This document shows, in pieces, positions 1-64,000 of a stretch of DNA of 64,000 nt. The stretch comes from Sulfuricurvum sp. GTDB lineage: Bacteria > Campylobacterota > Campylobacteria > Campylobacterales > Sulfurimonadaceae. The notes under the pieces were generated by a model. The model searched no databases and was not told where the DNA came from. It saw nothing but the letters and a program-made list of their open reading frames with translations. The number at the start of each line of letters is the position of its first letter. The first letter of the stretch is position 1. The position numbers and the translations under genes were made by a program. Location: NCBI GenBank assembly GCA_030696775.1, contig JAUYRN010000027.1, forward strand, positions 124,001 through 188,000, read 5' to 3'.

Positions 1-1380
1 TTCCCCTTTGAGGAATGCAATCCCTTTAACATCACATGAAGCAGCAATAAAAATATTTTCATCACTGGCTTCAAGACCTTCGTTTGTTAACTGGGTAGTC
101 CAATAAGCAATTGATTTCTTTTCATCACGATCCGCGATGTCAATTGCATTATCTGTAGTTGGCTCAAGCTTAAGTTGTTCGGCCGCTATACGAATAATCT
201 CTGCATCAGGAGCCGTTGGTGTTTTACCAAAATAACCTAATACCATCTTACCATAACCTGGAGCTATTTTTTTCCATGGTCCCATAAGAGCATTGTTAAG
301 TGCTTGCTGAAAATAAAACTGAGACACAGGAGTCACCGACGTACCGTATCCCCCTTTTTCAACCACTTCACGCATTGCACGAATAACTTCAGGGTAACGA
401 TCCAACATATTGTTATCACGCATCATCTGAGTATTCGCCGTCAATGCACCTCCCGGCATCGGAGAAAATGGAATCAAAGGTGAAACTTGTGTCGCTTCTG
501 GCGGGATGAAATAGTCTTTCAAACAATCACCCAATACATCTTCGTACTGTAAGATTTTTTCAAGCTCTAAACCACCCAAATCAAAGTTCTTACCCTTGAC
601 CGCATGCAACATTGTCAGAATATCCGGTTGAGATGTACCACCACTCACAGGAGAAGCTGCCATATCAATACCATCAATACCTGCATCAAGCGCTGCCATA
701 TAACATGCAACACTTACACCCGCAGTTTCATGTGTATGAAGACGTAAATGTGTCCCTTCAGGAACAAGCTTACGTGCCATTTGAATCGTTTCATAGACTT
801 TTTGAGGACTTGATGTTCCACTTGCATCTTTGAAACAAATTGAACTGTAAGGGATTCCAGAGTCCAAAATATCTCGAAGAGTTTTTTCATAAAATGCAAC
901 GTCATGCGCACCCTCACAACCTGGAGGAAGGTCCATCATTGTCACAACGACTTCATGCTTTAGACCATGATGAACAATACGCTCACCAGAATATTTCAAA
1001 TTTTCAACATCATTAAGAGCATCAAAATTTCTAATTGTTGTCGTACCGTGCTTTTTAAACATCTTAGCATGCAAGTCAACCATCTCACGGCTACCCGTAT
1101 CAAGCATAACGGTATTAACACCACGAGCAAGAGTTTGAAGATTGGCATCCGGACCTACGATAGCACGGAACTGATCCATCATATCAAATGCATTTTCATT
1201 TAAATAGAAAAAAAGACTTTGAAAGCGCGCTCCGCCTCCAAATTCGAAATGGGTAATCCCTGCATGAGCCGCAGCTTCAACTGCTGGAAAAAAATCATTC
1301 ATCAGTACGCGTCCGCCAAATACGGATTGAAATCCGTCACGGAATGTTGTATCCATTATGTCGATATATTTTTTTGCCAT
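1..1380 (-). CDS. pycB: Pyruvate/oxaloacetate carboxyltransferase subunit (PycB/OadA type), 3' end outside window
   Basis: The visible 460 N-terminal residues form the carboxyltransferase domain of biotin-dependent pyruvate carboxylase subunit B or oxaloacetate decarboxylase alpha. Near the start the motif DTTFRDGFQS is the family signature (D-T-T-x-R-D-x-x-Q-S), followed by a TIM-barrel with LRLHTHETAG and the Ala/Met/Gly-rich segment SPMPGGALTANT. The start ATG at 1380 follows an AGGGA Shine-Dalgarno sequence. The reading frame is open at base 1, so the C-terminal biotinyl domain would lie outside. The enzyme moves CO2 between biotin and pyruvate/oxaloacetate in the cytoplasm. Which direction it works in cannot be decided without the neighbouring subunits. 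A small His-rich repeat gene lies about 100 bp upstream on the same strand and may be co-transcribed. Confidence 0.9.
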   Translation of the reverse strand, partial: MAKKYIDIMDTTFRDGFQSVFGGRVLMNDFFPAVEAAAHAGITHFEFGGGARFQSLFFYLNENAFDMMDQFRAIVGPDANLQTLARGVNTVMLDTGSREMVDLHAKMFKKHGTTTIRNFDALNDVENLKYSGERIVHHGLKHEVVVTMMDLPPGCEGAHDVAFYEKTLRDILDSGIPYSSICFKDASGTSSPQKVYETIQMARKLVPEGTHLRLHTHETAGVSVACYMAALDAGIDGIDMAASPVSGGTSQPDILTMLHAVKGKNFDLGGLELEKILQYEDVLGDCLKDYFIPPEATQVSPLIPFSPMPGGALTANTQMMRDNNMLDRYPEVIRAMREVVEKGGYGTSVTPVSQFYFQQALNNALMGPWKKIAPGYGKMVLGYFGKTPTAPDAEIIRIAAEQLKLEPTTDNAIDIADRDEKKSIAYWTTQLTNEGLEASDENIFIAASCDVKGIAFLKGE

Positions 1381-1484
1381 AATCCCTACTTTTAGTTTTA
1401 TTTATACACCAAAGGAATTCATCCCTTTAGCTATTCTAACCGCTAATGTTACTAAAGCTAGCCTCATTCAAGGCAGAAAACTTC

Positions 1485-1781
1485 TTATTTAGAAGATTTA
1501 TTATGATGATGGATTGCTGCAACGAGGGAAGCAAGCCCAGCTAAACCATTATTTTGACCTGAATTTTCAAGCTCATGATGATGAAGTGCTACAGCGATAG
1601 CCGCAACTCTTGCCCTAACATCATCGTTCTCTAAAGAATGATGATGCAGTGCAGCAGCAATTGCAGCCACTCTGGCACCTTCATGAGTAGGAAACGACTC
1701 ATTCGTACATGCTTGTAACTCTAAGAGGTTTTTAGGCTGCGACTTCGTAAAAAATTTCATTACTCTATCTAGTAATTCCAC
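1485..1781 (-). CDS. Small His-rich protein with three ARVAAIxxALHHH-type repeats
   Basis: Ninety-eight residues from a GTG start at 1781, chosen because AGAGGA lies eight bases upstream. A TTG at 1811 would add ten residues but has no ribosome site. The C-terminal two thirds carry three copies of an Ala-rich helix ending in three histidines: ARVAAIAAALHHH, ARVAAIAVALHHH and SLVAAIHHH. I see no signal peptide or membrane segment. The unit resembles the short C-terminal tail of OadG-type subunits of sodium-pumping decarboxylases. With pycB directly downstream this hints at a carboxylase accessory protein, but that is inference. A -10-like TATACT lies about 50 bp upstream of the GTG. Confidence 0.65.
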   Translation of the reverse strand: MELLDRVMKFFTKSQPKNLLELQACTNESFPTHEGARVAAIAAALHHHSLENDDVRARVAAIAVALHHHELENSGQNNGLAGLASLVAAIHHHNKSSK

Positions 1782-1896
1782 GTCTATGATTCCTCTACTG
1801 ATATTTGACAACGCAACACGTTAGTGTGATTTTAGTATAAAGTTCATTAAAATTAATTTACTGAACCGTTTCAATATAGCTCAAAGATAATTTTGT

Positions 1897-1902
1897 TACA
1901 AT
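1897..1902 (+). promoter_or_regulatory. Putative -10 element of the ppa promoter
   Basis: TACAAT in the context TTGTTACAAT lies 35 bases upstream of the ppa start. An AAAGAGGT ribosome site follows at about 1923. No good -35 element is visible, which is common for Campylobacterota sigma-70 promoters. Confidence 0.4.
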
Positions 1903-1936
1903 CCGCACCAATAAATAATGATAAAGAGGTACGCAA

Positions 1937-2458
1937 ATGGATCTTAGTAAAATTGGATATGGCGAAAACCCGGATAAAGTTAAAGCAATTATTGAAATTG
2001 CTTGTGGATCAAACATTAAGTATGAAGTTGAAAAAGAGAGCGGTGCTTTAGTCCTTGACCGTGTTATGCACTCAGCGATGTACTATCCGGCAAACTATGG
2101 TTTTGTAAATAAAACACTTTCCCAAGACGGTGATCCGGCTGATATTTTGATCCTTACTGAATATCCTATGGTTGAAGGATGTGTTACAAACTGCCGTTTA
2201 GTTGGTGTTTTAATCATGGAAGATGAAAGTGGAATTGACGAAAAACTGCTTGCTGTTCCAACTTCAAAAATCGATCCTACTTTTGATGCGATCCAAGATC
2301 TTGGAGATATTCCAAAACATACATTGGCAAAAATCAAAAATTTCTTTGAAACCTATAAAATGCTAGAACCAAATAAATGGGTAAAAGTAAAAGGATTTGA
2401 GGATAAAGCATCTGCAACTAAAATCCTAGAAGATGCAATTGCTGCATACAAAGAATAA
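1937..2458 (+). CDS. ppa: Inorganic pyrophosphatase
   Basis: The 173-residue product is a full-length family I soluble pyrophosphatase. It hydrolyses pyrophosphate to two phosphates in the cytoplasm and so drives biosynthesis, including the nucleotidyl-sugar synthesis used by the glycogen locus in this window. The metal-binding signature DGDPADIL is present (about residues 65-72), with upstream YYPANYGFV and VLDRVMHS segments typical of the family. The ATG at 1937 is preceded by AAAGAGGT. A small membrane-protein gene follows after 8 bp and is probably co-transcribed. Confidence 0.97.
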   Translation: MDLSKIGYGENPDKVKAIIEIACGSNIKYEVEKESGALVLDRVMHSAMYYPANYGFVNKTLSQDGDPADILILTEYPMVEGCVTNCRLVGVLIMEDESGIDEKLLAVPTSKIDPTFDAIQDLGDIPKHTLAKIKNFFETYKMLEPNKWVKVKGFEDKASATKILEDAIAAYKE

Positions 2459-2466
2459 GTTTACCA

Positions 2467-2757
2467 ATGATTGATTTTTCTTCGCCCGAATTTTTCTCTT
2501 ATGCTATTTTTGGTGTAATCTTAAATTTCATTTTTTCAATGGCATTTGGAGTGTATCTGAGTAATAACATCGGGATTGAAGAAATGCTTCTCTCAAAAGG
2601 TGAAAAAGAGCAGCAGTGGTGGCTATCACTCTCTCTTGTAATACCTTTTGCAAAGATGATAATTACCCTCTATCGTGTTGCTATCCTACAATTTTACTTT
2701 CTTGACCAAGGAAAGTCTCATAAAGAGTTCTGGGTTTATCTCACAACTGACGATTAA
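2467..2757 (+). CDS. Small hypothetical membrane protein
   Basis: This 96-residue protein has two hydrophobic stretches, about residues 10-32 (FFSYAIFGVILNFIFSMAFGVYL) and 50-75, suggesting two inner-membrane helices with a charged loop (SKGEKEQQ) between them. I do not recognise a family. It starts 8 bp after ppa with the same orientation, so co-transcription is likely, but no functional link can be claimed. Confidence 0.7.
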   Translation: MIDFSSPEFFSYAIFGVILNFIFSMAFGVYLSNNIGIEEMLLSKGEKEQQWWLSLSLVIPFAKMIITLYRVAILQFYFLDQGKSHKEFWVYLTTDD

Positions 2758-3017
2758 TCAACTTCCAAATTTCTTTTTTCAGCTTAAATATAGCTTAATA
2801 TTAAATATTGACTTAAGTTAAGCGAGAATAAATAACATTTTGTAACACATCATACCCATAATTTAAAGTTATCTTAATATTAACTTTCCCTATACATAGG
2901 AACCAATCACCTATTTTCATTACTTTTTCTTAACTAAATCATTTAGAAGTTCAACAACAGCAGTGGAAGCTTATGAATACCTTAAAATTTCACTACCGAA
3001 ATAAGGAGGTATAAAAA

Positions 3018-3557
3018 ATGAAAATTCTTTCATTCCTAGTTCTCTTTGTATGCGCATCATTAGCCGATAATACAATTCACCAAATGAGTCCAAAGCAACT
3101 ACATGTTTTACAAACTGTTCGAGATGTCGCCAAAACTATTCCCGACAAGCATGGTCAAACTTATGAAAATACCGTAAGTGCTATTTGTATTACTGAAAGC
3201 AGTGCAGGTAAAAATACGATAGGTGATTTTCACAATAAAAAATCATTTACCAAAGCCTCCCTTGGGCCAATGCAAGTTCGTGTATCAACGGCTAGGCACG
3301 TTTCTCAAAATATTAGAACTCTCAGCTGGCTTAATAAGCTTACTGATATTCAACTTGCAGCACGACTTTTAGGTGATACCCGTTTATCTGCAAAAGTTGC
3401 AACCTATTACGTAGTATTACTACACAATAGACGTGGAAACTCTTTTAATGCTGTCAGCGGCTATAATGGAGGAATGGTGAATCATAAATACTATGATAAA
3501 ATTATGAAAAATAAAGCAGTTATTGCGCAACTTGTCGCTAACGGAAAACTCTCTTAA
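3018..3557 (+). CDS. Secreted lysozyme-fold (lytic transglycosylase-like) protein
   Basis: The 179-residue product begins with a cleavable signal peptide (MKILSFLVLFVCASLA). The mature part has the order of motifs of an SLT/lysozyme-like fold: ICITESS with candidate catalytic Glu60, then SLGPMQV (compare S-x-G-L-M-Q), then VSGYNGG near the end. It therefore probably cleaves peptidoglycan in the periplasm. It is shorter than the soluble Slt enzymes and has no visible cell-wall-binding domain. A very strong ribosome site, TAAGGAGGT, precedes the ATG at 3018. It stands alone, upstream of a small membrane protein and a histidine kinase operon. Confidence 0.7.
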   Translation: MKILSFLVLFVCASLADNTIHQMSPKQLHVLQTVRDVAKTIPDKHGQTYENTVSAICITESSAGKNTIGDFHNKKSFTKASLGPMQVRVSTARHVSQNIRTLSWLNKLTDIQLAARLLGDTRLSAKVATYYVVLLHNRRGNSFNAVSGYNGGMVNHKYYDKIMKNKAVIAQLVANGKLS

Positions 3558-3598
3558 AAATTCGCTATAATATTCCCATATTTGATGGGAGTCTGTAC

Positions 3599-3805
3599 AT
3601 GGATGATGATAAACTCAAACTAATTCTTGCGGGACTTGGCGGATTGGTTTTTAGTCTGATTTTCATATTGTTGGCTTTTGTTCTTCCCCTTAAAGATAAC
3701 AGTGTCAATACACAATTGCAAGCTCAACGTACTCTTGAAAAGATTTCAAAAGGGATTAAAGAAGGTCAGCTTCGACCTCCTCCACAAGATCAAAGCAATC
3801 ACTAA
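3599..3805 (+). CDS. Small single-pass membrane protein
   Basis: This 68-residue product has one strongly hydrophobic segment (about residues 8-30) followed by a polar Gln/Pro-rich tail ending in PPPQDQSNH. The stop codon overlaps the start of the downstream receiver-histidine kinase (TAATG), which indicates translational coupling. I recognise no family. The coupling suggests a role connected with the signalling or flagellar genes that follow. Confidence 0.65.
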   Translation: MDDDKLKLILAGLGGLVFSLIFILLAFVLPLKDNSVNTQLQAQRTLEKISKGIKEGQLRPPPQDQSNH

Positions 3806-5406
3806 TGAATGAGTCTATAGATAAAAAGCTTTTATATCGTACCAAGAATCTGCGTGTTTTATATGTGGAAGACTCTACCGTTATGCGTCATGCTACCAGC
3901 AAAATTCTCAAAGATTATTTTTATTCTGTTGATACGGCAATTGATGGAGTAGACGGATATAAACTTTTTCTCGATTACCACGATAAATATGATTTATTTT
4001 ATGACATACTTATCACTGATTTGGAAATGCCAAATATGGATGGTCGTGAACTTACACGACGTGTTCTAGATATAAATCCTCTGCAAGAAATTATTATTAT
4101 CTCTTCGCATAAAGACTCATCCGATCTTATTGATCTCATTAATCTTGGAATAACAAAATTTTTAACTAAACCTATCCAGACTGGCCTTTTGCAAGAAATA
4201 ATTGCTGATATTGCCAATCATCTTTATCTCGAAAAATTAAAAAAAGAGGAACACAGTGATTTAACCCAACACAATGAACTCTTAAAAAAACGCGAGAATG
4301 ATCATTTGATACGGCTTCAAAGCAGTCTTAAAACACTGGAAGAGTTCAATGATGCACTCAACGAAAGCGGCATTGTAAGTAAAACGGATACGCAAGGTAT
4401 TATCACCTATGTAAACGATTCTTTTTGTAAGGTTACAGGATACGAGCGCCATGAGCTTATCGGTCAAAAACACAGTATTATCAACAGCGGAGAGATGAGT
4501 TCTAGTTTCTTTAGTAAATTATGGAATACCATTAATAGTGGTAAAAGCTATAAAGCTGTTTTTAAAAACCGTTCAAAAAATGGATCATTTTATTATGCAG
4601 AATCCCTGATTAAGCCTATCATTAATACTGAAGGTGAGATTTTCGAATATATTGCTATTGAACACGATATTACACGGATGATGGAATCGATTGAAAACGC
4701 TAAAAAAGCTGAAAAAAACAAAGATGATTTTTTTCGAAATATTTCCCATGAAATGCGTACTCCACTCAATGCTATTCTTGGTCTTACCTCTTTACTTATG
4801 CGACGAGCGAATGACGACGATACAAAACTCACAAGCGCGCTGAGTGTTATGGATGAAAGCGCTCATCATCTTCATCAAATGATTGAATCCATTCTTGATG
4901 TGCAAAATATTCAAAATAATTCCTTTGTACTAAATGAAAAAGAGTTTGAACTTCTTGAATTACTTCATGATTGCACTAAAGTCTGTCAACTTAAAGGAGA
5001 AGAAAAAGGGGTAAACTTTTTCTTTCAAGTTGACTCGAATCTGCCCTTGACCGGTTTTGGTGATCCCGTTAGGATAAAACAAGTTTTTAAAGAAATACTC
5101 GATAATGCCTTTAAATTTACCCAAAAAGGGGGCCAAGTAGATTTACATGTCACCTTTGAACATGAAGAAAATATTCTATTGGCTCAAATAACGGATACCG
5201 GCATTGGCATCAATAGAGAGAGTCAAGGAAAAATATATGAGCTCACTCAAATCGACAGTTCTCTTGCTCGTAAATATGAAGGTGCAGGCTTAGGCCTTAC
5301 AATTGTCAATGCAATTGTCATAAAAATGAAAGGGACACTCACCGTTCACTCTGACATAGGGCAAGGAACAACTTTTTTAATCGAATTACCCCTAAAGCAC
5401 TTCTAG
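3805..5406 (+). CDS. Response-regulator / PAS / histidine kinase hybrid
   Basis: The 533 residues read as an N-terminal receiver domain (VLYVEDSTVMR, phosphoacceptor Asp72 in LITDLEMPNMDG, Lys in FLTKPI), a short linker helix, a PAS domain (about 180-300; NDSFCKVTGYERHELIG), a HisKA domain with His315 in NISHEMRTPLN, and a C-terminal HATPase_c domain (DNAFKFTQKGG, DTGIGI, GAGLGLTIV). No transmembrane segment is visible, so it is cytoplasmic. A receiver placed before the kinase suggests that an upstream kinase or phosphorelay gates it. It overlaps the small gene before it by one base and is followed after 2 bp by a FliK-like gene. Confidence 0.92.
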   Translation: MNESIDKKLLYRTKNLRVLYVEDSTVMRHATSKILKDYFYSVDTAIDGVDGYKLFLDYHDKYDLFYDILITDLEMPNMDGRELTRRVLDINPLQEIIIISSHKDSSDLIDLINLGITKFLTKPIQTGLLQEIIADIANHLYLEKLKKEEHSDLTQHNELLKKRENDHLIRLQSSLKTLEEFNDALNESGIVSKTDTQGIITYVNDSFCKVTGYERHELIGQKHSIINSGEMSSSFFSKLWNTINSGKSYKAVFKNRSKNGSFYYAESLIKPIINTEGEIFEYIAIEHDITRMMESIENAKKAEKNKDDFFRNISHEMRTPLNAILGLTSLLMRRANDDDTKLTSALSVMDESAHHLHQMIESILDVQNIQNNSFVLNEKEFELLELLHDCTKVCQLKGEEKGVNFFFQVDSNLPLTGFGDPVRIKQVFKEILDNAFKFTQKGGQVDLHVTFEHEENILLAQITDTGIGINRESQGKIYELTQIDSSLARKYEGAGLGLTIVNAIVIKMKGTLTVHSDIGQGTTFLIELPLKHF

Positions 5407-5408
5407 CA

Positions 5409-6362
5409 ATGATCACTTCAACCACGCACTCCAAACTTTCTCTTTTGCTCCCTAGTCAAAACAAAGTACTCACCGAAATCATCAAACAAGCTTCTCCTGA
5501 ACAATTAAGTAATTTACAGGAAAAAAGCAATCTTAAATCGTTTTTAGGATCACTTTTTCATGATACGCTCACCAACACTAAATCCGATTCGATACTCCTC
5601 GATATGCTCAAAAACAATTCCTCATTTAAAAATATGGGGAATTTCACCGATAATCTCAAAACTCTTCTAACGTTATTAAAAGAGGAGCCTTCCCTCTCAC
5701 CAAAACTCGTTAAGCTCGAAAATTTTGTAGAATCTATTCAGACCATAAATGTCCCTATTTTAAAAGAAAAAATCGTACATTCCGGTGTTTTTATGGAATC
5801 TAAAATTGCTTCCTTGGCAGATGCGTCACTCCAAGAGGTAGAGCAAAGTATGGGACGAGATGTCAAATCCAATCTTTTAGCCCTTAAATCTGACCTAGAA
5901 AAATTGAATTTACCTAACAATGAAGCACTCCAAAATCACATCGATCAACTTACCACGAACATTGACTATCATCAGCTTCTTTCACATCTAAGTTCTGCCA
6001 ATTCGCTTTATTTTCCATTTAGCTGGGATCAGCTTCAGGAAGGAAGTGTTACTTTTAAAAAAGAAAAAGGAAAAAAATTTTATTGTGAGATCAATCTAAT
6101 TTTGAAAGAATACGGTGAAATTGACCTGATGATGGGTCTTTATGAGGAAAATCAACTTGAAATCCAAATACACACCGAAAAAACTTCCTTAAAAGCACTG
6201 ATTCAATCCCATCTTGAACTTTTAAAGACGCTGCTCATCGAGGCAGGAATCACTTTACGCATTATTCGCGTGCACGATACCAAAGACCTCCTTACCCCTT
6301 CTACAACAGCTTATTCACCCGAAGCAACGGATAACCATTTTGGCTTTGAGGCTCTCGTATGA
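5409..6362 (+). CDS. FliK-like flagellar hook-length control family protein
   Basis: This 317-residue, mostly polar and helical protein has a C-terminal part (about 200-290) resembling the Flg_hook domain of FliK. The SLYFPFSW-type entry and the pattern of alternating strands and helices up to IEAGITLRIIRV support this. The call also rests on the next gene, which overlaps by four bases (ATGA) and encodes a stand-alone FlhB C-terminal domain. FliK talks to FlhB's C-terminal domain to switch export substrate in the flagellar type III secretion system. The similarity is weak by eye, and it is probably an auxiliary FliK-like protein rather than the main FliK. Confidence 0.55.
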   Translation: MITSTTHSKLSLLLPSQNKVLTEIIKQASPEQLSNLQEKSNLKSFLGSLFHDTLTNTKSDSILLDMLKNNSSFKNMGNFTDNLKTLLTLLKEEPSLSPKLVKLENFVESIQTINVPILKEKIVHSGVFMESKIASLADASLQEVEQSMGRDVKSNLLALKSDLEKLNLPNNEALQNHIDQLTTNIDYHQLLSHLSSANSLYFPFSWDQLQEGSVTFKKEKGKKFYCEINLILKEYGEIDLMMGLYEENQLEIQIHTEKTSLKALIQSHLELLKTLLIEAGITLRIIRVHDTKDLLTPSTTAYSPEATDNHFGFEALV

Positions 6363-6613
6363 AGAAAGCAGTTGCACTTAGCTATGACAAAATTAACGAT
6401 AGAGCGCCCAAAGTTATTGCCAAAGGTAAAGGGGATACAGCTGAAAACATCATAAAAATTGCACAACTGCATAATCTTCCCATCACTCAAGATGAAGATC
6501 TCGTCGAATTGCTCAGTAAAGTCGAAATCGATCGTGAGATTCCCGATAAACTTTACGTAGCCGTTGCTGAAGTATTTAAATTTCTCTATACGATTACCCA
6601 TAAAGAGCCCTAA
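6359..6613 (+). CDS. flhX: FlhB C-terminal domain homologue (FlhX/FhlX type)
   Basis: The 84 residues correspond to the cytoplasmic C-terminal piece of FlhB that is normally produced by autocleavage at NPTH: AVALSYD, then DRAPKVIAKGKGDTAENI, then HNLPITQDEDLVELLSKVEIDREIPDKLYVAVAEVF. Instead of the NPTH-A start it begins directly after the cleavage position (MKKAVALSYD). Such free-standing FlhB fragments are known in Campylobacterota (FlhX of Helicobacter pylori can replace the cleaved FlhB piece). It overlaps the FliK-like gene by four bases, so the two are made together. Confidence 0.85.
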   Translation: MKKAVALSYDKINDRAPKVIAKGKGDTAENIIKIAQLHNLPITQDEDLVELLSKVEIDREIPDKLYVAVAEVFKFLYTITHKEP

Positions 6614-6635
6614 AAAATTATGCTACACTTTCAGT

Positions 6636-7076
6636 ATGAAAAAATATACCAATCCTTTTTGGGAAACCAAACAACTCAATGAACTTACGAATGAAGAATG
6701 GGAAGCACTGTGTGATGGCTGCGGACTATGCTGTCTGCATAAACTCCAAGACGAAGATGTCGAAGACGCACCTGTTTTAATGACACGTGTCGTTTGCCGC
6801 TGTTACGATCTCCAGGCTCTCGGATGCAGTGATTATCCAAACCGACAAAAAATTGTCCCAGAATGTACAGCTCTTTCTATCAAAAGAGCCTCTGAATTTG
6901 AGTGGCTTCCGCAAACCTGTGCTTACCGTTTACGCCATCATAATCTTCCACTCCCGCAATGGCATCCTCTTATCACGGGAACACGGGAGAGTGTTCAACC
7001 GTATAGTGTTCGCGCGCTTAATCCTGTTCTCGAAACTGAAACGATTGATTTTGAAGACTATCTTATCCAGAATTAA
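6636..7076 (+). CDS. YcgN-type cysteine cluster protein
   Basis: This 146-residue protein has the N-terminal cluster CDGCGLCC (C26, C29, C32, C33) of the YcgN/UPF0260 family, followed by further conserved Cys (CRCYDLQALGCSDYPNR, PECTAL, PQTCAYR) likely to bind metal. The function of the family is not settled. The ATG at 6636 is chosen because homologues begin with a similar Phe-Trp segment (NPFWE). An upstream in-frame ATG at 6564 would lie inside flhX. No clear ribosome site precedes it, and the short ATGCTACACT upstream could be a -10 for an almost leaderless message. Confidence 0.8.
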   Translation: MKKYTNPFWETKQLNELTNEEWEALCDGCGLCCLHKLQDEDVEDAPVLMTRVVCRCYDLQALGCSDYPNRQKIVPECTALSIKRASEFEWLPQTCAYRLRHHNLPLPQWHPLITGTRESVQPYSVRALNPVLETETIDFEDYLIQN

Positions 7077-7138
7077 GAATTTTAGCTTAATTTCTAAAAT
7101 GGCATAATGAATTACATCAAAATTTTGTGGGAGCTATA

Positions 7139-7510
7139 ATGACGGTTTTATTGGTAGATGACAGCAAAATTGTACGCATACTTTTAAGAAATGTTTTAAC
7201 AAAAATTTTAGGGACAAATACCGTTTTTTTAGAAGCAGAAAATGGTGAGATAGCACTTGAACATATGAAGACTAGATCCGTAGATCTCATGATGCTCGAT
7301 TGGAATATGCCCATCATGAACGGGGAACAAGTTGTTGATGCCGTTCGTTCCAACCCTGCGTACATTAAAACAAGAATCATTATGGCAACGACTGAGGGTG
7401 GCAAAAATGAAGTGCTTCGTATGATTAAAAAAGGGGTGAACGGCTATCTCGTTAAACCATTTCAAGAACCCAATATCATTAAAGCAATCGAAGCGCTTCG
7501 AATGCGCTAA
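7139..7510 (+). CDS. Single-domain CheY-like response regulator
   Basis: The 123 residues form one receiver domain: acidic pair D7/D8 (LLVDDSK), phosphoacceptor D54 (MLDWNMPIMNG), Thr in MATTEGG and Lys in YLVKPF. There is no output domain, so it works through protein contact, as CheY does with the flagellar motor or in a phosphorelay. The ATG at 7139 has GGGAG just upstream. An in-frame GTG at 7127 would overlap that site and is less likely. It could receive phosphate from the hybrid kinase at 3805-5406, but that is a guess from proximity. Confidence 0.9.
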   Translation: MTVLLVDDSKIVRILLRNVLTKILGTNTVFLEAENGEIALEHMKTRSVDLMMLDWNMPIMNGEQVVDAVRSNPAYIKTRIIMATTEGGKNEVLRMIKKGVNGYLVKPFQEPNIIKAIEALRMR

Positions 7511-7514
7511 TTGC

Positions 7515-8123
7515 TTATTTTACGATACACTTTAGCAGTCGAGAATCGTTTTTATACTCTATCAAAATTTGCTTTACACGATCTTGCCATAATATGCCAA
7601 ATAGTTCTAGCTGGGAAGCATCGGCTCGCGCTGATGCAATAAGAGGAAGAAGCTCACCCATACGTGGGTCACTCATAACGAAAGAGGGATTGTAACTAAG
7701 GGTTACTCGCTCAAGCGTATCAACACGCTCAAGTGCCATCTCGCCTTCTATTTGAACATCATAGAAAAGCAACTGTCGACGATCAAACTTTCCTGCTAGC
7801 CCATGAAAGCCACCCACATCGGTTGCCCCTGTAATCATAGAGGCAACATTCGCAATAACCCCTACGACTCCATCACCAAGCGTACCCTTCATTAGGACTT
7901 TAATCTCTCCACGTACAGGCGTTTTATCCCCATACAGTGATTTAAGTCCCTCTTGCACCATCAAAAAGGCACCAGCTACTGTAGGACACGAATGGCCAGC
8001 CAGTTTTACCACATCCCTATACGTATAGTCAATTATACCGTTACTCGCAGCTCCAAGTACCTCAGAGAGCGGATCACGCACTACTATGGGTGCAACATCA
8101 TTAAAAAAATCCGGTGTTATCAT
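7515..8123 (-). CDS. FmdE-family protein
   Basis: This 202-residue protein matches the FmdE family, named after subunit E of molybdenum formylmethanofuran dehydrogenase. The hallmark GHSCPTVAGAF lies at residues 43-53, where His44 and Cys46 are likely metal ligands, followed by the family's Gly-rich segment (GTLGDGVVGVIANVASMITGATDVGGFHG). Bacteria without methanogenesis often carry FmdE proteins whose role is unknown, perhaps in metal or cofactor handling. The start ATG follows AGGGAGAG. The promoter carries an FNR-like site at the class II position, so expression is probably tied to low oxygen or nitrogen oxides. Confidence 0.8.
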   Translation of the reverse strand: MITPDFFNDVAPIVVRDPLSEVLGAASNGIIDYTYRDVVKLAGHSCPTVAGAFLMVQEGLKSLYGDKTPVRGEIKVLMKGTLGDGVVGVIANVASMITGATDVGGFHGLAGKFDRRQLLFYDVQIEGEMALERVDTLERVTLSYNPSFVMSDPRMGELLPLIASARADASQLELFGILWQDRVKQILIEYKNDSRLLKCIVK

Positions 8124-8146
8124 CGTTTCTCTCCCTAAAAGAAAAG

Positions 8147-8188
8147 ATTATAATCTTTTTAGTCGCTTTAACCATTGACCTATATCAA
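8147..8188 (-). promoter_or_regulatory. Class II FNR-type promoter of the FmdE-like gene
   Basis: On the minus strand the near-palindrome TTGATATAGGTCAA (8188-8175; one mismatch to TTGAT-N4-ATCAA) is followed by a perfect TATAAT (8152-8147). The distance from the box centre to the first base of the -10 is 29.5, which places the box at about -41.5. The same geometry is seen at two other boxes in this window. The TATAAT sits inside an 18-bp perfect palindrome (8142-8159), which could also act as an operator or as an AT-rich terminator for the gene ending at 8185. Confidence 0.65.
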
Positions 8189-9039
8189 TCGCGTAATACA
8201 ATCTGACGCAAAGCCTCTTCAAATGACGGATGTAAAAATTCAAATCCATTCTTCAAAAGTTTCTCCGGATATACCTCTTTCGAGTCAAGCATAACCGATG
8301 AACCTTCACCAAAAGCTAGTTTTACAAGCCATGCCGGAAGCGTAAAGAAAGTTGGGCGATGCAATACCTTTCCAATAATTTTGGTTTGAGACGCATTACT
8401 AAGAGGAAGAGGTGCCGTGAAATTTACGACGCCGTTCAAATTAGCATGGTCAATTAAAAAAGCGCAAGCACGAACAAGATCGTCTAAATGAATCCATGAA
8501 ACCATTTGCGTTCCATCTCCCATTTTGCCCCCCAATCCCATTTTAAAAGGAGGTAATATTTTTTGCATTGCACCGCCATCTTTACCCAAAACTACTCCAA
8601 ATCGCATCACGCATACTCTCGTTTTCTTTGCTGCCATTGCTGCCTTTTCCCAATCCATGACCAAGGTAGCCAAAAAATCATTGGCAAAGGCTTCAGAGGC
8701 TTCTGTATGCTGATGGTCTCCATCATAAATACCTACCGCAGATGCATTTATAAAGGTAGAAGGAGGATTGCTGCATGCAACAATAGCGGCTGCCAGTTTA
8801 TCGGTACTTTCCAAACGACTTTGACGTAATATATTTTTATAACTCTCACTCCAGCGCCCCAAGATATTGGCACCTGAGAGATTAATGACCACATCTGCAT
8901 TTTCAATCGTTTTGACAATTTTTTCAACTGAGGTATCGGCACGAATACTCAAGCCCACAACCGTATCGGATCGTTGCAATAAATACTCACGTAAAGCACT
9001 TCCGACAAATCCACTCATTCCACAAATAACAATTTTCAT
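8185..9039 (-). CDS. TIGR01777-family NAD(P)-binding epimerase-like protein
   Basis: The 284-residue protein opens with a Rossmann motif (IVICGMSGFVGSALREYLL), continues with NLSGANILGRWSESYK, FINASAVGIYDG and MRFGVVLGKDGGAMQKILPPFKMGLGG, and ends in a DUF1731-like C-terminal domain (ALHRPTFFTLPAWLVKLAFGEGS...). This is the TIGR01777/YfcH family of SDR epimerase-like proteins. Tyr in the usual YxxxK position is replaced by SAVGIYD, typical of the family. The substrate is unknown. A ribosome site AAAGGG precedes the ATG. Confidence 0.9.
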   Translation of the reverse strand: MKIVICGMSGFVGSALREYLLQRSDTVVGLSIRADTSVEKIVKTIENADVVINLSGANILGRWSESYKNILRQSRLESTDKLAAAIVACSNPPSTFINASAVGIYDGDHQHTEASEAFANDFLATLVMDWEKAAMAAKKTRVCVMRFGVVLGKDGGAMQKILPPFKMGLGGKMGDGTQMVSWIHLDDLVRACAFLIDHANLNGVVNFTAPLPLSNASQTKIIGKVLHRPTFFTLPAWLVKLAFGEGSSVMLDSKEVYPEKLLKNGFEFLHPSFEEALRQIVLRD

Positions 9040-9050
9040 ATTTAACCCTT

Positions 9051-11162
9051 TTACAATGAACTTATTTTTATAACTACTTGATTTCTTCCCTGATCTTTTG
9101 ACACATAAAGCTGCTCATCGGCCTCTTTATAAAGTTGTTCGTGCGTCATGATGGATTCAGGTCGATATACAAAAATTCCCATAGAGATGGTAACATACTG
9201 CGAAGCATCATTATTTTTATGTAAAATAGCTAATGCTTCGGTTTCATTTCGTATGCGATGTCCTAAATACAAATATTCATCATCACTCATATCAGATACT
9301 ATTATCGCAAACTCTTCGCCACCCAGTCTAAAAGCATATTCACCGCTTCTGGTAGTATACAGCTTTAAAATTTTGGCAATGTGTATCAAGACATCATCTC
9401 CTGCTTGATGCCCATACGTGTCATTGTACAGTTTAAAATGGTCAACATCCAGCATCATCAATGCCATAGTATGATTGTGTCGCTTAGCACGGTTCATCTC
9501 TTCTTGAATGGTCAATATGTAATGCCGTCGATTATATAAATCAGTCATAGGATCAGTAATCGCTAGTTCTTCGATACGCTTTTGATATGTAATATCATGT
9601 CGTATAGCTGTATATCCAATAATTTTTCCATTTTCAAAATTAGGTGAGATAACAGTATCAACCCAATAATTACTGCCATCAGCTTTACGATTTTTAATCT
9701 CTCCATGCCATATTTTACCATTGCTAATAGTTTCCCAAAGATTTTTAAAAAAATCATCTGGCATGTCAGGATGGCGAATAATACGATGATTTTGTTCAAG
9801 TAACTGTTCTTTTGAATAGCCACTAATTTGACAAAATGCTTCCGAAGCATATATGATGATTCCATCTGTATTAGTTTGAGATGTAATGACATATTGGTCA
9901 ATAATTTTTATGTACTCTTGGAGCTTATGCGTTTTATCTTCAATACGTGTTTCTAATGTACGATTAAGCTCTTCAAGCTCACTTTTTTGAGTATTTAGTG
10001 CAATATTGGTCTCATATAATTGTGTCATTTTTTGTTTGATTTCAATCGCCATTTTTTGAAATGCGTGAGTAAGCAATTGCCACTCATGATCGTATTCACT
10101 GCTGTTAATCTCAATATCATAGTGACCGTTTGAAATCAATAAGGCATTATGGCTCAGCTCTTGAATCGGTTTTGCAAACGAGCGCAGTGCAATAATAATC
10201 ATGCCAAAGACAACCGTGACACCAATGAAAAATAATAATAGTAACGATGTTGTTTGCTTGTACCATTCGTACAGTAATTCACTTTCGTCTATTTTAACCA
10301 TCATTCCACAACGAAGCTCTTTTTGATAGCTCCAGGCAACAACCGAATTCTCCCCTGTTTCGTCAACCATGTATTTTCGTCCGCTTCCGCCACGTACAGC
10401 TTCATAGATTGGATTATCCTGAGGCAACATTAAAAAAGTATGCGGGAAAAAATTTGTGTGCCGCGTGGCAAATATATTTATAAGTTTTTCATTTTCTATG
10501 ACGGCGCTAATCACTTCACCTGTTTTTCCAAGCTCACTGGAATCATTGACAACAGCTTCAATCTCTTTATTATCGATTTGAACCGCGACTACACCGATAA
10601 TTTTCCCATTATCGAGAATCGGCTGAGCAATAAAAGCAGCATAATCATGACTTGGCTGATAAAAGTAAAAATCAGATATGTAAGGAGTCTTATTTTTCAG
10701 TGCATCTTTAAAGACTTCTGCCAACTTGGAACGGCTATATCGACCGGTAAAAAGATTGGTGTGCAAATCATCTTCATGTTTTACACTATAAAGAACATCA
10801 CCATCTATCGAGATTAAAAAAATATCATAAAAATCATTTTTCGTAGTAATAAACGCTAATTTATTCTGCAAGCTTTCAGGGGAATGATTCCAAAAATCTC
10901 TTTTAAAAATAGTATGATGGCGTGAAGCAAAATAAAAAAGTTCAGTTATATTTGTTAAAGAGACATAACGTTGCTGAACATAGTTATCTATGGCTTCAAT
11001 TTTATGATTAAGAATGTTATGAATGCGGTTCAGACCATTATGACGAATCGTTTCACGTACCTCCCATCCGATAAACAACAGAATAATAAATGTAAAAATT
11101 GCGATTGAACTTAGCCAAATAATAGTTCGTTTAAGTATCGTCATTTTATTCGTCAAATACAT
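9051..11162 (-). CDS. Membrane sensor diguanylate cyclase (dCACHE-HAMP-PAS-GGDEF)
   Basis: The 703 residues contain an N-terminal transmembrane helix (about 12-30), a periplasmic double-CACHE sensor (about 35-300), a second transmembrane helix (about 307-328), HAMP, a coiled coil, a PAS domain (about 410-530) and a GGDEF domain. The active-site motif is GGEEF at 614-618, so it should make cyclic di-GMP. The inhibitory-site position five residues earlier reads R605-S-G-E608 instead of RxxD, so product inhibition may be weak or absent. The PAS domain has RHPDMP and NRKADGSNYWV segments like the redox-sensing PAS of Aer. The start ATG at 11162 is preceded by AAAGG. Confidence 0.92.
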   Translation of the reverse strand: MYLTNKMTILKRTIIWLSSIAIFTFIILLFIGWEVRETIRHNGLNRIHNILNHKIEAIDNYVQQRYVSLTNITELFYFASRHHTIFKRDFWNHSPESLQNKLAFITTKNDFYDIFLISIDGDVLYSVKHEDDLHTNLFTGRYSRSKLAEVFKDALKNKTPYISDFYFYQPSHDYAAFIAQPILDNGKIIGVVAVQIDNKEIEAVVNDSSELGKTGEVISAVIENEKLINIFATRHTNFFPHTFLMLPQDNPIYEAVRGGSGRKYMVDETGENSVVAWSYQKELRCGMMVKIDESELLYEWYKQTTSLLLLFFIGVTVVFGMIIIALRSFAKPIQELSHNALLISNGHYDIEINSSEYDHEWQLLTHAFQKMAIEIKQKMTQLYETNIALNTQKSELEELNRTLETRIEDKTHKLQEYIKIIDQYVITSQTNTDGIIIYASEAFCQISGYSKEQLLEQNHRIIRHPDMPDDFFKNLWETISNGKIWHGEIKNRKADGSNYWVDTVISPNFENGKIIGYTAIRHDITYQKRIEELAITDPMTDLYNRRHYILTIQEEMNRAKRHNHTMALMMLDVDHFKLYNDTYGHQAGDDVLIHIAKILKLYTTRSGEYAFRLGGEEFAIIVSDMSDDEYLYLGHRIRNETEALAILHKNNDASQYVTISMGIFVYRPESIMTHEQLYKEADEQLYVSKDQGRNQVVIKISSL

Positions 11163-11312
11163 GGATTCAACCTTTAATCAATCGACTGTTCTATCATAAA
11201 ACTTTATAATAGTAAAGATGACAATTTTTATCTATTAAAGGTATTTTTATCCTATTTTTAGAATATTAGTAACAAAGTTTCATAAAAATATAATTTACAT
11301 GCACTCCAGTAA

Positions 11313-12962
11313 TTACGTATTGTAATTGTACATTTTGAAATAATATTCATGTGCCATACGTCCTGAGTCAAATGCTGGAATAACATCCGACATAGCACTT
11401 TTCATAATCTGTGTCCAATGCTCAGGTTTATCGTAATACATTGGAATGATCTCATTTTCAAGCATATCCATTAGATTTTTATTGTCTTCATAGTCTTGAA
11501 CCTCGATCGGTGTCGTGTGGTCAATCGGAGGAATTGTGAATGAGTTGGAGCCATTTTTAGCAAATTCAGGATGCCATCCATCGTCGGTTGAGAGATGGAT
11601 TGATCCGTTCATACTTGCCGTCATACCGCTTGTACCGCTCGCTTCTCTCGAAACTCTGGGTGTATTCAACCATAAGTCGGAACCTTTTTTTAGCATCGCT
11701 GATAATTCAAGTTCATATCCGACAAGTACTGCCATATTTTTAAAGCAATGGCTGGTGTGAATCAAGTCATTAAACGCATTGATAGCATTATTATCGAATG
11801 GATAAGGTTTACCGGCCCAAATAACTTGAATCGGTTGTTCAGTGCGTTCCAAAAGACATTTAAAGCGTTCTAGATCGTGCTTTAGAAGTCCCGGACGTTT
11901 GTATTCGGCAAAGCGTCGCGCCCAAACAATAGTCAAAATATCCGGGTCAAACATTTTACCCGTCTGATCGGCAACAACATTGAACAACAGACGCTTCAAA
12001 TGCTTTTTACGACCGACCAATGCATAATCTTCATGTTCATCAAGAGCAGATAGCATCCCTTTATCTGTCCAAAAACGACGATTTTGAGCATTGGTAATAT
12101 AGGTTATCTCAGAGCGTCCTTCACACTGTTCCCACATCCGATTCGCTACTGCACCATGGAATTTGGAAACGGCATTGGTCATCTTCGATGAGCGTAAGGC
12201 TCCGACAGTGAGATTAAAAGTTTCATCATTTTCCATTTTCATAATCGTCCGCACGGTGTTTAAATCAAGACCGTTAAAGAATCCAAATTTATGGAGCAAA
12301 AAGATACTATGCTGCTCATTTCCTGAATCTTCAGGGGTATGGGTTGTAAAAACAACCTTCTCTTTGACCTTTTCAATATCCTGATATTTTGCATACAGTT
12401 CGAAAGCCAGAGGAAGGGCATGACCCTCGTTCATATGATAAATATCAATTTTTTGTTTTAAGGCTTCCAGTACTTTTACACCGCCAATTCCCAATACTAT
12501 TTCTTGAGAAATACGAGTCTCTTCATTGCTATCATAAAGTTTATGGGTGATAGTTCGCGCTAAAAAATCGTTTTCAGGAATATCCGTTGAAAGCAAAATA
12601 AGAGGGGCAGAACCAAACACATTGGGTGGAAGGTAAAAAGCTTTAATATGAACTTCTTGAGAGTGAATAGTGACCGTCGCCTGAACGCCCAAATCTTCGA
12701 GAAAATAATAATGCTTACGGATAAATTCCGCTTTTAAATAACGCTTTTCCGTACGTAATTGATCGTAATAGCCAAAGCTCCATAAGATACCGACTCCCAC
12801 TACATTTTGTCGCAGATCGTAAGCGCTTCTCATATGGGAACCTGACAAAAATCCTAAACCACCGGAGTAAACTTTCAATGCCTGATGAATGGCAAATTCC
12901 ATCGAAAAATATGCAACGCTTGTCGCGTATTTCGAGTCAAATTCGTAATCGTGTAAAATCAT
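11313..12962 (-). CDS. glgP: Short alpha-glucan phosphorylase family protein
   Basis: This 549-residue GT35-type protein belongs to the short alpha-glucan phosphorylases (VYSGGLGFLSGSHM, YHMNEGHALPLAFEL, TTHTPEDSGNEQH, WARRFAEYKRP, WAGKPYPFD, EASGTSGMTASMNGS). It should release glucose-1-phosphate from glycogen. The position of the PLP-binding lysine (GMK in classical phosphorylases) is Thr448 here, so ordinary PLP chemistry is in doubt. This may be a trait of a subfamily rather than a defect, since the rest of the sequence is intact. It is the last gene of the nine-gene glycogen operon, 6 bp after pgi. Confidence 0.85.
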   Translation of the reverse strand: MILHDYEFDSKYATSVAYFSMEFAIHQALKVYSGGLGFLSGSHMRSAYDLRQNVVGVGILWSFGYYDQLRTEKRYLKAEFIRKHYYFLEDLGVQATVTIHSQEVHIKAFYLPPNVFGSAPLILLSTDIPENDFLARTITHKLYDSNEETRISQEIVLGIGGVKVLEALKQKIDIYHMNEGHALPLAFELYAKYQDIEKVKEKVVFTTHTPEDSGNEQHSIFLLHKFGFFNGLDLNTVRTIMKMENDETFNLTVGALRSSKMTNAVSKFHGAVANRMWEQCEGRSEITYITNAQNRRFWTDKGMLSALDEHEDYALVGRKKHLKRLLFNVVADQTGKMFDPDILTIVWARRFAEYKRPGLLKHDLERFKCLLERTEQPIQVIWAGKPYPFDNNAINAFNDLIHTSHCFKNMAVLVGYELELSAMLKKGSDLWLNTPRVSREASGTSGMTASMNGSIHLSTDDGWHPEFAKNGSNSFTIPPIDHTTPIEVQDYEDNKNLMDMLENEIIPMYYDKPEHWTQIMKSAMSDVIPAFDSGRMAHEYYFKMYNYNT

Positions 12963-12968
12963 TTCAAC

Positions 12969-14216
12969 TCAGCTTTCAAATTTTTTATACAAAATCTGCT
13001 TGCCCAGTTCAACTCCCGGCTGATCGTAAGTATGAATGTGCATCATCGCACCGACTAAAGACGTTAAGAGTTCATAATACATGATAAGTGTACCGACATT
13101 TGCCTCATCACGCTTAGGAAATACAATCTGATCCGTCGGGATACCGTTCATGTCCAGACTCTCTTTGGTCGCATCGCATTGAAGATTTATGAGGGTATTA
13201 AAGTTTTTGGTGTTAACAAAATCGGTCATTTCTAGATATTTTAAAGAAATATTCGGGATAACGAGAGGCATTTCAAAATCCTCAATCGTAAGGAAAGTGA
13301 CCGTTTTATCTTTGGGTCCCTCGATGAGCAGCTGCAAAAAAGAGTGCTGATCGACTGAACCTATCAACGAAGCAGGCGTTAACCCGACACTCTTGCCCGA
13401 TGAGTCGATTTTACCCAAAGACTCTCCCCATAGCTGAACATACCATTTACACAGATTTTCCAGTTCATTGGCATAGGCAAAAATGACATTAATCGTTTTT
13501 TCGTGGCTGTTGAGGTAAAGATACGAAGCTTTTGTCAAAAGATGATCCTCTTTACGCTCAAAGAAGCGCTGCAAGAAACTTTCTGCTCCCTCAAGCAATG
13601 CTTTGGTATCGTATCCTGCCAATGTCAATGGAACGATTCCCACTGCACTTAAAACTGAAAATCTTCCTCCAACGTTCTGAGGAATCGAAAACTGCGCAAG
13701 GTCATAGTGATTACCGAATTTGGACAATGCCGAACCCTGATCGGTAATGATAAGGATTCGTTCTTTATCACTGCCCTCTATCTCCAAACCAAAATGGGAA
13801 ATAATCGTTTTAAAAATAGAGATGGTCTCTATCGTTGTTCCCGATTTTGAGATGATGATAAAGAGGGTATTTTCTTTTGTGAGCTTGCTCAATGTCTCTG
13901 AAATAATGATCGGATCGGTGTTCTCGAAAAAATGCAACGTTCGAAGGTTGGTTGCTTTTGATTTTAACAAAGAGTCGATCCCTTTTGTCCCCAATGAAGA
14001 ACCGCCGATTCCGACAATCGCAATATCCCGAATCTTTCCGGATGCAAAAATAGAGTTTTTTTGTTTAAAATCCTCAAGGCGCTCAATCAATCCGTCAGTA
14101 TCTGAGGGCAATGCATAATAACCAACCGTTTGGCTATCGCATTCTTCACGGACACTCGCAAAAGCAGCTTCTTGGATAGGGGTTTGGTTCTCATCGAAAT
14201 TGTGTTTAAAAATCAT
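12969..14216 (-). CDS. pgi: Glucose-6-phosphate isomerase
   Basis: A 415-residue PGI/SIS-fold protein that interconverts glucose-6-phosphate and fructose-6-phosphate. Motifs include GIGGSSLGTKG, phosphate-binding ISKSGTTIET, NVGGRFSVLSAVG, ELENLCKWYVQLWGESLGK and the C-terminal signature PGVELGKQILYKK. It is shorter than the 550-residue E. coli enzyme, as is usual for Campylobacterota and Gram-positive forms. Its start overlaps the end of glgB by four bases. In this cluster it links gluconeogenesis to glucose-6-phosphate for glycogen synthesis and to zwf across the divergent operon. Confidence 0.96.
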   Translation of the reverse strand: MIFKHNFDENQTPIQEAAFASVREECDSQTVGYYALPSDTDGLIERLEDFKQKNSIFASGKIRDIAIVGIGGSSLGTKGIDSLLKSKATNLRTLHFFENTDPIIISETLSKLTKENTLFIIISKSGTTIETISIFKTIISHFGLEIEGSDKERILIITDQGSALSKFGNHYDLAQFSIPQNVGGRFSVLSAVGIVPLTLAGYDTKALLEGAESFLQRFFERKEDHLLTKASYLYLNSHEKTINVIFAYANELENLCKWYVQLWGESLGKIDSSGKSVGLTPASLIGSVDQHSFLQLLIEGPKDKTVTFLTIEDFEMPLVIPNISLKYLEMTDFVNTKNFNTLINLQCDATKESLDMNGIPTDQIVFPKRDEANVGTLIMYYELLTSLVGAMMHIHTYDQPGVELGKQILYKKFES

Positions 14217-16147
14217 AGTTTCTCCTGCGATATATGTTTGATATAAAGTACCCCTAGAGGGGGAAGTGTTAGTGTAATTGTAAACTCTCGTGAGTGTGTA
14301 GATTCTGAAACCGCCTCAATAGGTATACTATTCCCAATATTCCACCCTTCGTAGGCAGAAGATTGGGAGTTAAAAATCTCGACATACTCACCGGCATCCA
14401 AAACACCCATTTTATAATTTTCTCGTGTTGCATCGGCAAAGTTGCACACCACATAGATCTTTTCCGAAGGGTTTATGCTTTTTCGGACAAAACTGATGCA
14501 GTTATGACTGAAATCTTGATCATCAATCCACTCAAATCCTTCACGCTTTTCATCCAACTGATGTAAAGCTGGTTCGTTCGTGTAGATATGATTCAAATCA
14601 GAGACCATTTTTTTTAAGCCTGCGTGCAGTGGATTTTCCAAGATATGCCAGTCCAAAGAGCGCTCAAAATTCCATTCCGAATATTGGGCAATTTCACCCC
14701 CCATAAAGAGGAGCTTTTTACCTGGATGCGCCATCATATACCCATACAACGAGCGTAAATGAGCAAATTTCTGGTTGGTGTCTCCCGGCATTTTGTTGAT
14801 CAGGGAACCTTTCATGTGGACGACCTCATCGTGACTCAGAGGAAGCATGAAATTCTCATCAAAACCATACCACATACTAAAAGTCAGCTGTGCATGGTGG
14901 TGCTGTCGGTGAATCGGATCAAAACTCATGTATTTGAGCGAATCGTGCATCCATCCCATGTTCCATTTAAACCCAAACCCTAAACCGCCGACATCGACTG
15001 GACGGGTTACCATTGGATACGCCGTCGATTCTTCGGCAATCATCAAGATATCGGAAAATTCTCCATAAAGACTGGTGTTGAGTTTTTTCAAAAATTCTAC
15101 CGCTTCAAGATTGATATCTCCGCCGTCTTTGTTGGGGATCCACTCTCCCTCTTTTCGGGCATAGTTGAGATACAGCATCGACGCGACTGCATCGACGCGA
15201 ATACCGTCTATGTGGTATTTGTCTACCCAAAACATCGCTGAGCTGATGAGAAACGACTGAACTTCGTTGCGCCCGTAGTTGAAAATAATGCTACCCCACT
15301 CTGGATGGTACCCCTGACGCGGATCGTCATGCTCATACAGTGCGGTTCCATCAAAGTTGATAAGTCCGTGCATATCGACCGCAAAATGCGACGGTACCCA
15401 GTCCATAATCACCCCGATACCGTTTTCATGAAGAGTACTGATAAGGTACATCAAATCTTGCGGTGTCCCAAAACGGGACGTTGCGGCAAAATAGCCCACA
15501 ACCTGATATCCCCATGAACCGAAAAATGGATATTCGGTGAGAGGCATAAACTCGACATGGGTGTAGTTCATCTCAATCAGATACGCAACCAGTTCAACGG
15601 CAAGCTCACGGTAGGTTAAAAATCGGTCTCCCTCTTCTACGTTTCGTCTCCATGACCCAACGTGCATCTCATAGACGCTGATGGGGGCATCATGGGCATT
15701 GTTGGCATGACGGTTTTGCATCCATTTAGTATCGTCCCACCCGTAATCTTCTAAGCTCCACACTCTTGAAGCCGATTTTGGCGGTAATTCAGCAAAGAAT
15801 CCAAATGGGTCACTTTTATCATGGATGATGTTATGAAACTGCGAGACGATGTGATATTTGTAAGTAATCCCCTGCTCTACTCCCTCAATAAACCCTTCCC
15901 AAATCCCTGATTCATCAGGGCGTAAGACGAGAGGATGGGTGAGTGTATCGTAGTCGTTAAAATCACCCCTCACACTGACACTCGCTGCATTGGGTGCCCA
16001 TACGGCGAAATAGACCCCTGATTTTCCCTCATGCACCATCGCATGGGAGCCTAATTTATCGTAGAGCTTGGTATGAGTTCCTTGCTTGAAGAGATAAATG
16101 TCCATCTCGCTTAAACGCGAAACATCATAGCGTATCAGATGATTCAT
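14213..16147 (-). CDS. glgB: 1,4-alpha-glucan branching enzyme
   Basis: The 644-residue GH13_9 enzyme makes the alpha-1,6 branches of glycogen. It has an N-terminal CBM48 domain (about 30-125; YFAVWAPNAASVSVRGDFNDY), a TIM-barrel with YEMHVGSWRR, GIRVDAVASMLYLNY (nucleophile Asp), MIAEEST (acid/base Glu) and LPLSHDEVVHMKGSL, and a C-terminal beta domain. Length matches the shorter branching enzymes without the extra N1 domain. It overlaps glgA upstream by four bases and pgi downstream by four bases. Confidence 0.97.
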   Translation of the reverse strand: MNHLIRYDVSRLSEMDIYLFKQGTHTKLYDKLGSHAMVHEGKSGVYFAVWAPNAASVSVRGDFNDYDTLTHPLVLRPDESGIWEGFIEGVEQGITYKYHIVSQFHNIIHDKSDPFGFFAELPPKSASRVWSLEDYGWDDTKWMQNRHANNAHDAPISVYEMHVGSWRRNVEEGDRFLTYRELAVELVAYLIEMNYTHVEFMPLTEYPFFGSWGYQVVGYFAATSRFGTPQDLMYLISTLHENGIGVIMDWVPSHFAVDMHGLINFDGTALYEHDDPRQGYHPEWGSIIFNYGRNEVQSFLISSAMFWVDKYHIDGIRVDAVASMLYLNYARKEGEWIPNKDGGDINLEAVEFLKKLNTSLYGEFSDILMIAEESTAYPMVTRPVDVGGLGFGFKWNMGWMHDSLKYMSFDPIHRQHHHAQLTFSMWYGFDENFMLPLSHDEVVHMKGSLINKMPGDTNQKFAHLRSLYGYMMAHPGKKLLFMGGEIAQYSEWNFERSLDWHILENPLHAGLKKMVSDLNHIYTNEPALHQLDEKREGFEWIDDQDFSHNCISFVRKSINPSEKIYVVCNFADATRENYKMGVLDAGEYVEIFNSQSSAYEGWNIGNSIPIEAVSESTHSREFTITLTLPPLGVLYIKHISQEKL

Positions 16148-17613
16148 CCTTTTCTCCCCTCTTTGATGGTGTAATAAAGGGCTTCATACTCGCGTCCTGC
16201 AACGTCCCAGTCAAACCGTCGGCTCATTGCATTGTGTTGCATCTGCCTAAATCCGTTGGGGTCATTGTACCATGTATGAACTGCCCATCCAACGGTATTG
16301 ATAAGCGCGTCAGTCGTAGCGTCGTAAAATTTGAACCCTGTACCGTTGGATGAGTCATTTTGGTAGTTTTCAATCGTATCGTCCAGTCCGCCCGTTGCCC
16401 GAACGATGGGGAGCGTTCCATAGCGAAGAGAGTAAATTTGATTCAAGCCGCACGGCTCAAAGAGTGAGGGCATCAAAAACAAATCGGATGCCGCTTCGAT
16501 TTGATGAGCGAGATCGTTCCGATAGCCGATGAAACAGCTGAATTTATCCGGATAGATTGCTGCGATGTGGCTAAAAAAGGATTCTGCCCATTTTTCTCCC
16601 GCACCCAGCATGACGATTTGAATGTCCATTTCCAACAGTTTATGGATCGAGGATGAAAGCAAAGCAATCCCTTTTTGTTCGGCTAAACGCCCAACGAGAC
16701 CTATAAGGGGAACTTCGGGTCTTTGGGGAAGATGAAATGTCTCTTGCAAAGCACGTTTGCACAAAACTTTACCGCTCATATCCTCGACATCAAAATGTTT
16801 AGGGATAAACGGATCGATTGCAGGGCTCCATTCGTCGTAATCGACTCCGTTTAGTATCCCGTGTAATTTGTAAGAATACTTACCGATGAGTCCCTCTAAG
16901 CCCCATCCAAATTCCTCTGTACAGATCTCTTGAGCATATTTACGGCTTACCGTACTGACTGCATCGACGTGGATGATTCCTCCTTTGAGAAGGTTAACGC
17001 TGCCGTTGTCTTCAAGATCGTAAAAATGTTCCCAGCCAATGGCGAGTACGTCCATCACCCCTTTGTAAAACTTCCCTTGATGCTGGAGATTATGGATGGT
17101 AAGCAGCGTTCCTGTGTGAGCAAAATCTCTATCATGCTTATACAACGTGTTCAGCATCACAGGAATTGCCGCTGTATGCCAATCATTGGCATGAATCACG
17201 TCGGGATGAAAATGAAGTTTCTTTGACAATTGCATCACAGCGCGTGAAAAGAAGATAAATCGATTATCGTTGTCTGCGAACCCTTCTCCATTTGTATCAT
17301 ACAAATCACTGCGACCAAAATACTCTTCATAGTCGATGAAATACACGGGGATATCAGTTTGCGGTAAAAGTCCTTCATAGACTCCTGCCCACAACTCTCC
17401 CATCACTCCCATCGGAACTCCAAGAGAGCCTTCCATCCGTTTTAAACCGTATTTCTCACGATCAACGAGATAGTAGCGAGGCATGACTAAACGTACATCA
17501 TGCCCAAGTGCTCGAAGTGCTTTAGGAAGAGCTCCGGCGACATCGGCTAAACCGCCTGTCTTCGCAAAAGGGACAATCTCTGAGGCAGCGATAAGAATAT
17601 TCAGTTTAGACAT
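16144..17613 (-). CDS. glgA: Glycogen synthase (first of two GlgA copies)
   Basis: This 489-residue GT5 enzyme carries the nucleotide-glucose binding motif KTGGLADVAGALPKAL at the N-terminus, HANDWHTAAIP in the middle, and GLVGRLAEQKG with PSLFEPCGLNQIYSLRYGTLPIVRATGGLDDT in the C-terminal Rossmann domain. It elongates alpha-1,4-glucan from ADP- or UDP-glucose. The gene overlaps its upstream paralogue by 13 bases and glgB by four bases. The two paralogues differ widely in sequence, so this is not a recent duplication. Confidence 0.95.
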   Translation of the reverse strand: MSKLNILIAASEIVPFAKTGGLADVAGALPKALRALGHDVRLVMPRYYLVDREKYGLKRMEGSLGVPMGVMGELWAGVYEGLLPQTDIPVYFIDYEEYFGRSDLYDTNGEGFADNDNRFIFFSRAVMQLSKKLHFHPDVIHANDWHTAAIPVMLNTLYKHDRDFAHTGTLLTIHNLQHQGKFYKGVMDVLAIGWEHFYDLEDNGSVNLLKGGIIHVDAVSTVSRKYAQEICTEEFGWGLEGLIGKYSYKLHGILNGVDYDEWSPAIDPFIPKHFDVEDMSGKVLCKRALQETFHLPQRPEVPLIGLVGRLAEQKGIALLSSSIHKLLEMDIQIVMLGAGEKWAESFFSHIAAIYPDKFSCFIGYRNDLAHQIEAASDLFLMPSLFEPCGLNQIYSLRYGTLPIVRATGGLDDTIENYQNDSSNGTGFKFYDATTDALINTVGWAVHTWYNDPNGFRQMQHNAMSRRFDWDVAGREYEALYYTIKEGRKG

Positions 17614-19040
17614 TTTTTTCCTTCTTTTATGAGGCTTTCATAGAGTGCAGCATACGCTTTTGCACTTTCAGACCATGAAAAATCACACTGCATATTATGA
17701 GCTACAAGCTGTTCAAAACGCTTTTTATCGGCATACAAATCGAGTCCTTTTCGCACTGCCAACAAAAGTGATCGAGGAGTTGGCGTATTAAAAACGACTC
17801 CATACCCTTCACGGCTTTTAGGATCAAACGATTCAAATTTTTTAACGGTATCCGCCAATCCGCCCACACGATGGACAAGAGGAACTGCCCCGTAGTTAAA
17901 TGCGATCATTTGATTGAGACCGCAGGGTTCAAACAGTGAGGGCATCAATAAAAAATCTGCCGCAGCGTACAATCGATGGGAAAACGACTCATCGTATCCG
18001 TAGGTCAAATGAAGATTGGGATAATACTGTTCTAATTTCCGTAGACGATCATAATATCCCTCTTCACCTTCACCTAAAAGAGCAATAGTGCACTCTAACT
18101 CTGCCATCTTCGGAAGGGTTTCGATGAGGAGATCCATCCCTTTTTGACTGACAAAACGACCGATAAAAGCAAAAAGAGGTTTGGATGTCCCTTTTAGTCC
18201 CAACTCTTTTAGCAGAGTATTTTTATTGATTTTTTTGCCCTTTGGCTCGTTATAAAAAGCAGTTAATGCGGTATCGTGTGTAGGTGAAAAATGCTCATGA
18301 TCGATTCCATTGATAATCCCTGAAAGCTTTGCGCGATGAAGCTGTAAAAAGCCCTCTAGTCCGCATCCAAATTCAGGAGTCATAATCTCTTTTGCATACG
18401 TTGGGCTCACAGTGGTAATGCAATCTGCGTAAGCAATTCCCGCTTTCATCAAGTTGATTTGTCCATAAAACTCGATCTCATTCATCGTAAAACGCGACGT
18501 TTCAATCCCTAAATCACCCATAAACATAGGATCAAAAACACCCTGATAGGCTAAGTTATGAATCGTGTAAAGAGATTTAGTGGAGATAGCTGGATCATCG
18601 TGCATAAGCAATGCCGTCAATGCACACTGCCAGTCGTTAAGATGGACAATGTCATAGTGATCCTCTCTTAGCAATGTGTAGATCGTATGGCTGAAAAGTC
18701 CAAAGCGTAACGCATTATCCTCATATCCGGCTTCCGGTGTACCGTAGAGAAACTCTCTGTCGCACAGCATTGGATGGTACACAAAACGATATTTTACCCC
18801 CTCATGTGTACATCCGTACGTCTCAATTCGATAGTGTGTCTCTCCCATTGATACGTCAAAAAAGCAATTTTCTGAGACAATGTTGTATTTAACCCGATCA
18901 ACCGATTGATACAGAGGCATAATGACCTCAATATCATACGCATTAAGCGCACGAGGTAAAGCATGTGCCACATCTGCTAAACCGCCTGTTTTAGCAAAAG
19001 GATAGACTTCACTCGCAGCGAACAGCACTTTTTTAGACAT
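17601..19040 (-). CDS. glgA: Glycogen synthase (second GlgA copy)
   Basis: A 479-residue GT5 protein with KTGGLADVAHALPRAL, HLNDWQCALTALL, FIGRFVSQKGMDLL and PSLFEPCGLNQMIAFNYGAVPLVHRVGGLADT. All main glycogen synthase motifs are present, so it is probably active. It lies directly upstream of the other glgA and overlaps it by 13 bases. Two different synthases in one operon may use different donors (ADP- versus UDP-glucose) or different primers, or one may also start chains. The sequence alone cannot tell. It overlaps the galT-like gene by 8 bases. Confidence 0.94.
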   Translation of the reverse strand: MSKKVLFAASEVYPFAKTGGLADVAHALPRALNAYDIEVIMPLYQSVDRVKYNIVSENCFFDVSMGETHYRIETYGCTHEGVKYRFVYHPMLCDREFLYGTPEAGYEDNALRFGLFSHTIYTLLREDHYDIVHLNDWQCALTALLMHDDPAISTKSLYTIHNLAYQGVFDPMFMGDLGIETSRFTMNEIEFYGQINLMKAGIAYADCITTVSPTYAKEIMTPEFGCGLEGFLQLHRAKLSGIINGIDHEHFSPTHDTALTAFYNEPKGKKINKNTLLKELGLKGTSKPLFAFIGRFVSQKGMDLLIETLPKMAELECTIALLGEGEEGYYDRLRKLEQYYPNLHLTYGYDESFSHRLYAAADFLLMPSLFEPCGLNQMIAFNYGAVPLVHRVGGLADTVKKFESFDPKSREGYGVVFNTPTPRSLLLAVRKGLDLYADKKRFEQLVAHNMQCDFSWSESAKAYAALYESLIKEGKKCLN

Positions 19041-20034
19041 AATTTTCCCCTCGCAAAACTTTAGCCGCCAATTCAGGTTCCATCGGATTAATCATCATGT
19101 CGGTATTCGTCTCAAATCCGCCAAAGCGATAAAGTCGCGGAAGGATGCGAATGTAAAATGGATACAGATTGCTTCGCTCTCTGTCTTCGTGCAACGGAGG
19201 TGTCGATACCCATAAATTAAACGCCATGTTGTCCAGTTGAGTATTCAAACGCTGCATCACCGACAAAAGTAAAGTGGAGAGGGCTTCGATTCTCTCGTTG
19301 GTAAGCGCGTCGATTGATTCCATCCTCTGCGACGAAGCGATCATCACTTCAAAGGGATAATTGCTGGCATAAGGACAAAATGCACTAAATTCGCCTACTC
19401 GCTCGATGATTCGAACCTCAGCGTCCTCTTCATCACGTACGATCGATTCCATCAAGGGATGATGATGAGTTTCGAAATATTCACGGCTTCGCTGATACAC
19501 GTCACGCTGTGCTTTGGGGATCATAGGAAGAGCTATGAGTTGGGTATGGCAATGACTCATGGTCGAACCTGCATCGTATCCTTCATTTTTAAAGAGAGAA
19601 ATAGAAGCAAGACGATGATCTCGTCTAAGGTCTTCCACTCGTGCTCTGAGGGTTTTGAGCCATGCAACGCTCTCCTCATGACTCCACTGGCTCATCGAAA
19701 CATGATGTTGCGGCGTATCGATGATCACTTCATGCGCCCCAAAACCTTCCCACGACTCAAACGTCCCGAAATTATGCTGATGGGGAGCTTCGATCGCGAC
19801 GGCTTTATAGAGATTGGGGACAACGCGAGTATTCCACCCTTTTTGATTTGCCCACGAATCATCGTGACGCATTGCAAAGATCTCTTTGGGAGTCATGGCT
19901 TCATTTCCCTCACAAAAAGGGCATGGTACAAGCTGTGTATCCTCTCTTATAGGAGTCATATCCGGTCGGTGCAGGCGTTCTGGCGCGATGAGGACATGGT
20001 TATCGTTCAAACGATCGTATCGGATTTCAGACAC
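19033..20034 (-). CDS. galT: GalT-like hexose-1-phosphate nucleotidylyltransferase
   Basis: The 333-residue HIT-superfamily protein has the GalT layout: zinc site start C38-P-F-C41, WNTRVVPNLYKA, HEVIIDTPQHH, FKNEGYDAGSTMSHCHTQLIALP and a C-terminal FEVMIAS/NLWVSTPP segment. The active-site triad motif, H-P-H-x-Q in classical GalT, reads H161-C-H163-T-Q165 here. That variation and the glycogen context leave room for a GalT relative that transfers or phosphorolyses ADP- or UDP-glucose. No other Leloir gene (galK, galE) is in the window. It overlaps both neighbours by 8 bases. Confidence 0.85.
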   Translation of the reverse strand: MSEIRYDRLNDNHVLIAPERLHRPDMTPIREDTQLVPCPFCEGNEAMTPKEIFAMRHDDSWANQKGWNTRVVPNLYKAVAIEAPHQHNFGTFESWEGFGAHEVIIDTPQHHVSMSQWSHEESVAWLKTLRARVEDLRRDHRLASISLFKNEGYDAGSTMSHCHTQLIALPMIPKAQRDVYQRSREYFETHHHPLMESIVRDEEDAEVRIIERVGEFSAFCPYASNYPFEVMIASSQRMESIDALTNERIEALSTLLLSVMQRLNTQLDNMAFNLWVSTPPLHEDRERSNLYPFYIRILPRLYRFGGFETNTDMMINPMEPELAAKVLRGENYV

Positions 20035-22057
20035 GGGTAATCTCCAAACTTCCGCTTAGATCCAACACCGTATCAAAAGCAAAAACCAAAGCTAAACTTA
20101 CACCCTGAACACTCAAATCAAAGCCCTGCTCGCTTTGAGAAAGCGTTTGGAGTTGAAAATAGTGTACTTTACAGGGCTTATCGGTACGGATGATGATTTT
20201 TTTCTTTAAATACAGGTCTTCCATCTCAATCATCTGTGTCTCTTCAATCGTCCCTATCTGCGCTAAATCAACACCATTGATCCGAATCTTTTCATAATCT
20301 GCAAAGTGAAAATTGTGTTCCATCACATAGGTAAAGTCACCTTTGGCATCACTCTTTAGATGAAGAGAAAATTCGATTGCACTGGAAGCAAAGGTGAAAT
20401 TTTTCTCCAACCCAGCATTGGCTTTTTCGTCGTTGTAGATTCCCCCATCACGGGTAAAGGCAATACTGTTTTTAGTTTGGGAAGATTCAAAAGGCTGATT
20501 AGCAAAATCTCCATATTCCCGAAAATTGCAGTGACGAAAATTCTCTGCATTAAAACCAGTATCACTGATGTGATCGACAAAGGAGTTTTTCAAATACCAA
20601 TCATAAATAATTGCATCTCTTAACGTATCGTCAACTGCAACATTGGCATGATGGATCGTATCGATCCCCTCTTCAAACGGTACTGATTTTTCTTTTGGAG
20701 CTTCAAACAATTTAGCGTGATACGCTTCTTTTCTACGTGTCAGGGTATTTTGATAGTTAAAACAGCAGTCTCTCAAATCGAGTTCTACCAACTGTCCACC
20801 GCAAGATGAATCAAAACGGGAGATGAGCTTGGACGTCACCGATTTGTATTTTGCATGTCCGTCAAGTTCGTTGGAGTCACGAGTCAGAGCTTTCTTTTTC
20901 CCATAACGGATATTTTCGCACTCAATCAAATAACGATAGCCGTTGTCGCGTAGATTTGGGAGATACAGTCCTCCAAAAACACCATGCCAGAGCGAATCAT
21001 TCGTTTGAGCTTTATACAAAGCGGTCTCAAAATCCCCTTCACCCGCATGAAAGGCACGGGAAAGTTCCATCGTCCGCTTGTGCAAGCGATTGGATTCCGG
21101 GTATTTGACGAAGAAATTCTTCCAAATTCCCCCTTTGAGAAACTTCACGCCATACTCTTCATATCGCTGTAATCCCATTTCTTCTTTGAGCGCTTCAAGA
21201 TGCAGAGCATCATCCGCCCTTAGACTCCATTCCCCCATCTCGTAATACGAGACATTCGGCAAATAGGCAATCCCACGCGGACGATGGGCATCAAAATACT
21301 CACAGAAATGACGTGTCTGAATCGACTCATCGGCTAAGACGGCTTGAACAAACGATTCCAACCACCCTTTTTCATACACCCATTCATGCGTACCCGGCCA
21401 CATCCCGAATTTTTCGGCATCATCAAAGATAATCGCGGCTGAATCTTCTTCGCGGTTGTAAGATTTTATCGCTTTAATCGCACTCTCTACATTCAAAAAC
21501 GGAATGGCGTATCGAAGTTTTTGACTGATCGGAAACAGTCCCATAGGCGTTCCGCCCTCTTCACTCATGTAGTAGCCATCTAACCCCGTAGCATCAAAAC
21601 CAGCGCACTGAAAATGGTAATCGTCCATCACGGTATATTTTATCCCCGCACGATCAAGATCGGGGATCAGTGAGGATTCCCAAACCCGTTCGGTCAGCCA
21701 TAAACCTTTGGGTGTTTGACCAAAACGGGTGTGTATCGAATCGTTGAGGCGTTGGATTTGCCCTACTCGGTCAGGGGAGGGAATAACGCTCAAAATCGGT
21801 TCATAATACCCTGCACTAAAAAACTCGATGCTTCCGCTTTTTGCCAAGGAAACGATTTTTTGATAGAGTGACGGTCGTAACTCCTCGATCCGCTCCATCA
21901 GCCATCCGCTGCAATGAACGGAGAATTTAAAATCAGGATAGCGGCTCATCACCTCGAAAAAAGGTTCGTAGCAGGTTTTTATCCCCAGTTCGATTACCCA
22001 CTCGAGATTGTCCACCGGCTGGTGCATGTGGATACCCAATAGTAATGATGTTTTCAT
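20027..22057 (-). CDS. GH57 4-alpha-glucanotransferase-like enzyme
   Basis: The 676-residue protein starts with LLLGIHMHQPVDN and matches GH57 4-alpha-glucanotransferases of the Thermococcus litoralis type, with DUF1925/DUF1926-like C-terminal beta domains. The nucleophile is Glu123 in GLWLTERVWES, the same number as in the T. litoralis enzyme, and the acid/base Asp lies in AIIFDDAEKFGMWPGTHEW (about residue 212-213). It probably rearranges maltodextrins during glycogen synthesis or breakdown in the cytoplasm, since no signal peptide is present. It is separated from the upstream GH57 gene by 8 bp. Confidence 0.9.
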   Translation of the reverse strand: MKTSLLLGIHMHQPVDNLEWVIELGIKTCYEPFFEVMSRYPDFKFSVHCSGWLMERIEELRPSLYQKIVSLAKSGSIEFFSAGYYEPILSVIPSPDRVGQIQRLNDSIHTRFGQTPKGLWLTERVWESSLIPDLDRAGIKYTVMDDYHFQCAGFDATGLDGYYMSEEGGTPMGLFPISQKLRYAIPFLNVESAIKAIKSYNREEDSAAIIFDDAEKFGMWPGTHEWVYEKGWLESFVQAVLADESIQTRHFCEYFDAHRPRGIAYLPNVSYYEMGEWSLRADDALHLEALKEEMGLQRYEEYGVKFLKGGIWKNFFVKYPESNRLHKRTMELSRAFHAGEGDFETALYKAQTNDSLWHGVFGGLYLPNLRDNGYRYLIECENIRYGKKKALTRDSNELDGHAKYKSVTSKLISRFDSSCGGQLVELDLRDCCFNYQNTLTRRKEAYHAKLFEAPKEKSVPFEEGIDTIHHANVAVDDTLRDAIIYDWYLKNSFVDHISDTGFNAENFRHCNFREYGDFANQPFESSQTKNSIAFTRDGGIYNDEKANAGLEKNFTFASSAIEFSLHLKSDAKGDFTYVMEHNFHFADYEKIRINGVDLAQIGTIEETQMIEMEDLYLKKKIIIRTDKPCKVHYFQLQTLSQSEQGFDLSVQGVSLALVFAFDTVLDLSGSLEITRV

Positions 22058-22065
22058 TCTCTCTC

Positions 22066-24057
22066 CTATATAAACCAGTCGGTTGTAAAATAATTATTCA
22101 ATTCCAATAAAAGCGTTCCATTACCCGGCAGGGTTTGAAGGGCTTGGTTTTCTTCCATGAGTATCCAACGAAGGTGGACAACGGTGTTGCTTCCAAAATG
22201 AGCTCGTGCAAGTGAAAATTCCAAACGGTGATCAACTACGTCTGGTTTTAAAACCAGACGTTCTCCCGTCTCTTCTATCACCATCTCGATATACGTATAC
22301 AGTGAGAAAGGGCTTTTGCCTTCCAGGGCGATATAAACGGTTTGATTGTCCAATCCATAATAGATGGTATCGACAGGACCACGTAACCTGTCCATCGTTG
22401 AAAAGCTCTGCGTCTCATCGATCATGCCGCATCCGATCCATTCAAAAAAGCCTCTTTTCCCTCCACCTAACTGTGGAGAAATACTGTTTCGAGGCTTGAT
22501 CCACGAAGGTTTTACGACATTAAAAGAGTTAATCGGTTCCCTAAAATGAGAGGGAACTGTTTTTTCCATCAAACGATAGATCTCGATTAAATGGTCTCGA
22601 AACAAGGTGTCAAACTCAGATGAAAACTCCGTCACGTGATCTTCACCGTACCACCAAAACCAGTCACTGCACTGCGATGCCAGAAGATGATACCATATCG
22701 TTTCGGTGACTTCATGGGTTTGGGCATAGCGTTCTACCTCACGGCGTGTTTCAAAAATAAGTTCCCATGCCCGATTTTTTTCACGATGTCCTACCCACGT
22801 ATCAAAGGTCCCGTGTATCCAGCTGCCAGGAGCCAAGTGTTGTAACACCTCACTCTCATTTTTTTGCGACACCTCATCCATACTTGCGGTTTTACACCAT
22901 GTCGATGTGCTCAAAGCGCTATACAAAGAGGTAAAGAAATCCCATCCGTTATTCGGGTAAAACTCCCATGCATTCTCACCGTCAACAATCACAAAAACAT
23001 TCGGATTTTCTTCATGTGACGCGATACGATGCAGTTCATCCATAAAATGGCTGCTCGCCTTTTTTCCTTCCATATGACGATACTCAAATCCGATCAGATC
23101 ACTCAGACCATGGTCACGAAAAGCGATGGTCACATCCTCATAACGATAGGGTTTATAACGCAGAGATGACGCATCGTTGTGGAGCGATTTATGAAGTATC
23201 GCCTCGTCGGTCGCGATCCATGAAATTCCATGCTCTTTATAGATAGCAAGACTTTTTTCATCAACAGCTCCCTCCGCCGGCCAAAAACCGCTGGGCTTGG
23301 TTCCAAATGTCGCTTCATACAACTTGATGGAGCGCTCTACATGTTCAATCGCATCATCACGCAGTGAATATGCACCCTCTGGTAACTCTGTTGCGGGATT
23401 GGCACGCTGTCCATTTTCCATGTCGATTAATAAAGGAAGTATCGGGTGAAAATAAGGAGTAGTCGAAACCGATATGGTTCCCTCTTTTTGCAGTCTTCCG
23501 TAAAAAGGAAGTATCTCCGAAACAAAAAGGGATAACGTTTCCAGTAACGCCGTTTTGTCCTCATGAGTGTACCCTCGCTGTTTTATAAACAACGCTTTGA
23601 CCAAATCATTATGAAGACGAAGAGTATTTCCGCACCATGCGAGCAAAAATACCACTTCCAAATCGATCAGCTCATCATCACTAAAAAGTGTCTGCTCATA
23701 GAGCTCACAATAACGTGCTATGGGGTGAACCATAGTGTCATACTGCATCGCAGTACACAGTTTAATGAGCCACTCTTGTTGCGATTGGCTAAGCTTTGAG
23801 GGATGCTGTACCCACAGAGAAAGAAAATAATCGTATTTCAGCGGCTGTGTGTAGAGTTTGAGCTGTTCGATTAATGATGCACTGAGGTTGAACGTGGCTT
23901 TGAGCCCCGGATGCTGACTCATAAGCCACGGCATCTCATAATAATCTTTAATAGCGTGTAAAAACACCCATGGCATACTCATCACACCATCACTGCCCCT
24001 GTAATCAGGCTGATGCATGTGCCAAAAAAACGAAAGGCTAAGGCTTCGATCATTCAT
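22066..24057 (-). CDS. GH57 family glycoside hydrolase (alpha-amylase-like)
   Basis: From the ATG at 24057, which shares its A with the stop of the upstream gene (TGATG), the product has 663 residues. It opens SLSFFWHMHQPDYRG and contains a GH57 catalytic region: FWPAEGAVDEKSL with the likely nucleophile Glu, and VIVDGENAWEFYPNNG with the acid/base Asp. A C-terminal beta-rich part follows. The family includes alpha-amylases, amylopullulanases and glucanotransferases. In this operon it likely trims or debranches glycogen. A longer frame starting at 24186 would lie inside the upstream gene and lacks a ribosome site. Confidence 0.88.
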   Translation of the reverse strand: MNDRSLSLSFFWHMHQPDYRGSDGVMSMPWVFLHAIKDYYEMPWLMSQHPGLKATFNLSASLIEQLKLYTQPLKYDYFLSLWVQHPSKLSQSQQEWLIKLCTAMQYDTMVHPIARYCELYEQTLFSDDELIDLEVVFLLAWCGNTLRLHNDLVKALFIKQRGYTHEDKTALLETLSLFVSEILPFYGRLQKEGTISVSTTPYFHPILPLLIDMENGQRANPATELPEGAYSLRDDAIEHVERSIKLYEATFGTKPSGFWPAEGAVDEKSLAIYKEHGISWIATDEAILHKSLHNDASSLRYKPYRYEDVTIAFRDHGLSDLIGFEYRHMEGKKASSHFMDELHRIASHEENPNVFVIVDGENAWEFYPNNGWDFFTSLYSALSTSTWCKTASMDEVSQKNESEVLQHLAPGSWIHGTFDTWVGHREKNRAWELIFETRREVERYAQTHEVTETIWYHLLASQCSDWFWWYGEDHVTEFSSEFDTLFRDHLIEIYRLMEKTVPSHFREPINSFNVVKPSWIKPRNSISPQLGGGKRGFFEWIGCGMIDETQSFSTMDRLRGPVDTIYYGLDNQTVYIALEGKSPFSLYTYIEMVIEETGERLVLKPDVVDHRLEFSLARAHFGSNTVVHLRWILMEENQALQTLPGNGTLLLELNNYFTTDWFI

Positions 24058-26564
24058 CAAGGCTTCGACCACTCCTGTATTTTTTCCGTGTAGCGTTTGG
24101 TATACATCTCCCCTTTTTGATCGTCTGTTGCTTGGATCGTCAGATTGAGATAATCGCTGTATTGATCCGGAATCATTAATACCCAATCATCTTTGTCCAG
24201 CCAGATTTTCACCCCATCGAGTGTTGAAGATTCTTTATCTTTGGCATCTTCCAAAAATTTGCGCATCATTTTTCCCTTCAGGGACTGAGTACATGGAAGC
24301 TGAATCGTTGTATAGAAAAAATGAGGAAGTGAGTCAATAATTTCAGAAAGTTTCACACTGTGAGAAACCATCATCTCCAAAATTTTCAACGTCGCATACA
24401 TCGAATCTCTGTGCGTCGCAAATTCGGTAAAGGTAAAGTTCCCCTCCCCTGTAGCGACCAAGTCATAGCTTTTCATCTTAGAGGCTTTGAAATTCGCGTA
24501 TTGACCCCGCTCAATCTCGAGATGATCAAAATAGACAATGTCCGCGGCCCAGGTTGGTAAAAAGACTCGCTTTTTAACCCCGCTGGCTTTGGCCTCCATG
24601 TTCAAAAGACTCATGACAACATACAAGGCGCTTTGCTTGGAAAGAGGAAGCCCCTCATCGCACACAATATCCAACCGCTGACCATGAGGGTAGAGTATAA
24701 ATCCTCCATCAAGTTTGAGAGCTTTAATCACCGCCCCCATATCCTCATACGAGCGTTTCACCAATGTATTAATGTTCGAGAGACGCTGTTCGTCGCTATA
24801 AGCATTGAACATAATGTGTTCAACCCCAAGATCGTTCAAAATATCAGGGAAAACCTCAGCCGCCAAACCGTGCGTCAAATCGACGGCAATACGACAATCA
24901 AGACATTTAAACCGATGCGATTGCAAAACAGTCTCTATCCCTTTTTTGTATTCGGCATATTCACGCTTGTGATCGAGTTCGTGGATCTGTCCGATTTGGG
25001 AATAATCGACTCGACGAAAAGTTTCTTTGAAAAATGCTTTTTCTACCTTTTTTGCCACATCATTGTTGATACGAAGTGCTTCATGGTTGTAAAAAGTAAT
25101 GACAGTACTGGTGGGATCATCAATTTTTTGATGAAAATGAACCCCTGCCGTATAGTGCTCATGAAAGGAGAGACTGCAACGCATAACGGCTGAGGGGATA
25201 GCATTATAATCGACAACATCGACTCCCGAAGAGAGCAGACCGCCTAAAAATGCCCGCTTCAGCATACGTGAGCTTTTATCGTAGTGACGTGATACTAGCA
25301 CCGTCGAGCCCACAGGCAACTGCGCACCAAAAGATTCTGCTATCTTCGTCGCCATTTCGCATGAAAGTTCCACATTTGATTTTCCGATAACCATTCCGTT
25401 TTCAAAAATAGAATTTTTATATTTACTTCCCAGAATGACACTGCGGCTAACGATGGAAGCATCTTCAATCATTTTATACGGCCAAATGGTGACATCTTTT
25501 TCGATGGTGACGAGCTCACCGATTTCGCATCCCTCGGCTAAGATTAGTCCCGACTTAGCGGTAACATTTTTTCCGATACTGTTCCCGTCACAAATAACGC
25601 ACCCGTCTAGTTTGGCATTTTTTCCGATTTCAACATCATTCCAAATGACGGTATTGGCAATCTTCGAAGAAGAGCCGATAACAACATTATTTCCTATCAC
25701 AACATTGCTGAGCTTCGAACCGCGTTTAACCGTTACATTTTTACCGATTACAACGATTCCGATGACTTCAACACTCTCATCGAGAGTGTTGTCCTCTTCA
25801 CAAATGAGAACACCATCAGGATATTTAATGGCCTCTCCCCCAATGTTGAGTTTGATTTTACCGGCAAGTATGTCTTCATACACATCCCGATAACTCTCTG
25901 GATTGCCGACATCACGCCAGTATCCTTGGGCATAGCCTGCCATTAAATCGATTCCCTGACGCATCAAAAGAGGGAAAAGATCTTTGGCAAAATCAAAATT
26001 CTCATTTTTAGGAATGTAATCAAGAATCTCAGGCTCGATGATATAAATACCGGTATTGATGGTGTCGCTAAACACTTCTCCCCAGCTCGGTTTTTCGAGG
26101 AATTTTTCGATTTTCCCCTCTTCATTGGCAATGACCACCCCAAACTCGAGCGGATTTTCAACCGAGGTCAACGTTATGGTTAATTTAGAATTTTTTGATT
26201 TGTGATAGTCAAAAATCTGCTGAAAATCAAAATCGGTTACCAAATCACCGCTAATAATGATGAAGTTTTCATTACCAATGTAGTCCTGCGCTTTTTTAAC
26301 CGCACCTGCTGTCCCATAATCATCATCAGGGACAACGTAGGTGATGTTGATTCCCCAGGCACTTCCATCTTGGAAATAATCTTTGATGACATCGGGCTTA
26401 AAATAGAGTAATACAATAAATTCTTTAATGCCTAAATCTCGTAGGCTTACAATCGTATGTTCCATCATCGGACGGTTCATTATCGGTAACATGGGCTTTG
26501 GGACAGAATTCGTCAGGGGCTGTATTCGTGTTCCAAATCCGCCTGCCATAACAACAGCTTTCAT
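24057..26564 (-). CDS. Sugar nucleotidyltransferase fused to a degenerate phosphomannomutase domain
   Basis: The 835 residues comprise a nucleotidyltransferase (about 1-235; VVMAGGFGTRIQPLTNSVPKPMLPIMNRP, LYFKPDVIKDYF, IISGDLVTDFD), a left-handed hexapeptide helix (about 245-380) and a phosphomannomutase-like region (about 385-835). The mutase part lacks the phosphoserine loop (TASHNP replaced by HFHQKID) and the DGDGDR metal loop (replaced by YPHGQRL), so it is probably regulatory. Annotated homologues are often called mannose-1-phosphate guanylyltransferase. As the first gene of a glycogen operon without glgC, it may instead make ADP- or UDP-glucose. An AAAGGAG ribosome site precedes the ATG. 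Confidence 0.88.
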   Translation of the reverse strand: MKAVVMAGGFGTRIQPLTNSVPKPMLPIMNRPMMEHTIVSLRDLGIKEFIVLLYFKPDVIKDYFQDGSAWGINITYVVPDDDYGTAGAVKKAQDYIGNENFIIISGDLVTDFDFQQIFDYHKSKNSKLTITLTSVENPLEFGVVIANEEGKIEKFLEKPSWGEVFSDTINTGIYIIEPEILDYIPKNENFDFAKDLFPLLMRQGIDLMAGYAQGYWRDVGNPESYRDVYEDILAGKIKLNIGGEAIKYPDGVLICEEDNTLDESVEVIGIVVIGKNVTVKRGSKLSNVVIGNNVVIGSSSKIANTVIWNDVEIGKNAKLDGCVICDGNSIGKNVTAKSGLILAEGCEIGELVTIEKDVTIWPYKMIEDASIVSRSVILGSKYKNSIFENGMVIGKSNVELSCEMATKIAESFGAQLPVGSTVLVSRHYDKSSRMLKRAFLGGLLSSGVDVVDYNAIPSAVMRCSLSFHEHYTAGVHFHQKIDDPTSTVITFYNHEALRINNDVAKKVEKAFFKETFRRVDYSQIGQIHELDHKREYAEYKKGIETVLQSHRFKCLDCRIAVDLTHGLAAEVFPDILNDLGVEHIMFNAYSDEQRLSNINTLVKRSYEDMGAVIKALKLDGGFILYPHGQRLDIVCDEGLPLSKQSALYVVMSLLNMEAKASGVKKRVFLPTWAADIVYFDHLEIERGQYANFKASKMKSYDLVATGEGNFTFTEFATHRDSMYATLKILEMMVSHSVKLSEIIDSLPHFFYTTIQLPCTQSLKGKMMRKFLEDAKDKESSTLDGVKIWLDKDDWVLMIPDQYSDYLNLTIQATDDQKGEMYTKRYTEKIQEWSKP

Positions 26565-26607
26565 TGATCTCCTTTTTGAAACGGTTTTAACTACACAATC
26601 ATCTATT

Positions 26608-26613
26608 ATTCTA
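26608..26613 (-). promoter_or_regulatory. Putative -10 of the glycogen operon promoter
   Basis: The minus strand reads TAGAAT about 45 bp upstream of the first gene of the nine-gene operon, inside the 240-bp AT-rich region shared with the divergent zwf promoter. No convincing -35 or operator is visible, so the call is weak. Confidence 0.3.
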
Positions 26614-26769
26614 CAATTACTAGAGCTAAATCATAGCATTTTTTTTATAGATTGTTTATAGAAAATCACGCATTTAAAAAACACTCTTTAGCCCTCTTGC
26701 GTTATTATGTCATTTATATTTATTGCAGTAGTGATTATAGTTTAATCAATCAATACAAATACAACTTGC

Positions 26770-26775
26770 TACAAT
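26770..26775 (+). promoter_or_regulatory. Putative -10 of the zwf-edd-eda operon promoter
   Basis: TACAAT preceded by TTGC lies 30 bp upstream of the zwf start, with AAAGAG as the ribosome site. The position suits a short leader of about 23 bases. Confidence 0.4.
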
Positions 26776-26804
26776 GGTAAAAATCAAAATTTTAAAGAGT
26801 CTTT

Positions 26805-28268
26805 ATGAGTGGAATATCCAATTTATGCGACGTTATTATTTTCGGAGGGCATGGTGATTTAGCCTTTCGAAAGCTCATGCCTGCGTTGTATCATCTTTGT
26901 AATGACGGACATATTAACGAGCACAGCCGTATTTTTTCAACCACCCGTGCCAATATGACCCAAGAAGAGCATCTTGAACTGGTCAAAACAAAACTAAAAG
27001 AGTTTTTAGCTCAAGGGCAATTTGATGAGGCAAAATTTGAAAATTTTAAAGCACGGCTTCATCTGGTTAAAGTTGATTTGGGTAATGTTGAAAGTTACGA
27101 GGAGCTCAGCCATCTTCTTGGAGAAAATCCACAACGAGAACGAATCAGCTATCTCTCTACCTCTCCTGATTTTTTCGGAGCGATTTGTAAAGCATTAAGC
27201 ACATGGAGACTTGTCAGCCCTCAAAGCCGTGTCGTTTTGGAAAAACCGATCGGGCGGGATCTTGTCTCTTCGCGTGCCATCAATGTGGAAGTACTCAAAT
27301 ATTTCGAAGAGTCCCAAGTCTATCGTATCGACCACTATTTAGGAAAAGATACCGTTCAAAATATTATGGCGTTACGTTTTTCCAACCGAATCTTCACCCC
27401 TTTATGGGATGCGAGTAATATCGACCATGTCGAAATCACCGTCTCTGAGAGTGTCGGGGTTGAAGGGCGTTGGGGTTACTATGATGAATACGGTGCAATG
27501 CGCGACATGATTCAAAATCACCTGATGCAGCTACTGTGCCTCATCGCTATGGAACCTCCGTGTTCTTTGGATGCGGACAGTGTACGGGATGAAAAAGTAA
27601 AAGTACTCAAATCCCTGCGCCCTATGAGTGCTGCGGATATCCAGCAAAAAACCGTTCGCGCCCAATACACAAAAGGTTCCAGTAACGGGCAAATCGTCCC
27701 CGGATACAAAGAGGGTGAAGGGGTTGCGAACAGCACCACTGAAACCTATGCCGCTGTTCGTGTCGACATCGATAACTGGCGTTGGAACGGCGTGCCGTTT
27801 TATCTGCGAAGCGGTAAACGCCTGCGTAATAGAAACTCTGAAATCATTATTCAGTTCAAATCAATCCCCTACTCTATTTTTGCCAACAAAGGGAGCTGTA
27901 TTTCGCAAAACAAACTGGTCATCTCTTTGCAGCCAAGAGAGAGTATCCAGCTCAAACTCATGAATAAAATCCCTGGACTCAGTGAACAGATGCGTCTGCA
28001 ACAAGTCGATTTGGAACTCAATTCCCCGACCAATGAAGAACGAAAACCTGAAGCATACGAACGCCTGATGCTCGATGTTATCCGCAGTAATCCAACACTG
28101 TTTATGCGTCTGGATGAAGTGGAAGCGGCGTGGAAATGGGCAGATATCATTTTGCAAGGATGGGCAGAAAACATTGTTCCGATGAAAAGCTACAGTGCAG
28201 GAACGGATGGCCCAACAGCGGCAGTCGAACTGATCGCACGCGATGGCAGAAGCTGGCATGATGAATAA
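26805..28268 (+). CDS. zwf: Glucose-6-phosphate 1-dehydrogenase
   Basis: The 487-residue enzyme oxidises glucose-6-phosphate to 6-phosphogluconolactone with NAD(P)+. The N-terminal dinucleotide motif reads GGHGDLAFRKLMPAL instead of the usual GASGDL. The active site RIDHYLGKD, FSNRIFTPLWDASNIDHVEI, GRWGYYDEYGAMRDMIQNHLMQLL and FYLRSGKRL are intact. It is the first gene of an operon that reads zwf-pgl-edd-eda, i.e. the whole upper Entner-Doudoroff pathway. Its end overlaps pgl. Confidence 0.97.
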   Translation: MSGISNLCDVIIFGGHGDLAFRKLMPALYHLCNDGHINEHSRIFSTTRANMTQEEHLELVKTKLKEFLAQGQFDEAKFENFKARLHLVKVDLGNVESYEELSHLLGENPQRERISYLSTSPDFFGAICKALSTWRLVSPQSRVVLEKPIGRDLVSSRAINVEVLKYFEESQVYRIDHYLGKDTVQNIMALRFSNRIFTPLWDASNIDHVEITVSESVGVEGRWGYYDEYGAMRDMIQNHLMQLLCLIAMEPPCSLDADSVRDEKVKVLKSLRPMSAADIQQKTVRAQYTKGSSNGQIVPGYKEGEGVANSTTETYAAVRVDIDNWRWNGVPFYLRSGKRLRNRNSEIIIQFKSIPYSIFANKGSCISQNKLVISLQPRESIQLKLMNKIPGLSEQMRLQQVDLELNSPTNEERKPEAYERLMLDVIRSNPTLFMRLDEVEAAWKWADIILQGWAENIVPMKSYSAGTDGPTAAVELIARDGRSWHDE

Positions 28269-28941
28269 TCTACATTTTCACCGTTTTGAGGATGAAGAGA
28301 AGCTTGCTTTTTCTCTTGCTCAAAACATTGGGAATCACCTCAACGAAGCCATCGCCGAAAAAGGGTCTGCTTCTCTCCTAGTTTCAGGAGGAAGCACCCC
28401 TAAAAAGCTTTTTAAAGCTCTAAGTTCGATGAACATCGAGTGGGATAAAATTAAAATCGGTCTGTGTGATGAACGCCTCGTTAAACCCACCCATAACGAC
28501 AGCAATGAAAAACTGGTTCGAGAAACACTCATGACAGGTTACGCCGCAAAAGCAACGTTTATTGATATGGCAAGCGAAAATGAGACTGCGTGTTCTGTGC
28601 GCGTTAAAGAGTTACTTATGCCCTTTGATGTTCTCGTTTTAGGGATGGGTGATGACGCGCATACTGCTTCGCTTTTCCCCAACAATCCAAGACTTGCTGA
28701 AGCGTATGACCAAACAAAAGAAAATGTCTGTATTAAGATTGTCCCGCAACATGCCCCTCATACGCGCATGAGTCTCACACTGGGAGCCATTTTAAGCGCT
28801 CACCATGTCTATCTTCATTTTCAAGGTGTGAGCAAACTGAATGTTTACAAAGAAGCACTAAACGGGACAGATACATTCACCATGCCCATTCGTGCTATCA
28901 TCAACCAAACGGATAAAAAAATTGAGGTATACAGCGCATGA
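28258..28941 (+). CDS. pgl: 6-phosphogluconolactonase
   Basis: A product of about 227 residues of the DevB/SOL family that hydrolyses 6-phosphogluconolactone. Motifs are LLVSGGSTPKKLFKAL, IGLCDERLVKPTHNDSNEKLVRE, LGMGDDAHTASLFPNN and HTRMSLTLGAIL. The ATG at 28258 overlaps the zwf stop by 11 bases and is favoured over the in-frame ATG at 28243, which lies further inside zwf and has no ribosome site. The ATG at 28261 is a third possibility. It overlaps edd by four bases. Confidence 0.94.
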   Translation: MMNNLHFHRFEDEEKLAFSLAQNIGNHLNEAIAEKGSASLLVSGGSTPKKLFKALSSMNIEWDKIKIGLCDERLVKPTHNDSNEKLVRETLMTGYAAKATFIDMASENETACSVRVKELLMPFDVLVLGMGDDAHTASLFPNNPRLAEAYDQTKENVCIKIVPQHAPHTRMSLTLGAILSAHHVYLHFQGVSKLNVYKEALNGTDTFTMPIRAIINQTDKKIEVYSA

Positions 28942-30767
28942 ATGACATACTCCTCCGGGTTACTAAAAACATACAAGAACGCTCGCGTATCAGCAGAGAA
29001 CATTATCTCCAACGAATCAACGAAGCAAAAACACATGGTGTAAACCGACAAAAACTCGGATGCAGTAATCTCGCTCACGCGATGGCACCTATGGATGAGC
29101 ACGAAAAAGCGTCACTTTCCGCACTCATAAGCCCCAATATCGCCATTGTCACGGCGTATAATGATATGCTATCCGCTCATGAACCCTATAAACTCTATCC
29201 TGCCCTCATCAAACGAACCCTCAGTGATATGGGCGCTACGTGTCAGGTAGCGGGAGGAGTCCCTGCCATGTGTGACGGAGTGACTCAATCGCAAAGCGGA
29301 ATGGAGTTAAGCCTCTTTAGCCGTGACAACATCGCCATGGGAACCGCCATCGCCCTCTCGCATAATGTCTATGATGGGGCTGTCTATCTGGGCGTATGCG
29401 ATAAAATCGTTCCGGGTCTGGTCATCGGAGCGTTGGCGTTTGGACATCTTCCAGGGCTTTTTATCCCGGCAGGTCCCATGCCATCAGGAATCAGCAATGC
29501 TGAAAAAGGCAAAATCCGACAAGAGTATGCCAAGGGTAACGTCACCGAAGCCGAGCTTTTAAAAGCTGAAGCTGCTTCCTATCACAGCAGTGGAACGTGC
29601 ACGTTTTACGGTACCGCAAACTCCAATCAAATGCTCTTGGAGATGATGGGTCTGCAGCTTCCCAACAGTTCGTTTGTCAATACTAATACCCCATTGCGAG
29701 AAGCACTCACCATCCAAGCATCTCAAACCATTTTCGGACTCACCGAAACTTCAGGTAACTATCTCCCCATAGCGGACATCATCGATGAACGCAGTTTTGT
29801 CAATGCGATTGTAGGACTCATGGCAACCGGCGGATCGACCAATCATACGATCCACCTCATCGCCATGGCACGCGCTGCAGGGATACTTCTGACATGGGAT
29901 GATTTTGATGCACTCTCAAAAATCACCCCCCTTCTGTGCCGTATGTATCCTAACGGAAGTGCTGATGTCAACGCATTTCGAGACGCAGGCGGGATGTCTG
30001 TCGTCATCCATCAGCTCCTGAATGCAGGGCTAGCGCATAACGATGTCCAAACCATTATGGGCAAAGGGCTTGATCGCTATATCGTTGAACCCGTCTTACG
30101 CGATAATAAATTTTGTTATGAATCCGGAGCTAAGATCTCGCGCGATACTTCGGTCATTTCCAGCATAGAGACTCCTTTCAGCCACGAAGGGGGACTTAAA
30201 CTGCTTCGCGGAAATATCGGTCGAAGTATCATCAAAACCTCAGCTCTCAAAGATCCTGATACCATCATCGAAGCCGAAGCAATTATTTTTGATTCTCAAG
30301 AAGCATTGCAAAGTGCCTTTAAACGAGGCGAATTGGAGAGAGACTTTATCGCCGTTGTCCGATTCCAAGGTCCACGCGCCAACGGTATGCCTGAACTTCA
30401 CGGTCTTATGCCTCCGCTTGGCGTGCTTCAAGAGCGTGGATTCAATGTCGCAATCGTGACTGATGGTCGAATGTCGGGTGCATCGGGAAAAGTCCCCTCA
30501 GCAATCCATATTTCCCCCGAAGCTTCTGATGGAGGAGTATTGGCAAAACTCCAAAACGGTGATAGAATCCGATTTGATGTCAAAGCCGGGGAAGTCACCG
30601 TATTGGTAGAGGATGCGATATTATCCGCACGTGCGATTTATACTCCCGATTTGAGCCACAACCGATACGGTTTTGGGCGAGAGCTGTTTGTCTCTGTTCG
30701 AGCCAGTGTTTCAAGCGCTGAAGAGGGTGCGAGCATTTTTGATATTACAGGTAAGGAACGCGCATGA
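28938..30767 (+). CDS. edd: Phosphogluconate dehydratase
   Basis: The 609-residue IlvD/Edd-family enzyme dehydrates 6-phosphogluconate to 2-keto-3-deoxy-6-phosphogluconate and carries an iron-sulfur cluster. Visible features are AIVTAYNDMLSAHEPY, the cluster Cys region AGGVPAMCDGVTQ, YLGVCDKIVPGL, SSGTCTFYGTANSNQML, MATGGSTNHTIHL and VTDGRMSGASGKVPSAIH. The length matches Edd of E. coli. The start overlaps pgl and the end overlaps eda by four bases each, so the three are translationally coupled. Confidence 0.97.
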   Translation: MNDILLRVTKNIQERSRISREHYLQRINEAKTHGVNRQKLGCSNLAHAMAPMDEHEKASLSALISPNIAIVTAYNDMLSAHEPYKLYPALIKRTLSDMGATCQVAGGVPAMCDGVTQSQSGMELSLFSRDNIAMGTAIALSHNVYDGAVYLGVCDKIVPGLVIGALAFGHLPGLFIPAGPMPSGISNAEKGKIRQEYAKGNVTEAELLKAEAASYHSSGTCTFYGTANSNQMLLEMMGLQLPNSSFVNTNTPLREALTIQASQTIFGLTETSGNYLPIADIIDERSFVNAIVGLMATGGSTNHTIHLIAMARAAGILLTWDDFDALSKITPLLCRMYPNGSADVNAFRDAGGMSVVIHQLLNAGLAHNDVQTIMGKGLDRYIVEPVLRDNKFCYESGAKISRDTSVISSIETPFSHEGGLKLLRGNIGRSIIKTSALKDPDTIIEAEAIIFDSQEALQSAFKRGELERDFIAVVRFQGPRANGMPELHGLMPPLGVLQERGFNVAIVTDGRMSGASGKVPSAIHISPEASDGGVLAKLQNGDRIRFDVKAGEVTVLVEDAILSARAIYTPDLSHNRYGFGRELFVSVRASVSSAEEGASIFDITGKERA

Positions 30768-31387
30768 ACGCTTATGATGTTATGAAACTATCCCCCATTG
30801 TCCCCGTTATCGCGATTGAGGATGCTGAGGATGCCTTACCGCTTGCCCAAGCATTGCTTGCAGGGGGAATCGGTCTTATGGAAATCACGCTACGAACTCC
30901 TGCCGGGATCAAAGCAATCGAGATCATTGCCAAAAACTTACCTCAAATGGCAGTAGGTGCAGGAACCGTCCTCAATGCGGATGATTTTAAAAGAGCAGTC
31001 GATCACGGTGCGCAGTTTGTCTTTAGCCCCGGTATCAGTCTCGAACTAATGGAGATATCAAAGTCACTCAACATCCCCTTTATTCCGGGAGTAGCTACTG
31101 CATCGGAAGTGATGCTGGCTTTAAACAACGGCTTTGAATATTGTAAACTTTTTCCCGCCACTGCCGTAGGAGGGATTGAAACACTTAATGGTTTTTACGG
31201 TCCGTTTCCCTCTATGCGTTTTTGTCCAACGGGAGGGATAAATCTGCACAATCTCAACGATTTTCTAAAACTCCCCAATGTCCTCTGTGCCGGAGGAAGC
31301 TGGATTGTCCCAAAAATGGCACTTAAAAACAAAGAATTTAGTTCAATAACCAAATTGTGCCACGAAGCACTTATCGACATAGATTAA
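30764..31387 (+). CDS. eda: KDPG aldolase
   Basis: A 207-residue class I aldolase that splits 2-keto-3-deoxy-6-phosphogluconate into pyruvate and glyceraldehyde-3-phosphate. The Schiff-base lysine is in GFEYCKLFPATAVGG, the catalytic Glu in LMEITLRTPAG, and the phosphate site in FCPTGGINLHN. With zwf, pgl and edd immediately upstream, this completes the Entner-Doudoroff route. The next gene follows after 22 bp. Confidence 0.97.
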   Translation: MNAYDVMKLSPIVPVIAIEDAEDALPLAQALLAGGIGLMEITLRTPAGIKAIEIIAKNLPQMAVGAGTVLNADDFKRAVDHGAQFVFSPGISLELMEISKSLNIPFIPGVATASEVMLALNNGFEYCKLFPATAVGGIETLNGFYGPFPSMRFCPTGGINLHNLNDFLKLPNVLCAGGSWIVPKMALKNKEFSSITKLCHEALIDID

Positions 31388-31409
31388 AATTATTTCACTT
31401 AGGTCATCA

Positions 31410-34385
31410 ATGAATTTGGATCATATCAACGCGTTACTCGAAAAACACTACAGCTCTATTGATAAAATCATTCTCTCCCGCCAAGATCCCATCACCGGTC
31501 TCTTGCCCGCCAGTACCGCTATAACAGCTCATGGTGATTATACCGATGCGTGGGTACGGGATAACGTTTACAGTATCCTTTGTGTCTGGGGACTTGCCCT
31601 TGCGTACAAAAAACATAATCCTGATCATTATCGAAACTACCTCTTGGGCCAAAGTGTGGTCAAGCTGATGCGCGGACTTTTAGAGGCGATGATGCGCCAA
31701 GCCAATCGTGTCGAAACCTTCAAAAAAACGCTCAACCCTACCGATGCCCTCCATGCCAAATACGGGACAGCCACTGCATTAGCGGTTGTCGGTGATGATG
31801 AGTGGGGGCATTTGCAGTTGGACGCCACTTCCTTATATCTGTTAATGAGTGCACAGATGATTGCATCGGGATTGCAGCTGATCTATACGATCGATGAGGT
31901 TGATTTCGTTCAAAATCTTGTTCACTATATCAGCCACACCTACTGCACCGCCGATTATGGGATTTGGGAACGAGGCAATAAAATCAATCACGGGACAACC
32001 GAGATCAATTGCAGTTCTGTCGGGATGGCAAAAGCGGCACTGGAAGCACTCAATGGCTTTAATCTGTTTGGAAACGTCATGAGCAAAGAAGCCATTATCC
32101 ATGTCATCCCAAGCGACATTGCCCGCTCACGCTTTACTCTCCACGGATTACTGCCAAGAGAATCGAACTCCAAAGAAACCGATGCAGCATTGCTAAGCAT
32201 CATCGGATATCCCGCTTACGCGATCGAAGATGAAGCGCTTGTAGAGCGTACACGAACTAAAATCCTTAAAAAACTCGGTGGTCGTTATGGATGCAAACGC
32301 TTTCTTCTCGATGGACATCAAAGCAGCATAGAAGATCCTTCCCGATTGCACTACGAGCCCTCTGAATTGCGTGAGTTTGAACACATCGAATCCGAATGGC
32401 CCCTCTTTTTTACCTATCTCTTACTCGATGCGCTGATACGCCAAGACCATGAGGGGGTGCGTCACTGGAGAGAGAAGCTCGAACCACTTTTTGTCGATCA
32501 AGAAGGAAAACAACTGCTTCCAGAACTCTATCTCGTCCCCAAAGAGTCTATCGAAGCCGAAAAAGAACATCCAAATTCTCAAACCCGCGTCCCCAACGAA
32601 AACATACCCCTCGTCTGGGCACAAAGTCTTTTTATTCTCAGCGATATGATAATGGATGACCTCATCACACCGCAGGATATTGATCCTCTTTCACGCAGAG
32701 AACGTATCGGATTTAAACGCTCTATCCATCCTCTCGTCTGTGCCCTTGCAGAAAATGAATCTGTCAAACAGCGTCTCCTTGAGCATGGTATCCACAGTGA
32801 GACTCTCGAAGAACTGTATCCCATCAAGGTGATGCACGCGTCACAACTTTCTAAAATCCATACTCTTTTAGGGAAAAATGAAAAATTAGGATTAAGCGGA
32901 CGTCCGTACGTTGCAGCAAGAACCATTACCACTGCACGACTGCATCTTTTGATGGATCAGGAAATCATTTTTCTCCCCTATTATTTTAATCCTAAAGGGT
33001 TTTATTTTAGTTATGACACCACTCTTTTAGTGAAGCGTTTTCGATCATCCTTGAAATTTCTCTCTACCCACTGGGACCAGCAGGCTCAACCGATATTGCC
33101 GTTTCTGATCCGTGAAGACATGCTAGAAAGCCCTCAAAAAGAGGTGATTTTAGAGCTTCTCCATGAGCTTGAAAATAACTCTTGCAATTCTATAACCATT
33201 ACTAAAGCCCCGCTGCGCGAGCTTTTAAAAACTGCCAGTGTTGAACAAATCGATAATATCAACCCATTGGACCTCAACGCACTGGAACTTCATTCTCTCA
33301 ATCACAGCCATACTGCCGTTACCTCAGAAACCGACTATGAATCGGCAGCTCTCAATCAAGATTGGGCCAGTGTCCGTCGAATCGCTGAAGCCATGGGTAA
33401 ATACGACGACCGACTGGAAGATGTTCTGCTGGATATTATCATTCACCAAAAACATTTAGCCGTTGGTCGAGCCTACAGTGAACGTGCTACCTTTTCAAAG
33501 CCGTTAAAAAATACGAGTATTGTCACGATTATTCGAGAATCATGCGGGAACAATGCTGCAGAAAGTGTTTTGACTCAAGAAGTGATGATCCATCTCGGAG
33601 CACTTATCCAAGCAGAACCGGAACTTTTTAACAACATGATTACGCTGCGCACATGGTATTTCGTCCAACTCTTAGTCGGTCATATCAGCCGTGAGAATAA
33701 TCTTCCCATAGGAGATTCCTACGAATACCTGTTAGGGTTGTCTCCCCATGAGATCTACGAGCGAATCCGAGCGATTTTGAAGTCATTTTCTCAAGAAGTC
33801 ACTCAATTCAATCACCAAGAAAATCTTAATGCGTCAGGAATGCCCGTAGTTAATTCCATCTCTATCGATGTTTCGACTCCACCCGCTCAGCAAAGTGATA
33901 ATTGGGAACAGTGGCGTCAACATGAAGGGATGATCAGCAGACTGACTCAAAAATTTTATAAAAATGTCTGGTATCTGTTACGCCAATGCAATGGTCTCGT
34001 TATAGGCGACAAATACAACCTGCACAGCCGCATAGGAAGTGAACTTACCTTGGACTCAACCGCAGGAGAACAAAGCTTCGCCCACAAAATTGAAGATCTC
34101 CTACAAAGCATTGAAGCACCTGAATATCGCCAGCTCAATATCGAAGCGATTGAAAGCCTCTCAAATCTCTTTAAACACTCGCCGCAACTGCATGTTGATG
34201 ATGATTTGGTCTTGGATGTACTTATCGGGCATGCGGTGCGAATCGGATGGAAACACTATCATCCTTATGAAGAAAATTATGATGAAGTACGCGCTCAGGC
34301 ATGGGATAGGATGTACCAGTGCTCACCCGAAAAAACGGCGGAGCTCTTTGTTGAAGCGCTTATCTATTTATTAGCTCCACAGTAA
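31410..34385 (+). CDS. Phosphorylase b kinase regulatory alpha/beta-like protein (GH15-related)
   Basis: The 991-residue protein starts with an (alpha/alpha)-barrel of the glucoamylase (GH15)-like type. The N-terminal 400 residues follow eukaryotic phosphorylase kinase alpha subunits closely: DAWVRDNVYSILCVWGLALAYKK (46-68), WGHLQLDATSLYLL (132-145), then DYGIWERGNKINHGTTEINCSSVGMAKAALEAL (182-214), RYGCKRFLLDG and LHYEPSELREFEHIE...WPLFFTYLL. The C-terminal half is helical with no calmodulin-binding call possible by eye. It may bind or hydrolyse glucans and regulate the linked glycogen enzymes. It lies between eda and glk in the same operon. Enzymatic activity is unproven. Confidence 0.88.
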   Translation: MNLDHINALLEKHYSSIDKIILSRQDPITGLLPASTAITAHGDYTDAWVRDNVYSILCVWGLALAYKKHNPDHYRNYLLGQSVVKLMRGLLEAMMRQANRVETFKKTLNPTDALHAKYGTATALAVVGDDEWGHLQLDATSLYLLMSAQMIASGLQLIYTIDEVDFVQNLVHYISHTYCTADYGIWERGNKINHGTTEINCSSVGMAKAALEALNGFNLFGNVMSKEAIIHVIPSDIARSRFTLHGLLPRESNSKETDAALLSIIGYPAYAIEDEALVERTRTKILKKLGGRYGCKRFLLDGHQSSIEDPSRLHYEPSELREFEHIESEWPLFFTYLLLDALIRQDHEGVRHWREKLEPLFVDQEGKQLLPELYLVPKESIEAEKEHPNSQTRVPNENIPLVWAQSLFILSDMIMDDLITPQDIDPLSRRERIGFKRSIHPLVCALAENESVKQRLLEHGIHSETLEELYPIKVMHASQLSKIHTLLGKNEKLGLSGRPYVAARTITTARLHLLMDQEIIFLPYYFNPKGFYFSYDTTLLVKRFRSSLKFLSTHWDQQAQPILPFLIREDMLESPQKEVILELLHELENNSCNSITITKAPLRELLKTASVEQIDNINPLDLNALELHSLNHSHTAVTSETDYESAALNQDWASVRRIAEAMGKYDDRLEDVLLDIIIHQKHLAVGRAYSERATFSKPLKNTSIVTIIRESCGNNAAESVLTQEVMIHLGALIQAEPELFNNMITLRTWYFVQLLVGHISRENNLPIGDSYEYLLGLSPHEIYERIRAILKSFSQEVTQFNHQENLNASGMPVVNSISIDVSTPPAQQSDNWEQWRQHEGMISRLTQKFYKNVWYLLRQCNGLVIGDKYNLHSRIGSELTLDSTAGEQSFAHKIEDLLQSIEAPEYRQLNIEAIESLSNLFKHSPQLHVDDDLVLDVLIGHAVRIGWKHYHPYEENYDEVRAQAWDRMYQCSPEKTAELFVEALIYLLAPQ

Positions 34386-34396
34386 AAGGAAAAAAG

Positions 34397-35419
34397 ATGA
34401 TACTAGCCGGCGATATAGGAGGGACAAAAACGATTTTGGCCCTCTTTGAGATTCATGAAAATACGCTAAAACTTCACTCCAAGCAGCAGTTTGCGAGTAA
34501 AGATTATGATAGTTTTAACGATGTACTGTTGGAATTTATCCGATTAAATACTAATCCTGCGATTGACGCGGCATGTTTTGGCATAGCAGGACCGATCATC
34601 GATGAAAAATGTCATACTACCAACCTCCCATGGGAAATCGCCACAACGGAGCTTAGAACACTCCTTAACACCTCTCATGTTCGTCTTTTAAATGATCTTG
34701 AAGCCACCGCTTACGGAATGCTCTATCTGAATGAAGATGAATTTGTTGATCTAAACCCTGATGCACCAGTATCCCATGGCAATCGTGCTGTTATCGCTGC
34801 AGGTACAGGTTTAGGTGAGGCAATGCTCTTTTTTGACGGAACGTCGTATCACCCGAGTGGTTCAGAGGGAGGACATTGTGACTTCGCCCCTTTAACCTCG
34901 CAGCAAGATTCCCTTTTGCAGTGGTTGAGACAGCGATTCAGCGATCATGTAAGCTATGAGCGTATTTTATCCGGTCCGGGGATTGCAACCTTGTACGACT
35001 TTTTGCTTGAGAGTAATTTTGCCCCTCCTCCGCATCAGATGACCAATCTAAGCGAAACCGATGATCGAAGTGCCCGTATCAGTCAATGCGCACTGGAGAA
35101 CCATGATCCGCTATGCATCGAAACACTTCGTTTATTTACCGAAATATACGGCGCTGAAGCTGGAAATTTAGCCCTAAAATCAATGTCGCTTGGAGGAGTT
35201 TACATCGGTGGTGGTATCGCCCCTAAGATTTTACCTTTTATTCAAACCGACATTTTCATGAACGCATTTACAGCAAAAGGACGATTTGAGCCAATGCTTC
35301 GAAAGATGAGAGTCAAGGTCTCTTTAAATCCCGAAACAGCTCTTTTGGGAGCTGCCTATTTTGCACAGGATCAACTTAGCGTTCGAAGAGGCACTTTATC
35401 ACTTTATGCAAGGCCCTAG
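34397..35419 (+). CDS. glk: Glucokinase
   Basis: The 340-residue protein is a Glk-family (not ROK) glucokinase: ATP-binding LAGDIGGTKTILALFE, then CFGIAGPI, LLNDLEATAYG, IAAGTGLGEAML, SEGGHCDFAP and GGVYIGGGIAPKI. It phosphorylates free glucose to glucose-6-phosphate, so glucose released by the GH57/GH15-type activities of this locus can enter the Entner-Doudoroff route. It ends the plus-strand operon, 11 bp after the phosphorylase-kinase-like gene, with AAAGGAAAAAAG as ribosome site. Confidence 0.95.
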   Translation: MILAGDIGGTKTILALFEIHENTLKLHSKQQFASKDYDSFNDVLLEFIRLNTNPAIDAACFGIAGPIIDEKCHTTNLPWEIATTELRTLLNTSHVRLLNDLEATAYGMLYLNEDEFVDLNPDAPVSHGNRAVIAAGTGLGEAMLFFDGTSYHPSGSEGGHCDFAPLTSQQDSLLQWLRQRFSDHVSYERILSGPGIATLYDFLLESNFAPPPHQMTNLSETDDRSARISQCALENHDPLCIETLRLFTEIYGAEAGNLALKSMSLGGVYIGGGIAPKILPFIQTDIFMNAFTAKGRFEPMLRKMRVKVSLNPETALLGAAYFAQDQLSVRRGTLSLYARP

Positions 35420-35512
35420 GGATGATGGTAATAGCAGCAAAAAACCCCTAAAACTTTACACTTTTTATAAATGATATTCTTTAATCTAGGCGTTAAATTA
35501 ACAAGCAATAGA

Positions 35513-35878
35513 TCATTTATTCAAATTGAGTTTTTGATTTGGATACGCTTCCTGAAACTCCTGCTTACTCGCTTTCATAAGATTTGTCCCTTCCTCGATA
35601 TCTTTGTTTCCCTGTTCAATCTCATTTCTACCAGTTGTCATGTCTTTATCACCCGACTTAACGAGATCTTCACCATGCTTCACCAATTTGATTCCAGATT
35701 CTTTGAGCGCAATCCCTTTGTCCCAGTCTTTTGCCATCTGTTTTTGATCGAGACCTGTTTCTTTGTTCTCAGCAGCATGCATACGCATAAAATCACCTGT
35801 TGTTGGTGCTTTGGATGCACATCCGGAGAATGCGATCATGACGAGAGTGCTTACAGCTGCTAGTTTTAAATTTTTCAT
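35513..35878 (-). CDS. Lipoprotein with glycine-bearing heptad repeats
   Basis: The 121-residue protein has a lipoprotein signal (residues 1-20; lipobox AFSGC with Cys20). Residues 53-101 form seven consecutive heptads with Gly at the third position (DKG, ESG, KHG, KSG, TTG, EQG, EEG) and mostly hydrophobic residues at positions 4-7, followed by KASKQEF. This looks like a regular amphipathic helix or coiled coil standing on the membrane. I know no function. It follows the YfaZ-like gene after 41 bp and is probably in its operon. Confidence 0.75.
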   Translation of the reverse strand: MKNLKLAAVSTLVMIAFSGCASKAPTTGDFMRMHAAENKETGLDQKQMAKDWDKGIALKESGIKLVKHGEDLVKSGDKDMTTGRNEIEQGNKDIEEGTNLMKASKQEFQEAYPNQKLNLNK

Positions 35879-35919
35879 TTGATATCCTTTTATTTGTGTT
35901 TAAATTTTGACTTCAACAG

Positions 35920-36507
35920 TTAAAAATCGTATCGAAATCCAAAGTAGAATGCATCGTTATACGTTACATTGCGATTTTTAACATCGGTATCAATTTGACG
36001 ATATCCCACTTCAATACGCCCATTTTTAATTGGCTCAGCATCGAGATGAATACGGCCTTCAAAATATCCATCACCGTCTTGAAAAGATAATACTGAAGGT
36101 GCGTAATACAAAGCTCCACCAACATAAAATGGAAAAGGAGTTGGAACGGGCAATTTCATATCTGCTTCAAGACCAAATGGAATTGCCATATAATTATTTC
36201 CGTCTAATTTTGTATATTCTGCTTTGATCCCTAGCCCAAGAGAGAGTCCCTCAACACCATCAACTGGACGCATAACCATAAAAGAAGCTTCAACCAAAGG
36301 ATCAATATTTGAAATCGTATCACTGTTACTTTCATCGCCGTTCAGAATACGTACACCAGCAAATGCACCCTCTAAATTATTTCCTGTTTTGGATAAATCG
36401 TAACGAAACTGACCTTCAACTTCTTTGTTGTTTATATTTAATTCTGCTTGATTAGCTGCAAATGCAGAACTACAGATTAGAGTACCTAAAATAACTTTTT
36501 TCAACAT
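35920..36507 (-). CDS. YfaZ-like outer membrane protein
   Basis: From the ATG at 36507 (AAAGGAA just upstream) the product has 195 residues with a signal peptide (MLKKVILGTLICSSAFA). The rest alternates short beta strands and ends with aromatic FGFRYDF, typical of an outer-membrane beta-barrel. The pattern matches the YfaZ family. An in-frame ATG at 36576 would add 23 polar residues in front of the signal peptide and is unlikely. The upstream region shares a 27-bp repeat with the ompA-like gene, at almost the same distance from the start. Confidence 0.75.
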   Translation of the reverse strand: MLKKVILGTLICSSAFAANQAELNINNKEVEGQFRYDLSKTGNNLEGAFAGVRILNGDESNSDTISNIDPLVEASFMVMRPVDGVEGLSLGLGIKAEYTKLDGNNYMAIPFGLEADMKLPVPTPFPFYVGGALYYAPSVLSFQDGDGYFEGRIHLDAEPIKNGRIEVGYRQIDTDVKNRNVTYNDAFYFGFRYDF

Positions 36508-36599
36508 GACATTTCCTTTTTTATCTAAATTTATAACTCCAAAGAGAACTCTATCCGAAGATCGATTCACCAACATAATTTATTAGTTAACAAACATAA

Positions 36600-36626
36600 A
36601 GTGTGTTATATGACGAAACATAACAA
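36600..36626 (-). repeat. 27-bp operator-like repeat, copy upstream of the YfaZ-like gene
   Basis: This 27-bp sequence is identical to 37817-37843. In gene orientation it contains the inverted arms TGTTAT and ATAACA separated by ten bases. It starts 93 bp upstream of the YfaZ-like start codon and lies downstream of the ompA-like stop. Sequence and spacing suggest a shared regulator site rather than a mobile repeat. Confidence 0.7.
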
Positions 36627-36640
36627 GCTCTCATTTTAGT

Positions 36641-37726
36641 TTATTCGTGGAGTTCTAATTCGATACGGCGATTTTCTGCACGCCCTTGTTTCAGCATATT
36701 GCTCATAACCGGAAGTTCTTCACCTTTTCCATAAGTACTTAAGCGATCCGCTTCAATACCCTGTTCCACGAGCGCATCTTTTACTTTTTCTGCCCGTTTT
36801 TTTGAAAGCTGTTGATTGTATTCAGGCGTACCGATACTGTCTGTATGACCAATAATCGTTGCTTTGTACGAAGGATTTTCTTTCATAAAAATTGCGAAAG
36901 CATTAATCTCTGACGTTGCGGTAGCATCAATATGATCCGAGTCAAATTTGAAGTGATCATTGATCGTTGCTTTCACAGGACAGCCAATTTCATCTACTTT
37001 ATACGTCGATGGAGTTTTAGCGCATTGATCATTTTGATCCAAAACACCATCCTTGTCACTGTCTACTGCAGCAGCAACAGTTGCTTCTACGATAGGACAA
37101 GCAACTTGCTTTTCTGTTGCAGTAGGAACTACAGGACAAACAACTGGTTTTGTTTCAGGAGTAACCGTTTTTGCGTCAGAAGCAACAACGGTATTCATAC
37201 GCTTTTGCGCTTTGTCACCAAAGGTAAAAGTTAACCCGCCCATAAGAAGCAAGTTATTATCCATACTGCTATTATTGGATTTCAACATTTTGATAGCTTC
37301 TAATTTAAATGCCATTCTCTCTGTTAAATCCATTTTAATACCTGCACCTGCATCGACAAAAACACCATCACGATTTTCAAAAGCCGGATTGCTCATATTT
37401 TCGTATCCAGCTCCAACCTTAAAAAACGGCGTAGCTATGACTCCTTTTTCAAACTCGTACACACCGTGAAGTGCATATCGATATATCTTCGTATTACCCG
37501 TATCGTATTTATACCCAGCATTACTGTAATACATGGAAAGTTCAGGTTTAAATGCCGACTCGAAACCATTGTACTGAACTTCTGCCCCATAAACACCATA
37601 ATCGTCTATGTATTGTCCATCATTGGCAATGGTATATCCCGCCATGGCACTCACTTCAAAATTATTCTCATTTGCGCCGAGTAATGTTGCGGCAAGCAGT
37701 GCTGAAAAAGCTAATGTGTATTTCAT
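36641..37726 (-). CDS. OmpA-family outer membrane protein
   Basis: The 361 residues comprise a signal peptide (MKYTLAFSALLAATLLGA), an N-terminal eight-stranded-barrel-like region (about 20-175), a Cys/Pro-containing linker (CPVVPTATEKQVACPIV), one calcium-binding thrombospondin type 3-like repeat (DSDKDGVLDQNDQCAKTP), and a C-terminal OmpA peptidoglycan-binding domain (IIGHTDSIGTPEYNQQLSKKRAEKVKDALV ... GRAENRRIELEL). It anchors the outer membrane to the cell wall. The ATG follows AAAGGGG. The 27-bp repeat lies 91 bp upstream of the start. Confidence 0.93.
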   Translation of the reverse strand: MKYTLAFSALLAATLLGANENNFEVSAMAGYTIANDGQYIDDYGVYGAEVQYNGFESAFKPELSMYYSNAGYKYDTGNTKIYRYALHGVYEFEKGVIATPFFKVGAGYENMSNPAFENRDGVFVDAGAGIKMDLTERMAFKLEAIKMLKSNNSSMDNNLLLMGGLTFTFGDKAQKRMNTVVASDAKTVTPETKPVVCPVVPTATEKQVACPIVEATVAAAVDSDKDGVLDQNDQCAKTPSTYKVDEIGCPVKATINDHFKFDSDHIDATATSEINAFAIFMKENPSYKATIIGHTDSIGTPEYNQQLSKKRAEKVKDALVEQGIEADRLSTYGKGEELPVMSNMLKQGRAENRRIELELHE

Positions 37727-37765
37727 CTTATCCCCTTTAATTTACTGTGTAACTCCCAAGTAACT

Positions 37766-37781
37766 TTGTTCCTAAGAACAA
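37766..37781 (-). promoter_or_regulatory. Perfect stem-loop in the ompA-like leader
   Basis: TTGTTC and GAACAA form a six-base stem with a four-base loop 40-55 bp upstream of the ompA-like start. It lies between the 27-bp repeat and the gene and could stabilise the message or be an operator. No run of T follows, so it is not a terminator. Confidence 0.35.
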
Positions 37782-37816
37782 TTTACCTTCATAATCCAAT
37801 CTGATAATAAGCATTC

Positions 37817-37843
37817 AGTGTGTTATATGACGAAACATAACAA
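37817..37843 (-). repeat. 27-bp operator-like repeat, copy upstream of the OmpA-like gene
   Basis: Identical to 36600-36626. It begins 91 bp upstream of the ompA-like start codon, almost the same offset as for the YfaZ-like gene (93 bp), although the neighbouring sequences differ. The flanks of the two copies show no further similarity. Confidence 0.7.
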
Positions 37844-37881
37844 CCCAGTCATATTTGTTTATGAATAAGGACTACCAACCT

Positions 37882-39774
37882 TTATGGTTGAGTAATCGCA
37901 TTACTTTGTAAGGTAACAGCTGTTTGAGCTAACAATCGAGCATTTGCTGATGCGCCCGTAAGAACTGCAATGTTTGTTTTGGCTAATATTATTCCCTCAA
38001 AATGAGAGTTAGTACCCAGTGTCACAGCACCCGCTACTTGCCAAAAGATATTTTTAGCTTGAGCACCACCGGTTAGGATAATATGATTTGAATTCAAATC
38101 GAGTTTATTTCCAATCTGGAAAATCCAAACGTCATTCACTCCGCCATTCAAAGTAAGATCAGTAGTGATAGTCACATCTCCGCCCCATGTATACGTACCA
38201 GGAGTCAGAGTTTCACCGGCAAGCGTTCCAGCACCACGATTCAAATTAGTCACCCCAACTCCGGCAGCTCTTCCAGCAGCCGCATTGTATGCGATTTCCA
38301 TATCTCCGATTGCTGTTGTCATATAAGTAGGAGTAGGAGGTATCATGTCAGCTGCATAGATTTTTCCAGTAACGAGGGGTGATGTTGCATAGGTAGCACC
38401 AGCAGTCAATGTTCCAAATCCGGTGATATAGCTTGTAGCCACAGGACTAACCCCGATATCGCCAACAATTGCAGATCCTACGGTTGTAGAAACTCCTGCT
38501 TTAGTTAAAATCGCAAAATTTCCTGCTGTTCCTAAATCAATCGGAATCGGACCTGCACCTTCTGTAACAGTAACATTGTATGGCGTTGTGGTTGAATCCG
38601 CCGCAGTAACGGTATAAATGACCGTATTGGTAAAATCATTTAACGTTGCACCGCTTGTTTGAACTACATTTCCTACTTTTACGTTGGTACCTGTTGTTGT
38701 AAACGTTGCCGTACGCGCTGTTTTATCTGTCCCAGGAAGTACACTCACGGTTATCGTTTTTAATGATTCACTAATAACTCCTACAGAATCCGGTTGTCCC
38801 GCAAAGGTATAAGCCGTAATTGCTTTAGCAGAGTTTGCCGCTACAGCTACGGTTACAGTATATGTTGCAGTTGAGCCATCACCTGCAGTTACAATATAAG
38901 CAACTGGTGCTGTAAAATTATTGGCCGTTGCAGTGCTTGTTTGAGTTTTTGTTCCGACTTTTACTGTTGTACCCGTACTTGTAAATGTTGCAACCAGTGC
39001 CGTAACATTTGTACCATTGGGTACAGTTACCGCAATGGTTTTTGCCGTTTCATTGATAACTCCTGAAGCTCCGGTATATCCAGAAAAGGAATATGCAGTA
39101 ATCGCTTTAGCTGTGTTTGAAGCAACGGTTACCGTTACAGTATAGGTCGCCGTTGATGCATCACCTGCGGTTACAATGTAAGCAACCGGATTAGTAAAGT
39201 TATTCGGAGTTACACCGCTTGTTTGAGTCGTAGTACCCACTTTAACACTTCCAGTAGACGTAAATGTTGCGACAAGAGCCGTAACGTTTGTCCCATAAGG
39301 TACCGCTACCGCAATAGTTTTTGCCGGTTCATTAATGACACCTGCTACACCTGCAAGAAAATACGTCGTCATGCTCTTATCTGTAGCAGATGCGACCGTT
39401 ACGGTTACAGTATACGTAGCCGTTGTTCCATTTCCTGCGGTCACTATATAAGAAACGGGAGCGGTAAAGTTATTTGGAGTTGTACCGCTTGTTTGAGATA
39501 TTGTTCCTACTTTTACGCTCGCGCCCTCGGTGGTATAAGTTGCCACTAATTTCGTAATATCTGTTCCATTAGGTACAGTTACTGCAATCGTTTTTGTTGC
39601 TTCATCAATAATACCTGTTGATCCTGCAAGGGAGTAGTTACTAATAAGCGTAGAAGAAGACGTACTGGAAACAGGATTTGCACTTCCGCTACTGCTGCAT
39701 CCACTGATAAATGTATTCATTACTAGTGCAGTAATGATAGCGATTGGATTAAAATATTTTCTGAAAATTGACAT
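37882..39774 (-). CDS. Lipoprotein with four beta repeats and an ice-binding (DUF3494) domain
   Basis: The 630-residue protein has a lipoprotein signal (lipobox ISGC, Cys26) and a Ser-rich linker. Four tandem repeats of about 85-90 residues follow (about 43-400), each with GVINE-TAKTIAVTVPNGTN, LVATFTSTG, VKVGT, TPNNFT and PVAYIVTAGD-ATYTVTV. The C-terminal about 210 residues resemble the DUF3494 ice-binding-like beta helix: GTAGNFAILTKAG, VVGDIGVSP-like, TPGTYTWGGDVTI, VWIFQIG, NIFWQVAGAVTLG. Such proteins bind ice or act as surface adhesins. It is preceded by AAAGGAA. The repeats are Thr-rich, typical of secreted adhesins. Confidence 0.82.
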   Translation of the reverse strand: MSIFRKYFNPIAIITALVMNTFISGCSSSGSANPVSSTSSSTLISNYSLAGSTGIIDEATKTIAVTVPNGTDITKLVATYTTEGASVKVGTISQTSGTTPNNFTAPVSYIVTAGNGTTATYTVTVTVASATDKSMTTYFLAGVAGVINEPAKTIAVAVPYGTNVTALVATFTSTGSVKVGTTTQTSGVTPNNFTNPVAYIVTAGDASTATYTVTVTVASNTAKAITAYSFSGYTGASGVINETAKTIAVTVPNGTNVTALVATFTSTGTTVKVGTKTQTSTATANNFTAPVAYIVTAGDGSTATYTVTVAVAANSAKAITAYTFAGQPDSVGVISESLKTITVSVLPGTDKTARTATFTTTGTNVKVGNVVQTSGATLNDFTNTVIYTVTAADSTTTPYNVTVTEGAGPIPIDLGTAGNFAILTKAGVSTTVGSAIVGDIGVSPVATSYITGFGTLTAGATYATSPLVTGKIYAADMIPPTPTYMTTAIGDMEIAYNAAAGRAAGVGVTNLNRGAGTLAGETLTPGTYTWGGDVTITTDLTLNGGVNDVWIFQIGNKLDLNSNHIILTGGAQAKNIFWQVAGAVTLGTNSHFEGIILAKTNIAVLTGASANARLLAQTAVTLQSNAITQP

Positions 39775-39860
39775 ATTAATTCCTTTAATTATATTTATCG
39801 CGTACTACAAAGAGACGCGATTCGAATGGCATATTTCCTCTTAAAGGGAGGAAATAGACA

Positions 39861-40400
39861 TTAAAAACGGAAATTAGCTCCGACATACCACATTCGAAGG
39901 TTATCTGCATCGATATTTACCCCTAAAACAGAATCACTACCCGTTTCAACCAAATAGCGATAACCGCCTTCGATTTCAATATTATTAACAATACGTACGA
40001 TTCCGCCCGCTTGTCCGCCATAATGCAAACCGCTTAAATCCAAATTTACCCCTGCTGCTTCTGCTTCAAAACGGGTATAACCAACAACTGGGCCTGCATA
40101 TAACATAAAGAGATTGTCAACAATCGGAACGATAAGATCAAATGCCAAAGATGCACCATCACTATTTTTGATATTTTTACCGGGTTCTATATACGTATAC
40201 GAAAGAGAGATACGAGCGTTGTCCCCTACGTATTGTCCCAATGTACCTGTATAATGGGTATCATCATTTTTGGATTCAAAATCACCCGGTCCAGCCGTAG
40301 TTTTCAACTCAGCATTTCCAATACTGGCTCCAATAAAACTTACATTCTCAGACGCCATTAATCCGCTAGCAAGCAAGGTTGCTAAAACTATTTTTTTCAT
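39861..40400 (-). CDS. Small outer-membrane beta-barrel protein
   Basis: The 179 residues begin with a signal peptide (MKKIVLATLLASGLMA) and continue as alternating strands with Gly and aromatic residues, ending in MWYVGANFRF with a terminal Phe, the usual outer-membrane assembly signal. The size and pattern suit an eight-stranded opacity/OmpW-like barrel. No specific family is recognised. AAAGGAT precedes the ATG. It is the last gene of the BON-domain cluster. Confidence 0.72.
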   Translation of the reverse strand: MKKIVLATLLASGLMASENVSFIGASIGNAELKTTAGPGDFESKNDDTHYTGTLGQYVGDNARISLSYTYIEPGKNIKNSDGASLAFDLIVPIVDNLFMLYAGPVVGYTRFEAEAAGVNLDLSGLHYGGQAGGIVRIVNNIEIEGGYRYLVETGSDSVLGVNIDADNLRMWYVGANFRF

Positions 40401-40425
40401 TCTTTATCCTTTAGGTATAAAATAT

Positions 40426-40716
40426 TTAATGTTTAAATTTTGATGCAACGTCACTAAACGTCGATTTCAATGAATCCCAAGCAGACTCAACACCCTCTTT
40501 CGTTGATTCGTACATCTCGTCTGCCGCTTTTATCAAATCAGAAAGTTTCATTTTTCCCTCATCGATTTTCTTTTCAAGCAAATCGATTTGTTTATTCATC
40601 TCGATTTGAGCATCAGCACTTGCCATAGCCGTTTTGGCTTTTAACTTATCGATATCCGCTTGCCACTCATTGAGTTGAGCCTCTTTTTTTTGTTGATAAA
40701 GTTTTCGATCACTCAT
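40426..40716 (-). CDS. Small coiled-coil protein
   Basis: This 96-residue protein is almost entirely charged helix (KLYQQKKEAQLNEWQADIDKLKAKTAMASADAQIEMNKQIDLLEKKIDEGKMKL) with a short C-terminal helix ending in SKFKH. No signal peptide is visible. Similar short coiled-coil proteins accompany BON-domain and other stress genes in many bacteria, but the role is unknown. AAAGGAAAATATC precedes the start. Confidence 0.72.
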   Translation of the reverse strand: MSDRKLYQQKKEAQLNEWQADIDKLKAKTAMASADAQIEMNKQIDLLEKKIDEGKMKLSDLIKAADEMYESTKEGVESAWDSLKSTFSDVASKFKH

Positions 40717-40738
40717 GATATTTTCCTTTTTTTGCTCC

Positions 40739-40888
40739 TCAGAGCACGCGTCGTCCCTGAATTAATCGAATGAGAATGACGATAATAGCAATCACCAGCA
40801 AGAGGTGAATATATCCACCGATGGTATAACTGCTAACCAAACCTAAAGCCCATAAAACCAAAAGAATTACCGCTATTGTCCACAGCAT
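40739..40888 (-). CDS. 49-residue lmo0937-like membrane protein
   Basis: This short gene encodes MLWTIAVILLVLWALGLVSS, then YTIGGYIHLLLVIAIIVILI and RLIQGRRVL. Two membrane helices flank a short YTIGGYIH turn, and a basic tail follows. It matches the lmo0937/DUF5670 family of tiny membrane proteins often linked with stress genes. A good ribosome site (AAGAAGG) lies seven bases upstream of the ATG at 40888. It sits between the BON-domain and coiled-coil genes. Confidence 0.85.
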   Translation of the reverse strand: MLWTIAVILLVLWALGLVSSYTIGGYIHLLLVIAIIVILIRLIQGRRVL

Positions 40889-40907
40889 ATTTGAACCTTC
40901 TTGATTA

Positions 40908-41651
40908 TTATTCAATGGTCATTTTATTGACAACATTGTTTACACCTTGAACATCTTCAGCTAATTTTGTAACTAAATCCCGTTCAGCTTCACTTTTAGC
41001 TTTACCGCTAAGCGTCACAATACCATTGTTAGTCGTTACGTTTGTTCGGATTACTCCGGTTGATTTGTGCATCATCAACGTCATTTTTACTTGAGCTGTA
41101 ATCGAAGCATCATCGATTTTTTCGCCTATAGTATCATCAGCTTGCACCAATGTCATTTCATTTTTAACCTCTTTAACCCCTTCTACATCTTTTGCGTATT
41201 CCGCTGTAAGCTCTTTTTGAGCTTGGCTGATGGCTTTACCTTTGAGTGTTACAACTCCGTTTTTAACATTTACATCTGCTTTGCTAGCATTGACATTGCT
41301 GTGAAATGCAAGCACTGTTTGAATTTTGATTTTGATCCAAGTATCAGATTTATCGTTTTTAATTACGATAGTATTTTCAACACTTTTGACTCCAGGTAAT
41401 GCTTCAACCGTATCTTGTGCCATTGGCTTGTGAGACTCATCTAGAACTTCACCGGATAACTTAACAATTCCATTTTTAGAACTGATTTTGATATTCTCAT
41501 CTTTGAGATACGTCTTATATACATAACTCTTTTTGAATGACGACTCGATTCGGTCATCAGCATCGGATGCAAATAAGGGAACAGCCGTCACAATTAAAAC
41601 GGCTGCAGCGATTGCTGTATTGAGTGCAGCACTACGTTTGATATTATTCAT
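40908..41651 (-). CDS. Periplasmic protein with three BON domains (OsmY-like)
   Basis: The 247-residue protein has a signal peptide (AALNTAIAAAVLIVTAVPLFA) and three BON domains (about 35-100, 105-175 and 180-247). Each contains the pattern V-x-N-G-x-V-x-L-x-G-x-x-x-S followed by a GV-V-N strand: NGIVKLSGEVLDESH, NGVVTLKGKAISQAQ, NGIVTLSGKAKSEAE. OsmY-type proteins protect the envelope under osmotic or other stress. The start overlaps the stop of the upstream gene by one base (TAATG), with AAGGAG as ribosome site. Confidence 0.92.
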   Translation of the reverse strand: MNNIKRSAALNTAIAAAVLIVTAVPLFASDADDRIESSFKKSYVYKTYLKDENIKISSKNGIVKLSGEVLDESHKPMAQDTVEALPGVKSVENTIVIKNDKSDTWIKIKIQTVLAFHSNVNASKADVNVKNGVVTLKGKAISQAQKELTAEYAKDVEGVKEVKNEMTLVQADDTIGEKIDDASITAQVKMTLMMHKSTGVIRTNVTTNNGIVTLSGKAKSEAERDLVTKLAEDVQGVNNVVNKMTIE

Positions 41652-41875
41652 TATTTAACTCCTTGTGTTACTTGCACATCTTTTGAGTGCAGTTGGCTAT
41701 CAACTTTTGAACTGCTAAGTAAATCTTTATGTGGCCTTGCATCCATATATACTTTTGCTGCAGGAGCCTCATTGCTTTCAATTGAAGAACTGTTTGGGCT
41801 ATCAACTTTTAGTGTACTTGACACTTGACGATGTTTTGCCGTTGGAGATTTTTCATCTTGTCTAAACAAATGCAT
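41651..41875 (-). CDS. Hypothetical 74-residue polar protein
   Basis: From the ATG at 41875 (AAAGGAAC upstream) this encodes 74 residues, MHLFRQDEK..., rich in Ser, Lys and Asp, without signal peptide or membrane helix. An in-frame ATG at 41920 would add 15 residues without a ribosome site. It is coupled to the BON-domain gene by a one-base overlap, which supports that it is a real gene. I recognise no family and the sequence looks disordered. Confidence 0.6.
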   Translation of the reverse strand: MHLFRQDEKSPTAKHRQVSSTLKVDSPNSSSIESNEAPAAKVYMDARPHKDLLSSSKVDSQLHSKDVQVTQGVK

Positions 41876-42075
41876 AATAGTTCCTTTATAGTTCCTATTT
41901 TTATCCAGAGTGCTACTCATTCTATTTCATAATCTCGTTTAGAACCGCTTTAATTAATGCTTTCATAGCACCATGTTTATAGGGCTTACTATAGTAATTG
42001 AACGCTTTTCCTTTATCTGCGATCTAATACGCCTAATTTTTTAAAAACATTGCCCTGATTGAGGAGATGCCATCG

Positions 42076-42213
42076 ACTTTGAGCATCCAAACTCACTGCA
42101 GGAGCTGATTCGATTTCTTTCTTTCAAATCACTGACAATGTCTTAACTCTGCTAAGTATAAAAAAAATATGTTACTTTATGGTTATTATTTATACCACCA
42201 CTAAAAACTACTC
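42076..42213. repeat. Left arm of a long inverted repeat
   Basis: This 138-bp segment is the near-exact reverse complement of 42484-42620. Mismatches are concentrated in the stretch after TGACAATGTCTT. The 545-bp whole lies in an 856-bp stretch (41876-42731) without any supported gene. A transcript of it would fold into a long hairpin with a 270-base loop. No target-site duplication or transposase is visible. Confidence 0.9.
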
Positions 42214-42483
42214 TGGTTACATTTACTCGGAGATAAGAATGATAAAATTTCAATCTAAATAAGGGAAGCATTACGACGTACTAAAAAATATTGGCTAAAA
42301 TCCTTATATCACCCCGCTACCATGGTATTTTGTTAAGAATTATCTATAATTAGTTTTACACCCTGAGGGTAAGTCTGTCGCAAAAAGTGCTACAAAAGAT
42401 CCAAGTGTAAAAGCTTAGAGGTAAAAAAGCTCATTAAAGTGCATGAATGATTGGCTTTAAATAGGAAAGTAAAGTTGATGAAT

Positions 42484-42620
42484 GAGTAGTTTTTAGTGGC
42501 GGTATAAATAATAACCATAAAGTAACATATTATTTAATACTTACCGCAGGGAAGACATTGTCAGTGATTTGAAAGAAAGAAATCGAATCAGCTCCTGCAG
42601 TGAGTTTGGATGCTCAAAGT
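42484..42620. repeat. Right arm of a long inverted repeat
   Basis: Reverse-complement partner of 42076-42213. The 270 bases between the arms carry only short frames broken by stops. Outside the arms, 41876-42075 and 42621-42731 show nothing I can name. Confidence 0.9.
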
Positions 42621-42731
42621 TTTGTGATCGGTATGACGCAATGCTCATGGAACGAGTATGTTATCTAGCATAGGGATAGGACAAATGAACGTCCTCTATG
42701 GTCAGGTGAGCGGGAAGCTAATCCCTTTTTA

Positions 42732-43583
42732 TTAACACTGACTGACCCACACGCCGACATTAAGCGTTGAGACTGCAACACCTACGAATGATCCAGATAT
42801 TGGTGGTACGACTTCTGGCAAACGTGCTACGGCTACCGCTATATGATCGCTTCCGACTATTTTTCCGATAGTGGGATCGAATCCCTTCCATCCAGCTCCT
42901 GGCAAATAAACTTCAGCCCATGCATGAGTTGACCCGATTTCTGCCGCCATGAGCGGTGCATAGAGATAGCCGCTTACAAAGCGAGAAGCCAGTCCCAAAG
43001 ATCGTACTGCCTGCATAAAAAGAAAAGCAAAATCACGGCAGGATCCAGTACCGTAAGAGAGTGTTTGCAGAGCACTTTGTACTCCCGGTTCTTCTCTTGC
43101 CTTGTACGAAAGTGTTTGAAAAATATGTTCAGAAATTCGCTGCAACAGCATATATGTCTGAATTTTTTCACTGGGCTTCCAGAAATTTGCAATCCATTTA
43201 TTGATGACATTGAGCGTCTCTTGATCGGGTAATATCCTATAGGCAGAAAGTAAAATGTTGTCCTCGCCTTGATAGTTAAAGGGATAACTCAAGGCATAAT
43301 CACTCACTAAAAAATCAAGAGGAGATTCATTGTGTTGTTGGATAATCACTTCACTTTCAATGACAAGTTGGCTTGTTGGGAGCGTGAAATTAGCGATTGC
43401 AACTGAATTTCCTTCAACATCACGATGCCAAAGAAGGGTAGCTTCTGGTGTAATTTTGAGGTTAAAGGATTCGATTCGAAGTTCATAGTCTTCTCTAGGA
43501 CGCAGTAAAAGGTTATGAGCACCAAGTGTTACATTAGCAGAATAATTATAGTAAGTGCGATGAATAATTTTATAGTATTGCAT
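42732..43583 (-). CDS. Transglutaminase-like protein with N-terminal beta domain
   Basis: From the ATG at 43583 (CAGGAA upstream) the product has 283 residues. An N-terminal beta-sandwich (about 1-100; YYKIIHRTYYNYSANVTLGAHNLLLRPR) of the bacterial transglutaminase-like type precedes a transglutaminase core with intact Cys-His-Asp: GTGSCRDFAFLFMQ, THAWAEVYLPGAGW and FDPTIG. There is no signal peptide, so it is cytoplasmic. Such proteins may act as peptidases or cross-linkers, and their substrates are unknown. The start overlaps the end of a second transglutaminase-like gene by 14 bases. Confidence 0.88.
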   Translation of the reverse strand: MQYYKIIHRTYYNYSANVTLGAHNLLLRPREDYELRIESFNLKITPEATLLWHRDVEGNSVAIANFTLPTSQLVIESEVIIQQHNESPLDFLVSDYALSYPFNYQGEDNILLSAYRILPDQETLNVINKWIANFWKPSEKIQTYMLLQRISEHIFQTLSYKAREEPGVQSALQTLSYGTGSCRDFAFLFMQAVRSLGLASRFVSGYLYAPLMAAEIGSTHAWAEVYLPGAGWKGFDPTIGKIVGSDHIAVAVARLPEVVPPISGSFVGVAVSTLNVGVWVSQC

Positions 43584-44385
43584 GATTTTTCCTGTTAGTT
43601 GGATCAATTTTTTCTACACTGATGTACTGAGATTGTGGATGCAGTGCAAGTCCAAACTGGTTGTATACTGCAACGTCTGCAGCGTCACGACCATAACCAA
43701 GCACTACATATCCACCTCTTATCTCCTCTTGGGTTGCATCAAAAGAGTACCATCTATCCCCCACATATACCTCAAACCAAGCATGTAAAGCCATAGGTTT
43801 TAATCCATAAAAATATCCGACTACGATTCGCGCAGGAATGCTAATACTTCGGCACATAGCGATTGCAAGGTGAGAAAAATCGCGACAGACTCCCCATCCT
43901 CGTTCATTGACATCTATAGCCGTGACCTGCATATCACTGCCGTTAGGCTCAAAACGAATAGTAGCACGTATCCACTCCACGATAGCGGTAACTTGATCGT
44001 ATCCCATTTTTATCCCTGCTGTGATGGTCGTTGTCATCTGACCAAAATGGTCCGCCGGACAGTAACGACTGGGCAATAAGTAACCAAGAACTTCGTTGGG
44101 TAGATTTTTAATTTCTACAAACGGTGCTCCAGGGGCTTGGTCTACATAATCTGAAACCAGAACTTCCGAAATAGTATAGATAGCAAATGCTCCCGGCGGC
44201 GCAATAAGACGCTGACAAAAGTTCCCATAGCTATCCGCATATTCAAATACGGGGACATTTGGGACGATGTGGTATTCTTCTAGTCCTACCCGTTGCTGTG
44301 CACCACTTCGCGGTCGTAACATAACGATAAAAGGTGTCGGAACAGTAATATTGAATGTTAAATCACAAGTCGTGCGTAGCCACAT
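43570..44385 (-). CDS. Transglutaminase-like protein
   Basis: The 271-residue protein has an N-terminal beta domain beginning MWLRTTCDLTFNITVPTPFIVMLRPRSG and a transglutaminase core with catalytic residues in GWGVCRDFSHLAIAMCR, MALHAWFEVYVG and SFDATQEE. It differs strongly from the downstream paralogue but has the same layout, and the two overlap, so they are probably co-translated. Paired genes of this type are common in bacterial transglutaminase-like clusters, often with unknown function. Confidence 0.88.
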   Translation of the reverse strand: MWLRTTCDLTFNITVPTPFIVMLRPRSGAQQRVGLEEYHIVPNVPVFEYADSYGNFCQRLIAPPGAFAIYTISEVLVSDYVDQAPGAPFVEIKNLPNEVLGYLLPSRYCPADHFGQMTTTITAGIKMGYDQVTAIVEWIRATIRFEPNGSDMQVTAIDVNERGWGVCRDFSHLAIAMCRSISIPARIVVGYFYGLKPMALHAWFEVYVGDRWYSFDATQEEIRGGYVVLGYGRDAADVAVYNQFGLALHPQSQYISVEKIDPTNRKNHAIL

Positions 44386-44567
44386 GCGTTAAATCCTTTG
44401 GTTAAATGAAACAAAATATAATCATTATTTGAAAATTTTTACCATCATAGCCACATTTTTAATATTTAACATTTATAGTTATCTTTATTAGTAATAGTTA
44501 GAATTTTAAGTTTTAAATTTATTTTAAGTATTATAATTTGTTTTTAGTGGTAATAAAAAGGATAAAT

Positions 44568-45860
44568 ATGAAAAATTCAGACGTAGAAAATGTGCAGTTT
44601 CGTGTAGGTAAATGGCTCCCGTCAGATCAGGTATTGCTTGAGCAATGGCTCGAAAAACTAGTTGAAGAAGTGCGTCATAATACAAAGCCTTTGCATCCTG
44701 TCATTGAAGCGTTCAAAGAACTTATTGAACATGATGCCGAGATCTTTATGCTTTTTAACCAGATGTTTGAACAAGTTCCGGCTAAGTATAAAATGAGCCC
44801 GGAGGGGAGACCGCAAGTACGCGACTATCATCATATGCTTCAGATGATCAATGCAATTATGACGAAAGCTCCTCAGTTCAATTCGAGTGGATTAGTAGGA
44901 TTGCCGATCAATGCTATTTTGGATTGGTCGATGGGAACGACGGGTGGATTTGCAGCATTTTTAAATAGCAAAGTGAATATTCAGCTCAAAAGAGTCCTAA
45001 ACGAATGGGGAGTGTTTCTAAAATCAAAAAAATCTTGTGACGTTTTAACCGATAAAGGGTGGTTCAGTGAGGAAGCATTAAAAGCATTAGCCGCAATGGA
45101 CCCTTACTTAAAAGAGGGTTATCAAGATCCAAAGCAAAATTTTGTGGACAATTTTAAATGTGACCCTGATAAGCCATATTGGGGCTTTACATCATGGGAT
45201 GATTTTTTTACGAGAGAGTTTAATGAGGGTAAGCGTCCCATAGCCTCACCTGAAGATGACAATGTGATTGTTAATGCCTGTGAAGCAGCCCCCTACAGAG
45301 TTGCAACACATGTCGATAGACGTGCAAAATTTTGGATTAAGGCACAACCGTATTCACTGGAACACATGCTTGCAAATGATGAACTTGTTGAGAAATTTAT
45401 AGGGGGAACGGTGTATCAGGCTTTTTTGAGTGCTAAGAGCTACCACCGTTGGCACGTTCCTGTAAATGGCACGATCGTAAAGGCGTATGTGCAAGATGGT
45501 ACTTACTATTCAGAGACCTTAACCGAGGCATTTGATCCATCAGGCAACAAAGAATCGCAAGGTTACATTACGGAAGTAGCCACAAGAGCACTTATTTTTA
45601 TTCAAGCGGACAATCCTGCTATTGGACTCATGTGTGTAATGCCTGTGGGAATGGCGGAGGTCTCTTCTTGTGAGATAACCGTTTACGAAGGTCAGCGGGT
45701 CAAAAAAGGGGATCAATTGGGTTCTTTTCACTTTGGAGGCTCTACTTATTGCTTATTCTTCGGTTCGCATGTAAAGCTTGAGTTTGATCTTCATGGTGAA
45801 ACACCGGGTCTTACCTCACGTAATATCCCGGTTAATGTGAAACTTGCTACGGTTAAATAA
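44568..45860 (+). CDS. PsiD-like / phosphatidylserine decarboxylase-related pyruvoyl decarboxylase
   Basis: From the ATG at 44568 (AAAGGAT upstream) it has 430 residues. The N-terminal 170 residues match the PSDC region found in fungal PsiD-like decarboxylases (LFNQMFEQVP, PQVRDYHHMLQM, NAILDWSMGTTGGFAAF). The C-terminal part is a phosphatidylserine decarboxylase domain: SAKSYHRWHVPVNG, the autocatalytic site FGGST with Ser392 as the likely pyruvoyl precursor, and SHVKLEFDLHG. No membrane segment is visible. The substrate is open: phosphatidylserine, an amino acid or other. It stands alone, divergent from the transglutaminase-like pair. Confidence 0.85.
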   Translation: MKNSDVENVQFRVGKWLPSDQVLLEQWLEKLVEEVRHNTKPLHPVIEAFKELIEHDAEIFMLFNQMFEQVPAKYKMSPEGRPQVRDYHHMLQMINAIMTKAPQFNSSGLVGLPINAILDWSMGTTGGFAAFLNSKVNIQLKRVLNEWGVFLKSKKSCDVLTDKGWFSEEALKALAAMDPYLKEGYQDPKQNFVDNFKCDPDKPYWGFTSWDDFFTREFNEGKRPIASPEDDNVIVNACEAAPYRVATHVDRRAKFWIKAQPYSLEHMLANDELVEKFIGGTVYQAFLSAKSYHRWHVPVNGTIVKAYVQDGTYYSETLTEAFDPSGNKESQGYITEVATRALIFIQADNPAIGLMCVMPVGMAEVSSCEITVYEGQRVKKGDQLGSFHFGGSTYCLFFGSHVKLEFDLHGETPGLTSRNIPVNVKLATVK

Positions 45861-46068
45861 ACACATTAAACATTTAAGGCCCAAGGGTACAGTCAGCATT
45901 CATAATTAGCTTTAAGGGATCACTTTCGATTTGTGATCTCGATTAACAGTATGGTCTAAACAACCAGTTATACAAATAGATAGATAGTAACTGCAAAGCA
46001 ACTTCGTTATGATATAAATTTTCAACATGATTCAACTAAAAAGAAAATATACATGACTGAAATGACTG

Positions 46069-46485
46069 ATGATGAATGGCCCCGTAGATGAAACGTTGTA
46101 TTCTTGGCTTTATATAAGTAAACCGATAGAACATATAGATTTTAATACCGTACAAAAAATCCTTACCTCTACATCCCAGCATACCAGGGAACAGGGATTG
46201 TCCGGTGCATTTATTTACGATCAACATCATTTTATTCATTATATTGAAGGTAAAAAAACAGCTATTACCCTACTTCGAAATAAAATGAACTCAGATACAA
46301 ACCAGCATAAAATACATACTATGACTTTTGGAGAGATTGATAAACGTCGTTTCAACAATTGGACAATGTCTTATATTAATCATGATATGTACAAAAAAAT
46401 AATTCCTTCTCTAAAAGGGTTTAATCCTTATGCAACAGATTCAAAAAAACTTTTAGATATTATAAATGTTTGTATAGATATGTGA
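46069..46485 (+). CDS. BLUF-like protein lacking key flavin-photochemistry residues
   Basis: The 138 residues match the BLUF fold through their first 100 residues: LYSWLYISKP, GLSGAFIYDQHHFIHYIEG, HTMTFGEIDKRRFNNWTMSYI. The conserved Tyr (Tyr15) and a Trp are present. The two residues that contact the flavin N5/O4 in AppA, Asn45 and Gln63, correspond to Thr39 and His57 here. It may still bind flavin or have become a plain signalling module. The ATG at 46069 lacks a clear ribosome site. The gene converges on the large histidine kinase at 46497. Confidence 0.72.
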   Translation: MMNGPVDETLYSWLYISKPIEHIDFNTVQKILTSTSQHTREQGLSGAFIYDQHHFIHYIEGKKTAITLLRNKMNSDTNQHKIHTMTFGEIDKRRFNNWTMSYINHDMYKKIIPSLKGFNPYATDSKKLLDIINVCIDM

Positions 46486-46496
46486 GGCAAATTACC

Positions 46497-49418
46497 CTAC
46501 AGTGATTTTATATTTTCAATTAGATACAACTGAATATTATTCTTGTTGCTGGTCATCATAGTGTCGAGCATATCATAATATTGTTGGTAATCGAAAGATT
46601 CGCTATTGCGACTGGCAACTTCCATAGTTTTCATTACAGGGATGATATTATTAATATGCAATGTTAATGCCGAACCGCGTAATGAGTGACAACAATATGC
46701 AATCTGTTTATAATCTAGAGTATCGACAGCTATATGCAAACTTTCCATCAATTCTTGGGATGATTTTAAAAATATCGTCAATAATTCATCGAGTATGTTT
46801 TCAGCAAACGGTAAAGCCGCCTTTATGTCATTAAAATCCAGGGCGTTCATGGATACATCTTTCAGATATATTTTATCCGATAGAATCTCTTCTTCTCTCC
46901 ATCCTGTTTTTAGATAATTCCCTAAGATACGTTGTAACTCATCCATGTCGATTGGTTTAGGAAGGTGATCATTCATTCCTACATCAATCGTTAGCTCTTT
47001 ATCCTGCTCCATTACGGCTGCACTCAAGGCAACAATAGGAATATCTTTATTAAATTCACGGATTTTACGCGTCGATTCAAATCCATCCATAATCGGCATC
47101 TGTAAATCCATCAATATCAGATCATAGGATCCATTTTTTACATTTTCAACAGCTTTTTTTCCATTATCGACGATAGTCACCGTCAATCCAAATGACTTCA
47201 GCATATCTCGTGCTACCAATTGGTTGATTTTATTATCTTCAACAATCAGTACATTGCCCTCTGCAAAAAAGTGCTTGCCTATCACATTCTTTTCTGATTC
47301 ATCAATCATATTAGGTTGTGTAATCGATTGAAATAGTACAGATGGTGTAATCGGCTTGTGAAGAATCTTATCAACAAGTAAGGCTGACGATGCCTGCAGC
47401 AGCTCTTCTTTTATATGTGCTGTTACCATGATTACTTTTGGCAAAGTAGTTTTTAGCTCTTTATGCAGCGTTTCAATAACATCAAGACCATCGATTCCCG
47501 GCATTTGCCAGTCAATGATTAAATAATCAAATACCTGATGCGTTGCTAATTCAATCGCCTCTTCTCCACTCCCACATAAAATAGGATGAGCGCCCCATGA
47601 CGAGAGAATACTTCCTATAAGCTCTCGTTCAACTTGATTGTCATCCGCTACTAAAAAGTGCTGACCACGTAAATTGTGAGTATCCTGAGACACTGTATCT
47701 TCAGACTCATCCTTTCGTAACTGCACAGTAAAGTAAAATGTTGATCCTACCGATTTAATACTCTCTTGCCAAATATCTCCACCCATAAGCTCAATCAGTT
47801 GTTTACAAATCGTTAGTCCAAGACCTGTCCCGCCATATTTACGCGTATTGGAAGTATCGGTTTGTGAAAATGCTTGGAACAATCTTTTTTGTTCTTCTTT
47901 ACTCATCCCAATCCCAGTATCGGTGATGGAACACTCCAACTGGACATGCGTTTTGGTTTGATCTATGGGTTTAACTCGGATGGTAATATCACCTTTTTTC
48001 GTAAATTTAACGGCATTTCCAACAAGATTATTAAATACTTGCCCTATACGAAGAGGATCGCCTTGAAGCATTTGTGGTGTATCAGGATGAATATCGATAT
48101 GTATTTCAATTGATTTTTGCAAGATAGCATATTCAAATAAATCAGAAACATTTCTTAATACTGTTTCAATTGAAAATCCTTTTTCCTCAAATGCCAATTT
48201 TCCTGCTTCAATTTTAGAATAATCTAAAATATCATTAATAACACTCAATAGTGCCTTTGATGATAATTGCGATTTCATCAGATAATCTTCCTGTAGAGAA
48301 GTCAAAGATGTTTTTAGCATTAGATCATTCAATCCGATAATGCCGTTTAGCGGTGTTCGTATCTCATGACTCATATTAGCTAAGAAGTTAGATTTAGCTT
48401 GTACTGCTTGCTCTGCTGCATCTTTGGCGTGTTCCAATCTCGCTTCAATCTCTTTGCGCTCGGTAATGTCCTCGATTGCCAAAAGAATAATCCGCTCTTT
48501 TCCGCTTACTTGTTCTATTTGTCTTGCATTAAGAAGCATGACACGTCGTCCGATAGTAGCAAAGTCATGCTCAACCTCATAGTCATCAAAAGTGGTCTTT
48601 TGGGGAAGAATAGTCTCGAGCAGTTCGCGAAGTTTGGGAATATCCCACTGTTTATTACCCAAGTCATAGATAAGCTGTCCTAAAGTCTCTTCAGGTTTAA
48701 CTTTGAAAAATTCATAAAAAGAACGACTCACAGCAACAACACGAAGATCTTGGTCCAACGAAATAAGTGGTTCACGGACCGTATTGATAATGCTTTCCGA
48801 AAACTCGCTCGCCTTTTTTTTGATAATCTCGAGCTCTTTAATTAAATACAGTTCTTTATTCACTTTTTTTAGTTCTGAAATATCGGTCAAAACTAGATTT
48901 GTCGTCTTTACTCCGAGCTGGTCGATTGAAAAACTAGAAGAGAGCTGTACCCACGAGTGAGTATGATCTGCTTTTAATAATCTCAGTTCACATGAAGGGC
49001 TCTCGTGTCTTTGAAATAAATAATAAATATCCTGATCTGCATTGAAAATAAAATCAGAGAATTTATGATTGATCAGCTTGTCTTTTGTAAGACCTAGCAG
49101 TGATGCTGCCATAAGATTTGACTGAAGAATTTCTCCATCATTACTTACACTACAATAGCCAATCGGTGCTAAATTGTATAAATCCATATAGCGTTTTTTT
49201 TCATTAACTAGTTCAGATTGACTTACACGTAATGTTTCATTTTGGAATTCTAATTCAATTTTGTGAACTTGAAGTTCGTGAAGTATTAGCTCAATTTCTT
49301 CTAAAGAATAATGACTTATTTTATCGATATCATACATACCGTTATCTATAATAATTTTTTCGGCTTTTTGGCGTAATATTTCATTTAACTTAAGATTTAT
49401 TAATTTTTTATTATTCAT
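46497..49418 (-). CDS. Multi-domain hybrid histidine kinase (PAS-PAS-HisKA-HATPase-REC-REC-HPt)
   Basis: The 973 residues read as an N-terminal coiled coil, PAS 1 (about 75-185), PAS 2 (about 205-325), HisKA with His351 in ANMSHEIRTPLNG, HATPase_c (NAVKFTKKGD, DTGIGM, GTGLGLTIC), receiver 1 (LVADDNQ ... IIDWQMPG, about 595-710), receiver 2 (VEDNKINQL ... LMDLQMPIMDG, about 735-855), and a C-terminal HPt domain with CCHSLRGSALTLHI. No transmembrane segment is seen, so it is a cytoplasmic sensor with a complete internal phosphorelay. The partner regulator could be the CheY-like or OmpR-type genes in the window, unproven. Confidence 0.92.
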   Translation of the reverse strand: MNNKKLINLKLNEILRQKAEKIIIDNGMYDIDKISHYSLEEIELILHELQVHKIELEFQNETLRVSQSELVNEKKRYMDLYNLAPIGYCSVSNDGEILQSNLMAASLLGLTKDKLINHKFSDFIFNADQDIYYLFQRHESPSCELRLLKADHTHSWVQLSSSFSIDQLGVKTTNLVLTDISELKKVNKELYLIKELEIIKKKASEFSESIINTVREPLISLDQDLRVVAVSRSFYEFFKVKPEETLGQLIYDLGNKQWDIPKLRELLETILPQKTTFDDYEVEHDFATIGRRVMLLNARQIEQVSGKERIILLAIEDITERKEIEARLEHAKDAAEQAVQAKSNFLANMSHEIRTPLNGIIGLNDLMLKTSLTSLQEDYLMKSQLSSKALLSVINDILDYSKIEAGKLAFEEKGFSIETVLRNVSDLFEYAILQKSIEIHIDIHPDTPQMLQGDPLRIGQVFNNLVGNAVKFTKKGDITIRVKPIDQTKTHVQLECSITDTGIGMSKEEQKRLFQAFSQTDTSNTRKYGGTGLGLTICKQLIELMGGDIWQESIKSVGSTFYFTVQLRKDESEDTVSQDTHNLRGQHFLVADDNQVERELIGSILSSWGAHPILCGSGEEAIELATHQVFDYLIIDWQMPGIDGLDVIETLHKELKTTLPKVIMVTAHIKEELLQASSALLVDKILHKPITPSVLFQSITQPNMIDESEKNVIGKHFFAEGNVLIVEDNKINQLVARDMLKSFGLTVTIVDNGKKAVENVKNGSYDLILMDLQMPIMDGFESTRKIREFNKDIPIVALSAAVMEQDKELTIDVGMNDHLPKPIDMDELQRILGNYLKTGWREEEILSDKIYLKDVSMNALDFNDIKAALPFAENILDELLTIFLKSSQELMESLHIAVDTLDYKQIAYCCHSLRGSALTLHINNIIPVMKTMEVASRNSESFDYQQYYDMLDTMMTSNKNNIQLYLIENIKSL

Positions 49419-49728
49419 ATTACTATAGCCTTTTTTACAGAAAATCTCACAACTAGACTGATTAACCTCTCATCGAAAGAAAAAGGCTTCTTTGGTATAA
49501 ATTATTAGTTCTAATCATACACTACATTCATATCTAAACCATTAATAGAATATTTTTTTTACATTATTTTACGTACGTGATAAAAAGAAGTGGATATACA
49601 GCAAAAAGTTTTATCAGGATATGACTCCATAATTCTTTTAATATGCATCAAACCTAATCAATCAGAATAAACGTTTCAGTATATTTTCGTGATATAATAA
49701 ATAATATGACCATTGGTTTAAGGGATTT
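49419..49728. other. AT-rich divergent intergenic region
   Basis: This 310-bp gap lies between two divergently transcribed histidine kinase genes. For the plus-strand kinase a TATAAT at 49693-49698 and an AAGGGA ribosome site are visible. On the minus side only an AAAGG near the start is seen. I find no RNA gene or repeat in the rest. Confidence 0.4.
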
Positions 49729-50919
49729 ATGAAATCACAATCTAGTATATTTGAAATAAAAAATCAGCTTTCATGGATACCAATAAGTCCATTTTTTGAA
49801 GTAACAAGTGCCATTGAAAATCGTATATATAGTATAAATAATCAAACGGTATTATCTCTGTACGAAAAGTATTTAGGCAATGACACTCTCACGATAGCAA
49901 TTGATTTTCCTCTTATTGTTCATCGTAATGGTATAAAAACAGGACTATCACCAGAACAAATTTATGATGATGGCTCATTTTTATTGAGTGGTAATATCTT
50001 TGAAGGAGAAACTGTACAGCTAGGTATAGTTAATACTTCTGACGCGCAAAATGAAACAGAGTTGCCCTTAGCCTATTATAAATCCCTTATTCATCTTGCT
50101 GAGCTAACTTCTTCTGAACTAAATGACCGGGTAAGCCTTGAAATGGTTAAAAATGAGAAAAATCTACAAATTTTATTAGAACAGTCACGGCTTGCTACAA
50201 TGGGGGGACTCATAGATATGATATCTCATCAATGGCGCCAGCCACTCATGAATATGAGTATAATTACCAGCTCATTGTCTATAAAAGCAAAAATGAATTT
50301 ATTAGACAACATTGCACTCTCAGCAGATATCCCTCAACTTGAATCCCAAATACATTATTTATCCCAAACGATTGATGATTTTAAAAATTTATTTCAGACC
50401 GATGCAACCCCAGTGCATACAACGTTTACAGAAATGGCTGTCATTTTTGAATCTATCTTGGGACATGCCATGAGAAGTGAGAGTATCACTTTAAATTTAA
50501 TTGTTGCAAGAGATTCTTCATTTATTATATTTAATAACCAGCTTATGCAAGCACTTTTATCAATCATACAAAATTCTAAAGACATCATCCAATCAAGATC
50601 AATAAAAGATGGAAACATAACCCTTTATTTTGATATTATTAGAGCAACAGATAAGTGTTATTTAACAATACAAGACAATGCTGGTGGAATTTCAAGTGAA
50701 CATTTAGAAAATATTTTTGAACCTTACTTCACAACAGAAGAAGATCAAATTGGTTCAAGCTTCAGTTTATTTATTGCTAAAACAATTATAGAAAAACAAC
50801 TAAATGGAACAATATATGTTGAAAATACAAGTGAAGGGACTTCTTTTCGAATAGAGTTTCCAACAAATATGACAAACAACCAAAATTACTCCGAGTTTAC
50901 TCCACCTTTAGAATATTGA
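49729..50919 (+). CDS. Cytoplasmic histidine kinase (HQWRQP type)
   Basis: The 396-residue protein has an N-terminal region of about 140 residues without recognised motifs and a coiled coil. It continues with a HisKA-like helix with His167 in MISHQWRQPLMNMS, the variant typical of Campylobacterota kinases, and a HATPase_c domain (LSIIQNSKDII, DNAGGI, EPYFTTEED, FSLFIAKTIIEKQLNGTI). No membrane segment is visible. It converges with the OmpR-type regulator at 50989, which is the obvious candidate partner. Confidence 0.88.
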   Translation: MKSQSSIFEIKNQLSWIPISPFFEVTSAIENRIYSINNQTVLSLYEKYLGNDTLTIAIDFPLIVHRNGIKTGLSPEQIYDDGSFLLSGNIFEGETVQLGIVNTSDAQNETELPLAYYKSLIHLAELTSSELNDRVSLEMVKNEKNLQILLEQSRLATMGGLIDMISHQWRQPLMNMSIITSSLSIKAKMNLLDNIALSADIPQLESQIHYLSQTIDDFKNLFQTDATPVHTTFTEMAVIFESILGHAMRSESITLNLIVARDSSFIIFNNQLMQALLSIIQNSKDIIQSRSIKDGNITLYFDIIRATDKCYLTIQDNAGGISSEHLENIFEPYFTTEEDQIGSSFSLFIAKTIIEKQLNGTIYVENTSEGTSFRIEFPTNMTNNQNYSEFTPPLEY

Positions 50920-50988
50920 TTTTTTCCCAACAATTTGAGAATCATCTGTAAGAATATTGTCTATATTATTTATTGACTTCAAACCGCC

Positions 50989-51666
50989 CTACCCTACGGC
51001 GATTTTGTATCCAATGTTTGAAATAGTCGTAATAGTATCTTCTCCAATTTTTGAACGCAATTTTTTAATTAATGTTTTAACACCGCTTTCACTTACTGGA
51101 GTGTCCTTCCATAAATTATTTTCTATAAATGTTTTGCTCAAAGTCAACTTATAATTTGCCACAAATAATGCTAAAAGTTCAAATTCTTTTCGTGTCAAAT
51201 TAATAATTTTATTATCTTTTTTACAAGATTGTTCCTTGAGATTAAATTCAACATTATTTAAAATATTAAAATTTGTATTGGTTTTTTTTAAAATTGCAGC
51301 ATAAAGTGTTTCTAGTATTACATCCACTCCAATAGGCTTAACTAAATAGGAGTTGGCATGAAGTGGAACGACACCCAGAAGACTTTTTGTATCTGAACAA
51401 GCCGATATAAAAACTACGGGAATTTCATTATTTTCATCACGAATTTTTTTTATAAAATCTATTCCACTTTTATAAGGCATATAGATATCAGTAATAATAA
51501 TATCTATATCGTCTGATTTTAGTTTTCTATACGCTTCGTCTCCATTTACCGAGGTTATAACTCTTTTAAAGAATAAGCTCAAAACCCCTTCTAAGTAGCG
51601 TAAAGTTACGCTATCATCTTCCACGCATAATAAAGTATAATTTTTTAAAATCGCATATTTTTCCAT
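50989..51666 (-). CDS. OmpR-family response regulator
   Basis: From the ATG at 51666, chosen for GGGGAA directly upstream, the product has 225 residues. The receiver domain (LLCVEDDS, Asp in IIITDIYMPYKSG, Thr/Ser in FISACSD, Lys in YLVKPI) is followed by a winged-helix DNA-binding domain (NLTRKEFELLALFVAN, SESGVKTLIKKLRSKIGEDTITTISNIGYKI). An in-frame ATG at 51702 would add 12 residues without a ribosome site. It faces the histidine kinase at 49729-50919 and may form a pair with it. Confidence 0.92.
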   Translation of the reverse strand: MEKYAILKNYTLLCVEDDSVTLRYLEGVLSLFFKRVITSVNGDEAYRKLKSDDIDIIITDIYMPYKSGIDFIKKIRDENNEIPVVFISACSDTKSLLGVVPLHANSYLVKPIGVDVILETLYAAILKKTNTNFNILNNVEFNLKEQSCKKDNKIINLTRKEFELLALFVANYKLTLSKTFIENNLWKDTPVSESGVKTLIKKLRSKIGEDTITTISNIGYKIAVG

Positions 51667-51776
51667 TTTTTCCCCAACTTTACTTACAATAGCTTTAATC
51701 ATACTAAACTTTGGTTACTTTTAGGTCATTTTTATACTTTATATCCATAATATTTTATTAATAGCTGCAAAACAAC

Positions 51777-51887
51777 ATGATACGTCTTCCAATTATCCAT
51801 CAAAGTCAGACTATTCTATATCCCGCACTTAAGCTCATTTCACCTACGCTAGTTTTAGGATTAATCCCTTTTGTATGGGCATTTTAG
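51777..51887 (+). pseudogene. Possible small ORF or gene remnant
   Basis: A 36-codon frame encodes a hydrophobic peptide starting MIRLPIIHQSQ and ending PFVWAF. After the TAG the same frame continues KQFY, a TAA, then about 20 more residues before the next stop, which looks like a decayed reading frame. No ribosome site precedes it. It lies upstream of the TonB receptor promoter. I do not recognise a family. Confidence 0.25.
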
Positions 51888-51964
51888 AAACAATTTTACT
51901 AATTACCTGCCCATTTGGCTCTTATTTTACAGTCAAGACAAGCCAGATACGTCACATTTTAAAA

Positions 51965-52006
51965 TTGATTTGAGTCAAGACTTCAAAAAAATCGCTGCGC
52001 TATACT
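51965..52006 (+). promoter_or_regulatory. Class II FNR-type promoter of the TonB receptor-regulator operon
   Basis: TTGATTTGAGTCAA (51965-51978; one mismatch to TTGAT-N4-ATCAA) is followed by TATACT (52001-52006). The box centre to the first -10 base is 29.5 bases, so the box should sit at -41.5 of a start near 52013. The downstream leader is about 35 bases. This suggests activation by a Crp/Fnr-family protein, possibly the one encoded second in the operon. Confidence 0.65.
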
Positions 52007-52047
52007 CAGTCTTCTGAACATCAATACATCATTTTAGAGGAATACAA

Positions 52048-54231
52048 ATGAAAAAAACACTATTACTTTCATTAATCGCCACAACGTACCTCATGGCTGA
52101 GGGGATAACACTGGAACCTATTATCGTTACCGCAACCAAGACAGAAACAACTCTTGAAGATGCTCCCGGAAGCGTCAGTGTTGTTACACAAGAAACTATT
52201 GGAATGTTACCAAGAGCCAATCTAAAGGAGGCTGTAAAAACTCTTGAGGGGGTTACGGTTATTCAACATAGGGGATTATCAGATGTCAATCCTACGGTAG
52301 TGCTTCGAGGGATTCCAGATCAATCACGTACCATGATACTACTCGATGGAATACCGATGAATACCAGCTATGCGAGTACGGCTTCGATTCCTTATACTAT
52401 TCAGCCTGAAGATTTAGAACGGGTTGAAGTGATTCGGGGACCGTTTTCGAGCCTTTATGGAAGCAGTGCAATGGGCGGTGTCATCAACTATATTACCAAA
52501 ATGCCAAGCGATCCCGAGTATAAAGCCTCTATCGGATACGGAGATGCGTTTAACGACGGTGAAGCGCAAGCTAGTTTGACCAAGGTTTATGTATCGGCTG
52601 CGGATAAGATCAGTGATACTTTAAAATTCAAAATCAGCTATGGCGCGTTAAGTACTGATGGATATAAATCCGATTTGGTTGCCGTCACAACAAAGCCTCC
52701 CGGAACGATTAGCGGATACATCACGGAGCCTTCTCCCACAGGAGGGACACAATATATTGTCGGAAATGCAGGTGACCGTGGTGTTCACAAATATGATCTT
52801 TCAACCAAACTGCTCTATACACCAACGGCCAAAGACACCCTGAGTGCTTCGTATCGAAAATCCCATTATGATGTGCACTACAATGATCCTGAATCATTTA
52901 TGAGGAATACTTCTGGAAATACCGTCTATACCTATGCAGGACTAAAAGAATCTAAATTTTTACAAGGTTCCAGTGAGCTGAACAGTGATCTCACTATCCT
53001 TGATTACGGACATACTTTTTCGGATTCCGAGTTGGATATCCGCTATTCATACTTGTCTGTAGAAGATTGGTATACCACTGCAGGTACATCGGCGACACGC
53101 ATAGGCGGAGTCGGTACTTTTACCCCAAGAGATGTCAAAAACTCTATGCTCCATGCAACGTGGCAAAAACCTATCGGAAATTCTCTTCTTTTAATGGGAA
53201 GTGAATATAAAAACAATGTATCCGTTTCCGATACCTACAATATGAGCGATTGGAAAAATGAAGATACCAAAACAAATAGGACCGCGAGCTCCGGTGGGAA
53301 AGAGCAAATATTAGCGGCTTTTACAGAGCTGCAAAGTAAACTAACCGATAATCTATCAGCCAATATCGGAGCCCGATTCGAAACATGGACTAGCTATGAT
53401 GGATATGTTTCTGATATCAATACATCCAATACAACGCTCAATCAAACCTATTCTACCCAACACAAAAATAATTTTTCCCCAAAAATATCTCTCAACTATA
53501 AAGCAACAAACGACACGATGATCAAAGCATCATGGGGGCAAGCTTTCAGAGCTCCCGATCCTGTCAATCTTTATCGAACGTATGAAATTGCAGCATTAAA
53601 TAGAATCTATGTGTCGAATCCGAATCTAAAACCGGAGTACAGCGAATCGTATGATGTGGGGATAGAGAAAAAAACAGTTTTGAATGGTCTTTTTAAAGCG
53701 TATTGGTTTCATACCACAATCGAAGACATGATCTCCACTAAAACGCCTGTTATCATTGCCGGAAAAAGTTATTATGAAAGAACAAACGTTGGAAAAGCAC
53801 GCTCTCAGGGGTATGAATTATCGTACATTCAGCCGCTTGACTATGATTTTACCATCAACACCAATTATACGAAATCCTATACAAAGGTTTTAGAAAATGA
53901 GAGCGATCCCACTTCAGTCGACAAACAATTCACCGGAATTCCAAGAGATATGGCCAATGCAACTCTCACGTATGATAATCATCAATTTTATGCTCTGATT
54001 AACTATGCCTACCAATCGAAAATATATAACAATGCCGATAATACTGATAGCATCTCTAATGCCTACGGATCCTTGGATGCTGCCGGAATCGTCAATACGA
54101 AGATCGGATACAGAATCAACAAAAATATTGATATCAATCTTGCGATTAGCAATATTATGAACAAAGAGTATTACAGTTATGAAAAAGCAGAAGGACGATC
54201 ATGGTATCTACAAACCAATTTGAAACTTTAA
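52048..54231 (+). CDS. TonB-dependent outer membrane receptor
   Basis: The 727-residue protein has a signal peptide (MKKTLLLSLIATTYLMAEG), a TonB-box-like EPIIVTATK, a plug domain (about 30-150; DVNPTVVLRGIPDQSRTMILLDGIPMN, VEVIRGPFSSLYGSSAMGGVINYI) and a 22-strand barrel ending in SWYLQTNLKL. Substrates of the family include iron-siderophores, haem, cobalamin and metals. None can be assigned here. AGAGGAAT precedes the ATG. The FNR-type promoter and the nearby nir/nor genes suggest a metal or haem need under denitrification. The last 31 bases overlap the Crp/Fnr-like gene. Confidence 0.93.
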   Translation: MKKTLLLSLIATTYLMAEGITLEPIIVTATKTETTLEDAPGSVSVVTQETIGMLPRANLKEAVKTLEGVTVIQHRGLSDVNPTVVLRGIPDQSRTMILLDGIPMNTSYASTASIPYTIQPEDLERVEVIRGPFSSLYGSSAMGGVINYITKMPSDPEYKASIGYGDAFNDGEAQASLTKVYVSAADKISDTLKFKISYGALSTDGYKSDLVAVTTKPPGTISGYITEPSPTGGTQYIVGNAGDRGVHKYDLSTKLLYTPTAKDTLSASYRKSHYDVHYNDPESFMRNTSGNTVYTYAGLKESKFLQGSSELNSDLTILDYGHTFSDSELDIRYSYLSVEDWYTTAGTSATRIGGVGTFTPRDVKNSMLHATWQKPIGNSLLLMGSEYKNNVSVSDTYNMSDWKNEDTKTNRTASSGGKEQILAAFTELQSKLTDNLSANIGARFETWTSYDGYVSDINTSNTTLNQTYSTQHKNNFSPKISLNYKATNDTMIKASWGQAFRAPDPVNLYRTYEIAALNRIYVSNPNLKPEYSESYDVGIEKKTVLNGLFKAYWFHTTIEDMISTKTPVIIAGKSYYERTNVGKARSQGYELSYIQPLDYDFTINTNYTKSYTKVLENESDPTSVDKQFTGIPRDMANATLTYDNHQFYALINYAYQSKIYNNADNTDSISNAYGSLDAAGIVNTKIGYRINKNIDINLAISNIMNKEYYSYEKAEGRSWYLQTNLKL

Positions 54232-54872
54232 TGGTGAACCGATTAAAAAGTATTTTTCTTTTTTCACATCTGAGCGAAACGGATTTAATTCATTTAGCCT
54301 CTATCGTAAAACTGAGATCCTTTAATAATGGTGAAATCCTCTTTTATGAGGGGACTCAGTCGGATAAACTTTATATATTACTAGACGGTATCCTCAAAGG
54401 CTACAAAACAGATATGAAAGAAAACGAAATCGTACTACACTATTTTTATCCCGTTTCGTTAGTAGCAGAAATGGCTAATCTTCACCATATTCCATTTCCT
54501 GCAACCGCAGAATTTCAAACGGACGGGAGTATTTTGGAAATCGATTATCCTATTTTTGAGCGTGATTTTCTAAAAAATCCTACCGTATCCTTTGAATTGA
54601 TAAAATCGCTGACTCAAAAGCTCAAATACCTCGAAGATATTATTACCACACGGTTGGCACTGGATGCAACCTCCCGTGTGGCTAAATTCTTATATGAAAA
54701 TGGAGATATTTCCGATTCGACCAAGAGACACAAGATTGCAACAATTTTAGGACTTACCCCCGAAACACTCTCACGCTCTTTTAAAAAGATCAAAATTCTT
54801 GGACTCATCAGTGATGAGGGGAAAAACTTCACCATCTTGAATCGAGAGGGACTAAAAGAACTTTTTTCTTAA
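54201..54872 (+). CDS. Crp/Fnr-family transcriptional regulator
   Basis: The 223 residues comprise a cyclic-nucleotide-binding-like sensory domain (LFSHLSETDLIHLASIV, GEILFYEGTQSDKLYILLDGILKGYK), a dimerisation helix and a winged helix (HKIATILGLTPETLSRSFKKIKILGLI). The four N-terminal Cys that hold the iron-sulfur cluster of Fnr are absent, so it is more like a DNR/NssR-type NO or redox sensor. The ATG at 54201 has AGAAGGA upstream. A later ATG at 54231 (TAATG with the receptor stop) has no ribosome site. It probably acts on the FNR-type boxes in this window. Confidence 0.9.
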   Translation: MVSTNQFETLMVNRLKSIFLFSHLSETDLIHLASIVKLRSFNNGEILFYEGTQSDKLYILLDGILKGYKTDMKENEIVLHYFYPVSLVAEMANLHHIPFPATAEFQTDGSILEIDYPIFERDFLKNPTVSFELIKSLTQKLKYLEDIITTRLALDATSRVAKFLYENGDISDSTKRHKIATILGLTPETLSRSFKKIKILGLISDEGKNFTILNREGLKELFS

Positions 54873-54886
54873 AAACTTTTAAAAAT

Positions 54887-54929
54887 TTGATTTATATCAA
54901 TGAAGCTGTCTCCCCTTTTCAAGTACACT
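54887..54929 (+). promoter_or_regulatory. Class II FNR-type promoter of nirS
   Basis: TTGATTTATATCAA (54887-54900) is a perfect TTGAT-N4-ATCAA palindrome. TACACT at 54924-54929 is a fitting -10, with 30.5 bases from the box centre. The start would lie near 54936, giving a leader of about 65 bases before the nirS-like start. Confidence 0.75.
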
Positions 54930-55000
54930 AACTCAAGTAGGAACCATAAAGCTTTACGAACTATGCCCTATCCATATTTTACAAATGCAAGGAGTAACGA

Positions 55001-56641
55001 ATGAAAAAAATTCTTGGAACAGCCCTGGCGAGCGCTCTTTTTATGACTCTTCCACTAATGGCTGGCGATTCGAAAATGGACGTCGCAAAAATGTTTGACA
55101 AAGAGTGTCAAGGGTGTCATGGACCCAATCACGAAGGTGGTGTAGGAAGTTCTCTTGACCCAAAAGCAATTGCTAAAAAAGGAGATTATTTTCTGCGAGA
55201 TACTATACTCAACGGCAGAGCCGGTACTGCAATGCCTGATTTTAAGAGTAAATTCACCAGTGATGATGCGGATAAAATGGTTCAATATCTCTTAAAATAT
55301 GAAGCCAAACAGTTGACAAAACTCACCATGGAAGATGTTGCTGCTACCCATCAAATCCTTGTGGATCGAGAAGAGTTGTATAAAAAATATCCGAAACCAA
55401 CGGATGTAAAAAGCGTTCAGGATATTGTGATTTTTACCGAGCGTGATGCCTCAAAAGTAGGATTTATCGATGGTACGACGAATAAAGTCCTCTCAAAGCA
55501 CAGCTCAGGTTTCGCGACTCACGTAACCGTAGTCAATAAACGTATCCCTCGCTACGTGTATAACATCAGTCGTGACGGATGGGTCAATATGTTTGATCTT
55601 AATGCCCCAGGACAACCAATGATCGCTAAAATCCGTGTCGGCAGTGACAGTCGCGGACTTGCCTGTACACCGGATGGTCGCTATCTCATGGCGGGTAACT
55701 ACGTTCCAGGCGGTGCCGTACTTTTGGATGCTATGACACTTAAACCGTTGAAAGTCTATGCGACCGATCAAGTCGAAGACATGGATGGCAAAATCGGTTC
55801 CTCTCGTGTTGCATCGATCGCCGACACTCCATACGGTCCGTATATTGCATTTGCACTTAAAGATGCAGGACACGTCTATATCGTCGATTACAGTAAACCT
55901 GATTTCCCTATCGTCGGAGATATTCCTAAAATCGGTAAAATCTTACATGATGCCTTCTTGAACGAGGGAGAAGAGGTAGGCCGCTACTACATGATAGCTT
56001 CTCAAGGAAGTGATGTAATGGGTATCGTCGATTTTAAAACCAAAACATTGACAGATAAAGTCTATACAGGACCGGGAAGCAAGCCGCATCCAGGACAAGG
56101 TTCAAGCTGGTACAATGAAAAGTTAGGCAAACAGCTTCATGCAACGGTCAACATGAACGTAGGCGATGTAACCGTTTGGGACAACCAATGGCATGTATTA
56201 AAACACACTAAAACAGCTGGCGGCGGACTATTTATTGGAACCAATGAACATACACCTTTTCTTTGGGCGGACAACGTTATCGGCGGAGAAGACAATTATA
56301 ATAAAATCCATCTAGTCAACAAAGAAACGTTGATGGTCGGACGCATTATCCAAGCGACCAAAGAGGGTAAAGTGCAGCTCATCGATCCGAATAATCTCAA
56401 AGTGATAAAAGAATGGAATATTGGTGCCGTCAAAAATGAAAAAGGCGAACTTATTGTCCCTCGATTACTGCATGGAGAACCTGCTGCTCACGGGGAACAT
56501 ACATATGTTTCGGATTGGACATGTGGACGAATATTAGTATTTGACGCAAAAACAGGTGAATACATTACCCAAATTACTGGGCTAACAACACCAACATTTA
56601 CTTATTCTATTGAGCATCGCATGGATCTTCCAGGTGCGTAA
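55001..56641 (+). CDS. nirS: Cytochrome cd1 nitrite reductase-like protein
   Basis: The 546-residue periplasmic protein has a signal peptide (MKKILGTALASALFMTLPLMA), a class I cytochrome c domain with C36-QG-C39-H40 and GTAMPDFKSKFTSDDADKMVQYLL, and an eight-bladed propeller with d1-type motifs (ATHVTVVNKRIPRYVYNISRDG, SKPHPGQGSSW, GGGLFIGTNEH, TTPTFTYSIEH). It should reduce nitrite to NO, which norCB downstream then reduces. The segment aligned with the first catalytic His of Paracoccus NirS (ASHYRPEF) reads ADTPYGPYIAF, so the active site may differ, or it may be NirN-like. The promoter has a perfect FNR box. Confidence 0.82.
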   Translation: MKKILGTALASALFMTLPLMAGDSKMDVAKMFDKECQGCHGPNHEGGVGSSLDPKAIAKKGDYFLRDTILNGRAGTAMPDFKSKFTSDDADKMVQYLLKYEAKQLTKLTMEDVAATHQILVDREELYKKYPKPTDVKSVQDIVIFTERDASKVGFIDGTTNKVLSKHSSGFATHVTVVNKRIPRYVYNISRDGWVNMFDLNAPGQPMIAKIRVGSDSRGLACTPDGRYLMAGNYVPGGAVLLDAMTLKPLKVYATDQVEDMDGKIGSSRVASIADTPYGPYIAFALKDAGHVYIVDYSKPDFPIVGDIPKIGKILHDAFLNEGEEVGRYYMIASQGSDVMGIVDFKTKTLTDKVYTGPGSKPHPGQGSSWYNEKLGKQLHATVNMNVGDVTVWDNQWHVLKHTKTAGGGLFIGTNEHTPFLWADNVIGGEDNYNKIHLVNKETLMVGRIIQATKEGKVQLIDPNNLKVIKEWNIGAVKNEKGELIVPRLLHGEPAAHGEHTYVSDWTCGRILVFDAKTGEYITQITGLTTPTFTYSIEHRMDLPGA

Positions 56642-56674
56642 CGTATAGAAAATATAAAAAAAATTATTATTACT

Positions 56675-56700
56675 ATCCCTCCTTCTTCCGAGGGATTTTA
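56675..56700 (+). terminator. Rho-independent terminator after nirS
   Basis: ATCCCTC (56675-56681) and GAGGGAT (56690-56696) form a seven-base stem with an eight-base loop, followed by TTTTA. It lies 34 bp after the nirS stop and separates nirS from the nor operon. Confidence 0.65.
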
Positions 56701-56898
56701 CTCACCTTTTTTTCCTTAAAACTGACATAACGAATATAAATCCCCACTATTTTCTTCACACTATTTAGTTTTTAATCCCTTTTAATAGCTTTCCTATAAA
56801 CAACCGTTCATTTAATTACTACTTAAAGGTAGAATTAAAAACTATTCCGCTAATATTACAATTACTACCCTATGGTGGAATTAAAAATAGGAGTTAAA

Positions 56899-57345
56899 AT
56901 GTCTGAACGTATTACTAAAAATATGGCCAGAAATATTTACTTTGGCGGAGGTCTTTTTGCCATTTTGGTATTTACCGGGCTTACCTTTGATACCGTTAAG
57001 CAAATCCCGAAATTAAGTCATGATGACAAGATTACTGCGTCCGTTGCTCTTGGGAAAAAAGTATGGGAGAACAACAACTGTGTCGGTTGCCATACGATCA
57101 TGGGTGAAGGCGCCTATTATGCTCCGGAACTTGGAAACGCATTTCAACGTTTAGGCGGAGGGGATGAAGAAGTATTTAAAACCTATCTTGCCGGATGGAT
57201 GGCCGCACAGCCGATGGATATACCACATAGAAGAAAAATGCCTCAGTTTCATTTAACACCGGAACAAGTGACTAATCTTGCAGACTTTTTGATTTGGACA
57301 TCTCGTGTCAACAATCAAGAGTGGCCTCCAAATATCAAAGGATAA
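56899..57345 (+). CDS. norC: Nitric oxide reductase subunit C
   Basis: From the ATG at 56899 (AGGAG upstream) this is 148 residues with one N-terminal membrane anchor (about 12-32) and a periplasmic cytochrome c with C61-VG-C64-H65, then GEGAYYAPELGN and a distal Met in RRKMPQFHL. NorC passes electrons to NorB for NO reduction to N2O. An ATG at 56872 in frame would add nine residues in front of a poor site. norB follows after 9 bp. Confidence 0.96.
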   Translation: MSERITKNMARNIYFGGGLFAILVFTGLTFDTVKQIPKLSHDDKITASVALGKKVWENNNCVGCHTIMGEGAYYAPELGNAFQRLGGGDEEVFKTYLAGWMAAQPMDIPHRRKMPQFHLTPEQVTNLADFLIWTSRVNNQEWPPNIKG

Positions 57346-58736
<1,391 letters not shown>

Positions 58737-58737
<1 letters not shown>

Positions 58738-60503
58738 TGGATGAAAAAGTCGGTAAATTTTGGGATCACTATGTCACGAAAAAAGCGTCTCGTCTTTTTA
58801 AAGAAGAAGAGGTTGTTTTTACGGACATTGCCAAAGGGTTAAAAATCTTTTATCACCTCTTAGGAGGTGAAAAGGGCAAAGAACTTCATATTACCGATAA
58901 AAGATCGATCAAAACGTCACGAACACTGCTAGAGAAATTTTCAGGAACCGGTAAAACTTTTTTCCTTGCATGGCAAGATGAGAAAGGAATTTACCTCCCT
59001 GCAACGTTGGCGTATTTCCCCCTTAAAGCGCATAATGAGATGCACTATTATTGGTTGATTGCCATGCTTGCAAACGTGAATATCAAACGTAAAAACAATA
59101 CTCACGAGAATACCAATGCACTCAATGGTCTCATCGAAAAGTATATTGGATTTCATGAATTTTATACGTATGCACATCACTATTTACGCGAACACTATCC
59201 TGAATTATCCACAATTGAACCTTCCATCGAAGGCTCATCAGCGGATAATTATCCCAATCCATTATGGATATACCCCTCCCTCTCTACTTCAAATAAACTC
59301 CTAGATAGCGGTGATGAAGAGGAAGCTCTCCGACAAAACGATGAGCCTCGGACGAGTGAAACCTTGCAGATGAAGAAAAAAACCGAACAAATCGAAGATA
59401 AAAAAGAAACCGATGGGCTTCTCCTCTTTTTACCCGAATCAATAATGAGTCTGATGGAACAAGTGCGAGTTGATCGGCAGGAAAATGACAGTTATGATGA
59501 AGATGCTCTTTACAATGCCGAAGATTTAGAAGAGATAACTCTGGGTCAAAAAGATGCTAACCTCTCTGCACGAATCAAAATGGATTTGGATATTTCGGCT
59601 AACAGTGTTGAAGAATATCCTCTGGGCAAAGGGCATTTTATCGATGAGTGGGACTATAAAAAAGAGGTCTATCTCAAAAACTATGTCTGTATAAAACCCA
59701 TTATTTCGCTCCACACACAGCCCATCGAATTACCCAAACGACTGCAAAAAATGATGCGCCGTATTCAAAGTGAACTTGATTTGATGGAACTGGATCGGAT
59801 CAAAAGAGACAATCTCCCCTATGGCGATGAGATCAATATCGAGTCGTGGATCGATTACAAAGGGCATCAAAACCGTTCAAACCATCCACAGCGATTTTTC
59901 CAAACGTATGAGCGAAAGATACGCGATATGTCAACATTGATTTTGGCTGATGTTTCCCTTTCCACCGAGGCTGGGATCACGCAAGAAATCCGTGTCATTG
60001 ACATGATCCAAGATGCATTGATGGTGTTCTCCGAATCATTGCACCGTCTTCAAGACCGATTTGCCATCTATACCTTTTCATCGATCAAAAATACCAAAGT
60101 CAACTTTCACATCATCAAAAATTTCAAAGAAAAATACAGTGACGATGTTCGAGGACGAATTCATGCCATCAAACCCGGATATTACACCCGCATGGGGGCT
60201 GGAATACGCGAAAGTGCCAAGATTTTAGCCAAACAGCAAAGTGCCAATAAGCTCCTGCTGATTCTAAGTGACGGGAAACCCAATGATGTCGATCGCTACG
60301 ATGGGCGTTATGGAATCGAAGATACGAAAAAAGCGATTGAAGAAGTAAAGAAAAAGGGAATCACTCCGTTTTGTATCACGATTGATATCGATGCGAAAGA
60401 GTACCTCCCCTATCTTTTCGGTAGAAACTCGTATGCCGTGATCCGTGATGCCAAAAAACTCCCAAAAGTTTTACCCGAAATCTATATGAATTTAACCAAA
60501 TAA
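58737..60503 (+). CDS. norD: NorD-like von Willebrand factor A protein
   Basis: The 588-residue cytoplasmic protein ends with a VWA domain (about 390-588) whose MIDAS-type start is LILADVSLSTEAG (D-x-S-x-S), followed by YYTRMGAGIRESAKIL and LILSDGKPNDVDRYDGRYG. NorD with NorQ is needed for assembly or activation of NorCB, probably inserting the non-haem iron. The N-terminal 300 residues are variable and acidic. It is coupled to norB and followed by norQ after 12 bp. Confidence 0.92.
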
Positions 60504-60515
60504 AGGAGAACCATT

Positions 60516-61307
60516 ATGTCAAAAACGTACTATTTACCCCAAGGTAACGAAGTTGAGCTTTTCAAAGCGGCTGCGGGGATGAACCTCCCTATTTTAATCA
60601 AAGGACCGACAGGATGCGGAAAAACACGGTTTGTCGAAGCGATGGGGGAAGAGCTGGGTCGCGATGTTTATACTGTCGTTTGTCATGATGATCTCAGTGC
60701 CGCTGATTTGGTCGGTCGCCACCTTATCGATGAAAACGGCACGTATTGGCAAGACGGACCATTGACAAAGGCGGTGCGTAACGGTGGTATTTGCTATCTC
60801 GATGAGATTATCGAAGCGCGCAAAGATACGACGGTCGTTTTACATTCTCTTGCCGATTATCGCCGTGTTTTACCGATTGATCGTACCGGTGAAGTCATCA
60901 CTGCCCATCCTGATTTTATGCTCGTAGTATCGTACAATCCAGGGTATCAAAATGTTTTAAAAGGGATGAAACCCAGTACCAAACAACGCTTTATTTCACT
61001 GAGTTTTGATTATCCAAAAGCAGCCATTGAAAAAGAAATCATTATTAAAGAAAGTGGAGTAGAAAGTACTACAGCCCAAAAGCTTGTCGATATAGCCGGT
61101 GAAATCCGCCGACTAAGCGACAGCGATATTCAAGAAGCGGTATCAACACGATTACTCATTTATGCAGGTAAATTAATCACAAAAGGTTTTGACCCTTATC
61201 AAGCGTGTATGCATTCGATTGTCGAATCGCTCAGTGATGAAGAGGATGTCCTAGACGTGCTTGAAAAGCTAATATCACTCCATTTTACCAAAAGCTTACA
61301 TGTCTAA
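60516..61307 (+). CDS. norQ: NorQ/CbbQ-type AAA+ ATPase
   Basis: The 263-residue MoxR-group ATPase has Walker A GPTGCGKTRFV, Walker B GICYLDEI, sensor 1 VVSYNPGYQ and the CbbQ C-terminal part. It is the motor partner of NorD in the activation of nitric oxide reductase. An AAAGGAG ribosome site precedes the ATG. Its 3' end overlaps the norE-like gene by eight bases. Confidence 0.95.
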   Translation: MSKTYYLPQGNEVELFKAAAGMNLPILIKGPTGCGKTRFVEAMGEELGRDVYTVVCHDDLSAADLVGRHLIDENGTYWQDGPLTKAVRNGGICYLDEIIEARKDTTVVLHSLADYRRVLPIDRTGEVITAHPDFMLVVSYNPGYQNVLKGMKPSTKQRFISLSFDYPKAAIEKEIIIKESGVESTTAQKLVDIAGEIRRLSDSDIQEAVSTRLLIYAGKLITKGFDPYQACMHSIVESLSDEEDVLDVLEKLISLHFTKSLHV

Positions 61308-61899
61308 AATTCTTTCACAAAAAGAGCCCTATCCACCGGGTGATTTTGCCATTTGGATCATCGTCTACGTGGAGTTACTGACGTTTGGGTTATTGTTTGC
61401 AGGATACGCTTTTTCACGTAGAGTCAATCTGCAAATGTTTAATGATTCTCAACTTTTACTCAACCAAAGTATCGGATTTATAAATACACTTATTTTAATT
61501 ACAAGCAGTTTTTTTATCGTCAAAGCGGTTCAAAAAATCAAAAACATGACTCAAAGCAATGGTTATAAATCAAGTATCATTGCTTCAAAATGGCTTTTAG
61601 CTGCGATGCTTTTAGGGATTCTGTTTCTCGTTTTAAAGTTCACTGAGTTTTCTCATCTCTTTGCGCAGGGAATTACCCTCAGTACCAATACATTCTTTAT
61701 GTTTTATCTGCTGTTAACGATGTTTCATTTTATGCACGTCTCTTTGGGTGTCATTATTTTGTTCAATCTTTACCAAAAAACAAAAATTCATGGCTACAGT
61801 CCTGAGAATTGCAGAGGGCTTGAAACAGGCGCACTTTATTGGCATTTAGTGGATTTACTGTGGATTGTACTTTTCCCTTTAGTTTATATCCTGCGGTAG
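61300..61899 (+). CDS. norE: NorE-like cytochrome c oxidase subunit III family protein
   Basis: The 199 residues start PPGDFAIWIIVYVELLTFGLLF and contain five or so membrane helices with the COX3 motifs FHFMHVSLGVIILFNL and ALYWHLVDLLWIVLFPLVYI. NorE proteins assist NO reductase function or assembly without being strictly needed. It overlaps norQ and is followed by a small membrane protein gene. Confidence 0.9.
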   Translation: MSKILSQKEPYPPGDFAIWIIVYVELLTFGLLFAGYAFSRRVNLQMFNDSQLLLNQSIGFINTLILITSSFFIVKAVQKIKNMTQSNGYKSSIIASKWLLAAMLLGILFLVLKFTEFSHLFAQGITLSTNTFFMFYLLLTMFHFMHVSLGVIILFNLYQKTKIHGYSPENCRGLETGALYWHLVDLLWIVLFPLVYILR

Positions 61900-61910
61900 G
61901 AATGGTGACA

Positions 61911-62174
61911 ATGAAAAAGATTGCAGAACGTATTTGGATTATTTTAATAGTATTGTCTCTTTTTGCTTTTTTATTAGGATATTTAAAACTAATCAATACG
62001 CTTTTGGTGGGTATTTTATTACTAAGTACATTTTTAAAAGGGCAATTGATAAGTGATTATTTTATGGGTTTAAAAGAAGTTCAGTTTAAATACCGAGTCA
62101 TACCAACGCTTTGGTTAATACTTATTCTCTCTTTGATCGCGGTGGCGTATTATTTACCCCCATCCACGCTCTAA
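61911..62174 (+). CDS. Small membrane protein at norF position (COX4-like)
   Basis: From the ATG at 61911, which has AGGA upstream and lies 11 bp after norE, this gives 87 residues with three hydrophobic segments (WIILIVLSLFAFLLGYL, LLVGILLLSTFL, LWLILILSLIAVAYYL). Position and topology match NorF, or prokaryotic cytochrome c oxidase subunit IV-like proteins. The internal SDYFMGLKE segment resembles D-x-F-M-x-L-K of the COX4_pro family. Confidence 0.75.
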   Translation: MKKIAERIWIILIVLSLFAFLLGYLKLINTLLVGILLLSTFLKGQLISDYFMGLKEVQFKYRVIPTLWLILILSLIAVAYYLPPSTL

Positions 62175-62203
62175 TCTGCTCATCCTCAACGCCTAAAAAA
62201 TTG

Positions 62204-62209
62204 TATAAT
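62204..62209 (+). promoter_or_regulatory. -10 element upstream of the Rrf2-family gene
   Basis: A perfect TATAAT lies 22 bp upstream of the start codon, followed by the ribosome site AAGAAGGA. The short leader suggests that this regulator has its own promoter apart from the nor operon. Confidence 0.5.
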
Positions 62210-62230
62210 ACTGCTAAAGAAGGATAATAG

Positions 62231-62644
62231 ATGCATTTTTCAAAAACCGCCGAATACGCCATTCGCGTCCTTACCTACCTTCATCGCCATAATGAAACCA
62301 CTCATTCGGTTAACGAACTTCATCAAGCATTAAATCTACCCTATAAATACCTTACTAAAATGGTGACCGATCTCGTCAAAAAAGGGTTAGTAAACTCCTC
62401 TCGTGGTCGTGAAGGCGGAATTAACTTGGCAAAAGCTGCCGATTTCATCCATTTATCTGACATATTAGAAGCGATTGGTGAGCCTCTCGAATCGGATCGA
62501 TGTATTTTGGGATTTGAAAAATGTGATGCGTCCAACCCTTGCGCGTTACACGGTCAATGGGCCCCTCCAAAAGCGATGATTGAAGAGATGCTTACCGTTA
62601 CAACATTGGCTTCACTATTGCAAGATCAAGAGACTAAATTATAA
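62231..62644 (+). CDS. Rrf2-family iron-sulfur regulator (NsrR-like)
   Basis: The 137-residue protein has a winged helix (HFSKTAEYAIRVLTYLHRH, NELHQALNLPYKYLTKMVTDLVKKGLVNSSRGREGG) and three conserved Cys at 91, 98 and 104 (CILGFEKCDASNPC) for an iron-sulfur cluster. Glu8 takes the place of the Asp or Glu ligand known from NsrR and RsrR. NsrR proteins sense NO and repress detoxification genes. Directly after the nor genes, NO sensing is the natural guess, although IscR-type roles cannot be excluded. Confidence 0.9.
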   Translation: MHFSKTAEYAIRVLTYLHRHNETTHSVNELHQALNLPYKYLTKMVTDLVKKGLVNSSRGREGGINLAKAADFIHLSDILEAIGEPLESDRCILGFEKCDASNPCALHGQWAPPKAMIEEMLTVTTLASLLQDQETKL

Positions 62645-62764
62645 TACCAAACTAGAACCGTGTTCGAATCTGGTGACGATTTACGGCATAGAGTAATCGC
62701 CATGTAATCGTTTTCATCCATAATTATGATAGTCAATGGTGCAAGGCCATACCAAGGAGCGACT

Positions 62765-64000
62765 ATGCTGGATCAATTTGTGATGGAATCTGCACTCGGA
62801 GATATCGAAATCCTCCGAAAATATCTACTGGCAGCACGCGATGAAGTGAATAGTGAGTACCCAAGGTCACAGAGCTTATTGAATCTAAATCAGTATATGC
62901 TCTTACGAAAAAAAGATCAAACCCAACTGCAAGAAAAACTTTTTTCGCTCTCACTTTCCTCACTTGGGAGATCATTTGCCCATGTTGCCGCAAGCGTTGA
63001 TAGCCTTTATGATCAACTTAGCAGTTCACTGGGACGTGAACAAATCAGTCCAGAGCTCATGGCAGAATTTCATCATCTTTCAATCACAGAGGCGATTACA
63101 ATCGCGTCAAAAAACAGCAAAGCCATTTTTGGAGGAAAAGCAAGCTCCAAGCTCAGTCACCAAATTACCACCGTAATGGTAACCCTTCCATCCAATGCGG
63201 CAGAAAACAACGGTCTTTTAATCCATCAACTCGCAGAAGCCGGAGTGAGTGTATTTCGGATCAATACGGCGCATGATTCGATTCAGGTATGGCAAGCGAT
63301 GGCGGATGTGATCATCTCAATCAATGAGAATCTTCAGCCATCTGAAAAGATCAAAATTTTTGTCGATCTCGCCGGTCCAAAAATTAGAACCGGAAAAATA
63401 AGTGAAGTTGAAATCCCTCTTGAAATCGGCAGTAACAAACAAGAAAAAGAAATTTTCATTTATCACGGCGATACTGCTACAAAGGTAGAATGTACTGATG
63501 AAGTCACAATGGAAAAGATTTCCGCTCAAATAGCAGTCGATGGGAAATTTTTCAAAAAACTCAGGCTTAATAAGTCAATAAAAATCGTTGATGTAAACCA
63601 GAAAAAAGCGATCATTTCGTTGAGTCATATTGATGAAACATATGCACGCGGAATCATTAATAAAAAAGTTTTTATCGATAAAAAAACCAAACTCAGATGC
63701 GACGGTCATGAGGGTAAAGTGTACAATATCCAAAATCAAAAAGATCCTATACGCCTTTTTATCGGGGATCTTCTCATCATCACCGGAAATGAGATCGAAG
63801 GGAAATCTGCACAACTGGATGAAAACAAAAATCTGATTCCAGCCCTTATCAGCTGTACCGTCAAAGGGATAATCCGCACGATCCAAGCGGGGGAAAAAGT
63901 TTTCATAGATGATGGAAAAATAGGCTTAAGTGTTATCGAGAATCAAGGTGACGCGATACTCTGCCGTGTTGATATTTCAAAAGCGGGAGGGACTTTGCTA
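62765..64000 (+). CDS. Pyruvate kinase-like protein with N-terminal extension, 3' end outside window
   Basis: The first 412 residues are visible. A helical extension of about 140 residues without recognised motifs precedes a pyruvate-kinase-like region: TVMVTLPSNAAENNG, LAEAGVSVFRINTAHDS, IFVDLAGPKIRTG (the conserved PK strand), and a B-domain-like insert. The normal RLNFSHG reads RINTAHD. The frame is open at 64000, so the remaining catalytic motifs cannot be checked. AAGGAG precedes the ATG at 62765. It may be an atypical pyruvate kinase or a relative with another substrate. Confidence 0.8.
   Translation, partial: MLDQFVMESALGDIEILRKYLLAARDEVNSEYPRSQSLLNLNQYMLLRKKDQTQLQEKLFSLSLSSLGRSFAHVAASVDSLYDQLSSSLGREQISPELMAEFHHLSITEAITIASKNSKAIFGGKASSKLSHQITTVMVTLPSNAAENNGLLIHQLAEAGVSVFRINTAHDSIQVWQAMADVIISINENLQPSEKIKIFVDLAGPKIRTGKISEVEIPLEIGSNKQEKEIFIYHGDTATKVECTDEVTMEKISAQIAVDGKFFKKLRLNKSIKIVDVNQKKAIISLSHIDETYARGIINKKVFIDKKTKLRCDGHEGKVYNIQNQKDPIRLFIGDLLIITGNEIEGKSAQLDENKNLIPALISCTVKGIIRTIQAGEKVFIDDGKIGLSVIENQGDAILCRVDISKAGGTLL

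Follow-up and report, generated by a model that had tools for sequence, protein, structure and literature searches.

The gene at positions 31410–34385 (plus strand) of a 64,000-nucleotide stretch of Sulfuricurvum DNA (hereafter the window, meaning the whole of that stretch) encodes an intact protein of 991 amino acids, beginning with ATG, that is a true homologue of human phosphorylase kinase (PhK) alpha and beta subunits over its whole length. This protein is probably an active cytoplasmic exo-alpha-glucosidase of the GH15 type, built on the PhK alpha/beta architecture, that would convert glycogen or maltodextrins into glucose for glucokinase and the Entner-Doudoroff (ED) pathway. A glucoamylase-like function was among those proposed in an earlier reading made from the letters of the DNA (the sequence-only reading), and it appears to be the best reading of the residues and neighbours described below.

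The window protein is a full-length homologue of PhK alpha and beta

Pfam detects a GH15 domain at residues 14–748 (3.6e-76; 257.2 bits, cut-off 22) and, at residues 762–989 (33693–34376, plus strand), a KPBB_C domain, the C-terminal part specific to PhK alpha/beta (1.7e-79; 266.8 bits, cut-off 27). When the protein was compared by phmmer with all PDB sequences, human PhK alpha (665 bits, 1.4e-198) and PhK beta (557 bits, 6.3e-166) were recovered, and the other four matches were at chance level (E 0.5 or worse). A profile search against the PDB sequences returned no plain GH15 enzyme, even with the threshold at E 10. The C-terminal 449 residues alone recovered PhK beta (2.7e-29) and PhK alpha (4.4e-28) from the same sequences. 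The motif likeness to PhK alpha that had first drawn attention to this gene is genuine: WGHLQLDATSLYLL corresponds to human WGHLQLDATSVYLL, DYGIWERG to DFGIWERG, and SSVGMAKAALEAL is identical in both. Likeness to alpha in particular is nevertheless unsupported, because a single bacterial chain faces both paralogues, keeping the alpha-type Glu pair while many of its relatives keep a beta-type ADP site. The KPBB_C half matches as well, which excludes a resemblance confined to the general GH15 fold.

The comparison of a predicted structure with PhK alpha and beta, proposed in the sequence-only reading, was carried out on a full-length AlphaFold2 model based on 52 bacterial sequences (pLDDT 85, pTM 0.83), which matches the full PhK architecture. 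Foldseek placed eight PhK alpha/beta chains at the top ranks, and VIA-align superimposed the model on PhK alpha (8jfk_A) with a Z score of 50.6 (781 residues, 2.8 Å) and on PhK beta with a Z score of 44.5 (778 residues, 3.1 Å); the best plain GH15 enzyme reached Z 28.8 and covered the N-terminal domain, D1, only. This GH15-type domain comprises residues 8–447 (31431–32750, plus strand). The D1-only model (pLDDT 90.1, pTM 0.92) aligned with PhK alpha D1 at Z 56.0 (52% identity, 1.8 Å over 433 residues), with the GH15 glycosidase 5z3d at Z 33.5 and with the bacterial glucoamylase 1lf6 at Z 30.6. A point against an active enzyme is that the acid loop (residues 185–196) falls below pLDDT 50 in the full-length model, though the D1-only model has no stretch below this value. 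These model comparisons indicate a PhK architecture for the whole protein and a glucoamylase fold for D1.

The window protein can thus be assigned to GH15 by its Pfam domain, the glucoamylase fold of its model, its two catalytic Glu residues and its RD motif, and to the KPBB_C/PhK alpha-beta superfamily by its C-terminal domain and the full-length fold of its model, with the D3 bundle mostly deleted. It shares the D1 fold and the catalytic motif positions with GH15 glucoamylases, glucodextranase and related glycosidases (5z3a-e, 1lf6, 1ug9, 1gai); these enzymes show 13–18% identity to D1 in structural alignments and, unlike the window protein, have no PhK-type C-terminal half.

A stretch of some 60 residues that most homologues possess, making up the greater part of the D3 helical bundle, is missing from the window protein (at 33267–33353, residues ~620–648) and from its closest relatives. 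The same stretch is absent from a Sulfurovum protein on a different branch (locus L007). D3 therefore seems to be dispensable and to have been lost more than once.

A complete GH15 active site is invariant in bacterial homologues

The D1 domain of the window protein contains an RD motif (R50-D51), a general acid (E187) and a general base (E372), so that inspection of the GH15 catalytic Glu positions, another check proposed at the outset, found both present. The base is followed by a loop, N396-x-N398-x-P400-L401-x-W403. We compared 110 bacterial homologues, from Campylobacterota, Gammaproteobacteria and Cyanobacteria with one Deinococcota and one Bacteroidota MAG. Glu occupies the positions of both E187 and E372 in 110/110, the loop is likewise kept in 110/110, and the RD motif, W132, N396, N398, P400, L401, W403 and Q405 are invariant. 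Canonical GH15 sequences align with these proteins at the RD motif, at WE and at the base; judging from this alignment and from its place beside the base, the loop probably lines the pocket.

In contrast, the human subunits depart from this pattern. Human alpha (PHKA; PDB 8jfk, 8z5r) resembles the window protein in its full-length homology, both catalytic Glu and the RD motif, and differs from it in reading M, K, P, H and W at N396, N398, P400, L401 and W403, N396, N398 and L401 being replaced. Human beta (PHKB), also homologous over its full length, has S, G, L, F and W at these positions, a lysine in place of the catalytic base, Q at R50 and N at D138. The bacterial proteins thus hold a complete active-site set that has decayed to different degrees in the two human subunits.

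Glu185 and Glu371 of human PhK alpha have been named as catalytic, yet alpha has no measurable hydrolase activity, and PhK is reported to hydrolyse neither maltose, isomaltose nor glycogen (PMC10978961). The Glu pair by itself is therefore no proof of activity, and the bacterial protein could likewise be a non-catalytic glucan sensor or scaffold whose D1 would bind glycogen ends uncut and which would regulate phosphorylase or another glycogen enzyme. Retention of the full PhK-specific C-terminal half and the very strong conservation of D1 as a whole, including its dimer helix, would fit such a role. We consider it unlikely, because the complete active-site set is invariant in bacteria, including loop residues lost by both human subunits, which indicates selection for catalysis; moreover, the conserved neighbour of the gene is glucokinase, not phosphorylase.

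The gene belongs to an Entner-Doudoroff operon next to a glycogen cluster

The PhK-like gene is the fifth of a plus-strand operon, zwf-pgl-edd-eda-PhK-like-glk, whose genes are spaced, in this order, by -26, -4, -4, +22 and +11 bp. The operon encodes glucose-6-phosphate dehydrogenase (zwf, 26805–28268), 6-phosphogluconolactonase (pgl, 28243–28941), phosphogluconate dehydratase (edd, 28938–30767), KDPG aldolase (eda, 30764–31387) and glucokinase (glk, 34397–35419). The adjacency to glucokinase seen in the sequence-only reading is therefore confirmed, glk lying 11 bp downstream on the same strand.

A divergent cluster of glycogen genes occupies the minus strand. It comprises a nucleotidyltransferase fused to a phosphohexomutase (24057–26564), two GH57 proteins (20027–24186), of which that at 20027–22057 has alpha-amylase/4-alpha-glucanotransferase domains, a GalT-like protein, two GT5 glycogen-synthase genes (16144–17613 and 17601–19040), the branching enzyme GlgB (14213–16147), Pgi, and a short alpha-glucan phosphorylase of the TIGR02094 type (549 aa, 11313–12962). 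The last is the glycogen phosphorylase correctly described as lying on the opposite strand, about 18 kb from the PhK-like gene. Judged by nearest homologues, the host genome (2.55 Mb, Campylobacterota) stands near Sulfuricurvum-type MAGs. It has one GH15 gene, the PhK-like gene, and the gene at 11313–12962 is the sole phosphorylase-family gene found in it. GlgB is the only GH13 protein found in the genome, in which neither GlgX nor a GH13-type pullulanase was detected.

The short phosphorylase matches TIGR02094 in two stretches and, weakly, a GT5 synthase model. The top NCBIfam scores of the nucleotidyltransferase/phosphohexomutase fusion are to mannose-1-phosphate guanylyltransferase-like models, not to canonical GlgC; as the fusion adjoins two GT5 genes and a GalT-like protein, it is uncertain which sugar nucleotide serves as the donor for glycogen. 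Further along, a large protein (37882–39774, minus strand) carries a C-terminal ice-binding domain, and a 440-residue protein (44538–45860, plus strand) combines a phosphatidylserine decarboxylase-like C-terminal half with a long N-terminal extension.

These neighbours suggest the following pathway. The D1 pocket would bind cellular glycogen, or maltodextrins, at non-reducing ends, and glucose would be cleaved off by an inverting mechanism of the glucoamylase type, with E187 as acid and E372 as base. The released glucose would be phosphorylated by the co-transcribed glucokinase and enter the ED pathway encoded just upstream. D2–D5 would form a structural, probably regulatory scaffold. An enzyme producing free glucose explains the linkage to glk directly, since phosphorolysis would need no glucokinase. 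Inspection of the N-terminus revealed no signal-like sequence. Legionella pneumophila offers an analogy of function, not based on sequence: its glucoamylase GamA degrades glycogen and the organism has a zwf-pgl-edd-glk-eda operon (PMC4158876). GamA, however, has been discussed with secreted, host-directed activities, whereas the window protein has no visible signal peptide.

Family GH15 extends to trehalases and dextran-acting enzymes, and the sequence does not fix the substrate. An active GH15 enzyme with another specificity, either a trehalase or an alpha-1,6-, alpha-1,2- or alpha-1,3-glucosidase that might remove branch stubs in this genome, is an improbable alternative. The sole NCBIfam match of the protein is to the archaeal GH15 trehalase TreH1, but it is weak, its score of 21.7 bits falling far short of the cut-off of 820. 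A debranching role would suit a genome in which neither GlgX nor a GH13 pullulanase was found, while the cluster includes a GH57 protein with 4-alpha-glucanotransferase domains; a GH57 enzyme could, however, debranch as well, and Marinomonas has glgX beside its PhK-like copy, so that debranching is not the family-wide role.

Linkage and distribution of the family in bacteria

Wherever a Campylobacterota locus extends past the PhK-like gene (28/28), the gene that comes next is glucokinase in the same orientation, and the same holds for 6 gammaproteobacterial loci, mainly of Halothiobacillaceae. In Saccharospirillum the PhK-like gene ends the ED operon (zwf-pgl-edd-glk-eda-PhK-like), with malQ next in locus L065. 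In the Marinomonas group glgB is the next gene in 13 loci, and the one scanned (L058) reads PhK-like-glgB-glgX. All these loci are related and were retrieved with the window's own peptides, so that the counts are not independent. Against the proposed role, the gene does not adjoin glycogen or glk genes in most cyanobacteria, in Cellvibrionaceae and in Paraglaciecola.

The family is already present in Pfam, which joins its bacterial and eukaryotic proteins, and the window protein is not unique. The family's distribution is patchy in Campylobacterota, Gammaproteobacteria and Cyanobacteria: in a whole-genome sample, PhK-like proteins were found in 6/298 Campylobacterota, in 15/369 genomes of the class of Marinomonas and, over the cut-off, in 46/194 cyanobacteria. 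KPBB_C also gives a match in the genome of Synechococcus elongatus. One copy per genome was present in the 14/14 genomes checked. All 6 Campylobacterota with a PhK-like gene are among the 44/298 that have a strong GT5 glycogen-synthase match, an overlap with a probability of ~8e-6 under random draw (calculated by hand, kinship ignored). Our literature search found no paper on the function of any bacterial member, and bacterial homologues may have been mentioned earlier. Three cyanobacteria with genomes of 2.3–3.0 Mb (loci L136, L137 and L138) form a long-branch clade (1.1–1.3 changes/site) in which all catalytic residues and the RYRR set described below are kept.

No conserved kinase partner

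As stated in the sequence-only reading, no kinase catalytic gene adjoins the PhK-like gene in the window. The genome has two Ser/Thr kinases, both unlinked and multi-domain (an LRR-kinase and a PP2C-kinase fusion), and no dedicated gamma subunit was found in it. Human PhK alpha has features of its own, namely long inserts, the gamma-contact residues K588 and Y593 and a CaaX farnesylation end. In the window protein K588 and Y593 are replaced by E and S, and no bacterial sequence of the set has a cysteine at position -4. The features expected of a subunit of the PhK holoenzyme, a linked or dedicated gamma kinase, gamma contacts and a CaaX end, are therefore all lacking here.

One locus departs from this picture. 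In Aliterella atlantica (L041) a Ser/Thr protein kinase gene (11401–12798, plus strand) lies directly downstream of the PhK-like gene on the same strand, and the gene is present in many cyanobacteria, which raises the idea of a proto-phosphorylase-kinase, a bacterial protein already regulating a Ser/Thr kinase. This adjacency is not conserved: among the other 31 cyanobacterial loci a kinase is adjacent in none and within the flanks in two (3/32 in total), and the neighbours in three of them are an alanine dehydrogenase, a histidine kinase and an amidohydrolase. Together with the missing gamma contacts and CaaX end, this makes us reject the idea as very improbable.

Phylogeny and the relation to eukaryotic PhK

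In the phylogeny with PhK that the sequence-only reading had proposed, human alpha groups with beta as its sister (98/99, D1 tree), but their attachment among bacteria is not placed. The PHKA+PHKB group joins cyanobacteria weakly in the D1 tree (85/76) and lies at the midpoint root in the D1–D2 tree; the AU test does not reject a monophyletic bacterial group (p-AU 0.33). Rooting with canonical GH15 outgroups was attempted and is unreliable, because the outgroup branches measure 4–10 changes/site. The sequences from Campylobacterota fall into a single clade nested within those of Gammaproteobacteria (94; 87/94). A transfer from Gammaproteobacteria to Campylobacterota was considered and is not retained, since an alternative without nesting is not rejected (p-AU 0.16).

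The patchy distribution and the placement of PhK without confidence would also suit a reverse transfer, in which a PhK subunit passed from eukaryotes to bacteria, where the family would then be secondary. This scenario is hardly credible: the bacterial family spans at least three phyla, is deeply divergent and occurs in a quarter of sampled cyanobacteria. Furthermore, both human subunits show decay at active-site residues that do not vary among the bacterial proteins, so that a catalytically dead donor would have had to regain them.

The beta subunit of human PhK holds ADP by R211, Y213, R214 and R274 (PMC10978961). At the corresponding positions 51/110 bacterial proteins read RYRR, among them every one of the 32 from cyanobacteria and those of Saccharospirillaceae and Marinomonas. 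The residues are mostly RYCR in Campylobacterota, HYCR in the window protein and AYKH in human alpha. Human alpha and beta differ at 220 columns of D1, and at 46/220 the residue of the bacterial majority is that of beta; against this background, the match to beta at each of the three informative ADP positions (~1%; four named contacts; post hoc test) is suggestive without being proof. We do not claim ADP regulation for the window protein itself, whose site is eroded to HYCR. The helix that makes the pseudo-symmetric alpha1/beta1 contact in human PhK (alpha 68–94) is strongly conserved in bacteria, consistent with a bacterial homodimer; the window protein would probably form a homo-oligomer through this D1 helix.

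Discussion

It is possible, though we hold this only tentatively, that the bacterial family represents the undivided ancestor type of PhK alpha and beta. It would be a homo-oligomeric enzyme that trims glycogen and responds to nucleotides, combining a working hydrolase site (decayed in both subunits, the Glu pair surviving in alpha only) with an allosteric nucleotide site (retained by beta and missing from alpha). The suggestion that an ancestral function was later recruited by eukaryotes fits the active-site decay in both human subunits; the part of it that would derive PhK from among bacteria finds no support in the tree (AU p 0.33). If the ancestor-type scheme is true, PhK arose by duplication and a sharing-out of parts, one product being a glucan sensor without catalysis and the other an ADP sensor. 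On the main reading, the window protein offers a present-day model for the possible state of PhK alpha/beta before they took on kinase regulation.

The 2024 cryo-EM study of PhK described an alpha active site that is apparently intact and without activity, and left open the purpose of the glucoamylase-like domains (PMC10978961). The bacterial relatives, with every pocket residue, provide a residue-by-residue hypothesis of loss for the animal subunits and, in a glucose-consuming operon, an easily assayed protein. The window protein is an ordinary member of a family that is, as far as we found, functionally uncharacterised, and its proposed role is a testable hypothesis that points to a little-noticed route from glycogen to glucose in Campylobacterota and perhaps in cyanobacteria.
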